Shown here: piece after piece, positions 1 to 64,000 of the stretch | Numbering within the stretch: position 1 is the stretch's first letter | Layout of the letters: each line of letters opens with the position of its first letter | Source: Helicobacter sp. NHP19-012 | Lineage (GTDB): Bacteria > Campylobacterota > Campylobacteria > Campylobacterales > Helicobacteraceae | Direction: 5' to 3' | Length of the DNA: 64,000 nucleotides | Assembly: GCF_019703325.1 (NCBI RefSeq) | Contig: NZ_AP024819.1 | Span: 1,240,001-1,304,000, forward strand | Notes under the pieces: model-generated | What the model saw: only the letters and a program-made list of their open reading frames with translations | Told to the model about the DNA's origin: nothing | The model's database searches: none | Program-made: the position numbers and the translations under genes

Positions 1-506
1 AACGGTGATTTTGTCAAAAATAAGATCGCAGCCTCTTAAGCCCCCTTGGCTTTAGCCACAATGTAGCCCTTGTCAATGGTGATCTCAGCACCCATTTTCT
101 CCAGCGCACTTAAGTGCAAATCTACGGGCCTAGCCCCAATCGCACACCCCCCGGGTAAACTCACTTGGCACTTGCCAAAACGCCCCAAGAGCGGGCCTAA
201 AACCAAGATAGACGCGCGCATTTTACGCACAATCTCATAGGGTGCGGTGCAACGCACTGCCGTGCAATGTGTGGGGCTTGTGCTGATCTCAAGGCTGTTT
301 GGTGTGTGCCATATGGCGTTGCTACCCAAATGCTCTAAAAGCTGCACTAGGGCGCGCACATCGGCGACATGGGGCAGGTTGTGTAGGCGCACTTGCTCTT
401 TAGCTAAGAGTGTGCTTGCCAAAAGGGGCAAGGCGGCGTTTTTCGCCCCCGAGATTGCCACCTGACCGCTTAAAGTCTGCTGCCCCTTGATCTCTAAGTA
501 GTCCAC
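1..506 (-). CDS. murA: UDP-N-acetylglucosamine 1-carboxyvinyltransferase, partial, frame broken
   Basis: Catalyses the first committed step of peptidoglycan synthesis, transfer of enolpyruvate from PEP to UDP-GlcNAc, in the cytosol. The N-terminal part shows the EPSP-synthase-like start (SGAKNAAL), the [13 protein letters not shown] stretch and the [15 protein letters not shown] motif of MurA. I take GTG at 506 as start: it has AAAAAGGA five bases upstream and gives VDYLEIKGQ, matching family N-termini; an ATG at 536 would add residues and overlap the previous gene. The frame stops at 36, but one extra base in the C5 run at 41-45 continues it as [10 protein letters not shown] to the window edge. 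Most likely a homopolymer consensus error, since murA should be essential. Last gene of the galU-slt cluster. Confidence 0.93.
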
Positions 507-507
507 A

Positions 508-906
508 TCAATCCTTTTTCTTGTGTTTGAGTGCAAGCCCCACGGTGTTGGAAATCGCCTTGCTGAGTTTGGGGTTGGCGTTTTCTAAGTCTTGCCCAAA
601 CTTCACGGTCGAATCGATGTCTAAAAACTCAGACTCGGCAAAGTTTTTAATGGCATTCAACCAGTCGCCCTCTTTGATATTTTTAGGCAAGCTTGTATAA
701 TGGTGGGCAAAGGTTTTAAACAGAGCGTCGTATTCTTCAACCTCCTTAGCCTTTTCTAGGTTTAACATGATCTCTCTTAGACTAGGGATGTCGGGGGCGG
801 GGGGCGGGGGCTTTAAATAGGTGTAGGCAAAGCCCACCAAGAGCATGGGAAAGGCAAAGAGGAAACCCGCCATCCAGTAAATGCCATAAAACCACAGATC
901 GTACAT
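508..906 (-). CDS. conserved Helicobacter membrane-anchored hypothetical protein
   Basis: About 132 residues. One N-terminal membrane segment (roughly residues 5-27, [17 protein letters not shown]), then a proline-rich stretch ([10 protein letters not shown]) and a charged helical cytosolic or periplasmic domain rich in Lys and Glu ending in KHKKKD. It sits between galU and murA, as the hypothetical gene HP0647 does in H. pylori. I start it at ATG 906, three bases after the galU stop, not at the longer overlapping start; the gap implies translational coupling. Function unknown. The dense operon with cell-wall and sugar-nucleotide genes suggests an envelope role, by context only. Confidence 0.75.
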
Positions 907-908
907 GG

Positions 909-1730
909 CTAGCGTTGCAGTTGGTAAAAATCGTTCGTGGCTTGGATAAAGCCCTCCACACTCCCACAATCATAGCGTTTGCCCTCGAATTTATATGCTA
1001 GGACCAATTTTTCTTGAGCTTGTTGCAAGAGCGCATCGGTGATTTGGATTTCGTTGTTCTTGCCCGGGGGGGTGTGTTTGAGCACTTCAAAAATATCGGG
1101 GGTTAAAATATAACGCCCGATCACGGCTAAGTTACTCGGGGCTTCTTCAGTCTTTGGCTTTTCCACCATGTCTTGCACTTGATACACCCCACTTGCCATC
1201 TCTTGGCCTAAAATCACGCCGTATTTATGCACCTCCTCCATCGCCACCTCCTCAATCGCCACAACGCAACAGCGGTATTTGTGATACAACTCGACCATTT
1301 GGGCTAGCACCCCCTTGCCCCCCTGATTGATACAAAGGTCATCGGCTAAAAGAACACAGAAAGGCTCGTTGCCTATGAGTGTCTGTGCCGTGTAAATGGC
1401 ATGCCCTAGCCCTTTCATCTCGTGTTGCCTGGTGTAAGAGAAACTGCAATTTTGCATTAGAGCCCTAATCCCCTCTAATTGCTGTTCTTTGTTTGTGCCG
1501 CTGATTTGGTGTTCTAGCTCGTAGCTGATGTCAAAATGGTCCTCAATGGCGCGCTTGCCCCGCCCGGTAACAATCGCCATCCCCGTGCAACCCGCCTCCA
1601 TCGCCTCTTCCACGCCGTATTGGATGAGCGGTTTATTGACAATGGGGAGCATTTCTTTAGGCATCGCCTTTGTGGCGGGCAAAAAGCGCGTGCCATAGCC
1701 CGCAGCAGGAAAAAGGCATTTATTGATCAT
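909..1730 (-). CDS. galU: UTP-glucose-1-phosphate uridylyltransferase
   Basis: Makes UDP-glucose from UTP and glucose-1-phosphate for LPS and other surface glycans. The 273-residue protein begins with the nucleotidyltransferase signature AAGYGTRFLPATKAMPKEM and shows later GalU landmarks: the ADDL metal-site region near residue 130, VEKP near 190 and GRYIL near 205. Length is normal. The stop overlaps nothing, but the next gene begins three bases on, and its own ATG overlaps the stop of slt by four bases, so these genes form one transcript. Same order as HP0645-HP0647. Confidence 0.95.
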   Translation of the reverse strand: MINKCLFPAAGYGTRFLPATKAMPKEMLPIVNKPLIQYGVEEAMEAGCTGMAIVTGRGKRAIEDHFDISYELEHQISGTNKEQQLEGIRALMQNCSFSYTRQHEMKGLGHAIYTAQTLIGNEPFCVLLADDLCINQGGKGVLAQMVELYHKYRCCVVAIEEVAMEEVHKYGVILGQEMASGVYQVQDMVEKPKTEEAPSNLAVIGRYILTPDIFEVLKHTPPGKNNEIQITDALLQQAQEKLVLAYKFEGKRYDCGSVEGFIQATNDFYQLQR

Positions 1731-3373
1731 GGTCTATCCTTTAAAATCGTGTTTAAAAAGCCCTGCATGTTAAAGTGGATTTTGTGGGAGTGGTGTCTAA
1801 AAATGCTTTGGTAGATGATGTAGTTTGCCAAAACCTTTTGCCCATAAAGGCGGGTTTCTTCACAGGGGATACGCTCCATGCTCAGCCACGGCTCAAACTT
1901 GCCTCTAGTAAAAAAGTGGTGTTCTTTGAGCAACTTTCTAAAAAATTTTGGTCCCCCATTGTAGCAGTAAGCCACGAACAGGGGGTTTTTAAACTCTTCC
2001 TTGAGGGTGTTTAAGTAGTAATTGCCAAAGGCTAAAGACAAATGGGGATTAAACATGTCGGTTAATTGCACCCTGCTTAAGCCAAGCGCCTTAGCAAAGG
2101 GGGCGACATTAAAGGGCATGATTTGCATAAGCCCTAAAGCATAAGAAGACGACACCAAAGCGGGGAGCAATAGGCTCTCCTGTCTAGCGATTGCATATGC
2201 CATCGCCTTTTCTTCTAGGCTTTTAAAGTGGGCTTTTCTGGCATAAGGGGTTAAAAAGTAATGCCGTTCATCGTTGTAATAGCGCTCCAAAAAATACGCT
2301 AAATGCGCCATGCTTTGCTCGGTTTTTAGGGACTTTAGGGCTTTTAAAAAGGCACGCTTGTTGTTGATGGATAGGATTTTCTCTTTAAGGATTTGCCACG
2401 CAAAGGGGTCTTTGATGTCAAATTTTGGGGGTTTGTGGCTCAACAAACCTAGCGAGGTTACAATGTGATACTTAGGCATGGTGTTGCGGGCAAGATTGGC
2501 ATAAAGGCTGAAAAGATTGGGGTTTGTGCTTTGGCTTAAAATGTCTAAATAGGCGTTATTTTGGCTTAAAAGATACTTCCAAAACACCGCCTTGTCGTGC
2601 ATGAAGGCTTTATCCGCCTGCTTTTGGGCACGGTCAAAGTAAGTAAAAGCGGTGATTTCTTCTTGGTGCAAAAGAGCATTGATGCCTAAAAGAAAAAAGG
2701 TTTTGGAATCGGAGTTGGTGATGCTTGCGTGGCTTAGGGCTTTTTGAAACACGCCAAAGTGGCTGTCTAAGATGACCCGCCTTAAGATGTCATTGAAGGC
2801 AGGGTTGTTCTCACTGGCGAGCTTGGCTAAGACTTCGGGGTCAAAGGGGCGATCTAAGAGGCCTTGCTTTTGCTCATAGCTTAGGGCGTTGTAAATGGTG
2901 GCGATCACGCTTGCCCTAGCTTGTATAAACGCATTTTGGTCTGTGGGATTTAGCACAATTTGCAAGGCGTTGTAAAGTTTGGGGTAACTTTTGAGCTTGG
3001 GTTGCAAAGAGCGCAAAATTGCCGCACTCTTGGGATCCTTAGCCTCTGTGAAAATGCGCTCAAAGCTTAGGGCAATGGCAATACATGCGCTGTCTTTATC
3101 ACTCAAAACTTCTAGGGGCAAACCTTGACAAGGGTGGGGGATTAAGTTTAACGCCCCCTTTTGCCTAGCCAATTCTATGAGTTTTGGGGTCTTGTGGGCG
3201 ATGAGATTATAGGCAGCTTTGGCTTGCTTAGCCGTAGTGCCAGGCTCTTGCAAATAAAGCCAAATGAAAAAATCTCTAGGCGTGCCCTTGGGTTTGCTCT
3301 TTAGGTAGGCTAGGCTGATGTGCTGGGCGTTTAAAGACACACAGCAAAGGACAAGCAAGAGTAGCCGCAACAA
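1727..3373 (-). CDS. slt: soluble lytic murein transglycosylase
   Basis: Cleaves the MurNAc-GlcNAc bond of peptidoglycan in the periplasm, forming 1,6-anhydro ends. The 548-residue protein has a signal peptide (LRLLLLVLCCVSLNA), a long alpha-superhelical U-shaped region, and a C-terminal goose-type lysozyme-like domain. In that domain AIARQES (near residue 398) carries the catalytic Glu, followed by SSSYALGLMQIMP and later the YNGG motif. In H. pylori Slt is linked to release of muropeptides that activate host Nod1. Located between yggT and galU, as HP0645. Confidence 0.94.
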   Translation of the reverse strand: MLRLLLLVLCCVSLNAQHISLAYLKSKPKGTPRDFFIWLYLQEPGTTAKQAKAAYNLIAHKTPKLIELARQKGALNLIPHPCQGLPLEVLSDKDSACIAIALSFERIFTEAKDPKSAAILRSLQPKLKSYPKLYNALQIVLNPTDQNAFIQARASVIATIYNALSYEQKQGLLDRPFDPEVLAKLASENNPAFNDILRRVILDSHFGVFQKALSHASITNSDSKTFFLLGINALLHQEEITAFTYFDRAQKQADKAFMHDKAVFWKYLLSQNNAYLDILSQSTNPNLFSLYANLARNTMPKYHIVTSLGLLSHKPPKFDIKDPFAWQILKEKILSINNKRAFLKALKSLKTEQSMAHLAYFLERYYNDERHYFLTPYARKAHFKSLEEKAMAYAIARQESLLLPALVSSSYALGLMQIMPFNVAPFAKALGLSRVQLTDMFNPHLSLAFGNYYLNTLKEEFKNPLFVAYCYNGGPKFFRKLLKEHHFFTRGKFEPWLSMERIPCEETRLYGQKVLANYIIYQSIFRHHSHKIHFNMQGFLNTILKDRP

Positions 3374-3375
3374 AG

Positions 3376-3669
3376 TTAACCTTGTGCGTAATTAAACATG
3401 AGCTGCACGGCGCTCAAATCAAAGAATTTCAACACCAAAATCACCGCTAGGGGGGATAAATCAATGCCATTAAACACCAGAAAGGGGGCAAGTTGCTTGG
3501 CTTTGTTGAGAGTAGGTTCTGTGAGGCGACAGAGGATCTGCACGATGGCGTTGCTTGGGTCGGGGCGCACAAAGCTTAAAAGGGAGGCGATGATGACCAC
3601 CCAAATGTAAATGTTGATTAAGCTGTGCAGGATAGTGGCGGTGACACTTAAGAGGGTGCTAACAACCAT
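3376..3669 (-). CDS. YggT family small membrane protein
   Basis: 97 residues with two hydrophobic segments separated by the conserved motif [27 protein letters not shown], which defines the YggT family (FVRPDP, LTEP). YggT proteins are inner-membrane proteins implicated in osmotic tolerance and, in some bacteria, in division or cell-envelope assembly; no biochemical activity is established. It overlaps the gltX2 end by 11 bases and is followed two bases later by slt, so it is co-transcribed. Corresponds by position to HP0644. Confidence 0.85.
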
Positions 3670-4996
3670 GCTCTGTCTTTAACACCAAAATTTGCTCCAA
3701 AAGGGGGACGAGGTGGGGGTAGAGCAGAGCGAGCTCCACGCCATGCGCTTGCCCCGTGAGCAAAATCCTTAAAGGTTTGAAAAAGTCCTTGCCTTTAAGT
3801 TGGCTTTTTTGCATGGCTTCGTGCTTAAAGGCGTTGAAGTCTGCCACAGCCTCCATACTTTTTAAGGCGGTGTAGAGTGTGTGGCACTTCTCATAGAAGT
3901 TCTGCCCTTCATAGTCCTTTTTAATGTCTTTTGGGCTAAACATGGCACTTAGCTTTTCGTGCAACTCGTTTAAGGTACTGCACTCTTCTAAGAAAAGCTT
4001 GGCTAGAGGGGCTTTAGCCGGTTCTATATCTAACACCCTAGCAAGGCTCTCTAGGTCTAAAGCTTTTAAGTGCTCGTGGTTTAAATGGCGCAGGTAAGAT
4101 AAGCTAAAATGTGCACTGGAGGCGCTAACCTTTTCTAACTCAAACCACTCAAGGGCATCGTTTAGGCTAAAAATCTCTTTAGGGGCTTTGTAGCCCATGC
4201 TGGCAAGGTAATTAGCGATACTCACGGGTAAAAAGCCTTGTTTTAAGAGCCATTGCACACTAGAGGCTTCATATCTTTTACTCATTTTCTTACCATCATC
4301 CTCGTTTAAGATAATGGGTAGGTGGGCGTAAATTGTAGGCGTTTCGGGGGTGTTTAGCACCCGGCTTAGGGCTTGCTTGATTAAAATTTGTTTGGGGGTG
4401 TTGCTGACATGGTCTTCTCCGCGGATAATGTGGGTGATTTTGTAGTTAAAGTCATCCACCGCACAAGCAAAATTATAGGTGGGGACTTGGTTTGCCCGCA
4501 CAATGACAAAGCTGTCTAGCTCGCTTACTTTAAAATGGATACTACCCTTCACCAAGTCATTAAAAACCATGTCCTTGGCACTCCCCCTTAAGCGCACCAC
4601 GGGGTTAGGGTTGCTCTCTTTTTCCAACAACGCCCAAGAGTCATCGTAGCGGAAAGGTCTTTTGGCTTGCACGGCTTCTTGTTTTTTACTTTCTAAAAAC
4701 TCAGGGGTGCAGTGGCAATAAAACGCTTCGCCCTTGTCTAAGAGTTTAGCAGCATAGTCTAAATGCGTGCCAAAATTTGCGCTTTGGTAGACGAGCTGAT
4801 CCCAAGTTACCCCCATTTGCTCTAAAATCTTAAAAATCTCTACATCTTTGCCTGCGATGTTGCGCTGGGTGTCGGTGTCTTCAATGCGTAACATTAAGGG
4901 GAGCTTTAGGCGCTTGGCTACAATGAAATTCAATAAAGCCACACGCAAATTCCCAATATGCATGCTTCCTGTAGGCGAGGGGGCAAAACGCAACAT
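3659..4996 (-). CDS. gltX2: glutamyl-tRNA synthetase, GluRS2 type
   Basis: Class I synthetase of 445 residues. The start at 4996 gives [18 protein letters not shown], containing the HIGH-equivalent MHIG; the class I KMSKS-equivalent is KKMSKR near residue 233. H. pylori has two GluRS enzymes, and the one in this neighbourhood (HP0643) is known to charge tRNA-Gln with Glu, which GatCAB then amidates. By synteny this should be that misacylating enzyme, but specificity cannot be read off directly. It is the promoter-proximal gene of the gltX2-yggT-slt-galU-hyp-murA cluster, with an extended -10 just upstream. Confidence 0.92.
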
Positions 4997-5014
4997 AAAA
5001 AGCCTTTTTGCCAA

Positions 5015-5020
5015 ATTATA
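5015..5020 (-). promoter_or_regulatory. extended -10 promoter of gltX2 cluster
   Basis: Read on the minus strand the sequence is TGCTATAAT, an extended -10 hexamer at 5020-5015 about 20 bases before the gltX2 ATG, giving a short leader. No clear -35 is visible, as is usual for Helicobacter sigma-80 promoters. Confidence 0.6.
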
Positions 5021-5110
5021 GCACAACGGACTAGATTATCAAGCACCCACAAAGCCAAATTTGTAAGCAAGTCTTAACCCAAAAGTCTACAAAAAACTAA
5101 AACAACCTGC

Positions 5111-5143
5111 AATAAAGTTTATAACGATACTATAAACTTTATT
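5111..5143. promoter_or_regulatory. perfect 13-bp inverted repeat, candidate operator
   Basis: AATAAAGTTTATA and its exact reverse complement TATAAACTTTATT are separated by seven bases (ACGATAC). The palindrome lies in the divergent intergenic region between gltX2 and the DUF2470-like gene, about 40-50 bases upstream of two TATAAT hexamers. It is followed by no T-run acting on an upstream gene, so a terminator role is unlikely. A dimeric regulator binding site is the simplest reading. It does not fit the H. pylori NikR consensus I know. The regulator is unknown. Confidence 0.5.
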
Positions 5144-5182
5144 GATACTAATTATATATACTAACTAGACTATCAACTTATC

Positions 5183-5200
5183 TATAATTTAATCTATAAT
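5183..5200 (+). promoter_or_regulatory. two overlapping -10 candidates for the DUF2470-like gene
   Basis: Two TATAAT hexamers at 5183-5188 and 5195-5200 lie 66-83 bases upstream of the ATG at 5266, within a very A/T-rich stretch. Confidence 0.45.
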
Positions 5201-5265
5201 TAAATAATTAAGTTTTAGAGAATTACAATCAAGTGTTTTTGAAAAATCTAGTAAAGGAGCTTAAG

Positions 5266-6048
5266 ATGGATAAGCAACACGCCTTAGATGTATTGAACAG
5301 CAAACAACTGCACAATGTGGTGAAGTTATTTGAGAAGTATGCACAAGTGCCAGGAGCTGCAAACATTTATGTCAAAGACCTTGATTTTGAGGGGCTGCAA
5401 ATCGCCTACACCAAAGAGGGGCAAGAGGAAATCTTTAGCCTTGCCTTCCCCTACACGCTTGAAAACTTTGAGGGCATCCGCGATGCGCTCATCGCCCTTT
5501 TAGGCGAAGACGCAGGGGTAGATGCCCAAAATATGCACCAAAATCCCCAATGGGGCTTTGGTCCTATGGGTTTTGGTCCGCAAACACAGGGTTTTAATCC
5601 GCACAATCCACAAAGAGGCTTTAATCCGCAAGGTTTTGGTCCCCAAAGTGGCTTTAATCCCCAAGCGCAACACCCCTTTAGTGGCTACGCCCCTTTTGGT
5701 GCACAAGGCGCAACCCCCCAACAAGGCTTTAACCCTCAAGCACAAGGTTTTCAAGGTTTTGGAGCGCAGGGCATGCCCTTTGCCCCCCATGGCATGTTCA
5801 TGTTCGGCTTTATGCCCTTTTGGGGATTTGGGCCCATGGGCTTTCACGCCCAAGCCCCACAATGGGGCTTTAACCCCCAAGGACAGAGCCCACAAAATGG
5901 CTTTGATCCACAAAGCCCACAGCAAGGTTTTAACCCCCAAAACCCACAGGGGGGCTTTGGTCCGCAAGCGCAAGGTTTTAGCCCCCAGCACCCGCAAAAT
6001 CGCTTAACAGAGTCAGCGCAAGCACAGCAAGCACAGCCACAAGATTAG
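5266..6048 (+). CDS. DUF2470-like domain protein with long GFNPQ-repeat disordered tail
   Basis: 260 residues, start at ATG 5266 behind a strong AAAGGAG. Residues 1-85 look like a compact DUF2470-type domain (DKQHALDVL near the start, DLDFEGLQIAY in the middle, then a helix containing IRDALIALLG). This is the fold found at the C-terminus of haem oxygenases of the HugZ type; the assignment is by pattern only. The rest is low complexity: about sixteen GF units in contexts such as GFNPQ and GFGPQ, rich in Gln, Gly, Pro, Phe and Asn with almost no charge, plus a hydrophobic Met/Phe island (FMFGFMPFWGF). It has no signal peptide. Its 3' end overlaps the convergent YeeE gene by 71 bases. Function unknown. 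Confidence 0.8.
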   Translation: MDKQHALDVLNSKQLHNVVKLFEKYAQVPGAANIYVKDLDFEGLQIAYTKEGQEEIFSLAFPYTLENFEGIRDALIALLGEDAGVDAQNMHQNPQWGFGPMGFGPQTQGFNPHNPQRGFNPQGFGPQSGFNPQAQHPFSGYAPFGAQGATPQQGFNPQAQGFQGFGAQGMPFAPHGMFMFGFMPFWGFGPMGFHAQAPQWGFNPQGQSPQNGFDPQSPQQGFNPQNPQGGFGPQAQGFSPQHPQNRLTESAQAQQAQPQD

Positions 6049-7138
6049 TTTTTAGTGGGGCTTCGTCCCACGCCCCACACAACCCCCACAGCCCCGCAAG
6101 TAGGAGGACTTGTAGCAACAAGCCCCCCCTAAACTCCAATAAATTGACCTTGGCAAAGCTGACCCAAAGGGGGGCGTAAAAATCCCAGCTAAGAGCCACT
6201 AAAGCCGCCCCCAAAACATTACCCACACCAACCATGACAGCCCCCAAATCCCCCTGCATAGAGCGATACATCCAGCCACACTCACACCCCCTAGCTAACA
6301 CAATCCCCACGCCAAAAAGTAGCCCCCCCACGGCAATGCCCGGGCTCGCCCACAAGGTTTTGGCGCTTAAGCCCAAATGCAAGCACACAAAAATCCCCAC
6401 ACTCCCCACCGCCATCGCCCACACCAAAGCCTTTGCCTGTGCGCTCTGCTTTTGCACGAATAAGTGTCTAAAAGCGGCGGTGAAACAAATTTGCCCCTTA
6501 GAAATGACAAAGCCAAAGAACGCCCCGAAACATAGGGCGTAAAAGAGTTTGTGGTGCAAGTGCCACGCCAATACCCCAAAGCCCCCCACAGCACAAAATG
6601 CTAAAAGGGCATTTAACCTAGCGGGGGCTTGTTTGGTTGCGCCTTTAGAGCAACTTGTGCTAAAGTGCCTAAAGGCAAGCCCCATGCCAACTAAAGTCGC
6701 CGCTGTAAAAAACCACGCATGTAGGCTAAATTGGGGGATACCCGTTAAAAAGCTTGCCAAATTACACCCAAGCCCCAAGCGCGCCCCAAGCCCCGCCAAG
6801 AGCCCACCTAAAAGTGAGCGCCCCATTTGCGCTTTTGTGGGTAAATTGAAGCCCACACGCCCAGATAAGCTAGACGCACAGAGCATGCCACAAAACATGC
6901 CAAGAATCATCACCCCATCTATGCGCTCAAAGATATTGCCCTTTAAACCTATGATTTTAAAATATCCTAGCTTGTTTGTGTCCACGCCAAACAAGTTTAA
7001 AAGGCTTGCTCCCCACCTTGTAAATTCCCCCGTAACCGCCCAGTAAGTGCCGACCACGCCAAAGTAAAAGACAGAAGCCACAGACAGAGCCAAAACACAG
7101 GGCGCAAACGCCCATTTCTGTGTAAAAAAACCCCGCAC
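5978..7138 (-). CDS. YeeE/YedE family sulfur-compound transporter
   Basis: Polytopic inner-membrane protein of about 386 residues with roughly nine to ten hydrophobic segments. The repeated Cys-containing motifs typical of the thiosulfate/sulfur-compound uptake family are present: LGLGCNLASFL, GQICFTAAFRH and LARGCECGW. Start is GTG 7138 with AGGA seven bases upstream. A T7 run directly before it (7139-7145) could, with one more base, fuse an upstream frame starting at ATG 7215 (MKFLTPLASLAS) as a longer N-terminus, so the start is uncertain. The end overlaps the convergent DUF2470-like gene. Substrate is inferred from family only. Confidence 0.85.
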   Translation of the reverse strand: MRGFFTQKWAFAPCVLALSVASVFYFGVVGTYWAVTGEFTRWGASLLNLFGVDTNKLGYFKIIGLKGNIFERIDGVMILGMFCGMLCASSLSGRVGFNLPTKAQMGRSLLGGLLAGLGARLGLGCNLASFLTGIPQFSLHAWFFTAATLVGMGLAFRHFSTSCSKGATKQAPARLNALLAFCAVGGFGVLAWHLHHKLFYALCFGAFFGFVISKGQICFTAAFRHLFVQKQSAQAKALVWAMAVGSVGIFVCLHLGLSAKTLWASPGIAVGGLLFGVGIVLARGCECGWMYRSMQGDLGAVMVGVGNVLGAALVALSWDFYAPLWVSFAKVNLLEFRGGLLLQVLLLAGLWGLCGAWDEAPLKTNLVAVLAVLALTLLSDFAGAGG

Positions 7139-7299
7139 AAAAAAATCCTAAATTGAAAATACGCTGAAAGTGTAAGCGTGCTAGCCAAACTGGCTAAGGG
7201 TGTAAGAAACTTCATTTTATGCGTAAGGGGTTTAAAGGGGGTTTAAACTCTCGTGCATATACCAAAATCTTTTGGTGCAATGCGCCATGTCTTCAAATT

Positions 7300-8949
7300 T
7301 TAGCCTTTTGCTTGCGTGGGCTTAGGGCCGATTTGCGCCTCTATGGCTACGCCCTTGTTCAGCCAGTTTTCTAGGGTTTCTTTGCGCGCTTGGCGGTCTT
7401 GAATCTCTTGTTCTAACTTAGTAAGATCGGTGTCTTGTGAGGCTTGGCAAGCTTGAAGGACTTGGGCATGGTGTTTTTTAATGAGGGCTAGCACTTCTTT
7501 TTGCAGTACCTCTAATTTTTTCTTAAGGTCTTTTTTAAATTTCTCCAACTCTTTTTTTGCCTTCTCTTGCATCACTAAATCAGCCACCTCTAGAAAAGCA
7601 GTTATAATGGCTAAAATGCCGCTCCCCCACTTAATGACACTCCCCGCTTTTCCCAAAATCCCCATCAAAGTTTTAGAAAGGCTTGTCAATAACCCCGCAA
7701 ACGCCGCGCTCCCAAAGAGATTTTTAAGTGTGCTTAAAAATTCCTCAAAATCGGATTTTTGATACTGAAAATGATAAGCCCCGCCCATCCCCTCTTCTTT
7801 CCATTTGTTGCCAATTTCTGCAAACTCCAAGCGCAACTCATCCTCCTCTAGCTTAAATCTTTCCTCTAAGACGTGCCTAAGCACCTCACCCTCCTCGCCT
7901 ATCCAGCGTTCTATAAAGTCTTTGATGTTGTGAAGGTCTGTTTGGCTAAGGGCCTCTAGCAAACGCTCAAAATGTTGCTTGCAAAATGCCTCTAAAGATG
8001 TCTCGGCGTTGTCTATGGTTTCTTTGAGATGCTCAAACTCTAAAGACATGCCTCGGCGCTTCTCATCTAAAGTCTCCATCTCTTGGCGCACCGCCTCTAG
8101 TGCTGCTCTGCCTTTTTTAAGTGGGGGGTGCAAGAGCGCAATCATGGTGCTCTTTACAGATTCTAAAGCCAAGTGCTGCGCCCCATTGGCCTTAATTTTT
8201 GCCTCTGTGGCTTGCTGTAAAAGACCTATACGTGAGAGTTGCCCAAACTCTTCAGGGTGTTTGAGCCAATGATCGATGCCCTCATCATAGGGGTTAGCCG
8301 CCACAGCCACAATGTCTAGCTTTTGGGCTTGCTCGAGACTAATGATCCCTTGTAACTCCTTGCACACCGTCTCTTTTTTGATCTCTAATGTGCGTTTGTA
8401 GCCTTCTTCGTTTTTGAGATTCACCACCTCATCAAATTTAGAGAGCACAAACACGCTTCTAGGCAAGAGATCGAGCTCTTGAAACAGCCAGCGCAACTCT
8501 TCGTGCTGACTCTCTTTAATGGGGTTACTTGGGTTCATCACATACAGCACTAAATGCGCCTCGCTCACATACTTTTTAGTGATGTCCTTGTATTTTTGCA
8601 CGCCATTTGCCCCGTATTTTTCTTTAAAGCCAAAGAGTCCGGGAGTATCCACCAACACAATGCCCCCCTTGACTGGATAAGTTTTCACCTCATCCGTAGA
8701 TTCCTCATGGGCGATTTTCATTTTTTTAGCTTGCTCTAAATCCCCAAGCCACGCCGCTGCAATGGAGGTTTTGCCACAAGAAAACTCCCCCACCAGCACT
8801 ACCTGTAATATACCCTGCTCTTTGGCATGGGTGATCTTTTCCTCAAAGCCCCTCTCTTCAACCATCCCCAGCCCCTCCCCCTCGCGCATAAATTCCGCCA
8901 GCGCATCTAAGAGAGCCCCCATTTGTCCGCTCTTGTCTAATCCTTGCAC
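7300..8949 (-). CDS. dynamin-like GTPase, second of tandem pair
   Basis: 549 residues. G1 P-loop GEFSCGKTS near residue 55, G3 DTPG near residue 101 and G4-like SKFD near 171 define a dynamin-type GTPase domain. Long coiled-coil helices follow, with a hydrophobic Ala/Gly-rich segment near residues 405-460 (AAFAGLLTSL ... GILAIITAFLEV) resembling a membrane-insertion paddle, then more coiled coil. Tandem dynamin-like proteins of this kind are known in Campylobacter jejuni (Cj0411/Cj0412), where the pair assembles and tethers membranes. Its start overlaps the end of the upstream partner by 13 bases, so the two are translationally coupled. Acts at the inner membrane, by inference. Confidence 0.88.
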   Translation of the reverse strand: MQGLDKSGQMGALLDALAEFMREGEGLGMVEERGFEEKITHAKEQGILQVVLVGEFSCGKTSIAAAWLGDLEQAKKMKIAHEESTDEVKTYPVKGGIVLVDTPGLFGFKEKYGANGVQKYKDITKKYVSEAHLVLYVMNPSNPIKESQHEELRWLFQELDLLPRSVFVLSKFDEVVNLKNEEGYKRTLEIKKETVCKELQGIISLEQAQKLDIVAVAANPYDEGIDHWLKHPEEFGQLSRIGLLQQATEAKIKANGAQHLALESVKSTMIALLHPPLKKGRAALEAVRQEMETLDEKRRGMSLEFEHLKETIDNAETSLEAFCKQHFERLLEALSQTDLHNIKDFIERWIGEEGEVLRHVLEERFKLEEDELRLEFAEIGNKWKEEGMGGAYHFQYQKSDFEEFLSTLKNLFGSAAFAGLLTSLSKTLMGILGKAGSVIKWGSGILAIITAFLEVADLVMQEKAKKELEKFKKDLKKKLEVLQKEVLALIKKHHAQVLQACQASQDTDLTKLEQEIQDRQARKETLENWLNKGVAIEAQIGPKPTQAKG

Positions 8950-10890
8950 CCTTCACTCCCTTCTTTAAATGGTTGGCTACACGCTTTTAAGCGCGCCACA
9001 CTTGTATTTAAATCCGCACACAATCCTTCTCCTTGCTCCAACATCTCCTCTAAACGCTTGCCAATGGCCTGTTGGCACTTCTCTAGTGCTTGGCGCACCC
9101 CCTCAAGAAGCACCCCCTTCTCTAGCACGCTTAACAATCCTTGAGCCAGTTTTAGTTTGCCCTCCAGTTCTTGTTTGTCCAAGATATTCCAAAAATACAG
9201 ATCCTCGAGCTTAGCCTTAATCTTTTGGATTTCCTCCTGCACCTCTTTAAGACCCATAAGACCCACGGCACACTTTAGGCATTTAAGGGCATGATCTAAG
9301 GTCTTATTAAAAGCCTTGCGTTGCTCGCTTCTCTTATAATCATCATCAAGGGCTTTTCTAACCCCCTTATACAGCAAAAGCCCCCCAGCCGCCACAGTCA
9401 CCACAAGACCAGCTATCCCCAGAGGATTCCATATATTTGCCAAGTCAAACAAAAACAAGCCCGCAAAGGTCGCCCCTGCGCCTCCAAGATTGAACCAATC
9501 AAATCCGCTGTCCGTCTCAAAAGTGTGGTCGCTAAAGTTATGGCCATGCTTGTCAAAATCCGCGCCATGGCGCTTGAGCACGCCCGCCTTGAGCCGGATT
9601 TCACGCACCAAAGCCTCTATGTCCGCTTTGAATTGATGATCGCACGCCTCTAGCGTGTCTTTCACCTTTGCAGCAAACACTTGGGCTTGCTCTTTTAAAA
9701 CCTCCTTAGTCTTTGCCTCAAAGCCCTCATCGCTTAAAAGTGAAGTGCGGATGTGTCTATACATGGCATCTTCGCTGGCATTTTTAAAGCGCACAATGAG
9801 ATTATCCAACTCTTTTTTTAAAGATACAAGCGTTTTTTGGCACAACAGATCAAGCTTGGGGATTTTTAAATCCACGCTTTCTTTAAACGCCTTGTGGCAC
9901 TCTTGCATGGTGTGCAGGGCTTGGTGGGCACTCTTGGTGCAACGCTGCAGGGCACAAAAGGCCTTGTAACATTGATCTTGAAAGACGATCTCTTGCTGTT
10001 GCTTGGCGATTTTTTGGAGCAAATGACATAAGTCGTCAAAGTGGCTCCACTCTAAAAGTCTGGCTGTGCTTGTGTGCACTAAAAAATCCTTTTGATCAAA
10101 GAGAAAGCCTTTGGGGTCTTTGGGGTCTAAACACTTTGCCAATGCCAAAAACGCCACATAGGCACACACGCTCCTATGCCCTTGGTAGTGTGGCCCTAAG
10201 ACCTCGCGCATTTTAGCGTCTGCGTCCTCTAGGGCGTGTTTTTCACTGCCAACTAGGGGTTTTTGTAACAACTTAGGGTTTGTTACGCCCTTGTTGTGGA
10301 AAAAATAGACCCGGCTTTGGTCGTTTAAGTAGCTTTTGATCTTGTGAAGTGTGCCCTCTTGGGGGGGCGTGGGGTTTTTAGAAATGTAAAAAATGACATG
10401 GGCTTTGGCGCAAGCCTCTTTAATAAATTTTTCAACCTGCGCCTCATCGCCCTCGATTCCGGGCATGTCTAATAGGGTAACCTCCCCCCCCATTAGCAAG
10501 GGTGAAGGTGTAAGGGGTGATCGCTTGGGTAAAATCTATGTGGGCATCAATGATCGCCCCATCGGCTAAAGGCGTTGTGTCCCCCCGCGCTTCTTGAAAC
10601 AAACGCTGTTCTAATGCCTTGCCTGGCTCGTTGAAAAAAAGGCGCAACGCCTCAATGAGCGTGGATTTGCCCGCATTGGTTTCACCAAAAAGGGCGATCG
10701 TAATCTTCGGCTTTTGCTCTGTTTCTAAGTCTTCTAGCCGTCTTAAACTTTGGGACTTCAGCCCTTCAAAATCTGCTCGCGCGCTTTCCAACCACGCCCC
10801 AAAGATTGGGTGTTTCTTTGATTGGCTAAAAATCTCGGTGATTTTAGCTAATTCCTTTCTCGCACTAGCAGTGCTTGGGTGTGAATGCAT
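8937..10890 (-). CDS. dynamin-like GTPase, first of tandem pair, frame split at a G8 tract
   Basis: Two overlapping frames make one protein of about 650 residues. The upstream part (start 10890) has the P-loop GETNAGKST; the downstream part begins with LLDMPGIEG, the G3 motif. They are joined at an eight-C run on the plus strand (10484-10491, G8 in coding sense): with seven G the protein reads FTLANGGEVTLLDMPG without a break. The tract lies inside the GTPase domain, so G8 gives a truncated, inactive product. Helical stalk and a hydrophobic paddle (AGATFAGLFLFDLANIW ... GLVVTVAAGG) follow. Either a phase-variable switch caught OFF or a consensus error; the length of the tract favours real slippage. 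Confidence 0.87.
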
Positions 10891-10893
10891 CGA

Positions 10894-11016
10894 TCAATCC
10901 TCGATCACTTCTATCACTTCTTTGATCAGAAGATACGCCCCATACCCCAATAACCCAAAGAGCAAACAACAGTCAAAAACTTTCTGTTGTTGGCCGTTTA
11001 AAAACCAAAGTGGCAT
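10894..11016 (-). CDS. 40-residue single-span membrane peptide leading the dynamin-like operon
   Basis: Starts at ATG 11016 with AAGGGGG seven bases upstream and ends three bases before the ATG of the first dynamin-like GTPase. The peptide is MPLWFLNGQQQKVFD, then one hydrophobic span (CCLLFGLLGYGAYLLI), then an acidic tail (KEVIEVIED). Good ribosome site and near-abutting downstream gene support translation and coupling. No homology can be claimed; a membrane partner or recruiter of the GTPases is an inference from position. Confidence 0.6.
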   Translation of the reverse strand: MPLWFLNGQQQKVFDCCLLFGLLGYGAYLLIKEVIEVIED

Positions 11017-11068
11017 GCAAACCCCCTTAAAAATTTCCGCCCATTGTATCTAATTTTGTCTAACTTTT

Positions 11069-11801
11069 TTATAAATCACAGGATTTAGCCCAAGAATAAC
11101 GCAACTCATTTAAGGGGATCAACTGCCCCTTTTGGTGAACGTAAAAATAGTCCCAACCATTGTGGTTGAGTTTATTTAAAATTTTTGCGCTCATTTTGTG
11201 GATGGATAAAACCACTCCGCTGCCATCTTGCACTTGTCCGCTTACCAAGACTTGGCAAGCCCTAGCTTTGCTAGGCGTGTTAAAACTTGCCCCACTTGCA
11301 AATACCCCGATTAACTAGGGTTTTCATCGGCACTTTGGGGGTCTTTTTTCATACTCTAGAGCACTAAAAGCGTCCATAGTAACGGGCGTATTTGCTATCC
11401 TAGCTAGGGCGGCTTGTGCGTAGTCTGAGTCTTTTTCAATGTCTAAGAAGTTGCGCCCCAAACGTTTCGCCACCGCCCCCGTGGTGCCCGTGCCAAAGAA
11501 GGGATCAAGCACCAAATCCCTCGGCTTAGTTGCCGTTAACAGCTGACACAAAGACTGCCTTTAAGCGCACACTGACACTCCCTAAGCCACGCTTGGCTAA
11601 AGCTGTCGTAATGGGGCGAAGTCTTTAAATTTGTCCCATTCTGCGCTCACTGCGCTAAACTTAGTCTCACCCACTCTTAAGAATTCCCCCTGAAGTTGAC
11701 AGAAAATAAGGCGGATCGGTAAAGATAAATCCACACTTGCGCTAGGCAAGGTCTTTAAAAGCTCAAGGCAATCGCCTTGTAAAACGGTGTTGGCGTGCGA
11801 A
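11069..11801 (-). pseudogene. decayed DNA adenine/cytosine-N4 methyltransferase
   Basis: Remnants of a DPPY-type methyltransferase appear in order on the minus strand: near 11785-11700 NTVLQGDCLELLKTLPSAS followed after a frame shift by an IFTDPPYF-equivalent; near 11640-11570 the EWDKFKDFA and YDSFSQAWLRECQ motifs in shifting frames; then a jump, with about 60 expected codons missing, to [20 protein letters not shown] (motif I, 11545-11480). A C-terminal SIHKMSAKILNKLNHNGWDYFYV-type segment ends at 11069. No start codon, several frameshifts and an internal deletion mean no active enzyme. No partner endonuclease is seen nearby. Confidence 0.82.
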
Positions 11802-11802
11802 C

Positions 11803-13014
11803 CTAGCGTTCGATCACTTCAGTTTTTAAGCCCTGTTTTTCTAGTTCTGCTAAGAAAGGATCGGGGTCGAGCTGCTCTAAATTAAACACCCCCTTAGAGT
11901 TTTCACCCCCCCAAATGCCCTTACAGATCATCATCGCCCCCACCACAGCGGGCACGCCCGTGGTGTAGCTGATGGCTTGTGCGCCGACTTCTTCATAACA
12001 TTTTTGGTGGTCACAGACATTATAAATATAAAGCCGTTTTTCTTTCTTGTTTTTTGTGCCGTGGATGTAGCACCCGATGTTGGTTTTGCCCGTGGTTTGA
12101 CCTGCAAGATTAGCTGGATCGGGCAAGAGCTGTTTTAAAATTTGGATGGGCACGACTTTACCCACTTTGCCATCGACTAAGGGCACTTCTATGGGTTCAA
12201 TGCCCAACATCCCCACATTGCCCAAACAACGCATATGGTTAAGGTAGTTGTCCGAGAAGGTCATAAAAAAGCGGATGCGTTTTAGTCCCTTAATGTGTTT
12301 AACTAGGGACTCCAATTCCTCGTGGTAGAGCAAGTAAGAAGCCCTTTCGCCAATCTCAGGGTACGCCCAAGTTTGTTTGATCTCTAGGGGGGCGGTTTCG
12401 ATCCACGCCCCGTTTTCGTAGTAACGGCCCCTTGCGCTCACCTCCCTTAAATTGATCTCGGGATTGAAGTTGGTGGCAAAGGGGTAGGGGTGCGTGCCGG
12501 CGTTGCAGTCTAAAATGTCGATGTTGTAGATTTCATCAAAATGATGCTTTTGGGCGTGGGCGCAAAAGACATTGGTTACGCCCGGATCAAAGCCGCTGCC
12601 TAAAAGCGCAAAAATCTGCGCATCTTTATAGGCCTTGTCAAACGCCCACTGCTCTTTATACTCAAACTTGGCAAGGTCGGGGTGTTCATAGTTGGCGGTG
12701 TCTAGGTAGTTTGTTTTTGTTTGTAGACATGCTTGCATGATGGTGAGATCTTGGTAAGGTAGGGCGATGTTTAAGACCACTTTAGGTTTGTATTTCTCAA
12801 TCAACGCCACGACTTCCTGCACGCTGTCAGCATCCACTTGCTCGCAGATGATTTCGCCTAGCCCCTTGGCTTTCACACTATTAGCGATGGCTTGGCATTT
12901 AGACAAGGTGCGGCTAGCCAGCACCACCCTTTCAAATAAGTGGCGGTTTTGGACGAGCTTGTGTGCCACCACGCGCCCCACGCCCCCCGCTCCAATTTGT
13001 AAGACCGTGAGCAT
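11803..13014 (-). CDS. saccharopine-dehydrogenase-like carboxynorspermidine/carboxyspermidine dehydrogenase
   Basis: 403 residues, beginning with the NAD(P)-binding GAGGVGRVVAHKL motif. The fold and length match the CASDH branch of the saccharopine dehydrogenase family, which condenses L-aspartate semialdehyde with a diamine to carboxy(nor)spermidine; the C. jejuni enzyme Cj0172c is the characterised example in this lineage. Conserved stretches GSGFDPGVTNVF and SYTTGVPAVVGAMM are visible. Older annotations would call this lysine or saccharopine dehydrogenase, but Helicobacter makes lysine by the diaminopimelate route. It reads away from gltS with a shared upstream region. Confidence 0.85.
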   Translation of the reverse strand: MLTVLQIGAGGVGRVVAHKLVQNRHLFERVVLASRTLSKCQAIANSVKAKGLGEIICEQVDADSVQEVVALIEKYKPKVVLNIALPYQDLTIMQACLQTKTNYLDTANYEHPDLAKFEYKEQWAFDKAYKDAQIFALLGSGFDPGVTNVFCAHAQKHHFDEIYNIDILDCNAGTHPYPFATNFNPEINLREVSARGRYYENGAWIETAPLEIKQTWAYPEIGERASYLLYHEELESLVKHIKGLKRIRFFMTFSDNYLNHMRCLGNVGMLGIEPIEVPLVDGKVGKVVPIQILKQLLPDPANLAGQTTGKTNIGCYIHGTKNKKEKRLYIYNVCDHQKCYEEVGAQAISYTTGVPAVVGAMMICKGIWGGENSKGVFNLEQLDPDPFLAELEKQGLKTEVIER

Positions 13015-13047
13015 TCTATCCCTTTGTCAAAGATTGGGTTACGAATG

Positions 13048-13056
13048 TGCTATTAT
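13048..13056 (+). promoter_or_regulatory. extended -10 promoter of gltS
   Basis: TGCTATTAT is an extended -10 element, with the hexamer TATTAT at 13051-13056, about 46 bases before the gltS ATG at 13102. Confidence 0.5.
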
Positions 13057-13101
13057 ACAAGTTATATTTTACCCTTTGGTTAAACAAGATTAGGAAGTGC
13101 G

Positions 13102-14346
13102 ATGGCAAAGGTGATCGAGTTTAATGTTTATGCGACTTTGGTTTGTATGGTGGGGGTCTTGCTTTTAGGGCGCTTTGTGATCCGCCATGTGAAGTTTCTT
13201 AAAGACTACGACATCCCCGATCCTGTGGTGGGGGGGGTGATCGTTGCCTTTGTGATCATGCTCGCCCATCACTTCTACAACTTTAAACTCGTGCTCGATT
13301 CCAGCCTCAAAGAGCCTTTAATGCTGACCTTTTTCATCACCATAGGCTTGAGTGCGGACTTTGCCTCCCTAAAAAAGGGGGGTAAAATGCTCGTGGTGTT
13401 CTTGATCGCCGTGGGTATCTTTGTGATCGTGCAGGACTTGGTGGGCGTGGGTGTGGCAAGCATGATTGGCGTGAATCCTTTAATGGGCTTACTTGGCGGC
13501 TCAATTTCGCTCACCGGCGGGCATGGCACTAGTGCGGCGTGGTCCTCCACCTTCTCGCAGGCCCCCTACAACTTCCCCCAAAGCTTGGAAGTCTCCATCG
13601 TGTGCGCCACCTTTGGGCTAGTGAGTGGGGGGATCATCGGTGGGCCCGTGGCGTGCTACTTGATCAAACGCTACAAACTCGAGCCTAACAAACAAACAAC
13701 AGAACAACAAGAACACGAGCCCATGCTCGTCTTTGAAGCCCCTAAACAAGAGCGCCTCATCACGGCTAATAGCTTCATTGAGAGTTTGGCGTTGGTGAGC
13801 ATCGCGCTTCTTGTGGGGACTTTCATCGCCAAACACGCCACTTCCGTGCATTTGGGTAGTTTCACCCTACCCACCCTACCCACCTTTGTGTGGTGCTTGT
13901 TTGTGGGCGTGCTTTTAAGAAACATCTCCACTTACAGCAACATCCATAAAGTCTTTGATCGCGAAATCGGTGTGATCGGCAATGTGAGCCTGAGCCTCTT
14001 TCTCGCCTTTGCTTTAATGAGCATCAATCTCATGGAGCTTGTGAATTTAGCTTTACCCATTGCCATTATCCTCACCGTGCAGGTGGCGGTGATGATCCTT
14101 TATAGCGTGTTTGTCACCTTTCGCATGTGTGGCAAAAGCTATGATGCGGCGGTGCTAAGCGCGGGGCATTGTGGCTTTGGGCTAGGCGCAACCCCCACGG
14201 CGATGGTGAACATGCAAACCATCACCAACCACTACGGGCCAAGCCATGTCGCCTTCATTGTCGTGCCCTTGGTGGGGGCGTTTTTCGTAGACATCATCAA
14301 CGCGTTGACCATTAAAGGCTTTCTAGCCCTGCCCTTCCACTACTAA
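13102..14346 (+). CDS. gltS: sodium/glutamate symporter
   Basis: 414-residue polytopic inner-membrane carrier of the ESS family importing glutamate with sodium. Two inverted halves are visible, each with a Gly/Ser-rich re-entrant motif: GLLGGSISLTGGHGTSAAW in the first and SAGHCGFGLGATPTAMVNM in the second. A hydrophilic loop near residues 195-220 separates them. Next to ribD with no gap, as HP1506-HP1505. It heads an apparent four-gene run gltS-ribD-trmN-ccoI. Confidence 0.95.
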   Translation: MAKVIEFNVYATLVCMVGVLLLGRFVIRHVKFLKDYDIPDPVVGGVIVAFVIMLAHHFYNFKLVLDSSLKEPLMLTFFITIGLSADFASLKKGGKMLVVFLIAVGIFVIVQDLVGVGVASMIGVNPLMGLLGGSISLTGGHGTSAAWSSTFSQAPYNFPQSLEVSIVCATFGLVSGGIIGGPVACYLIKRYKLEPNKQTTEQQEHEPMLVFEAPKQERLITANSFIESLALVSIALLVGTFIAKHATSVHLGSFTLPTLPTFVWCLFVGVLLRNISTYSNIHKVFDREIGVIGNVSLSLFLAFALMSINLMELVNLALPIAIILTVQVAVMILYSVFVTFRMCGKSYDAAVLSAGHCGFGLGATPTAMVNMQTITNHYGPSHVAFIVVPLVGAFFVDIINALTIKGFLALPFHY

Positions 14347-15369
14347 ATGCTCTTTGAGATTGTGATGCGTGCGTGCATAGAGCGCGCATGGCAGAGCCAG
14401 ACTTTAGCCCTACCCAACCCCAGCGTGGCGTGCGCCCTGCTTAGCCCTACTAATGAAGTGCTTGCCCTACAAGCCCACACCAAAGCCCACACCCCGCATG
14501 CTGAAGTTTTAGCCCTAAGACAAGCCTTCAACGCCCTAAGCTCCACGCCCTACCCAGCCCACCTAGACCCCCTAGACAAAGAAGCCAACTACCGCTTTCT
14601 TGCCCAAAACCACAGCGGGCTTTTTAAAGATTGCACCCTCGTTGTGACCCTAGAGCCTTGCAACCACTTTGGCAAAACACCCCCCTGCGCCGCACTTTTA
14701 GAGCAAGTGCGCCCTAAAAGGGTGGTGGTGGGCGCACTAGAGACCAGCGCAAAGGCTAGTGGGGGTTTAAAGCGTCTCAAACAAACGGGCATAGAAGTTT
14801 TAAGCGGAGTGCTTGAAAAGCCCTGCAATGACCTACTCACCCCCTTTATGTGCCTAGAGAACAAGGGGGCGTTTAATCTCTTTAAAATCGCCACAAGGCT
14901 AGATGGCTCTTATTTGGGCAAAATCTCAGGGCAAGAGAGCCAAATTTTTACCCATAACCAGCGCACCATCGCAAATCACCTCATCATTTCAGGCAAGAGT
15001 GTCCGCACCGATCGCCCCACCTTAAACGCCCGCCTTGCCACCCCGCCCTATGAGGGCTTATGCCATGTCGCCATTTTAACAAGGGACACCACCCCCCTTG
15101 ATTTGAGTATCCCCCTTTTTGGCGTGAAAGGGCGCAAAGTGCAGGTGTGCCACGAGGTGGAGCAACTGCCCTTACAACAAGGCTTTAATGTCCTTGAGGG
15201 TGGGTGGGGGCTCTTTGAGAGCTTGCGCAATTACATCGATATGCTCTTAATCCACACCAACGCTAGTTTGCAAGAAGGGACGCAAGGGCTAGCCCACCAC
15301 TGCACCCAAAACTTTAAACCCTTGCATAGCCAAATTTTAGGGCAGGACATGTTGGCGTGGTTGGCATGA
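14347..15369 (+). CDS. ribD: bifunctional riboflavin deaminase/reductase
   Basis: 340 residues. The N-terminal deaminase domain has the zinc ligands HAEV (near residue 54) and PCNHFGKTPPC (near residue 108), with the proton-shuttle Glu in HAE. The C-terminal part resembles the NADPH-dependent reductase (ATRLDGSYLGKISGQES, SGKSVRTDRPTLNARL). It converts the GTP cyclohydrolase II product to ribitylaminopyrimidine phosphate. The ATG follows the gltS stop directly. The reductase half is somewhat short but its substrate-binding motifs are present. Confidence 0.93.
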   Translation: MLFEIVMRACIERAWQSQTLALPNPSVACALLSPTNEVLALQAHTKAHTPHAEVLALRQAFNALSSTPYPAHLDPLDKEANYRFLAQNHSGLFKDCTLVVTLEPCNHFGKTPPCAALLEQVRPKRVVVGALETSAKASGGLKRLKQTGIEVLSGVLEKPCNDLLTPFMCLENKGAFNLFKIATRLDGSYLGKISGQESQIFTHNQRTIANHLIISGKSVRTDRPTLNARLATPPYEGLCHVAILTRDTTPLDLSIPLFGVKGRKVQVCHEVEQLPLQQGFNVLEGGWGLFESLRNYIDMLLIHTNASLQEGTQGLAHHCTQNFKPLHSQILGQDMLAWLA

Positions 15370-16073
15370 GATTTTACCAGCCCCTCAAGGGCTACGCCTA
15401 CAACAGCACGAGCTTGTTTTTAGCCCACTTTGCCACGCCTTTTATTAAAAGGGGCGATAAGCTCTTAGACATCGGGGCGGGCTGCGGGGTGGTGGGGCTG
15501 CTTTGCGCTAGGGAGTTTAAAAACCCCCTAGATTTGGTGGAGATCGATTATGAAATGGCATTTTTTGCACGGCTCAATTGCCAAAACGCCCCCCACGCTA
15601 GAGTGCACCACAGCGACTTTTTAAATTGCCCCCTAGAGCCCAATTCTTACGCCGTGGTGCTCTCCAATCCCCCCTACTACCCCAAAAACAGCCTCAAAAG
15701 CCCGCATAGCCAAAAAGCCCAAGCCACCAACCAAAGCTACTTGCCCTTGTTAGACTTTTGCGCCAAAGCCGCACAGCTGTTAAAACCACAGGGCTACTTT
15801 GTGCTCTGCTACCACGCCAGCCTCGCCGATAGCCTGCTTGCTGCCTTGCAACAAGCCAAGTTAAAGCCCGCCCTGCTACGCTTCGTCCATCCCTTTAAAA
15901 ACCACAAGGCGAGTTTAATTTTATGTGCCGCGAGAAAAAACAGCAAGAGCTATTTAAGGATAGACCCGCCCTTAATCACGCACAACTCCAAAAACCAACA
16001 AGACAACACCCCCGAGGTGGCACACATCTATGAAAAATTTAAAACCCACAGCATCAAGGCCTCCCTTGCCTAA
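15366..16073 (+). CDS. tRNA1(Val) adenine-N6 methyltransferase-like (TrmN6/YfiC) protein
   Basis: 235 residues. SAM-binding motif I LLDIGAGCGVVGLL and the catalytic NPPY motif (SNPPYYPKNS) mark a Rossmann-fold adenine-N6 or related methyltransferase; order and spacing match the TrmN6 branch. ATG at 15366 overlaps the ribD stop as ATGA, which I prefer to the upstream GTG. HP1504 holds the same place in H. pylori. The exact RNA substrate in Helicobacter is not shown by the sequence. Confidence 0.82.
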   Translation: MRFYQPLKGYAYNSTSLFLAHFATPFIKRGDKLLDIGAGCGVVGLLCAREFKNPLDLVEIDYEMAFFARLNCQNAPHARVHHSDFLNCPLEPNSYAVVLSNPPYYPKNSLKSPHSQKAQATNQSYLPLLDFCAKAAQLLKPQGYFVLCYHASLADSLLAALQQAKLKPALLRFVHPFKNHKASLILCAARKNSKSYLRIDPPLITHNSKNQQDNTPEVAHIYEKFKTHSIKASLA

Positions 16074-18442
16074 TTGCACCCATTGTAAACTGCCCTGCCA
16101 AAACGAAGTTTTAACCTTAGAGCAGGAAAACACCCCCCCCCTTGTCTTTTGCTGTGCGGGCTGCAAGCAGGTTTATACGCTTTTGCACGACCTGCAACTA
16201 GAGAGCTTTTACGACAAATTAGGCGCAAAACCCCTAGCCCCCATCGCCCCCCAAAGCCCACGCCAAGGAGCATTACAGCTCCAAAGCCTTTTTAGACAAA
16301 TTCACCACGCCCCTAGAAAATGGGCTACTAGAAGTGGCGCTGCTGCTGGAGAACATCCATTGCGCCGCCTGTGTGTGGCTCATTGAGCATGTACTTTTGA
16401 AACAAAAAGGCATTTATGGCGTGCAGACCAATTACACCACGCAGCGGGCGTTTGTGCGCTTTGAGCCAACAGAAATCGACATCGCCGCCATTTTAGATGC
16501 GGTGGCGGCGATCGGCTATCAGGCGCAAGTGTATGACCCTAGGGTGCAAGACAACCACGCCAAAAAGCAACAAGAAAAAGCCTTCATCGCCCTTGTAGTG
16601 GGGGTGTTTGCCAGCATGAATATCATGTTCATTGCCATCGCCGACTATGCGGGCTACTTTTCGGGCATGGACATACATATGGCGTTTAAGCTGCACATCG
16701 CCTCGTGGGCGCTCGCCTCGCTTGCGCTTTTCATCACGGGGGCGGTGTTTTTAAAAGGGGCGTTTTATGGCTTAAAACACGGCGTGGTGGGCATGGATCT
16801 CAGTGTGAGCGTGGGCGCACTGGGCGTGTATCTTTACTCCATTTACGCCACCTTTAGCGGGGCGCGCCCTTATTTTGAGTCGGTGAGCATGCTCATCACC
16901 TTGGTGTATCTTTCTAAATTTTTAGAGCTTAAAGCCAAGCACCGCGCCAACGCTCTATTAGACAGCCTGCAAAGTGCCCTACCCTTGCAGGTGGCGGTGG
17001 TTGAGCTTGAGGAGGGGCAAATTAAAAGGGTGCTCAAAGACCCGCAGGACATAGAGGTGGGTGCACTGGTGGAGGTCTTGCCCGGGGAGTGTGTGGCGCT
17101 TGATGGCGTGCTAGAGAGTGAAAACGCAGAAGTGAGCACCCAAGCCTTTAATGGGGAGAGTTTGCCGACCACTTTAGAAAAAGGGCAAAGCGTGCTCTCG
17201 GGTTGTGTCAATTTGTCGGGGGCTTTCACCTACAGGGTGGGCGCGCCCTTTAAAGCCTCGTTTTTAAGTCAAATGGTGGAGCTCGTGCAAAAAAGCTTTT
17301 TAGAAAAGCCCAAATTGCAAGAGAGGGCGGACAAACTCGCCCGCTATTTTAGCACGGCGGTGCTCGCACTCGCAGGGCTGGGCTTTGTCTTTTGGGCGTT
17401 TATGGCAAGCATAGCGCAGGGCTTTTTTGTGGCGATGAGCGTAGTCGTGGTCGCCTGCCCCTGCGCCTTTGCTTTGGCTGCGCCCATTGCCTTGGTGCTA
17501 GGCAGCAACGCCGCTTTTAAAAAGGGGGTTTTGTTTAAGAAAAACAGCAGTTTAGAAAGCCTAGCCAAGGCAAGCACTTTATTTTTAGACAAGACGGGCA
17601 CGCTCACTAAGAGTTTATTGCAAGTGCAAAGCCGCAGCACACACGCCCCCTATGATTTGGGGCAACTTTTGGGCTTGCTGTGGCACAACCCTCATCCCAT
17701 TGCCAAGAGTTTATGTGCTTTCTTTAAAGAGCAGGCACAGCCCGCCCTCGTAGAAAACCTCAAACAAGAAAACGGCGGGCTTGAAGCGCGTTGCGGGGGG
17801 CATATCTTGCATGGCGGGTCGGTGGCGTATTTAGAAAGTAAGGGCGTGGCGGTGGGGGATTTAAAGGCGGACTTTGTCTACAGCGTGGATCGCAAATTAA
17901 AGGCGAGTTTTAGCTTGCAGGCAAGTTTAAAGCCCCAAGCCCTAGAAGTGGTGCAAGGCTTAAAGTCTATAAGGTTAAAGATCGCTATTTTAAGCGGGGA
18001 TGGCTCGCCTAGCGTGTTTAAGATTGCTAAAGAGTTAGATTTGCCCTGTTTTGCCCCTTTAAGCCCGCAAGAAAAATTAGCGCATGTGCAAAGTGCCCTA
18101 GCACAAAAGGAGGTCGTGGTGATGGTGGGCGATGGCTTGAACGACACGGCGAGCCTCGCTACAAGCCAAGTGTCTATGTGCATGCACGAGGGGCATGACT
18201 TGAGCCTGCTTTATAGCGACATTATCTTGCTCAACAACAGTCTAGAGGGGGTGCAAATCGCCTTCAATGTAGCCAAAAGCACCCACCAGCGCATCAAACA
18301 AAACCTCGCCATCAGCGCGCTTTACAACGCCCTTTTTATCCCCCTAGCCCTGTGCGGCGCGATCACACCCCTAATTGCTGCTGTTGGCATGGGGCTTAGC
18401 TCGCTCTTGGTGGTGGCTAACAGCTTTAGATTGCGCTTGTAA
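16030..18442 (+). CDS. ccoI: copper-transporting P1B-ATPase for cbb3 oxidase assembly, frame broken
   Basis: About 803 residues when a single base is removed from the C6 run at 16247-16252; without that, the N-terminal part runs off frame and the rest starts late. The N-terminus has the CTHCKLPC and CCAGCK metal-binding domain of FixI/CcoI, then a heavy-metal domain with NIHCAACVW. Later come the CPC membrane metal site (VACPCAFALAAP), DKTGTLT with the phosphorylated Asp, and MVGDGLNDTASL. CcoI supplies copper to the cbb3 oxidase and is distinct from CopA. Position matches HP1503. Respiration in Helicobacter depends on cbb3, so a consensus error is more likely than a true null. It overlaps trmN by 44 bases. 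Confidence 0.9.
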
Positions 18443-18447
18443 ATAAA

Positions 18448-18951
18448 TTAAGAGTTAGCCCCGATCTCCACATCAATCCATTTAAATTCGCCGTAAGTCT
18501 TGCGGATGGCTTCCTTAAGTTTTTCAAAGCTCCCACAATCATTTTTAAAATTGCCCAGTAAGCACCCTGCGCTGAATTTATGACAATTCAACTCAGAATC
18601 ATCTATGGGAAACCACGCGTATTCTTTGCCTCTTGCTCTACTCCCTGCGCTTTCAACAGCTGTTCTAGCTCTTTGAGCTACTTTTTCTAAGCCAAGCAAA
18701 TTACCATCTTTGCCACAGGCAATATAAATTTTTCCGCCCTCTTTAAGCTTGCCATCTCTTTCATCCTCTAGGCGCGTTAAAAAGTGGCGGGGGTGGGCAT
18801 ATCTGATGTAAGCCTTGCCATCCTTGTCGGTTACTTCTGCGATGAGATTATCCCCAATATAAATACCCGAATGTGCAACCCAAAAGCGTATATCACAATA
18901 TAAAACACTTCCGGGTTTAGCATACCCTTCTAGACTTGTGATTTTTGCCAT
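18448..18951 (-). CDS. LRAT-like permuted NlpC/P60 superfamily protein
   Basis: 167 residues, start ATG 18951 behind AAGGAG. A His motif comes first (AHSGIYIGDNLIAEV, near residue 24) and the candidate nucleophile Cys later in NCHKFSAGCLLG (near residue 130). This circularly permuted order is that of LRAT-type acyltransferases and hydrolases in the NlpC/P60 superfamily, whose Cys motif is NCEHF-like. No signal peptide. Such proteins act on lipids or peptides by a thiol intermediate; the substrate here is unknown. The gene is monocistronic, with 21 heptamer repeats just upstream. Confidence 0.72.
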   Translation of the reverse strand: MAKITSLEGYAKPGSVLYCDIRFWVAHSGIYIGDNLIAEVTDKDGKAYIRYAHPRHFLTRLEDERDGKLKEGGKIYIACGKDGNLLGLEKVAQRARTAVESAGSRARGKEYAWFPIDDSELNCHKFSAGCLLGNFKNDCGSFEKLKEAIRKTYGEFKWIDVEIGANS

Positions 18952-19007
18952 GAAAAACTCCTTTGACAGATTTTTACCGCATCCACCCACTAATGCCAGT
19001 CCTCAAG

Positions 19008-19154
19008 ATTGTGGATTGTGGATTGTGGATTGTGGATTGTGGATTGTGGATTGTGGATTGTGGATTGTGGATTGTGGATTGTGGATTGTGGATTGTGGAT
19101 TGTGGATTGTGGATTGTGGATTGTGGATTGTGGATTGTGGATTGTGGATTGTGG
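19008..19154. repeat. 21 perfect tandem copies of the heptamer ATTGTGG
   Basis: Exactly 147 bases, 21 uninterrupted copies with no mismatch, between the pseC stop and the LRAT-like gene, ending 57 bases upstream of its ATG. Because seven is not a multiple of three, all three forward frames stay open as a seven-residue repeat, which is why spurious frames arise. A perfect array implies recent or ongoing copy-number change by slippage. Copy number could alter promoter spacing of the downstream gene. Confidence 0.95.
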
Positions 19155-19187
19155 CACATGATTTTTTAAATCACTCTTAAAATACGC

Positions 19188-20300
19188 TCAAAACCCCCCC
19201 AAAATCTCCAATAAAGTTTGGGCGGTGTGCTTAGCAAGAGCTAAACTCATTTTTTGGTGGCAGGGTAAAGAGATTTCAGCTTTATAGAAACTCTCGGCTT
19301 TAGGTAGGGACTGCTTGCCTAGTAGATTTTCATAGAGTTTAAAGGTGTGTATGGGCTTGTAGTGCACCTGCACGCCCATTTGGGCTTGTAAAAGTGCGTC
19401 TAAGATTTGGGTTTTTCGCCCCCACAAAAAGGGCTTTAGCAAAATGGGGTATAAATGGTTGGCACTTTTAACTTTGGGGCTTAATTTGGCGTGCAAACAA
19501 GTAAAATAGGGGTTGTCTTTAAACAAGTTGTCATACAAGCAAGCAATTTCTTCTCTTTTAGCGATGAAGGTATCCACTTTTTTAAGCTGGCTTAGCCCCA
19601 AAGCAGCTTGTAATTCATTCATGCGGAAGTTAAAACCCAAAGTCTGCACCTGTGTGTCCCAGCCGTCTTTTTCCACTCCGTGGGAGATGAGCAGTTTGAG
19701 CCGCTGATAAAGAGCGTGGTCGTTCGTGGCAACTGCCCCGCCCTCGGCGGTGGTGATGGATTTAATGGCGTGGAAGCTAAACACGCTCGCATCGGCAAGC
19801 GCACCGATTTTCACGCCCGCATACGCCCCCCCAAAGGCGTGTGAGCTATCACTGATAAAAAGCAAGCCATGCCTAGCGCAAAAGGCTTTAATGGCAGGAA
19901 TATCCACGCTCGCCCCCCCGTAATCCACGCTCACCACAGCCTTCACTCCCTCTTGCAAACAATTTTCTAAAAGTGCGGGGTCAATGTTGCCATCTTGTCC
20001 GATGTCGCAAAAAATGGGTGTGGCTTTGGTCGCTAAGAGCATGTTCGTGGTCGCCACAAAACTTAGGGGCGTGGTGATGGCTTTAGAGTGGGCTAAGTCT
20101 AATGCCTGATAGAGCATGAAAAGCGCACTCGTGGCGTTCGTGCAAACCACGACATGCTTTACGCCCAAGTAATCCGCCAACGCCCTTTCAAACTTCTCCA
20201 CTAAAGGGCCCTGCGCCAAATGCGCCCCTTGCAAGGCTTGTTGCACCGCTTTTAAGTCGTCTGTGTCGATACATTGTGTGCTGTAGGGGTTGATTGCCAA
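19188..20300 (-). CDS. pseC: UDP-4-amino-4,6-dideoxy-N-acetyl-beta-L-altrosamine transaminase
   Basis: 370-residue PLP-dependent aminotransferase of the DegT/DnrJ/EryC1 family. The N-terminal INPYSTQCIDTDDLKAV, the DSSHAFGGAY stretch and the PLP-lysine motif SFHAIKSITTAEGGA match PseC (HP0366). It transaminates the 4-keto sugar made by PseB in the pathway to pseudaminic acid, which glycosylates flagellin and is needed for motility. A general sugar aminotransferase is the alternative, but the fit to PseC is close. Confidence 0.9.
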   Translation of the reverse strand: MAINPYSTQCIDTDDLKAVQQALQGAHLAQGPLVEKFERALADYLGVKHVVVCTNATSALFMLYQALDLAHSKAITTPLSFVATTNMLLATKATPIFCDIGQDGNIDPALLENCLQEGVKAVVSVDYGGASVDIPAIKAFCARHGLLFISDSSHAFGGAYAGVKIGALADASVFSFHAIKSITTAEGGAVATNDHALYQRLKLLISHGVEKDGWDTQVQTLGFNFRMNELQAALGLSQLKKVDTFIAKREEIACLYDNLFKDNPYFTCLHAKLSPKVKSANHLYPILLKPFLWGRKTQILDALLQAQMGVQVHYKPIHTFKLYENLLGKQSLPKAESFYKAEISLPCHQKMSLALAKHTAQTLLEILGGF

Positions 20301-20308
20301 GAAAATTC

Positions 20309-20827
20309 CTATTGCTTGATGATTTCAATGCCGGCGGGGGGGGTAAATTGAAAGAGGCTAGGGGCTAGGGGGATGTTTGTTTTCACTTGGCTAAAAGTGA
20401 TCTGAACTTGGCTTTGCATTTTATCGGTGTAGTTGAGTTTATAGGGCAAGCCGTTTTTTAGGGTCAGGTAGTAGATGGTGTGGTTGATCTTGGCTTTGTA
20501 ACGCCCGTCTTTTTGCCGCTCGGCTTTTTTAAGGATGGCAAAGAAATTTAGGGCTTTGTTTAATTTCGTATAGGTGGCTTGTAGTAATCTTGGCTCGTAG
20601 ATGATGACTTGCTTGTCCTGCATATAGACCTCTTTAGGGCTGGGCTTGGTGTAGCTCCACCTAGCAAAAAAGGGGATCTTGGCTAAAATTTGCCCCTCAT
20701 AGGTGGGATTGATGGGCGAGGGGGTTGTGCCCAGCACCACCTGCTTAAAGTGGGCGCTTAGGCTAGCAAACTGCAAGGGAGCAGAAACTAAAAACTGGAA
20801 ACAAAGGACAAACAGATAGGCGCGCAT
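20309..20827 (-). CDS. lolA: periplasmic outer-membrane lipoprotein carrier
   Basis: 172 residues with a signal peptide (MRAYLFVLCFQFLVSAPLQFAS) and a LolA-type beta-rich body: LSAHFKQ near the start of the mature protein, LAKIPFFARWSYTKPSPKEVYM, then a hydrophobic C-terminus. LolA carries lipoproteins across the periplasm from the Lol ABC complex. It is divergent from secA, with the LolC/E-like permease directly after secA, the grouping known as HP0785-HP0787. pseC follows eight bases downstream. Confidence 0.85.
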   Translation of the reverse strand: MRAYLFVLCFQFLVSAPLQFASLSAHFKQVVLGTTPSPINPTYEGQILAKIPFFARWSYTKPSPKEVYMQDKQVIIYEPRLLQATYTKLNKALNFFAILKKAERQKDGRYKAKINHTIYYLTLKNGLPYKLNYTDKMQSQVQITFSQVKTNIPLAPSLFQFTPPAGIEIIKQ

Positions 20828-20920
20828 GTACTCTCTTTTTATGGGGAATTTTACAAAATTTTGTTAAAATTTGCACTTATGCAAAAAGACATTATCCTTG
20901 GGATTTGAGGGATGCTTGGA

Positions 20921-23509
20921 ATGATAAAAACCGTGCTGGGTAAAATTATAGGCACAAAGAACCAACGAGAGATCAAACGCTACCAAAAACGGGTGGCAGA
21001 GATCAACGCCCTAGAGGCTGAAGTGCAGGCCTTAAGCGATGACGCATTGCAACAACGCTTTTTTGGCTTGAAAGAGGCGGTGCAAAAGGGAGAGAAGGAC
21101 TTACAAGAGGTTTTGCCCTTGAGTTTTGCGATCACTAGGGAGGCTTCTAGGCGGATTTTAGGCATGCGCCACTTTGATGTGCAGCTCATTGGGGGGATGG
21201 TCTTGCACGAGGGTAAAATCGCCGAGATGAAAACAGGCGAGGGCAAAACTTTAGTGGCGACTTTAGCGGTTGCCCTGAATGCTCTTGGCGGACACAGCGT
21301 GCATGTGGTAACGGTGAATGACTACCTTGCCCAAAGGGACGCGACCCAAATGCAACCCTTGTATAACTTTTTGGGTTACAGCGTGGGGGTGGTTACGGGG
21401 GGCGTGGGTGATGAAGAGCGGCTTGAGATTTACGCAAATGACATTGTCTATGGCACGAATAACGAATTTGGCTTTGACTATCTAAGAGACAACATGAAAT
21501 ACTCCCTAGAGCAAAAGGTGCAGAAAGAACACGCCTTTGCGATTGTGGATGAGGTGGATTCGATTTTGATCGATGAGGCCCGCACGCCCTTAATCATCTC
21601 TGGCCCCGTGAATAAACGCATGGAGAATTACGAAAGGGCGGACAATGTCGCTAAGAACATGCAAGTTGAGGTGGATTTTACGATTGATGAAAAAAACCGC
21701 GTGATTTTAATCACCGAAGAGGGCATTAAAAAGGCAGAAGAGCTCTTTGGCGTGGACAATCTTTACAGCTTGGAAAATGCGATTTTATCCCACCACCTCG
21801 ATCAAGCCCTTAAAGCGCATTATCTCTTTGCACGGGATAAGGATTATGTAGTCGCCAATGGGGAGGTGGTGATTGTGGATGAATTTACGGGGCGTTTGAG
21901 TGAGGGCAGACGTTTTAGCGAGGGCTTGCACCAAGCCCTAGAGGCGAAAGAAAAGGTTGGTATCAAAGAGGAGAGCCAAACTTTAGCCGACATCACTTTT
22001 CAAAACTACTTTAGATTGTATGATAAACTCTCAGGCATGACAGGCACAGCGCAGACAGAGGCGACCGAGTTTTTAGAAATTTATAATTTAGAAGTCGTGT
22101 CTGTGCCTACGAATTTACCCATCCAGCGCAAGGATTTAAACGACCTCATCTATAAAAGCGAGCGGGAGAAGTTTGAAGCGGTGGTGGCTAAGATTAAAGA
22201 GTTGCACAAAATAGGTCAGCCCGTTTTGGTCGGCACGGCGAGCATCCAAAAGAGCGAGGCTTTGCACGCTCTACTCCAAAAAGAGCGCATCCCCCACACG
22301 GTGCTAAACGCCAAACAGCACACCAAAGAAGCCGAGATCATCAAAGATGCGGGGCTTAAGGGGGCGGTAACGATCGCCACGAACATGGCAGGGCGGGGCG
22401 TGGACATTAAGATCAGCCAAGAGATCAAAGACTTGGGCGGGCTTTACATCATCGGCACCGAGCGGCATGAAAGCCGTAGGATCGACAACCAGCTAAGGGG
22501 GCGTTCTGGCAGGCAGGGCGATCCGGGGGTGAGCCAATTTTATTTGAGTCTTGAGGATGGCTTGCTTAGAATCTTTGGCAGCGATCGCATCAAGGGGGTG
22601 ATGGAGAAACTCGGTCTACAAGATGGCGAATACATCGAGTCTAAATTAGTAACCCGCTCTGTGGAGAACGCCCAAAAGAAAGTAGAGGCTCTGCATTTTG
22701 AGAGCCGCAAACACCTACTAGAATACGACGATGTCGCCAACGAGCAGCGCAAGACGGTGTATAAATTCCGCAACGAGCTTTTGGATGAAAACTACGACAT
22801 CGGCGCACGCATTGCCGAGAACCGCCAATATGCTGTGGCGTGCATTTTAGAGAACAACCAAGCCTTTAAAGAACAGGACTTTTCAGACGAGGATTTAGAA
22901 AACGCCAAGCAAGCCTTGCAAGAGGACTTCAACACCACTATTGACTTTACCCCCCTGCAAGAGCGCGATTTTGTCTCTGTGGAAAACTTCATTTTAGAGG
23001 CTCTAGAGGCAGAGTATGCCTCCAAAATGGCGCATGTGCAGGATTTGAATAAAATCGAGCGGGTGGTGTATCTGCAGATACTGGACAACGCGTGGCGCGA
23101 ACATCTCTACACGATGGACAACTTAAAAACGGGCATTGGGCTTCGAGGCTATAACCAAAAAGACCCCTTAGTGGAGTATAAAAAAGAGAGTTACAACCTC
23201 TTTTTAGAACTCATCGACTCCATTAAAATAGAGGCGATCCGCACCTTTTATAAACTTGAGCTGGTCGCCAACACCCCAGAGGACACCGAGCGCTTTTTAA
23301 GTGGTCTAGAGGGCGACCAACTAGAGCTGAACTTCAACAACCAAGACATTGAGGAGGGGCTAAACAGTTGGAACGAGACCAAGCCCAAGACCATCGCCCG
23401 CAACAGCCCTTGCCCTTGCGGCAGCGGCAAGAAATATAAAAATTGCCATGGCAAGAGCGGACCTAAAAAAGGCATTTTTGCCACTAACAACAAACCCACG
23501 GATGCCTAG
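20921..23509 (+). CDS. secA: preprotein translocase ATPase
   Basis: 862 residues. Walker [10 protein letters not shown] near residue 105, DEVD Walker B near 207, the preprotein cross-linking domain and the arginine-finger region [10 protein letters not shown] are all present, and the C-terminus has the zinc SEC-C motif [15 protein letters not shown] that contacts SecB or ribosomes. SecA drives Sec-dependent export at the inner membrane. I choose ATG 20921 over ATG 20912: GAGGG is too close to the first and correctly spaced for the second, and [11 protein letters not shown] matches family N-termini. Overlaps the next gene by eight bases. Confidence 0.97.
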
Positions 23510-24734
23510 CACTTCGTTAGTGGCGTTTTTGGTGCGCCGCTATTTGCGCTTTGACAAGACCCAACCTTTCATTAGCATCACCGCGATTCTAGCCTTTTTG
23601 GGGGTGGCGGTGGGGGTGATGGTGCTCATCGTGGCCATGGCGATCATGAATGGTATGAATGCAGAGTTTGAAAAGAAACTCTTTGTGATGAACTACCCGC
23701 TCACGCTCTACGCCACAAGCTACTATGGCATAGAGCAAAAGACCTTAAACGCCCTAGAGCAGCGCTTCCCGCACTTACGCTTTAGCCCCTATTTGCAAAG
23801 CCAAGTCGTGGCGCGCTTTAATGGCATGTTAAGTGGGGGTATGCTCTTTGGCGTGGACATGCAAAAAGAGGTGCAGATCAACAACATTTTAAAAAAAGGC
23901 TTAAATGGGGTCAATTTACAAGCTTTCAGGCAAACCCCCTTTAATTTGGTGGCAGGCAAGGGCTTTAAAGACTCGCTACTTTTAGGCAACACACACAGCA
24001 TTGATTTATTTTTCACCAAGTTAGAGCCCACGGGTTTTGTGCTCTCCCCAACCATGAAACGCTTTAGCTTGAAGGGCTTTTTTGAATCGGGGCTTAAAGC
24101 CTATGATGGCAGTTATTTATACACGAACATACAAGCTTTGCAAGCGATTAGGGATTTGCCCGAGGGGGTGTATGATGGCGTGCACATTTACTCTAAGCAC
24201 CCCATGCAAGACATGGAGAAGATCAAACAAACCCTTAAAGAAATCCCTAACAATGGCGTGGACATTGAGGGCTGGTGGCAACAAAATGGCAACTTCTTTT
24301 CGGCCATGGCTTTAGAAAAGCGCGCCCTTTTCATTGTGTTGATGCTGATCATCCTCATGGCAAGCCTCAATATCATCAGCTCGCTGTTAATGGTGGTGAT
24401 GAACCGCCGTAAAGAGATCGCCTTACTGCTTAGTCTTGGTGCAACCACTAAAGAAATCCAAAAGAGCTTTTTTGCTTTGGGCTCAGTGATTGGCGTGGGG
24501 GGGATTGTGCTAGGCGTGCTCCTAGCCTTTTTAGTGCTGTGGGTGCTTGCCACCTTTCCCATCATCTCCCTACCCGCCGATGTTTATGGCATTAACAGAC
24601 TGCCCCTAGATTTGTCGGCTGTGGATTTTTTCAGCACCCTCATTGGTGCGCTTGTGATTGTCGCCCTATCATCGCACTATCCAGCCCGCAAGGCGGCAGG
24701 TGTAGATGCATTGGCGATTTTGCGTAATGAGTAG
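23502..24734 (+). CDS. lolC: LolC/LolE-type lipoprotein-releasing ABC permease
   Basis: 410 residues with the FtsX/MacB-type topology: one N-terminal membrane helix (near residues 25-50, [22 protein letters not shown]), a large periplasmic domain, then three C-terminal helices ([63 protein letters not shown]). It extracts mature lipoproteins from the inner membrane and hands them to LolA. The start at 23502 overlaps the secA stop. The LolD ATPase is not in the window. Only one permease gene is visible, so a homodimeric LolF-like form is possible. Confidence 0.88.
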
Positions 24735-24763
24735 TCATTTACCATTATTAAGTTGCTTTGTGT

Positions 24764-24769
24764 TAGAAT
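24764..24769 (+). promoter_or_regulatory. -10 candidate for the RRM gene
   Basis: TAGAAT preceded by TGT in an otherwise non-coding 86-base gap, about 52 bases before the TTG start at 24821. Confidence 0.4.
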
Positions 24770-24820
24770 GAGCTCGTTCCTCGTTTATTTTAACAGGACT
24801 AAATCTAGTGGAGAAACGCC

Positions 24821-25066
24821 TTGAAGAACATTTATGTAGGGAATTTGGTTTATAGCGCAACAAATCAGGAGGTTGAGGAACTCTTTAGCCAATTTGGTGC
24901 TGTAAACTCTGTGAAGTTGATCCAGGATCGCGAAACCAAAAGACCTAAAGGGTTTGGCTTTGTGGAAATGGAAGACGAGGGCGCACAGCAAGCCATCGCC
25001 AAGTTAGACAACACGGATTTTATGGGACGCACCATTCGGGTTACTGAGGCAAACCCCCGTAAATAA
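24821..25066 (+). CDS. single-RRM RNA-binding protein
   Basis: 81 residues, almost entirely one RNA recognition motif: RNP2 IYVGNL at the N-terminus and RNP1 KGFGFVEM near residue 43. Small RRM proteins of this kind occur in Helicobacter (HP0827 is the counterpart by sequence). TTG at 24821 is taken as start because GGAG lies seven bases upstream and the resulting MKNIYVGNL fits the family. Role is presumably in RNA binding; targets are unknown. Its end lies four bases from the convergent uvrC stop. Confidence 0.88.
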   Translation: MKNIYVGNLVYSATNQEVEELFSQFGAVNSVKLIQDRETKRPKGFGFVEMEDEGAQQAIAKLDNTDFMGRTIRVTEANPRK

Positions 25067-25069
25067 ACC

Positions 25070-26323
25070 CTAACCCAAAAAGGCTTTGCGCTTTTTGAGC
25101 CTATGGTAGGCGAGCGCAAAGCGGTGTGCTTCGTCTCTCAAATTTTGTAAAAATTGCAGCCGCACATCCTGCGCCTTTAGCTTCCAAGTCTGCGAAACAC
25201 TATAGATGACATCCGCCACATCCCCTCCCCCCCGCTTAGCCCGCTTGTGCGCCTTTTCTTTCGCCAAAGCGATGACCGCCACACTAACCCCCAAACTTTC
25301 TAAAATCTGTGTAGCCAGCAGGGCTTGGGCGCGCCCGCCATCTAAGAGCCATAAATCGGGCAAGCCCCCTTGTTTTATGCGTCTTTCTAGCATTTCGTGC
25401 ATTTGGGCGTATTCGTCTGTGCCTGCAAGGCTGTAGCGCCGATACGCGCTTTTAAGCCACTTGCCCCTAGACCACACGACCATCCCCCCCACGCACGCAC
25501 TTTGGGCATGGTGGCTCACATCAAACACCTCAATGCGTTTAGGCGGTTTGCTAAGCTCCAAGAGCTCTTGCAAGGCAAGCCCCATTTGCACTTCGGGTTG
25601 TTCTGTGCGTTTTAGCAAGGTTTGCACCACTTGCAAATAATCCCTAAAAATCGCCGCCTCTTCAAAACGCTCTTGCGTGGCTAGGATACGCATGCGTTCT
25701 TTAAGCCGAGCACATAATTTATCTTTATGTTCTAGTAGGTCTAGGGCTTCTTTAACAAGGGGGGCATAATCTTGTGGGCTCACTTTGCCACTGCAAGGGG
25801 CTAAACAACGCCCCATTTGGTGAAAAATGCAGGGCTTTTTGCCCTTTAAACAGCTCTTGCTTTGCACTAGGGGGATCAAACTTTGCACACTCTCTAAGAG
25901 CTCTAAAGAGGCTAGGCTAAAGGGGCCAAAGCACTTGTGCCCCTCTAGGGGCTCTCTTGTGCGCTCCAAGGTGGGGTAGGGTTTGCGTAAATCGATACAA
26001 ATGTAGGGGTAGGTTTTGGAGTCTTTTAAGAGGATATTGTATTTGGGTTGTTTGGTTTTAATGAGTTTGTTTTCTAACAGCAGGGCTTCTTCTTCGCTAT
26101 GTGTGGTTTGCACTTGCAAATAGGCGATTTGGCTCACCATCCGTTGTATGCGGACGCTATTTTTAGGATTGGGGGTAACCTGTGCGCCTTGCACCTTAAA
26201 GTAACTCAAAACACGTTTTTGTAAATTCTTGGCTTTGCCCACATAGAGCAAATTATCTTTAGCATCAAAATACAAATACACCCCGCTTGTGGTGGGGAGA
26301 TTACTTAGGCTCTGTGCTTGCAT
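25070..26323 (-). CDS. uvrC: excinuclease ABC subunit C, short form without C-terminal HhH
   Basis: Nucleotide excision repair endonuclease. A GIY-YIG domain is at the N-terminus (SGVYLYF, LLYVGKAKNL), Cys-rich KSCLKGKKPCIFHQMGRC near residue 155, UVR-like motif near residues 205-240, and the RNase H-like domain with FDVSHHAQ, LLDGGRAQ and LRDEAHRFA carrying the expected Asp, Asp and His. At 417 residues it is far shorter than the ~590-610 usual: the linker between UVR and RNase H domains is about 25 residues, and the protein ends at the point where the tandem helix-hairpin-helix should begin. No HhH frame is hidden downstream; the RRM gene abuts. Confidence 0.86.
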   Translation of the reverse strand: MQAQSLSNLPTTSGVYLYFDAKDNLLYVGKAKNLQKRVLSYFKVQGAQVTPNPKNSVRIQRMVSQIAYLQVQTTHSEEEALLLENKLIKTKQPKYNILLKDSKTYPYICIDLRKPYPTLERTREPLEGHKCFGPFSLASLELLESVQSLIPLVQSKSCLKGKKPCIFHQMGRCLAPCSGKVSPQDYAPLVKEALDLLEHKDKLCARLKERMRILATQERFEEAAIFRDYLQVVQTLLKRTEQPEVQMGLALQELLELSKPPKRIEVFDVSHHAQSACVGGMVVWSRGKWLKSAYRRYSLAGTDEYAQMHEMLERRIKQGGLPDLWLLDGGRAQALLATQILESLGVSVAVIALAKEKAHKRAKRGGGDVADVIYSVSQTWKLKAQDVRLQFLQNLRDEAHRFALAYHRLKKRKAFLG

Positions 26324-26753
26324 GGTGCTTTTTAATGCAAGTGCGGATATTTTCTAAAATGGCTCTTAGCTCAGGGTCTTTAAAGGGGTTTTCAAAGTCG
26401 CCCCTAGCGCGCTCGTGGTAGTAGAGTTTGGGGGGCGTGGTTTCAAAGCTTTGTTGGATACGCCTTGGCAAATAGCCCTGCACTTCTGTGGGCTTGATGG
26501 GTATATCTAGCTTTTGTGCAGCGTTTAAGAGGGTGGGGGCGAAGTGGCCCTTTTGCCCGTTGAAGTAATTGTAAGCGCTTGGGTGCTTGAAGACAAGCAA
26601 GAGTTTAGAATTTTTCATTACAATGGAGCGCAAACCGACCCGAATGCCATCGGGTAAATACAATTTTAATTTATCAAGTTGCAGGCGCACTTTTAGGAGG
26701 GTGAAGTCGGGTCGTTGCAAAAGTTGGGAGAAGATATGTTGCGCGTCTTTCAT
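26301..26753 (-). CDS. DUF721/DciA-like protein
   Basis: 150 residues, cytosolic, overlapping the uvrC start by 23 bases. The N-terminal half has the DUF721 pattern (a helix, LQLDKLKLYLPDGIRVGLRSIVMKNSKLLLVFKHPSAYNYF). DUF721 proteins of the DciA type help load the replicative helicase in bacteria without DnaC, while others are uncharacterised; Helicobacter has no DnaC, so such a role is possible but unproven. The C-terminal half is specific and basic. Same placement beside uvrC as HP0820. Confidence 0.65.
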   Translation of the reverse strand: MKDAQHIFSQLLQRPDFTLLKVRLQLDKLKLYLPDGIRVGLRSIVMKNSKLLLVFKHPSAYNYFNGQKGHFAPTLLNAAQKLDIPIKPTEVQGYLPRRIQQSFETTPPKLYYHERARGDFENPFKDPELRAILENIRTCIKKHHASTEPK

Positions 26754-26879
26754 GTATGTATTTTAGCATGTTTGCTATCCGGCTGTGGCTTTAAAGCCCC
26801 GCCTTTTTACAAGACCAACAAACCCCCCGCCACAAAGCCCCAAGCCCCCACGACCAAGCACACCATCCAAGAGGAGTAG
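26736..26879 (+). CDS. 47-residue LptM/YifL-like lipoprotein
   Basis: Start ATG 26736 with GGAG five bases upstream. The signal MLRVFHVCILACLLSGC ends in a lipobox (LLSGC), and the mature peptide is CGFKAPPFYK, then a Pro/Lys/Thr-rich tail. The C-G-x-K-x-P-x-Y pattern after the lipid Cys is that of small lipoproteins of the LptM (YifL) family, which support LptD maturation in E. coli. The first 18 bases overlap the start of the DUF721 gene on the other strand. It ends 36 bases before the aminotransferase. Easily missed because of its size. Confidence 0.6.
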   Translation: MLRVFHVCILACLLSGCGFKAPPFYKTNKPPATKPQAPTTKHTIQEE

Positions 26880-26886
26880 ATTTAGG

Positions 26887-26892
26887 TATAAT
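26887..26892 (+). promoter_or_regulatory. -10 hexamer of the aminotransferase-murC-mutS2 operon
   Basis: Perfect TATAAT in the 36-base gap after the micro-lipoprotein, 24 bases before ATG 26916. Confidence 0.55.
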
Positions 26893-26915
26893 GGGCGTTT
26901 TTAGTGGAGAATTGT

Positions 26916-28037
26916 ATGTTTGAGCCCTACCCCTTTGAGCGCCTACGAGAGCTATTGAAAGACTGCAAGAGGGGGGCAAATGCCCCCTTAGATTTGTCCA
27001 TCGGTGAACCGCAGTTTGAAACCCCCCTTAGTGTGCAAGAAACCTTAAAAGCCCACACGCAAGAATTACGCTTTTACCCTAAAAGCAGTGGGGAGGATTT
27101 TTTAAAAGAGGCACAAATGGCGTTTGTGAAAAAACGCTTTGGTGTGGAGCTGTCTAAAGAGCAAATCATCCCCACCTTTGGCTCTAAAGAAGTGCTCTTT
27201 AGCCTGCCTATTTTCTACCTACACGACAAAGAAGCTCCCATTATGGCTTTTGCCAATCCCTTTTATCAAGTGTATTTAGCTAGTGCACGGGTGGCGCGCG
27301 CTCAGGTGGTCTTGATGGATTTAAGCCCAGAAAATAACTTCACGCCCACTTTAGAGCAAGAGGCGGATTTAGTCATCTTAAACTCGCCCAACAACCCCAC
27401 AGGGCGGACTTTAGACTTAGAAGAGTTGAAAGAGTGGGTGCTAAAAGCCCTTGACGAGGATTTTCTCTTAGTCAATGACGAGTGTTACAGCAACATTTAC
27501 GCCCAAACGCCCCCCCCTTCGATCTTGCAAGCGTGCATGGAAGTGGGCAACACAGATTTTAAAAATGTCCTTGCCATCAACTCCCTCTCTAAGACTTTAA
27601 GCGCACCGGGGCTTAGAAGTGCCTACATTGCCGGGGACGCTACTATTTTAAAGCCCTACCAAGTCTTTAGAAGTTACAGCGGTTGTGCCTTGCCCCTACC
27701 ATTGCAACACGCCAGTGCCGTAGGCTGGCTAGACTTAAAATCCCAAGAGCACATCCGCCATATTTACGCCAAAAACCTAAACCTCGCCCAAGAGATTTTG
27801 GGCGTGCCAATTTATCCCACAAGCTTTTATGTGTGGCTGGAGGTGCGCGAGGGGCAAGAATTTACCAAGCACCTTTACACCACTGAGGGGATAAAAGTCC
27901 TACCCGGGGACTTTCTAGGCTATGGCAATAGCCCACACACAAAGGACTTTGTGCGGGTGGCTTTGGTGTATGCCCCTGAGAGCCTAGCCCCCGCCCTAAA
28001 CGCCCTTAAAAACGCCCTAGATAGCTATTTATGCTAG
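26916..28037 (+). CDS. class I/II aminotransferase, probable succinyldiaminopimelate transaminase
   Basis: 373-residue PLP enzyme. The N-terminal PFERLRELL and [20 protein letters not shown] near residue 162, NDECYSNIY near 190 and [15 protein letters not shown] with the PLP lysine near 224 define fold type I. Gene order with murC, a small membrane protein and mutS2 matches HP0624-HP0621; such enzymes are generally assigned as DapC in this lineage, but specificity is inferred. Start 26916 has GGAG well spaced; the upstream GTG at 26904 would overlap the ribosome site. It overlaps murC by seven bases. Confidence 0.85.
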
Positions 28038-29365
28038 ATCGCCCCATCCACACCTATAAAATCCACTTCATCGGCATCGGGGGGATTGGCATTTCGGGGT
28101 TAGCCAAGTATTTAAAGGCACAAGGGGCGGTGATCAGCGGCTCGGACATCGCCAAAAGTTACATCACCGACTACCTAGAGAGTTTGGGTATCCCTATCAC
28201 TATCCCCCACAACCCGAGCGCACTCACCGACCAAGAGGTGGTGATCCACTCTGCCATCATCAAGGTGGATAATGTCGAAATCGTGGCGGCGATGGAGAAA
28301 AATTGCGTGATCCTCTCACGCAAGCGAGCACTAGAGTATATTTTGGGCGATAAGAGGGTGTTTAGTGTGTGCGGAGCACATGGCAAGAGCACGACAAGTG
28401 CCATGCTAGCCGCCTTATTGCCCCATTTTGGCGCAATCATCGGGGCAGCGTCTAAAGCCTTTGGCTCAAATGTGAGAGAGAGCCAAAGCCCTAGTTTGGT
28501 GTTTGAAGCAGACGAGTCGGATCAAAGCTTTTTAAGCTCCAACCCCTATTGTGCGTTGGTTACTAACGCTGAGGTGGAGCATTTAGAGGGGTATGACTAC
28601 GATTTAAAGGCGTTTTATCAGGCTTACACAGACTTTATACAAATGGCACAAAGGCGTGTCATCAATGTAGAAGACCCCTTTTTAAAGGGCTTAGAGCTAG
28701 AAGCCATCCGCCTAGACCCCGCTAAGGACATCAGCCAAATCGAATACTTTTTAAAAGAGGACGAGCCCTACACCCGTTTCACCCTAAAAGATTATGGCAA
28801 ATTTGAAGTGTGGGGGCTAGGCACACACACCGCCAGCAACGCCAGCCTAGCGATTTTAGCCGCCTTAAACGAACTGCCCCTAGAGGAGTTAAGAAAAAAC
28901 CTTTTGGACTTCAAGGGCATTAAAAAACGCTTTGACATCTTGCAAAAGGGCAACTTTGTACTCATAGACGACTACGCCCACCACCCCACAGAAATCGCCG
29001 CCACCCTGCAGGCTCTGCAAACCTACGCCGACTTAAAGGGGCTCAAAGACGCGGTGGTGTTTTGGCAACCGCATAAATACTCCCGCTTGTTTGACAATTT
29101 AAAGGGCTTTCAAGAGTGCTTTAACCACCCCATCGTCAGCCAGCTTTACATCTTGCCCGTGTGGCGGGCGGGCGAAACCCCTAGAGAGCTAGACATGCAA
29201 GCCTTGTTCGGGCATTTGCAACCCACTTTTATAGACCGCCTTTGGCGGAGCAAAGAGGGGTTAGAGCTGTTCGTGCAAGGGGTGAAAATCCGCACCCTTA
29301 ACAAGGGGCTTGCCATCGGCTTTGGGGCGGGCGACATCACCATGCAACTTAGGGGGGATTTATGA
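28031..29365 (+). CDS. murC: UDP-N-acetylmuramate-L-alanine ligase
   Basis: 444 residues. [17 protein letters not shown] at the N-terminus is the UDP-MurNAc-binding Rossmann motif, [13 protein letters not shown] near residue 118 the ATP P-loop, EADESDQSF the Mur-ligase acid motif, and [14 protein letters not shown] near 318 the central-domain signature. It adds the first amino acid of the stem peptide in the cytosol. It overlaps the genes on both sides by four to seven bases, so it belongs to the aminotransferase operon. Confidence 0.96.
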
Positions 29366-29703
29366 GCGGGTGGATTGTTTTAGGTTTAGTCCTTGTTTTA
29401 TTGTGGTTTTTGCTCAAAGACTTTTTTGGGCGGGGCTTTAAGCAAAAAATCTTAGTGGTGCTATTTTTAGGCACACTTGCCACAGGGCTAGGGATTTACA
29501 CCTACCAGCAAGATTTAATCAATAAAGAGCAAGTTGCCCTGCAAAGGGAGTTTTTAAGGGGCGTGGTGCTGGATTGCAATGGGGTGAAGGTGAGCCAAAA
29601 GGATTTTAGCCTAGTGAGTGGGACTTTAAGTTTTCTAGGCAAACAAAACACCCCCATGCAAGGCGTGCTTGTGGATTTGCAAAGCTGTAAAAACACCCCA
29701 TGA
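29362..29703 (+). CDS. two-span inner membrane hypothetical protein
   Basis: 113 residues. Two hydrophobic helices close together ([15 protein letters not shown] and [19 protein letters not shown]) are followed by a soluble domain of about 60 residues containing two cysteines ([18 protein letters not shown]), which could form a disulfide if periplasmic. ATGA overlaps with both murC and mutS2. It occupies the place of HP0622. No function is known. Confidence 0.75.
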
Positions 29704-31903
29704 TCGCCACTAAGCTAGATTTAGCCCCCTTTTTAGAGCAGTTCAAACGCTTTCTAGCCCGCCCTAAAGACATTGCCTTTAACTTCCCCGAGCACACATG
29801 GGCACATTTGCAAGAGTTAGAGAGCTTAGAGCTTGCCCCACCCCCACCCCTGCCCCCTTAAACGAGCCTTTAAAATCCTTAAAAAAGGTGGGGTGTTGCA
29901 TTTGGAGGCGTTGTTTGCCTTTATCCAAATCACCCGCTATTTTTTACGCCTAAAAAGCAAGTCCCCCCAAATCTCCCACCCTTTACGCCTATTTGCAAGA
30001 GCTAAACATCCCCCAAGAGTTGTTGCAATTAGAAACCCAAATGCAAGAGGAAGTGGGCTTTAAAAGTGGGTTTTACCCCGAGCTAGACGCACAGCAAGAG
30101 AGCTTAGAGCGCCTAAAAAATCCCAACAAAAAATCTTTAGCCAAATTTTGGGGCAAAAGTCTTTAGAGCCCTATTTAGTCGATCGCCAAGTGCATTTGGT
30201 GCAAGGCATTGAAACCCTGCTGCTTAAGCCCGGCTTTTCTAGCGTGTTTAAGGGCATAGTGATTGCCCGCTCGCACAGCGGACAATTCTACATCGAGCCT
30301 TTGGAGGCAAAAACCTTAAGCCATAAAATCCAAGAAACCCGCACCGAGATAGAAAACTGCTTGCAACAAATCTGCACCCTATGGAGCACAAAACTACGCC
30401 CCCTATATCTCTTTTTGCGTTTCTTTGACAAGCAATTTGACTACTTAGACCACCTGCAAGCACGCATTAGCTTTGCTAAAAGTTTGGGGCTAAACTTCAT
30501 CAAGCCCAATGTCAGCGGGCAATTCATCTTAAAAGACTTCGCCCACCCGAATTTAAAAGAGCCCAAACCCTTGAGCGTGGATTTTAACCACCCTTTGTTA
30601 CTCGTTACAGGCGTGAATACGGGGGGCAAGACCATGCTGTTAAAATCCCTGCTTGCCAGCGTGTGGCTGGCTAAACACTTCCTGCCCTTTAAAATCAACC
30701 CCCACCACTCTAAAATCCCCTACATTGAAAACATCCAAGCCATCATCAGCGACCCACAAAACAGCCAAAATGACATCTCTACTTTTGCCGGGCGCATGCT
30801 CGACTTTGCCCACGCCCTAAACACCCCTAATCTTTTGCTGGGCATAGACGAAATTGAGCTAGGCACAGACGCATCTGAGGCAAGTTGCCTTTACAAAGCC
30901 CTTTTAGAAAAGCTCATCAAAGAGGGGGCGAAAATCGTGGTAACGACCCACCACAAACACCTAGCCCTGCTTTTAGCCAAGAACCCCGCCGTGCAACTCT
31001 TAGCCGCCAATTACGACCACAACGCCCAAATGCCCACCTACACCTTCACCGCTGGGCTCATTGGCAAAAGTTACGCCTTTGAAACCGCCTTGCGTTATGG
31101 CGTGCCCCTTGAGCTTGTCGCAGAGGCTAAAGAGCTTTATGGCACCGAGCAAGAGAACTTAAACGCCTTGATCGAACGCACCTGCGTGCTAGAGCAAGAA
31201 TTGCAAGCCAAGCAACAAGAATTACAAGAAGCCAAAGAAGCCCACGAAAGAGGCTACCAAGAAAAGCTAAGAAAAATCCAAGAGGCACAAAAGCAAAGAG
31301 AGCAAGAACAACACGCCCTAGAGCAAAGCTACAGCCAAGCCTTAAAGCAAATGCAAGAGGCGATTAGAGAGTTTAGCCAAAGCCACAACACCAGCCACGC
31401 CCACCAGCAAATCCAAGCCATCCAAAAGAGTCTACAACGCCCCAAAGCCCCCCACCCCTCACGAAAACAAGAGCCTAGAAGTGGGCGACTTTGTAGCCTA
31501 TGGCAAGTTAAGCGGGGAGATTGTGGCGGTGAGCACAGGGCTTTACAGCGTTGCCCTAGAAAATGGGCTTAAAATTAAAGTCAAAGCAGAGGCTTTAAAG
31601 CTAAAACCCAAGCCTAAAGCCCCAAGCCCCCAAGTGCAAATCAAGCAAAAACCCCAAGCCAAAGGGCAAATGCGTTTAGATTTATGCGGGCTAGACACCC
31701 AAGAAGCCCTAGAGCAAGCCCAAGACTTCTTAGCAAACGCCCTTTTAGCGGGCTTTGAAGAGGTGTTGATCGTGCATGGCAAGGGCAAGGGGATTTTACG
31801 AAGCGCTTTAAGAGAGTGGCTTAAAAAACACCCCAAAGTCCTAGACTTTAGCGATGCCCCCTACAATTTAGGCGGCTCTGGGGCACAGGTTGTGAAGATA
31901 TAG
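29700..31903 (+). pseudogene. mutS2: MutS2-type DNA mismatch/recombination protein, frame broken five times at homopolymers
   Basis: The full reading gives about 734 residues: an N-terminal helical domain, the ATPase with TGVNTGGKTMLLKSLLAS (Walker A), GIDEIELGTDASEAS (Walker B) and VVTTHHKHLALL, a long Gln/Glu coiled coil, and a C-terminal Smr domain (RLDLCGLDTQEAL, VIVHGKGKGILR). Frames break at C5 29853-29857, A6 29881-29886, C6 29963-29968, A6 30115-30120 and C6 31448-31453; a one-base change in each restores the family sequence and the total length fits. MutS2 restrains recombination in H. pylori. Five breaks in one gene could mean true decay, but the exclusive homopolymer location and intact motifs favour consensus error. 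Confidence 0.8.
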
Positions 31904-31940
31904 ATTTCATTAAATTAACTATCATCAAAAAGGAACTCAC

Positions 31941-32975
31941 ATGGATAAGCTGTTAGTTGTACGCAATGATAAATTAGGCGATTTTGTCCTGGCGTGGCCT
32001 GCCTTTGCCATGCTTAAAGCTTCCATGCCACAGACCAAGCTCATTGCACTTGTGCCCAGCTACACAGCCGAGCTTGCCCGCCATTGCCCCTATTTAGACG
32101 GCGTGGTGGTGGACGCAGGTCGCTATGCCAGCAGAAAAGCCAAAAAACAGACCCTAGAGGACATCAAGGCGCATCACTTCCCCGCCGTCATCAGCTTTTT
32201 CTCCACTATCTACAATGCTTTTTTATTTTACAAAGCGGGGATCCCCTTTCGTTTGGCCCCCGCCACGAAGCTCATCCCATACTTTTTCCAAACCCACCGC
32301 CTACGCCAACGCCGTTCTCTCTCCATTAAACAGGAGTTTGCTTACAATCTTGATTTAGCTAGACATTTTCTTGCCTTGCAAAATATCCCTGTTGTCGAGC
32401 CCAAAGGCTCGCCCTATCTAGGTTTCACAGACTCAGAAATCAAAGTCCAAGCGGATAAATTGGTGCAGGAATTAAAATTAGATCCTAGCAAGGCGTGGGT
32501 ATTTGTCCACACGGGCACGGGAGGCTCCTCACCCAATCTTTCTAGCAGCCAATGGGTAAAACTTATAAGGGGGCTTTTGGAGGGTTTAAAGATACAAGTG
32601 ATTTTAAGTGCAGGACCTAATGAGAGCCAAAACACCAAAGAACTTGCCCAAAAAATCAACCACCCCAATACCATTATCTACGACAAAAACGAGGGCATGC
32701 TCGACTTTGCCCGCTCTTTGGCGTGCGCTCAGTTTTTCATCTCAGCATCCACGGGACCTTTGCACCTAGCCTCCGCCTTAGACATCCCCACTTGCGCCTT
32801 TTACCCTTCCACTACAGCCGCTCTGCGGTGGCAACCCATCAATGCACCTACCAAACATTTGGCTTTTATGCCTCACGCCATAGACGCCACGCAAGACATG
32901 GACTCGTCCTTAATCAAAATCCCTGAGATTCTAGAGCAAATCATTACATTTATCCAAAAACAACTAAAGAACTAG
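31941..32975 (+). CDS. glycosyltransferase family 9, ADP-heptose:LPS heptosyltransferase-like
   Basis: 344 residues. Typical GT9 N-terminus (LVVRNDKLGDFVLAWPA) and C-terminal nucleotide-sugar site (FVHTGTGGSS near residue 190, ISASTGPLHLASAL near 268). These enzymes extend the inner core of lipopolysaccharide on the cytosolic face of the inner membrane. Which heptosyltransferase it represents is not clear; a TGxxG pattern suits WaaC/WaaF/WaaQ relatives. AAGGAA lies upstream and about 37 bases separate it from mutS2. Confidence 0.82.
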   Translation: MDKLLVVRNDKLGDFVLAWPAFAMLKASMPQTKLIALVPSYTAELARHCPYLDGVVVDAGRYASRKAKKQTLEDIKAHHFPAVISFFSTIYNAFLFYKAGIPFRLAPATKLIPYFFQTHRLRQRRSLSIKQEFAYNLDLARHFLALQNIPVVEPKGSPYLGFTDSEIKVQADKLVQELKLDPSKAWVFVHTGTGGSSPNLSSSQWVKLIRGLLEGLKIQVILSAGPNESQNTKELAQKINHPNTIIYDKNEGMLDFARSLACAQFFISASTGPLHLASALDIPTCAFYPSTTAALRWQPINAPTKHLAFMPHAIDATQDMDSSLIKIPEILEQIITFIQKQLKN

Positions 32976-33019
32976 GCTTCAATAAACAAGAGAAACTTGG
33001 TGCAAGCAAGATTTAAAAA

Positions 33020-33095
33020 TGGTGGCCACGATTGGACTCGAACCAACGACCACTACCATGTCAAGGTAGTGCTCTACCAACTGAGCTACGCGACC
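33020..33095 (-). tRNA. tRNA-Val(GAC)
   Basis: 76 bases including an encoded CCA end. Read on the minus strand, the acceptor GGTCGCG pairs with CGTGGCC (two G-T pairs), the D arm is GTAGCTCAGTTGGTAGAGC, the anticodon stem CTACC/GGTAG encloses TTGACAT with anticodon GAC, and the T arm contains GGTTCGAGTCC. Single tRNA, placed between the GT9 gene and lspA. Confidence 0.95.
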
Positions 33096-33125
33096 ATAAC
33101 TTTGTAGGGGTTGATAAAAGCGAGC

Positions 33126-33131
33126 ATTATA
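33126..33131 (-). promoter_or_regulatory. -10 of tRNA-Val
   Basis: TATAAT on the minus strand, about 31 bases before the mature 5' end of the tRNA. It overlaps the last codons of lspA. Confidence 0.55.
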
Positions 33132-33579
33132 CCTTACTTTGTTTGTCTTTTGCCTTAAAGCTCTTTAAAATCAAAAGCCCCACGCCTACATCTATCAGCA
33201 CATCGGCAAGGTTGAAGATCGCAAAGTCAAATTTATAATGCCAATAGACATAATCGATCACATGTCCATGCACGAAGCGATCGAGCACATTAGAAGCCCC
33301 CGCCCCCAAAATCAAGCCAAAAGGCAGGGCGTTTTCTTTAAAAAACGCCTTTTGTTGCCACAAAAACACCCCAAGTCCCACAAGCAAGACCACTTGTAGG
33401 TATTTGAGCCACGCCCCTAAGAAGTGGAGCATGGAGAACGCCACGCCTTCATTATAGGCAAGCACAATAGAGATCACGGGGCCTTCATAGCGTACGCCGT
33501 GTAAGATAAATTGCTTGACAATTTGGTCGGCGATAATGGCTAAGCCAAAGACTAGCCAAAATTTTAAAGCCCCCTTCAA
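33127..33579 (-). CDS. lspA: lipoprotein signal peptidase (signal peptidase II)
   Basis: 150 residues, four membrane helices. The catalytic aspartates sit in [23 protein letters not shown] and [15 protein letters not shown], the standard conserved blocks of this aspartyl protease, which removes signal peptides from lipid-modified prolipoproteins. The start overlaps the glmM stop as ATGA. Same gene pair and orientation as HP0074-HP0075. Confidence 0.95.
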
Positions 33580-34922
33580 GTCAAATGCTCTTTAAAAAAC
33601 GCCTGCAACTCTTGCGCCCTTTTCTCTAAATGGGCTTGTTGCTCCCCTTCTAGCAAAATGCGTAAAATATTCTCTGTGCCCGAGTAGCGGATCAAATGGC
33701 GCAAACCCTCTTGCTCTAGGCTACCGATGAGCTCGTTAAAGCCGGGGATTTGCTCTAAGGGTTTTTTGTGCTTGATGCGCACATTTTCTAGGATTTGCGG
33801 GTGCAGCTCAAAGGGGTTTAGCACCTTATTGCTAGGCTTCTTGCTCTCAATCACACACGCAGCCACTTGCAAGGCACTCATGATCCCATCGCCCGTTTTG
33901 GCATAGTCGCCAAAAATGATGTGTCCGCTTTGCTCCCCTCCGAAGTTGATTTTATGCTCTTGCATGCTTTTACGCACGAGTTTATCGCCCACACCACAAC
34001 GGACTAAAGAAATGCCTTGTTTTTCTAAATAGGCTTGCAAGGCTAAATTACTCATAGTCGTAACCACGATTTTATCGTGGGCGAGTTTTTCTTGTTGTTG
34101 TTGGTAGGTGGCTAAAACCCCGATCAGCTTATCGCCATGCACCACTTCGCCCGCATTATCCACCACCACGAGCCGATCCGCGTCCCCATCTAAAGCGATG
34201 CCTAAATCTGCGCGGTAGCGTTTGACTTCTTGACTGAGCTCCAAGGGGTAGAGTGCGCCGCACTGGGCGTTGATGTTGCTCCCGTTGGGCTCATCGTTAA
34301 TCACAATCACATCTGCGCCTAGCTCGCTAAAGACAATAGGGGCGACTTTATAGCCCGCCCCGTTTGCCGTGTCTATGACAATGCGCATGCCCTGCAAACT
34401 TAAATGTTTGGGGAAAGAGTTTTTTAAATGCACGATGTAACGCCCGATGACATCGTCAATGCGTTTAGAACTGCCGATCGCCACGCCACACTGACAGCTA
34501 TTTTCTAAGCGTTCTGTATCGCTAAAGATTTTTTCAATCTGCTCTTCGCTCTGTTTTTGGAGTTTATCCCCGAAGCGGTCAAAAAACTTAATGCCATTGT
34601 CTTCAAAAGGGTTGTGGCTCGCACTGATCATCACCCCCGCATCGCAGCGCATGTTCTCGGTTAAAAACGCAATGGCTGGTGTGGGCATAGGCCCGATTTG
34701 CATCACATCATAGCCCACAGAAGTTAGGGCGCTCACAAGGGCGTTTTCAATCATATACCCACTCCTGCGCGTGTCCTTGCCCACTAAAATTTTATTGCTC
34801 GTGGCCTGCTCTTTGAAGTGAAGCCCAGCGGCGATGCCAAGACGCATTACAAACATGGGCGTGATCTCCACGCCCGCCTTGCCCCGCACCCCATCCGTGC
34901 CAAAAACCATGCCTTGTCCCAT
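33576..34922 (-). CDS. glmM: phosphoglucosamine mutase
   Basis: 448 residues. [11 protein letters not shown] at the N-terminus, the phospho-serine loop [17 protein letters not shown] near residue 100, the metal loop DGDADRLVV near 245, GGEQSGHII near 330 and the phosphate-binding [15 protein letters not shown] near 418. It converts glucosamine-6-P to glucosamine-1-P for UDP-GlcNAc synthesis, feeding MurA and LPS. In H. pylori this is the ureC/glmM marker gene. Confidence 0.97.
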
Positions 34923-34962
34923 TTAATCAGTCTTTAATGCTTTTTTAGATAGAATCCTGCCA

Positions 34963-34968
34963 TATTAT
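34963..34968 (+). promoter_or_regulatory. -10 candidate of rpsT-prfA
   Basis: TATTAT 21 bases before the rpsT GTG at 34990; a strong AAAAGGA follows. Confidence 0.45.
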
Positions 34969-34989
34969 TTTTGATAAAAGGATTAAGTA

Positions 34990-35265
34990 GTGGCTAACCA
35001 TAAATCCGCCGAAAAAAGGATTCGCCAAACCATTAAACGCACCGAGCGTAACCGCTTTTACAAAACACGCATTAAAAATATCATTAAAGCCGTGAGAGAA
35101 GCCGTTGCCAGCCACGATGTGCCTAAAGCCCAAGACGCTTTGAAAGTGGCAAACAAAGAATTGCATAAGTTTGTCAGCAAAGGGGTTCTAAAGAAAAACA
35201 CCGCTTCTAGGAAAGTGTCCCGCCTAAACGCCAGCGTGAAAAAGATCGTCCTAGCCACCGCCTAA
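34990..35265 (+). CDS. rpsT: 30S ribosomal protein S20
   Basis: 91 residues, highly basic. [21 protein letters not shown] at the N-terminus and the three-helix pattern match S20, which binds 16S rRNA early in 30S assembly. GTG start with AAAAGGA upstream; there is no ATG in frame nearby. prfA starts four bases after the stop, as in HP0076-HP0077. Confidence 0.96.
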
Positions 35266-35268
35266 GCT

Positions 35269-36336
35269 GTGCTGTCTAACAAACTGCAGGCGATCGTGGA
35301 TCGCTACGATGCACTCGCCCACTCTCTCACTCAACCCGAAATTTTAGGCGACATTAAGCAACTCACCGCCTTAAGCAAAGAGCAGGCGGGCATTGAGGAG
35401 CTCGCCCAAGCCGCTAAAGCCTACCTACAGATTTTAGAGGGCATCCAAGAAAACAAAGCCCTGCTAGAGGATAAAGAGTTAGGCGAACTTGCCAAAGAGG
35501 AACTCAAAACCCTAGAAGAGGAGAAAGAGAGCCTAGAGGAACGCATAAAAATCTTGCTGATCCCCAAAGACCCCAACGACAATAAAAACATTTATTTAGA
35601 GTTAAGAGCGGGCACGGGGGGCGATGAGGCGGGGATTTTCGTGGGCGATTTGTTTAGAGCCTATTGCCGTTACGCCGACTTGAAGCACTGGAAGGTGGAG
35701 ATCGTAAGCTCGAGTGAAAACAGCGTGGGCGGGTATAAAGAAATGATTGCCCTAATCAAGGGGCAGGGCGTGTATTCAAGGCTGAAATTTGAGGCAGGCA
35801 CGCATAGGGTGCAAAGAGTGCCTGAAACCGAGTCGCAAGGGCGTATCCACACTTCTGCCGTTACTGTGGCGATCATGCCCGAAGTGGATGATGTGGAGGT
35901 GAATATCAACCCAAGCGACCTACGCATTGAAGTCTTTAGAGCGGGTGGGCATGGCGGGCAGTGTGTGAATACGACCGACTCCGCCGTGAGAATCACGCAT
36001 GTGCCCACCGGGATCAGCGTTTCTATGCAAGATGAGAAGTCGCAACACAAAAACCGCGACAAGGCGTTAAAGATTTTAAAAGCCCGCTTGTATGAAAAGC
36101 AGATTGAGGAGCAACAAGAGGCCAACTCCGCCAGCCGTAAAATGCAGGTGGGCAGTGGGGATCGAAGCGAGCGGATTCGCACCTACAACTACCCACAAAA
36201 CCGCCTAAGCGATCACCGCATTAACTTGACTTTATACAGCCTTGAGGAGTTGATGCTCTCGGGCAATTTAGACCCCGTGATCGAGCCTTTGATCGCCCAC
36301 GCACAGGCGCAGGGCTTAGAGCAACAAGGAGAGTAA
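35269..36336 (+). CDS. prfA: peptide chain release factor 1
   Basis: 355 residues, GTG start three bases after the rpsT stop. It contains the catalytic GGQ in [19 protein letters not shown] near residue 233, and the codon-recognition loop region, [11 protein letters not shown] near 106 and [18 protein letters not shown] near 300. Terminates translation at UAA and UAG. No frame anomalies. Confidence 0.96.
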
Positions 36337-36337
36337 T

Positions 36338-37246
36338 ATGGTAGCACTTTTTGGCGGGCAAGGCTCACAGCATATCGGCATGGGGCAGGACCTATGCCAT
36401 AACTTTAGTCTTGCTAAACAAATGTGTGAAAAGGCGAGCGATCAGCTCCACACGGACATGGCAAAACTGCTTTGGAGTGAAAACCCCCTACTTAGCCAAA
36501 GTGCCTACACCCAAAGTGCCATTTTTTTAGTGTCTATGATGGCTTATGCGATCTATCAGCAAGAGGGAGGCAAAAGCCCACAGCTAGCCCTAGGGCATTC
36601 TTTGGGTGAGATTAGCGCCAATGGGGCAAGTGGGGCTTTGGATTTAGAGCATGGCCTAAAGCTTGTGTTTGAAAGGGGGCGTTTGATGGAGGAGGTGTGC
36701 GTTAAATTAGGGCAAGAGATGGGCATGTTAGCGGTTTTGGGGGCGGACATTGCCCTATTAGAGGCGTTTTGTTTGCAGGCTAGAGAGGGCGGGCAGGTGC
36801 TTTATGCTGCCAACTTTAACGGGGGGCAGGTTGTGCTCGCTGGGGCGAAGGCGTATTTACAAAGCCTAGAGTCCAAGAGCTTTGGGGCAAAAAAATTAGT
36901 CTTACTGCCCATGAATGTCGTGAGCCATTGCCCCCTTTTAGAGCCAATGGTCGCCCCTTTTAAAGCCCTTCTAGAGCAACATTTAAAAGACAGCTACAGC
37001 TTTGGCGTGGTGTCTAACGCCACAACCCAAGTCTATAGGGACAAGGCGGGGGCTTTGGAGTGTCTAGGCGTGCAACTCACACAGCCCGTGCGTTACAGCG
37101 ATTGTGTCAGCGTGTGTGAAAAGGAAGACTCTTTTTATGTGGAGTTTGGTACAAGCGTGTTAAAAAATTTGAATAAACGCCTAAGTTCCAAGCCCACTTA
37201 CAGCATCACCGACACCACCACCTTAAAAGAAGCTTTGTCGGTTTAA
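36338..37246 (+). CDS. fabD: malonyl-CoA:ACP transacylase
   Basis: 302 residues. FGGQGSQHIGMGQD at the N-terminus, the nucleophile Ser in LGHSLGEISA near residue 88, VLAGAK near 168 and VVSHCPLL with the catalytic His near 192. It loads malonyl units on ACP for fatty acid synthesis. It directly follows prfA with one base between, so it probably shares its transcript. Confidence 0.95.
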   Translation: MVALFGGQGSQHIGMGQDLCHNFSLAKQMCEKASDQLHTDMAKLLWSENPLLSQSAYTQSAIFLVSMMAYAIYQQEGGKSPQLALGHSLGEISANGASGALDLEHGLKLVFERGRLMEEVCVKLGQEMGMLAVLGADIALLEAFCLQAREGGQVLYAANFNGGQVVLAGAKAYLQSLESKSFGAKKLVLLPMNVVSHCPLLEPMVAPFKALLEQHLKDSYSFGVVSNATTQVYRDKAGALECLGVQLTQPVRYSDCVSVCEKEDSFYVEFGTSVLKNLNKRLSSKPTYSITDTTTLKEALSV

Positions 37247-37307
37247 GTTGCCCTTTGTTTAGGCTTTTTTACTAAAGTTATACACTAATTGAGATTTCGG
37301 AGAGACA

Positions 37308-37802
37308 ATGGCGGTGATCGGTAAATTAGACTCCTTAGCGAGTTTGTTTTCTAAAACCCAAGAGTTAGAGAACCTTTATACCTACTTAAAACAAATTTGC
37401 GACCCCAAACACCCCTCTTGCCAAGCCCTATTACAAAGGCAGGCAAGTTCCATGGTCAAAGAGTTGGGGAGCGGGATGTGTGCGATTGAGATCGTCTACA
37501 GCCCCGAGCTAGGCACGCTTGAAACACATAAAGAATGCGTGGATTTCTCGTTGGTGGTGATGGGCGGTGAGATTTTACACCTTGCCGACAAGACGGACTT
37601 AAGCGTGCTTACCCCCTACAACCCCGAGAAAGACCAAGAAACCTACACCCACAACAGCCTATGCTACCAAGTGCCCTTGCACGCAGGGATGCTTGCAATC
37701 TTATTCCCCAACGATGCCCACACCACCGAAGCCAAAAAACCCGGTCTTATCTATAAGGTTGTGGTGAAAGTCCCTGCCAGTCTCATTAAATTCAAGCTGT
37801 AG
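37308..37802 (+). CDS. YhcH/YjgK/YiaL (EbgC-like) family protein
   Basis: 164 residues. The body fits the cupin-like YhcH/YjgK family: VDFSLVVMGGEILHLADKTD in the middle and LAILFPNDAHTTEA near the end, with acidic and His residues positioned like the family's metal site. Members are thought to act in sugar or sialic-acid-derived anomerisation; substrate unknown here. The N-terminal SLFSKTQELENLYTYLKQI helix is longer than in the minimal family. Stands alone, with a promoter-like gap of 61 bases after fabD. Confidence 0.7.
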   Translation: MAVIGKLDSLASLFSKTQELENLYTYLKQICDPKHPSCQALLQRQASSMVKELGSGMCAIEIVYSPELGTLETHKECVDFSLVVMGGEILHLADKTDLSVLTPYNPEKDQETYTHNSLCYQVPLHAGMLAILFPNDAHTTEAKKPGLIYKVVVKVPASLIKFKL

Positions 37803-37809
37803 AGTTTTT

Positions 37810-38313
37810 ATGAAGCATTTATTTTTTATTGTTGGCTTAAGCTTGCCTTTGTTGGCAGAAACTTTGGATGGGATTTACAAAACCCAAGCCTTTTTATACA
37901 TGAAAAGCTCTTATGTGGAGTTTTTTAAATACGGCGATCATTACTACGCCTACGGGATCGCCAATACGGACGGCTCGCCCGCTAGAAAGGACATTTACAA
38001 CAAAGACCCCGCGCTAAGGGAGCGTAGCGACAAGGGCGTGGTGTTTTTATATGGCTTGACCCGTGTGTGCGACAACACCTATAAAAATGGTAGAGCCTAC
38101 AACTTCTACGATGGGCGCACCTACTATGTGCAAATCCACCAAAAGAAAAACGGAGATTTAAAGTTCTTGCCCAGCCTCGATCGGCGGGGGTTCTTTGGCA
38201 AGACTTTTATTTGGAAAAAGGTGGATGAAACCTACTTAAAAGAGCGAGGCATCAAAAAGCCCGACTTTTCAGGGGTCTTGCAGACTCTTAAACAGCTTCC
38301 TAGTGGGTCTTGA
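37810..38313 (+). CDS. secreted DUF2147-like protein
   Basis: 167 residues with a signal peptide (MKHLFFIVGLSLPLLAETLDG). The mature part resembles the DUF2147 beta-barrel fold: DGIYKTQ at the start, DPALRERSDKGVVFLYGL in the middle, NFYDGRTYYVQIHQK, and LDRRGFFGKTFIWKKV near the end. Such proteins are periplasmic and have no established activity. It lies seven bases after the YhcH-like gene and overlaps the convergent asd end by 14 bases. Confidence 0.7.
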   Translation: MKHLFFIVGLSLPLLAETLDGIYKTQAFLYMKSSYVEFFKYGDHYYAYGIANTDGSPARKDIYNKDPALRERSDKGVVFLYGLTRVCDNTYKNGRAYNFYDGRTYYVQIHQKKNGDLKFLPSLDRRGFFGKTFIWKKVDETYLKERGIKKPDFSGVLQTLKQLPSGS

Positions 38314-39292
38314 TCCACTCTAGGGCGATTCTAACGGCATTCGTGGCTGCACCCACTCGCAACTGATCGGCGACACACCATAAGTGCAAGCTGTGCGGAT
38401 CGAAGAGATCAGCGCGCACCCTACCTACAAAGGTTTGGTCTGTGCTTGTGGCGGTGATGGGCATGGGGTAGAGTTTTTGCTCGGGGTTATCTACTAAAAC
38501 AATATTAGGTGCATTTTTCAAGACTTCTTGCGCTTCTTTAGCGCTCACGGGATTTTTAAAGCGGATGCTGATGCTCTCGCTGTGGCTTCTTAACACGGGC
38601 ACCCGCACACAAGTGGCACTGATGGCAAAGCTAGCGTGCATGATTTTATGCGTTTCGCGCACCATTTTTAACTCTTCTTTGGTGTATCCATTTGGCATGA
38701 AAATGTCAATTTGGGGGATCACATTTAAGGCTAGTGGGTGGGGAAAGACTTGTGCGTGGGTGCTGCCAGCCATTTGCGCCTTCAACTCTTCTAAGCCCCT
38801 TTTGCCCGCCCCGCTAGCGGCTTGGTAAGTGCTCACCTCAACGCGCTCGATCCCAAAGGCTCTATGCAGGGGGTTTAGCACTTGCACCATTTGGATGGTG
38901 GAGCAATTTGGGTTAGAGATGATATTTTTCGAACAATGGGCTAAATCGTTGGGGTTCACTTCGGGCACCACTAAAGGCACTTCAGGTTCAAGGCGAAAAA
39001 AGCTTGTGTTGTCGATCACCACCGCCCCCGCCTGTGCCGCCATAGGGGCTAGCTGCTCGCTCACCTTAGAGCCTGCGCTAAAAAAGGCGATATCCACCCC
39101 CTCAAAACTCTTAGGCGTGGCTTCTTGTAAGGTGTATTCTTGGCTGAAGGCATGGATTTTCTGCCCTGCACTGCGCACGCTCACAAGGGGCAAAAAACGC
39201 CCGATAGGAAAATTTATTTCTTCTAAAATACTAATCAGCTCCGCACCCACCGCTCCGCTTGCGCCCACTAGGGCAATGTTATAGGTTTTCAT
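38300..39292 (-). CDS. asd: aspartate-semialdehyde dehydrogenase
   Basis: 330 residues. The NADP motif GASGAVGAELISIL at the N-terminus, the active-site Cys in ISNPNCSTIQM near residue 129 and YQAASGAGKRGLEE near 157 are standard for bacterial Asd. It reduces aspartyl phosphate to the semialdehyde used for DAP/lysine, threonine and methionine, and by the CASDH enzyme at 11.8-13.0 kb. Two adjacent ATG codons overlap the hisS stop; I give the second. Same pair as HP1189-HP1190. Confidence 0.95.
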   Translation of the reverse strand: MKTYNIALVGASGAVGAELISILEEINFPIGRFLPLVSVRSAGQKIHAFSQEYTLQEATPKSFEGVDIAFFSAGSKVSEQLAPMAAQAGAVVIDNTSFFRLEPEVPLVVPEVNPNDLAHCSKNIISNPNCSTIQMVQVLNPLHRAFGIERVEVSTYQAASGAGKRGLEELKAQMAGSTHAQVFPHPLALNVIPQIDIFMPNGYTKEELKMVRETHKIMHASFAISATCVRVPVLRSHSESISIRFKNPVSAKEAQEVLKNAPNIVLVDNPEQKLYPMPITATSTDQTFVGRVRADLFDPHSLHLWCVADQLRVGAATNAVRIALEWIKTH

Positions 39293-40599
39293 CATTCGCT
39301 CACCATGCTAAGAGCCCTTAAAAAACTCAAATGGTTGAATTGCACGCCCGTTGTCATGTTTTTTAAGGTTAAACTCTCCTTTTTAACTTCCTCTTCACCG
39401 AGCACCACCACGAACTCATGCCCCTTATGGTTGGCGTAGCTGAAGGGCTTTTTTAATTTTTCGATCTCGGGGTATAGCTCGGTGTTGATCTCGCTTTGGC
39501 GGAACTTTTGAGCGATTTGGCTTGCATAGGCAAAGTGCTCGGCTTGCATGCACACCACTAAAACCCTTGCGCTCGTGGACTTGTTTTCCACCAATTCCAA
39601 CTCCTCTAGTGCGACTAGCAAGCGATCTAGCCCGATAGATGCCCCCACGCCGGGCAGATTTTGGGTGCTAAAGCTCCTAGCTAAATTGTCGTAACGCCCC
39701 CCCGAGCAGACACTGCCTAAACTTGTGAGTTGGCTCAGCGTGGTTTCGTAAATGATCCCCGTGTAATAACCAAGCCCCCTAGCGATAGAAAAGTCCACCC
39801 TAAAATGCTCAGGGTCGATCTCTAAACTTAAGAGCAAGCTAAACAAGTTTTCTAGCTCCTCTAGCCCCTCTTTAACTAAGGGGTGCAGCTCTTTTAAATG
39901 CGCCACGCTTTTAAAGAACTCGGCGCACTCCTCCTCTTGCTTGGTGTTTAAAATCTGTAAAAGGGGTTTAAAGTCTTGGCTAAAATGCTCACCGAGTTCT
40001 AAAAGCACGCCCTCCTGCCCAATCTTGCCGAGTTTATCTACAATCCTTAAGAAGGTTACCACCTCTTCGCTAGAGTTTAAGCCAAAGTGGGCGCACAGCC
40101 CGTTTAGAATTTTGCGGTGATTGATCCACACGCAAAACTCCTCTAAGTCTAGGGCTTTTAAGCTAGAAATGATGACTTGGATCACCTCGCTATCGCACAG
40201 TAGGCTATGGCTGCCGATAAAGTCAAAATCGCATTGCGTGAATTCGCGATAACGCCCTTTTTGTGCCCGCTCCCCCCTAAAGACATTGCCGATCGCATAG
40301 CGTTTAAAGGGCAAACCTAGGGCGTGGTGGTGCTGGGCGATAAAGCGGGCTAGGGGGATGGTTTGATCAAACCTTAGTCCCACTTCTCTTTTGCCATGGT
40401 CTTTAAAAAGGTAGATTTCTTTTTGGATGTCGCCCTCTTCTTGGGTGAGGATGTGGGCGTATTCTAAATGCGGGGTTTCAATGGGCACAAACCCAAAGCT
40501 TTTAAACACACGGGCGAGCTTTTCTAGCACGGCTTGCTTTGCCATCGCCTCTTTGGGGAGTCTGTCCTTAAAACCGCTCAAGGTCTTGGGGGTGATCAT
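39292..40599 (-). CDS. hisS: histidyl-tRNA synthetase
   Basis: 435-residue class II synthetase. Motif 2 region [29 protein letters not shown] near residue 110, the His-specific [12 protein letters not shown] near 270 and the motif 3 [17 protein letters not shown] near 325. Start at 40599 with AAGGA five bases upstream; an upstream frame extension has no such site. An extended -10 on this strand lies at 40632-40627. Confidence 0.95.
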
Positions 40600-40626
40600 C
40601 GCTGTCCTTATGTCAAATAGGAGGTT

Positions 40627-40632
40627 ATTATA
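40627..40632 (-). promoter_or_regulatory. extended -10 of hisS-asd
   Basis: TGCTATAAT on the minus strand about 28 bases before the hisS ATG. Confidence 0.55.
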
Positions 40633-40723
40633 GCAATTAATCCATAATAACGGCAGCTTAATATAGGTATTTGTTTGCAAAAATTAGTTAGGATAGGCAT
40701 TGTAATCCGTTACAAAGGTTGCT

Positions 40724-41533
40724 ATGCCTCCCATTTATGTTTTAGACATTGAAACGGTGCCTAGTCTCGCCCTCATTGCCAAGCACTGCCCTGAATGTGT
40801 CAGCGATGACTCTCTACAAACTTGTGATAATTTTTTTAAGTGGTGTGAAGATAAGTATAAAAATACCTTTCCCCCTTTGTTTTTTCACCAGATTGTGAGC
40901 ATTGCTTGCGTGATTGCCAAGCCGGATTTATCTTTTAAGAGTGTTGGCAATTTTGGCAAGGGGAGCAGTGATGAAAAGGCTCTTGTGGCGGATTTTTTGG
41001 CGTTTTTCAATAGGCACCAGCCCCAGCTCGTGACTTTTAATGGGCGGATGTTTGACTTGCCCCTTTTAATGCTAAAGGCCTTAGCTTACAACCTAAACGC
41101 CCACGCCTTTTACAACGAAAAAAGCAAATGGGAGAACTACCGCTACCGCTACAGCGAAGAGTGGCACACGGATCTACTCGATAGTTTTACGCATTTTGGT
41201 CCGGCCAAAGGGCTTAGTTTAGATGGGGTTTGTGCCATGTGTGGGCTACCCGGCAAATTTGATGTGAGTGGGGATCAAGTCTATAAACTTTTCTACCAAG
41301 AGTCTCCCCAGCTTGAGCGCATCAATAGCTATTGCCAAAGCGATGTGCTCAACACCTATTGGCTCTATCTCAAGTACCTTGTGAGTCAGGGTAAAATCAC
41401 AGAAGAGAATTACTTAATCCTTTTGCACTCTCTTAAAGATAATTTACCCGCACAACAACCCTACACCCCCATCTTTACTGAGGCTCTTGAAGCCGAACTA
41501 ACCCAAGAAATCCAAAAGGAAGACCATGTTTAA
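40724..41533 (+). CDS. DnaQ-like 3'-5' exonuclease domain protein (PolB-exo type)
   Basis: 269 residues. ExoI YVLDIETVPS gives the first two metal acids; ExoII is TFNGRMFDLPLL near residue 105; the third block is SYCQSDVLNTYWLYL near 205. The pattern fits the predicted 3'-5' exonuclease family related to the proofreading domain of polymerase B, standing alone with no polymerase domain. A role in repair or RNA processing is likely but unproved. Overlaps the next gene by eight bases. Confidence 0.82.
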   Translation: MPPIYVLDIETVPSLALIAKHCPECVSDDSLQTCDNFFKWCEDKYKNTFPPLFFHQIVSIACVIAKPDLSFKSVGNFGKGSSDEKALVADFLAFFNRHQPQLVTFNGRMFDLPLLMLKALAYNLNAHAFYNEKSKWENYRYRYSEEWHTDLLDSFTHFGPAKGLSLDGVCAMCGLPGKFDVSGDQVYKLFYQESPQLERINSYCQSDVLNTYWLYLKYLVSQGKITEENYLILLHSLKDNLPAQQPYTPIFTEALEAELTQEIQKEDHV

Positions 41534-41948
41534 AACTTTACTCGCCTTAAGTCTTGTGAGCGCACTCAGTGCCTCTAGTTTGCAATTTGAAATCACCTAC
41601 AAACCCCAAGGAGGTAAGATGATTGGGACGATGTTAGATCGCACGATTTTAACAATCGTCTCACTCAACGATCAGGATGTACTGATAAAAAAGGTGATCC
41701 CCAACCGGGGTAATTCTTGCACAATTGTGCGTAAGGTCGGGAATAATCTCAAAGAAAAATTTGAGAAAGGTCCGCTCTTTAACCACACCTTAAAATATGC
41801 ACAAAAAATCGCCTATCGCCTAAAATGTGACCCCTCCCAGTTTTTAGAAGTGGAGATTGTTACCGACAAAGGCACTTATACAAAAAGTTTCGTTAGAATA
41901 CACGGGAGGTTGGAGTTTTTAATCATTTTTGCCGTTTGCACCTATTAA
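41526..41948 (+). CDS. exported hypothetical protein
   Basis: 140 residues with signal peptide MFKTLLALSLVSALSASS. The mature part has beta-rich segments, with cysteines at NSCTIV and LKCDPS that could pair in the periplasm. The last 16 residues (ending LIIFAVCTY) are hydrophobic and unlike the rest, so the C-terminus may be altered where the A/T-rich accessory region begins. Start overlaps the exonuclease gene, so it is probably co-translated. No family recognised. Confidence 0.6.
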   Translation: MFKTLLALSLVSALSASSLQFEITYKPQGGKMIGTMLDRTILTIVSLNDQDVLIKKVIPNRGNSCTIVRKVGNNLKEKFEKGPLFNHTLKYAQKIAYRLKCDPSQFLEVEIVTDKGTYTKSFVRIHGRLEFLIIFAVCTY

Positions 41949-42589
41949 TCTCTATCCTTAGTTTGGGCGTGCCTCCGTGTTTTGTGTTTTTGTCTAACTT
42001 TGTGAGTTAGAATTTATTAGATCAGATCAATAGAACGCCATGGTTTTCGCTTTTTCTGTGATTGTTTTGCAACTATGGGCACAAGCAAGGCGTAAGGATT
42101 GGAAAAACGGAATTATTGCACAAGAGTGGCTAATAAACATAACCTAAGACCATTGTACCTAAAAAGATTAGGCGTTATCCATAGGTGCGCCATTATAGTA
42201 GCATGTACTATCATATACAGTGCCACACTCGTGTTCCTAAAAATTAGCATACAAACATACAAAACCAAACGGATTTTCTAGGCAATCTAGTAAACTTTCA
42301 TAAAAAGGTAGGCCAAAAGTCAAAAACACTATATCTTGCAAAAAAACACTCTAGAAAGACCCCTAGTTCGTTTGTTTAAAAACAAATCATGACCATTATC
42401 TCTTGTGTTGGTTATTCAAAAGGTTTGATTGTGGTATGGCTGTTTTTTTATAAGTTGAAAACGCACCAGTCTAGTTCACCAACCAACTATATTCTGCCTA
42501 ACCCCCAAGTTTTACAACTGCCTAGCCACCCTTAAAAAACCTCGCTTAAAAAACCAATTCTCCCATGTCAGCAGCACACATTTACCCCT
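41949..42589. other. non-coding boundary of A/T-rich region
   Basis: About 640 bases with no supportable gene. A 60-codon frame at 42099-42281 has no ribosome site and no recognisable sequence. Base composition drops from the G/C-rich core to clearly A/T-rich here, marking the left edge of the accessory segment. Confidence 0.5.
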
Positions 42590-43062
42590 TTGAATAAGAT
42601 TTACTTTGTTTTTGATGAAATCAATGCTAGCAAAGACATCAATACGGATTTTGCTAAAAGTGCGCATGCCACCCGTTTTAGAGAATATAAAAATCTCTTG
42701 GCATGGTGTGATCTTTTCTTACGCCGAAAATTTTTAACTCCTTATAGTGGAAAAAGCCGAGCTTACACTCTCTTATTTCCTATGGAGGAGCTTTTTGAGT
42801 CTTTGTGGGGGAATGGTTAAAAAGAAGTTTAAAAGATTACCATGTGGGCTTGCAAAAGAAAAATGCAAAATATCTCGCAAGGGATAAAAATTTTAAGGAT
42901 TACTTTGAGTTACGCCCAGACATTGTACTTCAAAACCAAGAGAAAGTTTTGATTTTAGACACCAAATGGAAAATCATCAAAGGACAAGAAAAGATTTCAC
43001 GAGAAGATCGTTACCAAATGTGGGCTTATGCGAGCAAATATGCATCTATTGAATTGAATTAA
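42590..43062 (+). pseudogene. C-terminal fragment of McrC-like restriction subunit
   Basis: The fragment keeps the C-terminal half of McrC: KNLLAWCDLFLRRKFLTPYSG, FPMEELFE, then after a one-base shift near 42805 FVGEWLKRSL, followed by the PD-(D/E)xK nuclease core LRPDIVL and LILDTKWK and the late motif DRYQMWAYASKY. The N-terminal half and any McrB GTPase are missing. The frame break is repaired by one extra T at the TCTTTG run. Relic of a modified-DNA restriction system. Confidence 0.8.
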
Positions 43063-43333
43063 AAGACAAGAAACGGGTAATTGCAGCAGTGGTCTTAGAA
43101 ACCTTGCTCTATTTTACCGCTATAGCATATATGTTTTCTGACCCCAAAATGCAATACATTTATTTCACCTTAAATATTGTTCCAAGGTCAATCTATGTTG
43201 CGCCTTGATTTTGTCGATTTTGGAGCTCTATTAAAGCAACTAAAACGCTTCTTTTGAAAAATTTTAAAGTTTCTTAAATATAGATAAAAACAACCTAGTG
43301 TCCTGCTCGGAAAAACTGAGCACAGACGACTTT

Positions 43334-45181
43334 CTAGTTTCCAAACAGCACTGCGTAGGAAGCATAGAGGTTGAAGTTATGGAAAGTTTCATGGACAAGA
43401 AAATGGGTAGACCCCGCTTGTAAATCGATCGTCCTATGAATCAAAGGACTGCTCACACCTAATCTAAGGATATTGTTTCCAACCTGAAATCTGAGCCCTG
43501 CGTTCCAATGGAGATTAAACGAATACTTCCAATGCGTCTGGAGAGTTCTTGTAGTTAAAAAATAGTGGTTATTTGTTCCCAATAACCCCAAGAACAGACC
43601 GCAATAAAGACCACTTTGGGTTGCGGGGGCTTTGAAATCATAGAGGAAATCCCCTCCTAGAGTCGCCTGCGCACCTTGCATACGCTTAAAGACGAGGTTT
43701 TTTTGGAAGAGAGGGCTTCGCATCCACTCATATCCTGCGCTTGCCTGCATAGAAAACCCTAGACGGCGGCCAAAGAAATGTTGGTACCCAGCGATCAAAC
43801 TCGTGTTATAACCCACATTGGAATAGAATTTAGAGGCCCCATTGATAGTGTCCACGAAACTGCCTAAATTAGCATGGACGGCACTTGAAGTTGTATGCTG
43901 GGTAGGCACGCTTGTTACAGCCTTAATGGTGGCGACTGTGTTAGCATCTTTGATACCGGTAGCGTAGTTTATGTATGAAAAGCTAAATTTACCGCTTGGA
44001 ACAGTAGGGGCTTTGAACACAGAGTCAGCGGTGGGGATCACGGTTGTGTATGCACTACCAGTGAAAACTTGCCGAGCAACACTAAAATTAGTCCTATATA
44101 CCTCAGAAAGTTGCCCTTTTAAATATGCAATCCTGCTTGGGTCTCTCAGCTTCCCTATCTCATCAAGCTGACTTACAAACCAAGTTTCACAAGCAACAAG
44201 CCCCAACAAGTTCAGATCATGCAGATCCCTGCTAACATGCAATTTGTCCAATAAACCTAAGAAAGCTCTTTCAAAACCATGGTTGTAGACAGACTCTCCC
44301 AAGCCATCCACTTTGATAACTCTAGAACCTCCCTCATTCATGGCTATGTGATAATCCGTCCTAGGTGTGCCTTCTCTGTAATGCGGATCCGCATTTATTA
44401 GCTTATTTAGGTCATCATGGACTTGAGCAACACCATCTACACTGGCATCGCGTGCAGCAGCACTCTTAAGATCGTCAACTAGCTTATTTCGCTTAGCTGT
44501 ATAGTTCGCAAAATTATTGTCGTATGCTTGTTTATCTTGCTGATAAACACTTTGTGCCCGTTTGTACTGCTCGTTGTTTAAAGCGAGCTGCTGGTTGTAA
44601 TCACTGACCTCGCTTGCGAGTTTTTTCTCAAACCCTCTTAGCGATGTTAGAGTGTTGGAATACTGCTCGATGATCTCTTGATTAGCTTTTATTGTATCTG
44701 CTGGCATCCCTGCAACATTCACCACGACCTGAAGGGCTTGGATTTCTGCCTCAATTCTTTCTTGCAACTCATTGCACTTGCCCACACTATCAGCAACATT
44801 TATTGAAGATAGAGTGCTGGGCACTTTATCACTAACCCCCACTTTAGCCACTTCTGTATTGAGAGTGTCTAAAGCTTGAACTAATTTCTGCAAATCCTTT
44901 TTAAGCACAGCTTGCAAGGATGTAACATCAGAGCGCTGGACCATGCTTGATAAATCTGCATATTTAGCATATTTAGCATTCTTAGGAGAAAGACTACTAG
45001 CAACCGATTTATTTATTGTATTTGGGGATGTGGGGACATCCTGGTAAGTAGAAAGAACCTCGTTTTTAGCCCCAAAACTACCGCCAATGAAGAACCCGTT
45101 GCGAATATCCTCGCATGCCAAAGGACTCAAGGATACACACAAGCACACAGACAAGCTTTGATAGAGTTTGCGTTTTTCCAT
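43334..45181 (-). CDS. Hop-like Helicobacter outer membrane protein
   Basis: 615 residues. Signal peptide (LYQSLSVCLCVSLSPLA), then CEDIRNGFFIGGSFG, the typical NGFF-type N-terminus of the Helicobacter OMP superfamily. The middle 300 residues are Ala/Asn/Gln-rich helical passenger with many charged residues; the last ~200 form a beta-barrel ending with alternating aromatics (HNFNLYASYAVLFGN). Such proteins serve as porins or adhesins; ligand unknown. GGAGG seven bases upstream of ATG. Longer passenger than minimal Hop proteins, closer in size to adhesin types. Confidence 0.85.
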   Translation of the reverse strand: MEKRKLYQSLSVCLCVSLSPLACEDIRNGFFIGGSFGAKNEVLSTYQDVPTSPNTINKSVASSLSPKNAKYAKYADLSSMVQRSDVTSLQAVLKKDLQKLVQALDTLNTEVAKVGVSDKVPSTLSSINVADSVGKCNELQERIEAEIQALQVVVNVAGMPADTIKANQEIIEQYSNTLTSLRGFEKKLASEVSDYNQQLALNNEQYKRAQSVYQQDKQAYDNNFANYTAKRNKLVDDLKSAAARDASVDGVAQVHDDLNKLINADPHYREGTPRTDYHIAMNEGGSRVIKVDGLGESVYNHGFERAFLGLLDKLHVSRDLHDLNLLGLVACETWFVSQLDEIGKLRDPSRIAYLKGQLSEVYRTNFSVARQVFTGSAYTTVIPTADSVFKAPTVPSGKFSFSYINYATGIKDANTVATIKAVTSVPTQHTTSSAVHANLGSFVDTINGASKFYSNVGYNTSLIAGYQHFFGRRLGFSMQASAGYEWMRSPLFQKNLVFKRMQGAQATLGGDFLYDFKAPATQSGLYCGLFLGLLGTNNHYFLTTRTLQTHWKYSFNLHWNAGLRFQVGNNILRLGVSSPLIHRTIDLQAGSTHFLVHETFHNFNLYASYAVLFGN

Positions 45182-45949
45182 GAAAGACCTCCATTTCTCA
45201 AGGTGTAGCTAACCGTCTACATCTCGATTGCACTTAATGTAACAAAAAATTCGCAGTTTTAACTAAAAAATGTTTCAAAAATGTCAATATTTAAATTAAA
45301 GGACCTAAAGTAGTTAAAAAATGTTACTAAAATAAACATATATTGCTTTTATTACTATATAAACCAGAAACAGGGATTTAAACAAAACCCCAAAGCACAA
45401 GAGTCTAACATGAAGCCAAGCCAAACTTGCACTCTTGTGGGTCAGCCCCCAAACCCCCAAAAGAGGGCTTTGAAGTGAGAATTAGGGTTTTGGTTTAGAA
45501 TATCTACAATTGTGGGGTAATCACGTATTTGGGGAGTGTGAAGAAACTGATTAATTAGGACAATCTGGTCCTTGGAGAGTAGGACAAAAAGAAATGATAA
45601 AGTGAATAGTGTTAAAGCACTTTTAAAGGGTCATAGAGCGCAAGTTTAGGGGTACTCCATACCCACAAAATCGATTGTAGCAATCTTAAAGCGTTCTAAA
45701 TCCATCACATTGACACGTTGATCTTGATCATAGAAATCACACAATTGTAAAAGAACAAATGACTATGTGGTGTAAAAATTTCTTATTCTATGGGGATGCA
45801 AAAGTGATCTTTGGATCAATTTGTTACCGAAATGCTTATTTGTGCCTACTTGTACATAATTCTTTCCCCTTTGATTAAAATCCGCCCAAACACCCCATGA
45901 TTGAAGTGGTCATTGGATTTCATGTAAAAAATGGAGTATATTAGTTTTT
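45182..45949. other. A/T-rich intergenic region holding the left inverted repeat
   Basis: Divergent region between the OMP gene and the SIR2 gene. No gene seen. 45470-45660 is a diverged inverted copy of 49725-49930. A/T-rich blocks near 45300-45360 probably contain the OMP promoter. Confidence 0.55.
45470..45660 (+). repeat. left copy of ~190-bp diverged inverted repeat
   Basis: Aligns with the reverse complement of 49725-49930 along its length, roughly 70 percent by eye. Shared blocks in order are TTTGAAGTGAG, GTTTTG, GTGGGGTAATCA, CTTGGAGA or CTCTGGAGA, GGACAA/AGACAA and AAGTTTAGGGGT. It is too long and ordered for chance. Confidence 0.7.
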
Positions 45950-48341
45950 ATGAGCGACAACGATCAATACAAAAGACTCATTAAAGAATCACTAAAGAAT
46001 ATTAGAAAAGCGCACGATGAAAACTACTTGAGCATTTTCGCTGGTGCTGGAATCAGTGCTGGTTCTGGGTTGCCGTCATGGAAAAAATTGATAGATATCC
46101 TTGCAAAGGAGATTTATGGCGTAGAAAAAAATGAAGACCCTCTTGTTCTTGCTGAAAAATTTTTTAATGAGAATGGACATATCAATTACTACAAGAAATT
46201 AAAAAATCTAATCACTAGTCGTGCCAAACCAAATGTTCTACATTCAGAAATTGTCAAACTCAATCCTAAAAATCTTATCACGACAAACTGGGACAATCTG
46301 TTCGAACAGGCCATTGATGAAGAAGGTATGTTTTTTGATGTCATAAAGACCGATACAGAAATTAGAACTCCCACGGGTTGGCCAAAATTCATCAAGATGC
46401 ACGGAAGCTTAGATAGGGAAAATATTGTCTTCCGCGAAAAAGACTATTTAGAATACAGCCAGAATTTTCCACTCATTGAGAATTATATCAAGGGAGTATT
46501 CTCCACAGATGTTGTTATCTTGGTTGGCTACTCTCTAGGTGATCCAAATGTCAAACAAATCATTTCTTGGGTGAATTTTCACTCGAACAATGCAAAACAA
46601 GATCGGGGTCAAAATGGTGTAAAGACGATTTATTTCATCAAGACAAATGCTGCATTTGATCCGATTGAATTTAGGTTCTACGAAAACAAAAATATTCATG
46701 TTTTATATCTTAGTGAGTTCTTTGATAAAAAGGCAGAAAATGAAAATTCAGGGCATGAAAGTGAACTAAAAAATTTCTTTGACGAAATCAAAAAAGAGAA
46801 GAGATATGATACAGCATTCGTTCTAGACAGTGAAGAGATAAGGGAAATAGATAATATCCTTACACATTTTGATTTTAGCGCATTAAGTAAAAAGATCGAT
46901 GATTTAACGATATTCAAAAATGCATCATTCAAAAACGAACTTTTGAAATGTTTCTTACTTTTTGAAAACCACACCGATGACAAAGATATAGAGAAAATCC
47001 ACCCACTATATAGAAAAATATCAAAAAAGCTCTTAAAAATAGAGAGTTAAAAATATGGTTTTTAAGCGAATCTAACAGATACATTAGATTCTATCCTAGT
47101 AAGTACAGCGAACAAGACTTTTGTGAGTGGAAGGAAAAATTCTTAGGGTTACCATCAGATGAAATGAACAAAATAACCTTCATTACTCATCTTCAAAGTC
47201 GCTTTGATGAACAACTTATCGAGATATATCATTATCTAATGCGAATTTTAAAAAAACGTTCGTATAGAGAAAATGATTGGTTTTACATGGAAACAATCGA
47301 GCCCGAATCCCTTTTTCTCACGATCACAGAGACTCCAGCTCAAAAAAGGCATTACGCGTACTCCAAGATTTTGATCAGAACAGAATTGGCAATTGTCTGG
47401 CCATTCCAAGATCTGAAGAACGTAGAGCTATTTATATAAGAACCCTTGAGTGTTGTTGGTGTGCAACAAGTTTTGGTGAATTCTCCGTAAATGAAAAAAT
47501 TTTTAGTTACAGCATTAGGTATTTTTACACTACGGAACTATGTGATATTTTTCGAATACACTTTGCTAATTATTCGGCTTTTCGGATTAAAATCGATCAG
47601 GAATTTTTGAAGGAAGTTTTTACAAATATTTGTCATAGTTTCAAAGGGTGTGGAAGTTTTACATCTAGAAACAGCGAGTGGTTTAACAACTTCCTTTTAC
47701 TGGCATCACATTGCGCGCTCGAACAAAACACTCTTGAGAGGATATTAGAGGAAGTTAATGACAAAATCAAGGAAGGCTGGATGGGTTCTACTCATTATGG
47801 TCAACTTGAAGAATTTATATTCGGACAATTTGAGAATGATACGCTCAATTGGCACAAATGTTTAGATTTGGTGCTATCTTTTCTTAATCTTTTTGTTGAA
47901 AATAAGGCGAAATTGAATGATTGTGGTATGGCAGCGGAGTCAATTTTTCCAATGATACTAGGAAAGATACAAAGGATCGATGCAACACACAAAAATCTGA
48001 TTATCGACTTTTTAGATACCATCCATCGAAACCGCAAATATGTCTGTGTATTTGACACTAGCGAAATTAGGAGGTTTAACAAAATTAGCGAATCTAGCCC
48101 TACTCCAAAACCACCTCTCAACCTAAAAAACTTTAAAGTTAAAGCAATAGAAATCAGAAACAACCCTCCTTTCCTCCCCCTCATCAAAGCCCTTTACCAA
48201 TCCAACAATGAGGATGTCAAAGAGGCAATCAAAGAAAAATTGCAGGACATCCTAAACAATAGGAAAAAATATAGGCAAACTAAGGCGAGCTCAAAATATT
48301 GCGCATGGCTTGAGGAGCTAGCCGAAGAACTAAACAAATAG
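45950..48341 (+). CDS. SIR2-domain protein, probable anti-phage defence effector, frame broken twice
   Basis: First frame (366 residues) is a SIR2 domain: FAGAGISAGSGLPSW for NAD binding, TTNWDNLFEQA, the catalytic-type His in KMHGSLDRENIVF, and LVGYSLGDPNVKQI. A6 runs at 47023-47028 and 47342-47347 interrupt a continuous coding stretch: one extra A in each gives a single 797-residue protein, and the resulting length is an exact multiple of three. The ~430-residue C-terminal part has no motif I recognise. SIR2 effectors in defence systems degrade NAD+ on infection. No second defence gene is adjacent, so it may act alone. A/T-rich codons unlike the core imply horizontal transfer. Confidence 0.72.
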
Positions 48342-48415
48342 CAGTTCCATGCAATTTATGTGTCTTAAGATATTGTGACTTCTAGTGGGCGCTCTGCATA
48401 GGATCGAATTTCAAG

Positions 48416-48726
48416 CCTTATAGGCTCTAGCAAGCATAGTTTCTTGGGTTTGGTGTTGCGCTTGCTTTTCGTGTATTTCTGTGAGATGGTCGATCACATA
48501 TTCAAGGTGTCTTAATGTAGTGCGTGCAGAAAGCATCGCAGTCCTTTTTGGCTAACTCGGCTAGTTTTGCTTCAATATTTGCGACCAAATCGTTTTGGGT
48601 AGGTGTGGATTTTGTTTCATCCAAGTTTTTAGCTCTACAATCACTTTTGACAGCGTTTTTGGTTTGGGGGTATATCCACGAGGTTTTCAAGCCATCGCAT
48701 TCTTGTAGCTCTAATGTGTGTCGCAA
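48416..48726 (-). pseudogene. broken small gene downstream of decayed replication initiator
   Basis: The frame from 48726 reads LELQECDGLKTSW ... TQNDLVANIEAKLAELAKKDCDAFCTHY and then shifts into LRHLEYVIDHLTEIHEKQA, ending LARAYKA near 48416. Together this would be a helical protein of about 100 residues. It lies in the same orientation just after the rep remnant, so it is probably a second plasmid-derived gene. I do not recognise the family. Confidence 0.4.
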
Positions 48727-48786
48727 TGTTTATGGTTGCTCATTTATTTTTTTGATAACCTGATTGGACTATTTGTTCTAATAAAC

Positions 48787-49390
48787 TTATTTGTTAAGAA
48801 AGATGGTACTTTTCTCTTGAAACACTTGGCCATCTTTGTAGTGTTTGATTAAAAACTCATATCCCTCTTGGACGGGTTTAGGAATCTCATATTCGATCAC
48901 GCGGACTAGTTTAATTTTTTCGGATATCCCCATCAGCTCTCTAAACTTCATCCACTCCATCTTAGAAAGCACGCCTATGCTTTTCCATTACTTGGGAATA
49001 CGATACAAGATCTTAGTATATTTACTACAGATGTTCTGAAACTTTAAAAGCTCGAAGAAGTGAAATTAGCATTCAAAAAGTTGAGAAAGTAACCAAAGTA
49101 AGGCATATTAACTTGGATTTCCATGCTCTTAACCCGGGTCTTTTTAGTGTCGTTGTAGTTGATACGGAATCTTTTAAAGAACATGATGTTCTCTTTAGTG
49201 CGTGGGAAAGAATCCAAAAGTTAGCCACACGAATGTTTTTCCAAAGCTTTTCAACAATCTTAGAGAGATTGTCAAGACTCACCTTGGTTTCAGCTCCTAC
49301 CATCGTACCAATATCATCTACATTAAACACTAGAGGCTCATCTTGTTTATCTTTTGAGTTTATTAAAGGTTGTAAAAAGTAAATTCGTTT
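48787..49390 (-). pseudogene. decayed plasmid replication initiator, inverted second copy
   Basis: Minus-strand fragments match the rep gene at 50189-51289 segment by segment: KDKQDEPLVFNVDDIGTM, KIVEKLWKNIRVANFW, FRINYNDTKKTRVKSMEIQ, VNMPYFGYFLNFLNANFT and SKMEWMKFRELMGISEKIKLVRVIE. Frameshifts and in-frame stops separate them, so it is dead. The opposed orientation to the better copy points to duplication or recombination of integrated plasmid DNA. Confidence 0.8.
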
Positions 49391-49450
49391 CCAGTGCCTA
49401 CTTTAGCAAAAGACTTAAGCATCGCCAATCGAGGGTAGATTATCATGTAC

Positions 49451-49675
49451 AACAACATCTACAAAGTCAATCTAGGCATGCTAGGTGGGCTTGAAAACAA
49501 TCTATTCCTTAGCCTTTTAATCGCCTAAAAGACAAAAAAAGACCCCATTGCGCCTAGAGCCAACACCCAAAGCTTGGGAGTAACTTATGGATACAACCCA
49601 GGCAAGCACATCCACCTCATGTTGCGCCTCAGTGGTTATATGATGACATCGATTAGTTATTATTTGGAGATTTAG
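49451..49675 (+). pseudogene. possible outer-membrane beta-barrel remnant
   Basis: Two adjacent stretches in one frame, separated by a stop, read VNLGMLGGLENNLFLSLL and LGVTYGYNPGKHIHLMLRLSGYM. Alternating polar and hydrophobic residues with YGYNP suggest barrel strands of a Helicobacter OMP, cut at both ends. Weak evidence; no start or end is visible. Confidence 0.3.
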
Positions 49676-49724
49676 AAACGCTTGTGAAGCAATTATTTCT
49701 ACAAGTCTCACAACCGCTTTGATA

Positions 49725-49930
49725 CTACCAACCCCTAAACTTTTGCTCTACGACCCCTTAAAAGCGATTTTAACGCTATCTTTGTTTTATTTCCTATCTT
49801 TGTCTTGTTCTCCAGAGACATAATTATCCTGATCGATTCGTTTTTTCACCTTTTCTTTCCAAAGACATGATTACCCCACAATCACGAATGCCTCAAAACC
49901 AAAAATCTAATCCTCACTTCAAAATCTTCT
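49725..49930 (-). repeat. right copy of ~190-bp diverged inverted repeat
   Basis: Counterpart of 45470-45660 in opposite orientation, about 4.1 kb away. The SIR2 gene, the broken helper gene and the decayed rep lie between the two copies. Confidence 0.7.
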
Positions 49931-50035
49931 TCATGCCACGCATGTCCAATTTTTCACATTTTTGTAAGCTCCAAACACCATTTTTTGCAATTTCCGCCAT
50001 TTTTAAGTTTTTCTCGCACGCAGGTTTTTAACCAT

Positions 50036-50057
50036 TTTAAAAAGCTTCGCTTTTTTA
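50036..50057 (+). terminator. hairpin with T-run, candidate terminator
   Basis: AAAAAGC and GCTTTTT enclose a TTC loop, with further T after the stem and A before it, so it could end transcription from either side. It lies about 130 bases upstream of the rep gene. Confidence 0.4.
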
Positions 50058-50188
50058 ATCTTTTAGGGGGGGCGCGGGCTTCGTGTGGGAGGGGGTTTGC
50101 GGAGAGTAATAGGGGGCAAAATCCGCACTAATATAACCATTTAAGCTTAAAATATATACAACAGAGCGGGAAAGGTGAGGATAAAATT

Positions 50189-51289
50189 GTGAGTCCAGAG
50201 CAACAAAAACAAGCTTTGATACAACAACTACACGGGTTACAAGCCTTAATTAATACCGAAACTAATGCCGTACTTAAGGGCGTTTTAGAGCAAGAAAAAG
50301 CTGAATGTCTACAAAAACTCTTAGTCTTAGCTTCACAACCCCCCCAACTTCCAAGCTCCACACAAGATCAAGATCAAGCAACTACCACAAACACCCTAGA
50401 GCAGCAACCAGCAACCCCCACCACCACAACAGAAACCTCCCAACAAGACCACCAACAGCCCAACAACAACCCATAACAACCGAAGTCATCACGCAAAATA
50501 CCCCCACAATCCCCACAGCCGTCGCTGAGAAGTATGTAACCTTTCACAACGATGTCAATTCTGTATCCCTAGGCAAACTAGGCACATTAGAAGCGAATTT
50601 ACTCTTTGCTATCTTTCACAAGCTCAAAGATAGACAAGATGAGCTCTTGGTGTTTTTTTGATCTTGATGAGATTAGAACAATGACCCATGCGGTTAAGAT
50701 TAGCCACAGCGATCTTAGTGGTGTTGTCAAAAGACTTTGGAAAAACATTAAAACCGCTAGTTTTTGGGCACTCTACCCTTATGCTAAAGAGAACATTATG
50801 CTCTTTAGAAAGTTTTGTATCAACTACTATGATACTAAGAAAACCCAAGTCAAGAGCATGGAAATCCAAGTGAATATGCCTTACTTTGGCTACTTACTCA
50901 ACTACCTCCATGGCAACTTCACCTGCTTTGAGCTCGTAGAGTTTCAAAATATCAGTGGCAAATATGCTAAGACCCTTTACCGCCTACTCAAGCAATGGAA
51001 AAGCATAGGTGTGCCCCCTAAAATGGAGTGGAGAAAGTTTAGGGAGTTAATGGGGATTTCTGAAAATGTTAAATTGCTTGAAGTGATTGAGAGGGACATG
51101 CTTAAGCCCGCCACCCAAGAACTCCAAAAGCTCCCCCATTTTGAGAACCTTTGCTATGAAAAGATAAAAACCAAGGGCATGGGCAATCGCATCACCCATA
51201 TCCAATTCTACTTTGAGCCCATCACCAAGACCAGCAAGGACAGAGAGCAAGCCAAAAGTGATATAAGAACCATTGCGTGGGGAGATTAG
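50189..51289 (+). CDS. plasmid-type replication initiator protein (Rep_3 superfamily), frame broken
   Basis: Reads as about 366 residues in three frame segments. GTG 50189 begins SPEQQKQALIQQLHG with a Thr/Gln-rich linker; a shift somewhere in 50410-50475 leads to AVAEKYVTFHNDVNSVSLGKLGTLEANLLFAIFHKLKD; a T7 run at 50653-50659 (T6 expected) leads to FDLDEIRTM and the winged-helix body (KSMEIQVNMPYFGYLL, KWKSIGVPP-like and EWRKFRELMGIS). This is the initiator family of Helicobacter theta plasmids. With an inverted decayed copy nearby, it marks integrated plasmid DNA. Whether it is functional depends on whether the two shifts are real. Confidence 0.78.
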
Positions 51290-51527
51290 AGAAGGGACAA
51301 ATAACAAAAATTCCCAAAATACATATGACCTATTCTATTTTACTCTCCTCACCTTTGGAAACACTAAGGTTGGAGTCCAATACATTGACAAAATACAGCG
51401 AAACTACCACATTGTGCAAGCCACCCACAAAGTGGAGCTAATTGCACTCTTTGGGGATAATGGTCGAGTCGCTCCGGCAACCCACCTTGCAAAGTTTGCT
51501 TTAGTGGCTTGATGGCAAACAGAAAAA

Positions 51528-52298
51528 CTATTTCTTAATCTGATCGATCGCCTTTCTATACCGCTCTAAATCGGTGTTTGTAACCCAATGCACTAACTTT
51601 CGCACCACGACTCCATACATTTTGCCGAGGATTTTATGGACAGCATCTTTATGGTTTTTGTTTGGCTCACTGACACCCTCTAAGTTTGCGCCTGCAAATC
51701 CCCCTGAATTTGTCGTTTGCCGAGAATAAAAATAGACGGTGGCCCGCTGTGCGCCCACATTGATGGCAAAGTTGTGCGTGGTGCGCCCCGTTTTGGGCTC
51801 AAAGAATTTAAAGATGACAGCCCCTGCACTTTGATCCACTGCGCCGTTCATCTTGGTGTTCTCGGGGTTTTCTGTATCCATGTCCGCATCTTCTAAAATC
51901 CCCATCCACCCTCTAATTTTTAAAATGGAAGAAATGTTCATTTTTTGCTCAGCTGTTAAATCTTGTGTGGATGCAAGGCGTATGATGTGGTAACCTTTTT
52001 TCTCAAGAATCTCTTGGACTTGTTTCACCAAAGCAGCTTGGAACTGCTCGATGTAGGGTTGAACATTTTCACCCGCTTGGATGTTAGGAGCTAAGATCGC
52101 AATGGTGTGGTTGTTAGAACCCTCTTGTTCAATATTGATTGGGTAGTTAAAGTTTAGAGAATCAGGGCTCTTCTTAGCGACTGCATGTTTTTTAGCTTGG
52201 TTGGCCGTGGGTTTTGCGCCCGTGTCTGTTGCACAACCTGAGAGCGCAAAGGATACCCCCACTAACGCCGATAAAATGCCTTTCGTTGTTTTTTGCAT
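51528..52298 (-). CDS. HpaA-family surface lipoprotein
   Basis: 256 residues with lipobox SFALSGC at the end of the signal sequence and a mature body of the HpaA/neuraminyllactose-binding haemagglutinin family: NFNYPINIEQEGSNNHTIAILAPNIQ, FQAALVKQVQEILEKKGYHI and a long C-terminal domain ending with a Lys-rich LERYRKAIDQIKK. HpaA is a flagellar-sheath and outer-membrane lipoprotein adhesin needed for H. pylori colonisation; several paralogues exist. I cannot say which one this is. Confidence 0.85.
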   Translation of the reverse strand: MQKTTKGILSALVGVSFALSGCATDTGAKPTANQAKKHAVAKKSPDSLNFNYPINIEQEGSNNHTIAILAPNIQAGENVQPYIEQFQAALVKQVQEILEKKGYHIIRLASTQDLTAEQKMNISSILKIRGWMGILEDADMDTENPENTKMNGAVDQSAGAVIFKFFEPKTGRTTHNFAINVGAQRATVYFYSRQTTNSGGFAGANLEGVSEPNKNHKDAVHKILGKMYGVVVRKLVHWVTNTDLERYRKAIDQIKK

Positions 52299-52480
52299 GT
52301 AACTCCTTCAATTTAGTTAAAAATTTTGGATTCTAGGATTTTCCTCATTAAATTTTGTTTAAAAACGCCCCACGAATACGAAACCACGCCCACATTAACA
52401 TTAACTATTTACTTTATGTATGCCCCACACTTGCAAATCTCCCACTCCGCTTAATCCCGTGTTTAGCTATTTCTTTGAAG

Positions 52481-52984
52481 CTAATCTTCCTGGAAAATCG
52501 ATTGAAACCACCCCGAAGATTTTTTCGCTGAACCCATCTTCTGATCTTGATAAGGCTCACTACCCTCAACATCCCGACAACCATCTTGACGATCTAAATC
52601 GCAGGCTTTTTGAAAATAGTAGCGTGCCATCCTTGCGTCCCGTGCAACTCCGGTGCCATATTTATACATTACCGCTAGATTATAATAACCCCTAGCGTCT
52701 CCTAAATCTCCTGCTTTATGAAAGTATTGTAGAGCTCTAAGATAATTTTTTTTGGAAACGCCCTCCCCTTTTTTATACATTAAGCCCAAATTATAAGAAG
52801 CTTTAGCATCCCCTAATTTTGCTGCTTCTTGAAAATTCCGCAGAGCTCTCAAGTAGTTTTTATGCTTATGGGCTTCCAAACCAACCCTAAGATACCGATC
52901 TGCTTTTTCATTTGCATAAACCCCACTCAAACACAACAAAGCCAACAAGACCATCCGACTTGAAACTTTTAGAAATTCTCCCAT
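52481..52984 (-). CDS. secreted Sel1-like repeat protein
   Basis: 167 residues with a signal peptide (RMVLLALLCLSGVYA). Three Sel1-like repeats follow, each about 36 residues (ALRNFQEAAKLGDAKASYNLGLMYKKGEGV, ALQYFHKAGDLGDARGYYNLAVMYKYGTGV, ARYYFQKACDLDRQDGC). Members of this family in Helicobacter (Hcp proteins) are secreted and usually have Cys pairs in each repeat; here only the last has them. Shorter than typical Hcp, possibly truncated. Function unknown; some Hcp proteins stimulate host immune cells. Confidence 0.75.
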   Translation of the reverse strand: MGEFLKVSSRMVLLALLCLSGVYANEKADRYLRVGLEAHKHKNYLRALRNFQEAAKLGDAKASYNLGLMYKKGEGVSKKNYLRALQYFHKAGDLGDARGYYNLAVMYKYGTGVARDARMARYYFQKACDLDRQDGCRDVEGSEPYQDQKMGSAKKSSGWFQSIFQED

Positions 52985-53108
52985 TTTCTTTCCTTTGAAA
53001 GAAAAGTTAACCTATTGTAGCCAAAAAAGAACCAAGAGAGTTAATCATTTGATTTAAAACTCTCCGGCAGAAATCCCACTCGTCTTTAGCGGGTGGGATG
53101 AATGCCCT

Positions 53109-53536
53109 CTACCCTTGATTTTCTATGTATCTTTTGATAGTTTCTGGGTTAGCTTCTCCTATGGAACAGGCAAAAATCCATCTGTCCAAAACTTTTGTTC
53201 TTTCCAAAAATGCTTGCGCAAGAACGGGATAAATCTTGGTTCTCTCCAAACCCTATAAGTGGTAATCTGCTTGATGCGCAAGATGATGGAACTGATAGAC
53301 ACTCTAGGGATATACTGAATCATCAAGTGTAAATGGTCTTTGTCTGTCTCCATTGCTATGATGATAAAATCTGAACTTTCCTCTATCTCCTCAACCACAG
53401 ACTTTATAAAAATAGCCACATCTCCTACGAGCAACTTTTTTCTGTATTTACACACTAAAATCAAATGGGCTTTTAGATTATGTTTGCTCCTGTTTGTGGA
53501 TAAATAGCCTTTGAGTTTGTAATGGTTTTCTTTCAT
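53109..53536 (-). pseudogene. tnpA: IS200/IS605 transposase TnpA, frame broken
   Basis: Y1 transposase of about 142 residues. The HUH-type motif is in KDHLHLMIQY and the catalytic Tyr in the last helix (IKRYIENQG). An A5 run at 53172-53176 (T5 in coding sense) breaks the frame after KFWTDGF; with one more base the protein continues FACSIGEANPETIKRY and ends at 53109. Start at ATG 53536 with GAGG upstream. If the break is real the element cannot transpose itself. Confidence 0.83.
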
Positions 53537-53572
53537 AGCTCTACACCTCAAAAATATTTTATAAAATTATGT

Positions 53573-53578
53573 TATAAT
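53573..53578 (+). promoter_or_regulatory. -10 of tnpB
   Basis: TATAAT in the 69-base gap between the divergent transposon genes, 28 bases before the tnpB start. Confidence 0.4.
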
Positions 53579-53605
53579 AATGTAAAATAGTTAAGGCGTA
53601 AGAAA

Positions 53606-54871
53606 TTGCTTAAAGCAATAAAGTTTAGAATTTACCCTAGTGTTGAACAAAAAACCTTGATACACAAGCATTTTGGTTGTGCTAGAGTGATCTATAATTA
53701 CTTTTTAGCATACCGCCAAAAGCAATACGCACTAGGCATTAAAGAAAATTACTTCAGCATGCAAAAGGTGCTTACTACTCTCAAAAAACAAGAGTCTTAT
53801 GCTTATCTAAGTGAATGCAATTCGCAAAGCTTGCAGATGGCACTAAGACAGCTGACAACAGCCTTTGATAGGTTTTTCTCTAAGCTGGCAGATTATCCTA
53901 GATTCAAATCTAAGAAGTATGCCAAGCAATCTTTCTGTGTCCCGCAACACTTAGAGATGGATTTAGGAAACAACCAAGTCAAGCTACCCAAATTCAAAGA
54001 AGCTATTAAAGCCAAGTTTCATAGGCATTTGCCTACAAACTCTATCGTCAAACAGGGGTTTATCTCTTGTGTAGCAGATAAATACTATCTCTCTGTCAGT
54101 TATGAGGACAATAAGCCTGAACCTAAACCCACAACTATCAGAAAAGCTGTGGGTTTAGATATGGGTTTAGAGTCTTTAGTCATCGCCAGTAATGGCGTGT
54201 TCTACCCATATAAAAAGTTTTTCCAGAATCTACAAACCAAACTCACTAAAGCGCAAAGGAGATTGTCTAAAAAACTCAAAGGTTCTAGTAATAGAAAAAA
54301 ACAAGCAAAGAAAGTGGCACAAATCCACGCCTCTATCAGCAATAGCAGAGAGGACTACCTACATAAAATCAGTAATGAGATAACCAATCAATACGATTTG
54401 CTAGCAGTAGAAACCTTGAAAGTTAGGAATTTGGTCAAAAACCACAAACTAGCTAAGAGCATTGCCAATGCCAGCTGGTCTAGGCTTATTAGTCTATTAG
54501 AATATAAGGCTGGTTGGAAGGGTAAAACCCTTATCAAAATTGACCAATACTTCCCTAGCTCTCAAATCTGCTCGACCTGTGGGAGCAATACCGGTAAAAA
54601 GCCACTCCATATTAGAAATTTTGTCTGCCCTTGTTGTCAAACACACCATCACAGAGACCTCAATGCTAGCATCAACATTAGAAACTATGCTTTGGGAATG
54701 CTAGATGAGCGACACGCTATCAAGGTAGATAAAACTAGGGTAGGGATGACCCGAAGTTACGCTTGTGGAGATTCCGCTGATGGGGTTGTAACCAAGTATG
54801 GCTACATACTGGATATAGCTAGTTATGGATCGTTGAAGCAAGAAGCCCACCCGTCTTTAGCGGGTGGGTGA
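53606..54871 (+). CDS. tnpB: TnpB, RNA-guided nuclease of IS605
   Basis: 421 residues, TTG start. RuvC acids are visible: Asp in AVGLDMGLESL (near residue 192), Glu in LLAVETLKV (near 267) and Asp in THHHRDLNASINI (near 352). The zinc site CSTCGSNTG ... CPCC lies between the last two. N-terminal KFRIYPSVEQ is typical. TnpB proteins are Cas12 relatives that cut DNA guided by an RNA from the element's right end. The protein runs through the right-end hairpin and its last residues (HPSLAGG) are encoded by it. Appears intact. Confidence 0.9.
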   Translation: MLKAIKFRIYPSVEQKTLIHKHFGCARVIYNYFLAYRQKQYALGIKENYFSMQKVLTTLKKQESYAYLSECNSQSLQMALRQLTTAFDRFFSKLADYPRFKSKKYAKQSFCVPQHLEMDLGNNQVKLPKFKEAIKAKFHRHLPTNSIVKQGFISCVADKYYLSVSYEDNKPEPKPTTIRKAVGLDMGLESLVIASNGVFYPYKKFFQNLQTKLTKAQRRLSKKLKGSSNRKKQAKKVAQIHASISNSREDYLHKISNEITNQYDLLAVETLKVRNLVKNHKLAKSIANASWSRLISLLEYKAGWKGKTLIKIDQYFPSSQICSTCGSNTGKKPLHIRNFVCPCCQTHHHRDLNASINIRNYALGMLDERHAIKVDKTRVGMTRSYACGDSADGVVTKYGYILDIASYGSLKQEAHPSLAGG

Positions 54872-54872
54872 T

Positions 54873-55413
54873 TCACTATATAGAATCTTATTACTTTAGC
54901 AGCTAATTTATAGCCAATTTGTGTACAATTTACGCGCAGTGCGTCATAGTTCATACTACGCTGTAATTGCATTATGTATTTTGTATACGAACCTTTACCC
55001 AGCCTAGTCCAAAAATACCCATAAAAGTTGAAAATGCTTTATCTTGCAGTGCGCATGCAAACTCTCGTTTCAGATCCCCTACCTACTCTCCCAGACCCAC
55101 CATTTTCTTAAAAACCATGCTTTAATGTCTTTTGGTTTTAGTTTTATGGTGGTTATTTTAAGTGTGGCAAACGCAAAGAAAAATACAACGCATTAGCGTA
55201 AAAAATCAATCGGCTGCGGTATCTAAGACAATATAAAGATGACAACCAACGCGACCATTGGAGCAAAGAACTCTTCAACACCTACAAGCGGTTACAGACA
55301 AGATACGGAAAACCCCCTAGTGCTCAATCTCCCTTCAAGTTAGGCACTAAGCGCAGAGCTCCCCATGGCAATAACCAACTGCAACACGAAGACAAACAAG
55401 ACAATACGAGCCA
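54873..55413. other. region with no intact gene, one degenerate open stretch
   Basis: About 540 bases after the insertion element. Around 55,205-55,435 a frame on the plus strand reads INRLRYLRQYKDDNQRD and LGTKRRAPHGNNQLQHED, preceded in frame by a stop. It looks like the end of an old gene but has no start and no family I recognise. Confidence 0.35.
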
Positions 55414-55776
55414 CTACGCTGCTCGTATAAGATAGCGTGCATGGCCTTTTAAGATTTTTTCCAAAGCAACTTGTGCAAGAGCATCTCCCATCATTGCTCC
55501 CTTTTGAAAGCACTTCACGGCTCTAGCTACATCTTGTGATCTTCCATACCCGTATTGGTAGATAAGCCCCAAGGAGTGATAGGCTCTCGCCTCTCCGTGT
55601 TTAATGGCTTTGAGGAAATAGCTAAAAGCCATATCCTTGTCTTCCACCACGCTATCACCCTTAAAATACAACATCCCCAATCGATAGCATTTTCGGGCGT
55701 AGGCTAACTCTCCCGCCTTAGAGTAAAGATCTTTAGCCTTGTTATAATCTCTACAAGCGCAAGTGATCACAGCCAT
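55414..55776 (-). pseudogene. Sel1-like repeat fragment
   Basis: 120 residues with Sel1-like units (YSKAGELAYARKCYRLGMLYFKGDSV, YFLKAIKHGEARAYHSLGLIYQYGYG, CFQKGAMMGDALAQVALEKI). It lacks a signal peptide, unlike the copy at 52.5 kb, and has no good ribosome site at ATG 55776, so it is probably a 5'-truncated Hcp-type gene. A cytosolic short form cannot be excluded. Confidence 0.55.
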
Positions 55777-56749
55777 TTCAAAATACGCACTTATGCTTCT
55801 TAGGCATATGTCAAACCCCTAGTTTCTAAGAATCAAACAAGCCAAGAAACTTTAAGAAAGCCAAAGTTTCTAAGGTTTATCAGTGTGCATTATAGCATTT
55901 TTTTTATGTTTTCATATTATTTTTCATGTTTATATACTATTTTTTGATAGTGCGGATTGTGAAGAAAATACCGATCTAAATCCCAAAAGCGATTGCCATT
56001 TCTCGCCAAGTTTCAAAGTGGAAATACTCCAGCAACTTCTCCACAAAAGTCAAGAATGCTCACGAAACGCCCCACTACCCACCGCCACTCGATCGCCCCA
56101 TTACTTTTTGGCAAGATCAAAGTCGAGATTTAAGTCTTGCATGGAATTTTCTAGGTTAAACATAGTTGAGGTATACCCACTTCGATAGTAAAAGGCTCTG
56201 CATCTGCAAATGTTTTGCAATTTGGCTACTTTATGCTTAGCCTTGGATATATATTCTAAAATGGATTAGGTATTCATTTTAGACTTTTAGACTAATAAAA
56301 TTATCTGTTATCTTTTTTAACTTGTCAATTAAAAATTACAAATTATCTGTACCATGTTTCACTTTGATAATTTAGGTGCGTTCTTGACCTTTGGATTCTA
56401 TGGTTTTAAGCCTTTTGGTGTGAGATTTATTGTCTAACTCTCTTGTATTCTAATCAATACACTGCAAGTTGTGAGCTTTGGATCTTGTTTGTTTTTACTC
56501 ATAATTCTCTAATCCTTTTTTCAAGATTGATTTTAGTGAAGTGTGGAGTAGATTAGCCTTGTCATCCTTGAGATACGGCTTTGCCACCAACGCTCGCTAA
56601 AATATAGGGATTAGAAAATCCCCCTAGTCGTTTCGTTTCCATTTACTTGGAGCTTAGATTACCCCATATTTTGCACTCAATTTATTCTAAGGCAATGGTC
56701 CCCTTGTGTGCGAGTTTACTCATAAAACTGGCTACGCAACATTATCTAA
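55777..56749. other. A/T-rich region without supportable gene
   Basis: About 970 bases. A 101-codon plus-strand frame at 55883-56188 has no family match and the minus strand there contains broken coding-like pieces (MQDLNLDFDLAKK, then stops). I read it as eroded DNA at the right edge of the accessory segment; composition returns to core-like at 56.75 kb. Confidence 0.45.
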
Positions 56750-58063
56750 TCACCCGTGCATATCAATCACAAACTGCACCACAAACAACGCCCCGAAGAG
56801 GTAGAGCAAGGGGTGGACTTGCTTGAACTTGCCTAGAACAATTTTAATGAGCGGATAGACAATGAGCCCGATGCCCACACCATTAGTGATGCTAAAAGAA
56901 ATGGGGATCCAAAAGAACACGAAAAAGGCGGGCAGGGCCTCTTCTAAATCATTCCAATCGATTTCGCCCAAATGGCTCATCATCATAAAGCCCACAATGA
57001 TGAGGGCCGGGGAGGTGATGGCGGGCACGCTGGCTAGAGCTTTTGCTAGGGGGGCTAGAAAGATTAAAGAGGCAAAGAGCAAGGCAACAATGACGCAAGT
57101 AAAGCCCGTGCGCCCGCCCACGCTCACTCCCGCCCCCGATTCAATGTAGGTAGAGGTGGGTGAAGTGCCGGCTATTGCCCCCACTGCGCTGGCGATCGCG
57201 TCTGCAGAAAGCGCACTTTTGGCGTTTAAGAAGCGATCGCCTTGCATTAAATTGGCTTGTTGCGCCACTCCGATCATGGTTGCCGTGGTGTCAAAGAGCA
57301 TGACTAAAAAAAAGGTGAAGATCACCGCCCCAAGGTCGAGTTTTAACGCCCCCAAGAGGTCTAGCTTAAAAAAGGTGCTATCACAATGCTTAGGCAATTC
57401 AAACAAATGCTCAGGCAGTTTTAAATGCCCTAAGAGCAGGGCTAAAAGGGCGGTGATCAAAATGCCTAAGAAGATCGCCGCCTTGACGCGATGCACTAAT
57501 AAAACAATGGTAACAAACAGCCCGATTAAGGACATATAGGCGATGGGCTTAGAGAAGTTGCCTAGCGTGATGATGGTCGCGCTGGAGGGCTCGACTAGAT
57601 GGGCGTTTTGCATGCCAATGAAGGCGATGAAAAGCCCGATGCCTGAAGTGATGCCCGCTTTTAGGGAGGTGGGGATCGCCTTGATCAAAGCCTCTCTAAA
57701 GCCCGTCAAGGACAGGGCTAAGAAAATCAAAGAAGCCCAAAAGACGCTGCCTAGGGCGGTGTGCCATGAAATGCCCATGCCAAGCACGATCACAAAGGCA
57801 AAATAGGCGTGCATGCCCACACTCGGAGCGATGGCAATGGGATAATTTGCCACAACCCCCATGATCAAAGTGCCAACAATGGTGGCTAGCAGGGTCGCCA
57901 CAAACACGCCGTCAAAATCCATGCCCGCTTTTTGCAACACGGCGGGATTGACAATGGCAATGTAAGAAATGGTTACGAAAGTGGTCAAGCCAGCTAGGGT
58001 CTCGATGCCTAGCGAAGTGTTGCGCTCTTTGAAGTGGAAAAACTTGGACAAAAACGCTAACAT
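56750..58063 (-). CDS. NCS2/AzgA-type guanine-hypoxanthine permease
   Basis: 437 residues, about twelve to fourteen membrane segments. Family signatures are ETLAGLTTFVTISYIAIVNP, the NYPIAIAPSVGMHAYFAF motif, LFDTTATMIGVAQQANLM and SPTSTYIESGAGVSVGGRTG, with the conserved acids of the AzgA branch. It imports purine bases by proton symport, useful to Helicobacter because purines are salvaged. Exact substrate inferred. ATG at 58063 with GGAGCAACCCGAGT upstream. Confidence 0.88.
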   Translation of the reverse strand: MLAFLSKFFHFKERNTSLGIETLAGLTTFVTISYIAIVNPAVLQKAGMDFDGVFVATLLATIVGTLIMGVVANYPIAIAPSVGMHAYFAFVIVLGMGISWHTALGSVFWASLIFLALSLTGFREALIKAIPTSLKAGITSGIGLFIAFIGMQNAHLVEPSSATIITLGNFSKPIAYMSLIGLFVTIVLLVHRVKAAIFLGILITALLALLLGHLKLPEHLFELPKHCDSTFFKLDLLGALKLDLGAVIFTFFLVMLFDTTATMIGVAQQANLMQGDRFLNAKSALSADAIASAVGAIAGTSPTSTYIESGAGVSVGGRTGFTCVIVALLFASLIFLAPLAKALASVPAITSPALIIVGFMMMSHLGEIDWNDLEEALPAFFVFFWIPISFSITNGVGIGLIVYPLIKIVLGKFKQVHPLLYLFGALFVVQFVIDMHG

Positions 58064-58168
58064 ACTCGGGTTGCTCCTTATTTGTAGAATGGGTTAAAGT
58101 TAATCTAGGGTAAATGGAGCAACAATAAGGGGCATTGTATTGAAGCAAACTAAAATAGGGCTTAAATA

Positions 58169-59168
58169 GTGGTGTTAGAGGGCTTAGAGGGCTTAGAGGG
58201 GCTAGGACTGTTAGGCTTTTCGGGGGGGGGCGATAGCGTGGCGTTGTTTTATTTACTCTTGGAACGGGGACTGCCCTTTGATTTAGCGATTCTAAATCAT
58301 GGGTTAAGGGCGCAGGCAAGTTTAGAGGTCGCCTATGCCAAAGAGTTAGGGGCAAGGCATGGTAAAAAAGTCCATGTAAAAAAAGTGCACCTACAAGGGG
58401 GCAATTTAGAAGCCAAGGGGCGCCAAGCACGCTACCTTTTCTTTGAGGGTTTGATAAAGGAGTTTGGCTACACGCATTTAATTTTAGCCCACCACTTGAA
58501 CGACAAATTAGAGTGGTTTTTGATGCAACTAGCCAAGGGGGCGAGTTTGCAAACCCTGCTAGGCTTTAGTGCCCTAGAGCCACGCACAAACTACACCCTA
58601 GTGCGCCCCTTAATTTACACCCCAAAGGCTGCCCTACTAGACTATCTACACGCCCATAAGCACCGCTACTTTGAAGACAGCACAAACAACGATTTGCGCT
58701 TTAAACGCAATCTAATCCGCCATAGCCTAGCCACGCCTTTTTTAGACTTGATGGGGGCTAGGGGGGTGGTGCGCAGTTTTCAAGCCCTAGAGCTAGAAAA
58801 ACAAAGCCTTTACCCGCCCCTAAACTATCTTGAGCTTAAGGGCGTGTTTGTGTTTAAAGCGGGGGGGCAAAATCTCTACTACATAGATAGCCTGCTTAAA
58901 AAACTAGGCTATGTTTTAAGTGCCAAACAACGCCTAGAGCTAGCACAAAATAACTTTAACGGGGTCGTGGGGGGTTTGTGGTGGGGTGTGGAGGGGGCTT
59001 GTCTATATGGCTAGGGCTTTGGAGGCTAAGCCCAGCTTGCCAAAACCTTTTAAAGAGGCTTGCCGTAAATTACAGATCCCCCCTTTGGTGCGTCCCCTTT
59101 TCTTTAGCCAAGAGTGGGAAAACACTCTAGCAACACTTAAAGACTTTCAGTCCGCACAATCAAACTAG
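58169..59168 (+). CDS. tilS: tRNA(Ile)-lysidine synthetase, frame broken near the 3' end
   Basis: About 332 residues if one base is removed from the G5 run at 58993-58997; unrepaired, it stops at 281. The PP-loop GFSGGGDSVALFYLL is close to the N-terminus, followed by NHGLRA, EAKGRQARYLFF and HLNDKLEWFL, all TilS features. It modifies C34 of tRNA-Ile2 so AUA is read as Ile; essential. The PP-loop glycines are encoded by nine consecutive G (58222-58230). A 9-bp unit TTAGAGGGC is repeated three times after the GTG start, giving LEGLEGLEG. Converges on ybeY with 32 bases overlap. Confidence 0.88.
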
Positions 59169-59577
59169 GGGGTAGGTTAAAGGTGTTGATGATCTCTTGC
59201 TCTAAGGCTCTTTGCTCTCCGCTGTCCTTTTCGTGGTCGTAGCCTAGTAGGTGCAAATAGCCGTGCAAGAACAATAGCGTAACCTCATCTAAGAGGCTAT
59301 GCCCACGCTTTTGCGCCTCTTCTTTAGCTAATTTGGTATTCACCACCACACTGCCTAAAAAATCATTAAAGGGCATGGAAATGGGAAAGCTTAGAACATC
59401 TGTCGGCTTATTGAACCCACGATATAAATGATTCAACTCTTGTATGCGCTCAGCAGATACTAACACCAATTCCACCCCCCCCTTTTTGCCTAAATGCGCC
59501 ATAAGTGGGGTTAAGTGCGCCCTTAAATCCCCTAGCCCACTTTGCACTTCATCGATTAAATCGATTTGAAACTCCAT
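59137..59577 (-). CDS. ybeY: endoribonuclease YbeY
   Basis: 146 residues. The zinc motif HGYLHLLGYDH (H-x3-H-x5-H) lies near residue 113, and FNKPTDVLSFPIS near 74. YbeY acts in rRNA maturation and 70S quality control in the cytosol. Start at ATG 59577, 53 bases from the divergent mutY. The 3' end overlaps the repaired tilS. Confidence 0.93.
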   Translation of the reverse strand: MEFQIDLIDEVQSGLGDLRAHLTPLMAHLGKKGGVELVLVSAERIQELNHLYRGFNKPTDVLSFPISMPFNDFLGSVVVNTKLAKEEAQKRGHSLLDEVTLLFLHGYLHLLGYDHEKDSGEQRALEQEIINTFNLPPSLIVRTESL

Positions 59578-59601
59578 AGCACCCCTTTAAGAGAAAAACA
59601 C

Positions 59602-59607
59602 TATAAT
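59602..59607 (+). promoter_or_regulatory. -10 of mutY
   Basis: Perfect TATAAT 23 bases before the mutY ATG in a 52-base divergent gap shared with ybeY. Confidence 0.5.
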
Positions 59608-59629
59608 AGCACCTTTTGGAGCGCAAAAT

Positions 59630-60622
59630 ATGTTTAAACCCCACCACACCGCCCTTTTAAAGTGGTACGCCACCAGCGGGCGCACAGACCTGCCTATCCG
59701 CCACCTAAAGGGTGAAAACGCCCCCTATGAAGTCTATGTCAGCGAAATCATGTCCCAACAAACCCAAATAGGCGTGGTGTTAGACAAATTCTACCCCCCT
59801 TTTTTAAAAGCCATGCCCACTCTCAAAGACTTAGCCCAAGCCAAGCTAGAGCAGGTTTTATTATTGTGGCAAGGGCTAGGCTACTACGCAAGAGCAAAGA
59901 ATCTACACAAGAGTGCCAAAATTTGCTGTGAATTGCACGGGGGCGAACTACCCAATGACTACAACGCCCTAAGAGCCTTGCCGGGCGTGGGCGATTACAC
60001 CGCCAATGCGATTTTATGCTTTGGTTACAAACAGGCGGTGGGGGTGGTGGATGCCAATGTTGCCCGGGTGCTGTTGCGCCTTTTTGGCATAGACCCTAAA
60101 AGCCCAAATCTAGCCAAACTCTTGCAAGTTAAAGCCCTAGAGTTTTTAAACCAAGAAAACCCCTTTGATCATAACCAAGCCTTGATTGACTTAGGCGCAC
60201 TTGTTTGCACCCCCGCTAACCCCGCTTGTTTATTATGTCCCCTCCAACAAGCCTGCAAGGGCAAACACAATTTAACGCGTTTTAGCGTGGCAAAAAAGCC
60301 CCCAAGCACCCCCATCACCAAGCATTACGGTGTGTGTGTGCAAGAGGGGTTTTTATATTTAACTTGCGCCAAAAAGGGGCTATACGCACACTTGCACCAA
60401 TTCCCCTTACTTAAAGAACAAGAACATATTAACTTGCCCCTACTAGCCCAAGTGCGCCACAGCTACACCAAATACCGCCTAAGTGCTAAAATCTACCAAG
60501 CCACTCTAGCAGACCTAGACCCCACCAACCTAGTCAAAATCCCCCTACAAGACTTCAAACACACCCCCAAAAGTTCTTTGAGTCTTAAAATAATGCACAC
60601 CTTGCCTATCCTAAACCTTTAA
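59630..60622 (+). CDS. mutY: A/G-specific adenine glycosylase
   Basis: 330 residues. SEIMSQQTQIGVVLDKF near residue 37 has the catalytic Glu region, LPGVGDYTANAIL the helix-hairpin-helix, VVDANVARVL the catalytic Asp, and a [4Fe-4S] site C-x6-C-x2-C-x5-C in the CTPANPACLLC region near 195. It removes A mispaired with 8-oxoG, important because Helicobacter lives under oxidative stress. Shortened C-terminal domain is normal for this genus. Confidence 0.95.
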   Translation: MFKPHHTALLKWYATSGRTDLPIRHLKGENAPYEVYVSEIMSQQTQIGVVLDKFYPPFLKAMPTLKDLAQAKLEQVLLLWQGLGYYARAKNLHKSAKICCELHGGELPNDYNALRALPGVGDYTANAILCFGYKQAVGVVDANVARVLLRLFGIDPKSPNLAKLLQVKALEFLNQENPFDHNQALIDLGALVCTPANPACLLCPLQQACKGKHNLTRFSVAKKPPSTPITKHYGVCVQEGFLYLTCAKKGLYAHLHQFPLLKEQEHINLPLLAQVRHSYTKYRLSAKIYQATLADLDPTNLVKIPLQDFKHTPKSSLSLKIMHTLPILNL

Positions 60623-60646
60623 GCCACAAGCTAAAGCAAAAAATCC

Positions 60647-60652
60647 TATAAT
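60647..60652 (+). promoter_or_regulatory. -10 of hypothetical gene at 60.7 kb
   Basis: Perfect TATAAT 26 bases before ATG 60678, with AAGGAGA next to the start. Confidence 0.55.
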
Positions 60653-60677
60653 AGGTCTTATTTTTTAAGGAGAGCCC

Positions 60678-61696
60678 ATGAAATTAGCCAAGTTTGCCCT
60701 AAGTTGCGATGGAGTTAAAGTTACGAGTTTAGAGCAGTTGAAAGAGCATTTTAATCTCTTAGACATTTTGGAGCACTACAAAAGCGGTACTTTAAGCCGT
60801 TGGTTACGCTCAAGAGGGTATGAAAACGAGCTACAAGGCATAGAAGCCATTAATGCCACAGAGGACGCAGAAATTTTAAATGCCCTTTGTGGGGTCTTTG
60901 GCATTGAGGCGGATTTAGAAACAATCAGTGCCATTTTAGAGGAGCACGCCCAAGAGCAAGAGAGGGCAAAAGCTGAAGTTAAAGCCCAATCCTTAATCCC
61001 CCTTGCCCCTAAAGAACAAGCCCTAATCCCCACTATCACGCAAAATGCCCTAGTTACCCCCCTCACACGCAAACCCCAACGCAGCCTAGCGAAACATTAG
61101 TCAGCCACTATAAAACACTTGAAGAAAGGTCGTGGGATTATGAGGCACTCAAATATAAACTTCTCAACGCTAAAGGTTTAGTAACAGGCAAGGCGACCCT
61201 AAAAGAGTTGCTTAAAGGTTATGCGGATTTTTTGGGAAAAGACAAAAACGAAATTGCAGACCATTTAGGAGCACTCACAAAAAATAAAAATGGCGACCGA
61301 CAAGCCTTTAGAGCACTCCTATTTTATTTGTTAGCAAGCCCTGTCTTTAAGGCAAGTGAGCTTGAAAAGGCATGGATAGAAAAGTTACAAATTGCCGGCA
61401 CTATCGAAGAACTAGCCGACATGCTAAGCATGGACAGATACACCGAGATCTGCGAAATCACTTTAGATTTTCATGCACTACAAACACAAGTCCACGATTT
61501 TGGCAAGATTGTTTGTTTTGCGTCTATAGACTTCTCTTTTGGAATAGAACCTATGGACGAAAATAACCAACCACTTAAACATATCCCACTTTGGCTATTC
61601 ATCACACGCACATTGAAAATCAAAGGTAAAAGTTTTGCGGGGCAAAGTTTTGGGCTAGGTGAGCGAACTTTGCAATACCTAGAACTCGACCTTTAA
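60678..61696 (+). CDS. uncharacterised protein with small helical N-terminal domain, frame broken
   Basis: Two frames join into 339 residues if one C is added to the C6 run at 61057-61062. N-terminal ~85 residues have a recurring bacterial pattern (SLEQLKEHFNLLDILEHYKSG, LSRWLRSRGYENEL), a helical module I associate with multi-domain accessory proteins but cannot name. A Gln/Pro linker follows, then SWDYEALKYKLLNAKG and a mixed alpha/beta domain ending ERTLQYLELDL. No membrane or enzyme motif seen. Its own promoter is present and the DUF2130 gene converges six bases away. Confidence 0.62.
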
Positions 61697-61701
61697 CCCC
61701 C

Positions 61702-62940
61702 CTACCCCTCAGCCGGTAGTTGCAACGCCGGCATTGCTGGCATGTCCAGTCCAGCAATGCCCTCTAAAGAGCCGTAGCTTTTATTGACATGGGATAAGAT
61801 TTTTTTAATCTGCTTCTCCCTTTTGCTCCAAAGCCTCTCCATCGCCCGCTTTTCATCCTCTAAATCCCTTTGCAAGGCGACAAAGCTCTCCACCAAGCCC
61901 TGCACATGCTGGCTAAACTCTTGGCTAGTGAGATAGTCATAAAGATAGTGCATTTTATCCGCCTTATTCTCTTGGCTCTTATACGCCCCATGCACCCGTA
62001 CCACCATCTCCCTTAAAGCCACACTCAGCCCCTTAAACTCCTGAAAGCTACACACCCACACCCCCTCCACCAAGCCCATACGCTCCAAATCCTTAGGCAT
62101 CGCCTCGCTCACCAACACCCCCACATCTGCCCCCACCTCCAGCATATTCGCCTTGAGCTTGGCGATCCACTCGTGGTTAAAATTCTTAGTCCGCTTGCTC
62201 TCATAGCACACCACCCCACAGCACACCCCCCTCTCATTATGCACCCTCTGCAAGCAATCCGCCCCCTTCTGCCCCTTTGGCACTTCGGCAATGGTGTCTT
62301 TAGGGAACTGGGCTTTCAAATACGCCTCAATGGCTAATTCTTGTGCCTCGCCTTGCAGTTGCTGGGAGGTGAGTTCCGCCCGCTTATTCACTTGGCTGAT
62401 CCCCTCTTTGAGCTTGCGGTTCTCCTCCTTTAACTGCGTGAATTGCACCTCAAAGAAAGCCTGTAGTTTCGCCTTCTCCTCCTCTAGCTGGGCGGTTAGA
62501 CTCAAGGCACTTTCTGCCTCGATTTTTGTTCTAATTTCCTCTTTTTCTCTCTCTAGTCTAGCGTTCTTGGCTTGCAGGGCGTGCAATTCTTGCAGTTGCT
62601 TAGATTTTTCTTGCAACTCTTGCTCCATTGCCCTTAAGGCGTTTTGCTGTTCGGCTTGCATTTGGGCTTTAATGTCCGCTCGCATTTTTGCCCTCTCTTG
62701 TGCCATTTGGGCACTTGCCTCAGCCTCTAGTCGAGCTTTTTGCTCCTGCAAAGCTTGGTTAATGCCCTCTTGCATCTTCTTATCAAAGGCTTCTTGTTGC
62801 TCTTCAAGTCTTTTAAATGCCTGCTTATATTCGTGGCGTTTGTCTTCCACCTCCTTTTTAAACTGCTCCCTTAAGGGGGCTAAGAGCGCATCATTAGCGT
62901 CAATGGGTTTAGAGCAGTGGGGGCAAATGAGGGTTTGCAT
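61702..62940 (-). CDS. DUF2130 coiled-coil protein with nuclease-like C-terminal domain
   Basis: 412 residues. A Cys pair at the start (LICPHCSKPID) may bind zinc. Residues ~25-195 are coiled coil, rich in Glu/Gln/Lys. The C-terminal DUF2130 domain has EAYLKAQFPKDTIAEVPKGQKGADCLQRV and VCYESKRTKNFNHEWIAKLK, which carry a PD-(D/E)xK-like pattern (GADC ... YESK). Family members are of unknown function; a nuclease role is a prediction. Unusually hydrophobic Ala/Met/Pro/Leu-rich C-terminus (GLDMPAMPALQLP). Confidence 0.78.
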   Translation of the reverse strand: MQTLICPHCSKPIDANDALLAPLREQFKKEVEDKRHEYKQAFKRLEEQQEAFDKKMQEGINQALQEQKARLEAEASAQMAQERAKMRADIKAQMQAEQQNALRAMEQELQEKSKQLQELHALQAKNARLEREKEEIRTKIEAESALSLTAQLEEEKAKLQAFFEVQFTQLKEENRKLKEGISQVNKRAELTSQQLQGEAQELAIEAYLKAQFPKDTIAEVPKGQKGADCLQRVHNERGVCCGVVCYESKRTKNFNHEWIAKLKANMLEVGADVGVLVSEAMPKDLERMGLVEGVWVCSFQEFKGLSVALREMVVRVHGAYKSQENKADKMHYLYDYLTSQEFSQHVQGLVESFVALQRDLEDEKRAMERLWSKREKQIKKILSHVNKSYGSLEGIAGLDMPAMPALQLPAEG

Positions 62941-63029
62941 AGGTGTCCTTTAGCCAAAAGTAAAGGGCTATCCTAACACAAAAGGGCTAAAGTTTGGGGG
63001 GGTTGCGTGTTTAAAGAATTTGATAATCC

Positions 63030-63470
63030 CTAATATCTTCCTAATCTCTGCCTTTTTAAATCCGCGTAGTCGGGGGCGGCATAGTTGACAAAGGGCTCTA
63101 GGGCAATGCTGCCCCTCTTGGTGAACTTGGCTAACACCTCTAAATATTTGGGCTGAAGTAAGGCGACTAGGTCGTTTAAGATTTTACCCACGCAATCCTC
63201 CCCAAACATCCCCTCATTGCGGAAGCTGAAGAGGTAGAGTTTTAAGGACTTACTCTCCACCATTTTTAAGTTAGCAATGTAGTTAATGTAAATGGTGGCG
63301 AAGTCGGGCTGGGCGGTGATGGGACAGAGGCTGGTAAATTCCGCGCTCACTAAGCGGGTGAAAATGTCTAGGCTTGGGTGGGGGTTGGCAAAGGCCTCTA
63401 ATAGGGTGGGGTCGTATTTGTCAATGTAGGGGGTTTTAGCCCCCAAGTGGTGTAGGTCGTAATTAGGCAT
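63030..63470 (-). CDS. queF: NADPH-dependent 7-cyano-7-deazaguanine reductase
   Basis: 146 residues, single-domain QueF. The nucleophilic Cys is in FTSLCPITAQPDFATI near residue 49; ESKSLKLYLFSFRNEGMFGEDC carries the family's substrate-binding residues near 75-92. It reduces preQ0 to preQ1 for queuosine in tRNA. The start overlaps the ileS stop by eight bases. Confidence 0.93.
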   Translation of the reverse strand: MPNYDLHHLGAKTPYIDKYDPTLLEAFANPHPSLDIFTRLVSAEFTSLCPITAQPDFATIYINYIANLKMVESKSLKLYLFSFRNEGMFGEDCVGKILNDLVALLQPKYLEVLAKFTKRGSIALEPFVNYAAPDYADLKRQRLGRY

Positions 63471-64000
63471 GTTCTAGCACCTTAGCGCAACGAGCGCAGG
63501 GTTCTAGCGCGCTGTGGCTGGTAAATTGCCAACAGCGGGGGCATTTATGCGCTTTGGCTTTGTAAAGCGTGAAGGCGGGGGTGTCTAGTAGGGCGTTGTC
63601 TTGCTTGGCGCACACGCTAGAAACCATCAGCCATTCGGCGTAATGCTTGAAGTCGTCCGGCTCTTTGAGATGGATTTCTAGCTCTAAAGAGGTTTTAACC
63701 TGCTTGTCTTTTTTGAGGCAATCTAGGGCTTCGCTAAAGAGGGTGCGTAGGTGCAAGGGGGCTTTAAACTCTTCAAGCAGAGCCTCATTGGGGTGTAGGG
63801 TGGGCTCTTTTAAATCAAAGACGCTTGTTCCGCTTAATGCCACCTCTTTAAATAGGGAGCTGGCGTGGCTAAAGACTTCCTCAATGGTGTAGGTCAAAAT
63901 GGGGGCTAAGGTAAAACTGAGTTGGTGGGCTAAGTGCAACATGGCGGTTTGTATCCCCCGTCTTTTGGGGCTGTTTTTGCCGTCGCAATACAAGCTGTCC
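63463..64000 (-). CDS. ileS: isoleucyl-tRNA synthetase, 3' part
   Basis: The frame is open to the window edge, giving the last ~178 residues. It has the KNSPKRRGIQTAM stretch, LAPILTYTIEEVF of the anticodon-binding domain, and the C-terminal zinc site KCPRCWQFTS ... CARCAKVL, a hallmark of bacterial IleRS. The catalytic part with HIGH and KMSKS lies outside the window. No frame break is seen here. Confidence 0.93.
   Translation of the reverse strand, partial: DSLYCDGKNSPKRRGIQTAMLHLAHQLSFTLAPILTYTIEEVFSHASSLFKEVALSGTSVFDLKEPTLHPNEALLEEFKAPLHLRTLFSEALDCLKKDKQVKTSLELEIHLKEPDDFKHYAEWLMVSSVCAKQDNALLDTPAFTLYKAKAHKCPRCWQFTSHSALEPCARCAKVLEHA

What the first reader, a model, noticed from the sequence alone, without database searches (positions are those of the whole stretch)
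10444..10890. Poly-G(8) tract inside the GTPase domain of a dynamin-like protein: candidate phase-variable membrane remodeller
The first dynamin-like GTPase is in frame only if the G8 run at 10484-10491 has seven (or ten) G. As given, translation stops soon after the P-loop. Long poly-G tracts are the standard phase-variation mechanism in Helicobacter, but to my knowledge dynamin-like pairs are not a usual target. Because the partner's start overlaps the end of this gene, an OFF state could also reduce translation of the second GTPase.
Basis: partly seen in the sequence, partly recalled or inferred. Interest (0 to 1): 0.8.

Follow-up and report, generated by a model that had tools for sequence, protein, structure and literature searches.

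The report
Phase-variable dynamin pair in gastric Helicobacter
A run of G bases inside a dynamin-like GTPase gene of a stomach-dwelling Helicobacter looks like a genuine on/off switch, because related species carry the same run at the same spot with different lengths, and the gene pair resembles a known anti-phage system.

Summary
The G8 run (10484-10491, minus strand) is real and breaks the first of two overlapping dynamin-like GTPase genes inside its GTPase domain. By chance alone a G8 is unremarkable here, but comparison makes it significant. The same site carries an uninterrupted G run of 10 in Helicobacter sp. NHP21005 (frame open), 13 in H. cynogastricus and 13 in H. bizzozeronii CCUG 35545 (both closed). 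A protein 99% identical to the window's N-terminal piece, not from this genome, ends in another frame after a longer glycine stretch. So the site is a conserved, length-variable contingency tract, although the exact count in this genome cannot be proven without reads. The pair matches PADLOC's LeoBC and LeoA families (the 'Eleos' defence system; name recalled). In 15 of 15 H. pylori-like loci measured (of 16), LeoBC lacks the G run but has a T run of 7-15 between -35- and -10-like elements: apparently a second switch on the same gene. Both repeats seem already catalogued separately (HBZC1_18160 G15; HP_0733 T13; identities not verified), without being recognised as one dynamin locus in the text that I read. 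Switching in a clone and anti-phage function remain untested.

The parts
10484..10491 (-). G8 run in the beta2-beta3 turn of the LeoBC GTPase domain, just before the G3 motif (DMPG); the reading frame changes here
   Evidence: the model of the intact NHP21005 protein puts the NGGGE stretch (from residue 133) between strands 125-130 and 137-142
10444..10890 (-). 5' piece of leoBC (148 aa, ATG start, P-loop GETNAGKST), ends at TGA after the run
   Evidence: PADLOC LeoBC E 5.2e-17
8937..10499 (-). 3' piece of leoBC (520 aa open frame as listed), rest of the GTPase domain and the helical part
   Evidence: PADLOC LeoBC E 2.6e-64
7300..8949 (-). leoA partner, intact dynamin-like GTPase of 549 aa; GTG start overlaps the leoBC end by 13 nt
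   Evidence: Pfam DLP_helical PF18709 E 3.2e-44; PADLOC LeoA E 2e-104; PDB 4aur LeoA E 9.3e-46; overlap
10894..11016 (-). 40-codon hydrophobic small ORF (MPLWFLNGQQQ...) ending just before the leoBC ATG, also present in NHP21005 (37 aa)
   Evidence: function unknown
11083..11802 (-). remnant of a type II DNA methyltransferase upstream of the pair (largest open piece 11324-11551); outer bounds approximate, by comparison with NHP21005
   Evidence: Pfam N6_N4_Mtase, PADLOC MTase_II; in NHP21005 it is also split, 150 + 283 aa

Best explanation
The locus is a contingency (phase-variable) operon for a bacterial dynamin pair of the LeoBC-LeoA (Eleos) type. Slipped-strand mispairing changes the number of G in a run that encodes a glycine turn between two strands of the LeoBC GTPase domain. 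Lengths of one class keep the frame open; the other two classes stop translation before the G3 motif and leave no complete GTPase domain. Because leoA starts inside the end of leoBC, a closed state should also lower LeoA by loss of translational coupling (inferred). The cell population would thus hold members with and without the pair, plausibly to pay the cost of an anti-phage or membrane-stress system only in some cells (inferred). Shown: tract, frames, gene families, length variation between species. Shown from protein sequence only: a different frame in a near-identical strain. Inferred: slippage in vivo, coupling, defence role.
For: Same-site uninterrupted G run in 3 of 4 relatives of the clade: 10 open, 13 closed, 13 closed; the fourth, H. 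labacensis, has lost the region. P0001, 99% identical over 93% of the window's 148-aa piece and not in the own genome, ends NGGGGGGKLPY, a third frame. H. felis P0002 ends soon after six glycines; P0006 and P0007 are downstream pieces starting 23 and 3 residues before the glycines. Control runs behave otherwise: the gltS run has the same length in NHP21005 and is interrupted by synonymous changes in the other three relatives; the aminotransferase run is interrupted in 2 of 4 and stays in phase in all. An open-frame protein exists (P0004, 660 aa). LeoBC and LeoA profile matches. In H. bizzozeronii, 10 of 11 spontaneous mutants of another gene had C8 extended to C9, at mutation rates of 4.78e-6 and 1.74e-5 (PMC3734016 Results), so runs of eight do slip in this clade. 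A second, promoter T run of 7-15 in 15 of 15 H. pylori-like loci measured.
Against: No reads or sister colonies were seen, so the length 8 itself could be miscounted. P0001, P0002, P0006 and P0007 are proteins whose DNA was not seen. Only one of the four clade relatives has a complete open leoBC. The H. bizzozeronii CCUG 35545 assembly is a poor draft (about 150 contigs, 83% complete) in which leoA, gltS and the aminotransferase also fall into pieces, so its G13 count and breaks are weak evidence. H. cynogastricus leoBC has a second break, and 13 of 16 H. pylori-like loci give leoBC in two or more tblastn pieces, so gene decay is also going on. One control run, that of the aminotransferase, is itself longer (C11) in H. 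labacensis, though in phase. Anti-phage function was not tested for any Helicobacter copy.
Confidence: 0.78

Rival explanations
1. Consensus error: the run in the sequenced strain has an open length and the assembly miscounted it.
For: Homopolymers are a common assembly error (general knowledge). The own genome holds fewer very long G runs than its relatives: 10 ten-mer hits against 118-257 in four relatives.
Against: Even if the count is wrong, the same-site runs of 10, 13 and 13 and the frame difference in P0001 keep the tract variable. Over 464 kb of own and 560 kb of NHP21005 the counts of runs of 7, 8 and 9 are similar: own 96/41/9, NHP21005 141/43/7; runs of 10 or more are 4 against 10. 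Of the six other runs of 8 or more in the window, three have the same length in NHP21005 (13230, 16133, 20336), two are one shorter there (27510, 59475), and one has no run at the aligned place (58222).
Confidence: 0.2
2. Decaying pseudogene: leoBC is being lost and the run is one of several inactivating changes.
For: Second break in H. cynogastricus, N-terminal loss in H. labacensis, split leoA in H. bizzozeronii CCUG 35545, and leoBC in two or more tblastn pieces in 13 of 16 H. pylori-like loci.
Against: In the window the frame stays open for about 520 codons after the run, leoA is intact, and the only disabling change seen is at the run. NHP21005 at 89% identity is fully open. Uninterrupted G runs are kept at the site between proteins only 46-49% identical.
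Confidence: 0.12
3. The run is a programmed slippage site (RNA polymerase or ribosome) that yields some full-length LeoBC from every template.
For: Homopolymers of 8-13 G could promote transcriptional slippage (general knowledge); the tract is conserved.
Against: Programmed sites usually keep a fixed length (general knowledge), whereas here the length varies from 8 to 13 and one copy is open without any shift. No tool here tests it.
Confidence: 0.05

Closest known systems
Eleos anti-phage system (LeoA + LeoBC; system name recalled, protein families tested in PADLOC-DB)
   Same: Both protein families match strongly and the genes are adjacent, same strand, overlapping.
   Different: leoBC is interrupted at a length-variable G run; no defence activity known here.
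ETEC LeoA/LeoB/LeoC dynamins (PMC4159319)
   Same: LeoA matches PDB 4aur; paired operon; the paper names H. pylori homologues of LeoA at about 30% identity (passages).
   Different: In ETEC the partner is split into two genes, leoC and leoB; here it is one gene, interrupted at a repeat rather than by a fixed split. The ETEC role reported is vesicle release.
C. jejuni DLP1/DLP2 pair (PMC6104087, PDB 5owv)
   Same: Paired bacterial dynamins; Foldseek lists 5owv_A at rank 5.
   Different: No sequence match of P0004 in the PDB set at E 0.01, and TM-scores of 0.19-0.20.
Poly-G/C contingency genes of H. bizzozeronii CIII-1 (PMC3234257, Table 4)
   Same: Same clade and same kind of tract; HBZC1_18160 'putative ATP/GTP binding protein' with G15 near the 5' end is probably this gene.
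   Different: Listed there as cell-surface-associated; the words dynamin and GTPase do not occur in that paper's main text.
Promoter T/A tracts of H. pylori (sabA rheostat, PMC4081817)
   Same: The leoBC promoter region of H. pylori-like genomes has a variable T run; that paper's Table 2 lists HP_0733 'hyp', 13T between -35 and -10, probably this gene (gene number not verified).
   Different: Promoter repeat, not coding; not seen upstream of leoBC in the window.

Membership tests
Eleos (LeoA + LeoBC) | LeoBC-family GTPase | tested here: met
   Natural open copy P0004 E 4.9e-75; window pieces 5.2e-17 and 2.6e-64
Eleos (LeoA + LeoBC) | LeoA-family GTPase | tested here: met
   E 2e-104
Eleos (LeoA + LeoBC) | Adjacent genes in operon-like layout | tested here: met
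   Same strand, 13-nt overlap; co-transcription itself not tested
Eleos (LeoA + LeoBC) | Uninterrupted LeoBC in the sequenced strain | tested here: not met
   Frame changes at the G run; so a relative by descent and layout, not an intact system in the assembled state
Eleos (LeoA + LeoBC) | Anti-phage activity | not testable with these tools
   Needs infection assays
Simple-sequence contingency gene | Uninterrupted homopolymer inside the coding region whose length sets the frame | tested here: met
Simple-sequence contingency gene | Length polymorphism at the same site | tested here: met
   8, 10, 13, 13 in four species; for a near-identical strain only from protein P0001
Simple-sequence contingency gene | Reversible switching in a clonal population | not testable with these tools
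   No reads held
C. jejuni DLP1/DLP2-type pair | Same fold and heterotypic assembly | tested here: inconclusive

The most novel reading that the evidence does not exclude
Gastric helicobacters keep a dynamin-pair immune system (Eleos) under two independently evolved repeat switches on the same gene: a coding poly-G run (translational on/off) in the window's clade, and a promoter poly-T run (transcriptional dose) in the H. pylori group. That would mean the system is costly enough that bet-hedging of anti-phage immunity has been selected twice.
Probability: 0.4. Interest if true: 0.75.

Novelty: new variant of a known kind. Interest (0 to 1): 0.6.

Why it matters
Phase variation in Helicobacter is known for surface structures and for restriction-modification genes. 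A dynamin pair of the Eleos type as target would extend it to a membrane-acting defence candidate, and would give natural on/off pairs with which to ask what these dynamins do and what they cost. It also gives a caution: closed copies are recorded as separate hypothetical fragments, so surveys may under-count this system in Helicobacter.

Tried and rejected
Rejected or uninformative: (1) Significance of the G8 from its length alone. (2) A general collapse of homopolymers in the own assembly: suggested, but counts of runs of 7-9 in 464 kb against 560 kb are similar, so kept as a rival. Only 2 of 10 runs of 10 or more in the NHP21005 stretch could be placed in own, too few for a test. (3) PDB sequence match for LeoBC: none at E 0.01. 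(4) Rfam on 5000-14000: no match at gathering score. (5) Sigma-70-like scan of 7000-11400: 0 found against 4.4 in shuffles; 14 terminator-like sites against 6.0; neither used. (6) Another switch in the own upstream region: no A/T run of 8 or more in 10881-11400. (7) P0001 as a second copy in the own genome: the 5' piece has one match there. (8) Literature: searches ('LeoABC', 'Eleos' at word start, flooded by eleostearic acid) listed no paper whose title or abstract start names a phase-variable dynamin pair or Eleos in Helicobacter. Lists were capped, the library is open-access only, and one search used gene numbers from recall and found nothing.

Full report
What is there. The coding strand of 10484-10491 carries eight G. 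The frame that starts with ATG at 10890 encodes a P-loop (GETNAGKST), passes into the run as LANGGGG and stops at TGA 10444-10446, about 12 codons past the run. The remaining protein, with GGEVTLLDMPG near its start, is in another frame, 8937-10499. The second gene, 7300-8949, is intact and its GTG start lies inside the end of the first (13-nt overlap). Eight G is not rare in this sequence: 7 runs of 8 or more G/C lie in the window, and 3 of 100 shuffles give as many matches. The other six runs lie in frames that are not interrupted at the run.

Who the relatives are. Of 60 genomes searched with the 3' piece, 21 match, counting the own genome. With LeoA, 24 of 34 genus genomes match, but three of these have only weak hits with E 4e-4 to 1e-3, probably to other GTPases. 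Names come from contig lengths: G009 is Helicobacter sp. NHP21005, G029 H. cynogastricus, G027 H. labacensis L9, G022 H. bizzozeronii CCUG 35545. 'H. pylori-like' is my label for 16 other genus genomes whose leoBC resembles H. pylori proteins; G015 has the contig length of an H. pylori record.

The tract in relatives. At the homologous site NHP21005 has G10 and an open 660-codon gene. H. cynogastricus has G13 and stops 13 codons later. H. bizzozeronii CCUG 35545 has G13 and stops 7 codons later. Lengths were re-measured. H. labacensis lacks the N-terminal part and the run. So 3 of 4 clade relatives carry an uninterrupted, longer run at the same place. In NHP21005 only 10 runs of 10 or more occur in 560 kb, so coincidence at this site is very unlikely. 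The bizzozeronii assembly is a poor draft (83% complete, about 150 contigs), so its count weighs less. Control runs differ. The gltS run has the same length in NHP21005 and is broken by synonymous changes in the other three. The aminotransferase run is interrupted in H. cynogastricus and H. bizzozeronii; it is C7 in NHP21005 and C11 in H. labacensis, each in phase. In tilS the run is interrupted in 3 of 3 relatives seen; the NHP21005 site was not caught by my patterns.

Strain-level hints. The protein collection holds P0001, 99% identical over 93% of the window's 148-aa piece, from a 93,727-base contig. It is not a second copy in the own genome, where the piece has one match. It ends NGGGGGGKLPY, a frame different from the window's and from the open one. 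P0002, named H. felis, ends ACTGGGGGGTSLS. P0007, named H. bizzozeronii, and P0006, whose source name is blank but whose sequence resembles that species, are downstream pieces that begin 3 and 23 residues before the glycines.

A second switch. The 16 H. pylori-like loci have no G/C run of 8 or more and a different turn (P0010). Upstream of the start codon, 15 of 15 loci measured (of 16; one left out) have a T run of 7, 8, 8, 8, 9, 9, 9, 12, 12, 13, 13, 14, 14, 15, 15, in 13 of them directly before GTTAAAATG; L018 reads GTTAGAATG there and in L020 the downstream flank is altered. Pairs with 98% identical flanks differ by up to seven T. A/T runs of 9 or more number 12 in 57,666 bases of these loci, and 11 of them are this one. 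The -35- and -10-like elements are my reading by eye. Many of these copies are broken in the coding region: tblastn of P0011 gives one piece without stops in 2 of 16 (L007 and the partial L008), one piece with a stop in 1, and two or more pieces in 13. In L009 and L011 the main pieces lie in one frame and those genes may be open.

Literature. PMC3234257 (passages and the whole section on genome plasticity) lists 43 candidate phase-variable genes of H. bizzozeronii CIII-1, among them HBZC1_18160, 'putative ATP/GTP binding protein', G15 near the 5' end. That fits leoBC but was not verified. PMC4081817 (passages and section 12) lists HP_0733 'hyp' with 13T between -35 and -10; that fits the promoter run, again not verified. 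PMC3734016 (abstract and Results) shows C8-to-C9 slippage in another gene of H. bizzozeronii. PMC4159319 and PMC6104087 (passages) describe the ETEC and C. jejuni dynamin pairs. The H. canadensis repeat paper (PMC2823697, passages) does not contain the words GTPase, GTP-binding or dynamin. Eleos is spoken of as a defence system in PMC10482375 (passages); that it consists of LeoA and LeoBC, and Millman et al. 2022 as its source, are recalled, the latter seen only as a reference-list entry. PMC12003011 (passages) discusses phase variation of H. pylori restriction genes in relation to phages.

Surroundings. Upstream lies a remnant of a type II methyltransferase, also split in NHP21005, and downstream of leoA in NHP21005 a fragment matching a type II restriction enzyme (PDLC03491 E 5.7e-16). 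The pair therefore sits between parts of a decayed restriction-modification locus, at least in NHP21005. A small hydrophobic ORF directly precedes leoBC in both.

Judgement. The tract is very likely a contingency tract; the gene pair belongs to the LeoBC/LeoA families by profile and layout; the assembled state is closed. The exact count in this strain, switching, coupling to LeoA and the defence role remain open. Both repeats seem to have been listed before without being linked, so the new part is the identification of the locus and of two different repeats on one gene.

Noticed in passing
L006, L007, L009-L021, starting 45-56 nt before the leoBC start: T run of 7-15 in a conserved promoter-like context in 15 of 15 H. 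pylori-like loci measured; lengths differ although flanks are up to 98% identical.
   Followed up: partly
window 16030-18442 (+): Heavy-metal P-type ATPase in two frames (16030-16386 and 16334-18442); compared with NHP21005 there is a 2-base difference at 16251.
   Followed up: partly
window 11083-11802 (-): Decayed type II methyltransferase beside the dynamin pair; in NHP21005 also split, and a type II restriction enzyme fragment lies beyond leoA.
   Followed up: partly
window 10894-11016 (-): Small hydrophobic ORF of 40 codons ending just before leoBC, also in NHP21005.
   Followed up: no
window 19826-19832: C7 run inside an intact DegT-type aminotransferase frame; NHP21005 has C6 there, another possible variable run.
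   Followed up: no
L177 (H. labacensis aminotransferase, homologue of window 26892-28037): C11 run in phase where the window has C8 and two other relatives have interrupted runs.
   Followed up: no
L062 about 2900-3500: In H. labacensis the leoBC N-terminal part is missing; the sequence before it belongs to a different reading frame that may come from a neighbouring Sel1-like gene (my impression, no domain search).
   Followed up: no
L101 4974-6585; L063 4627-5001: leoA of H. bizzozeronii CCUG 35545 is split in two frames, and leoBC of H. cynogastricus has a second break near its end.
   Followed up: no
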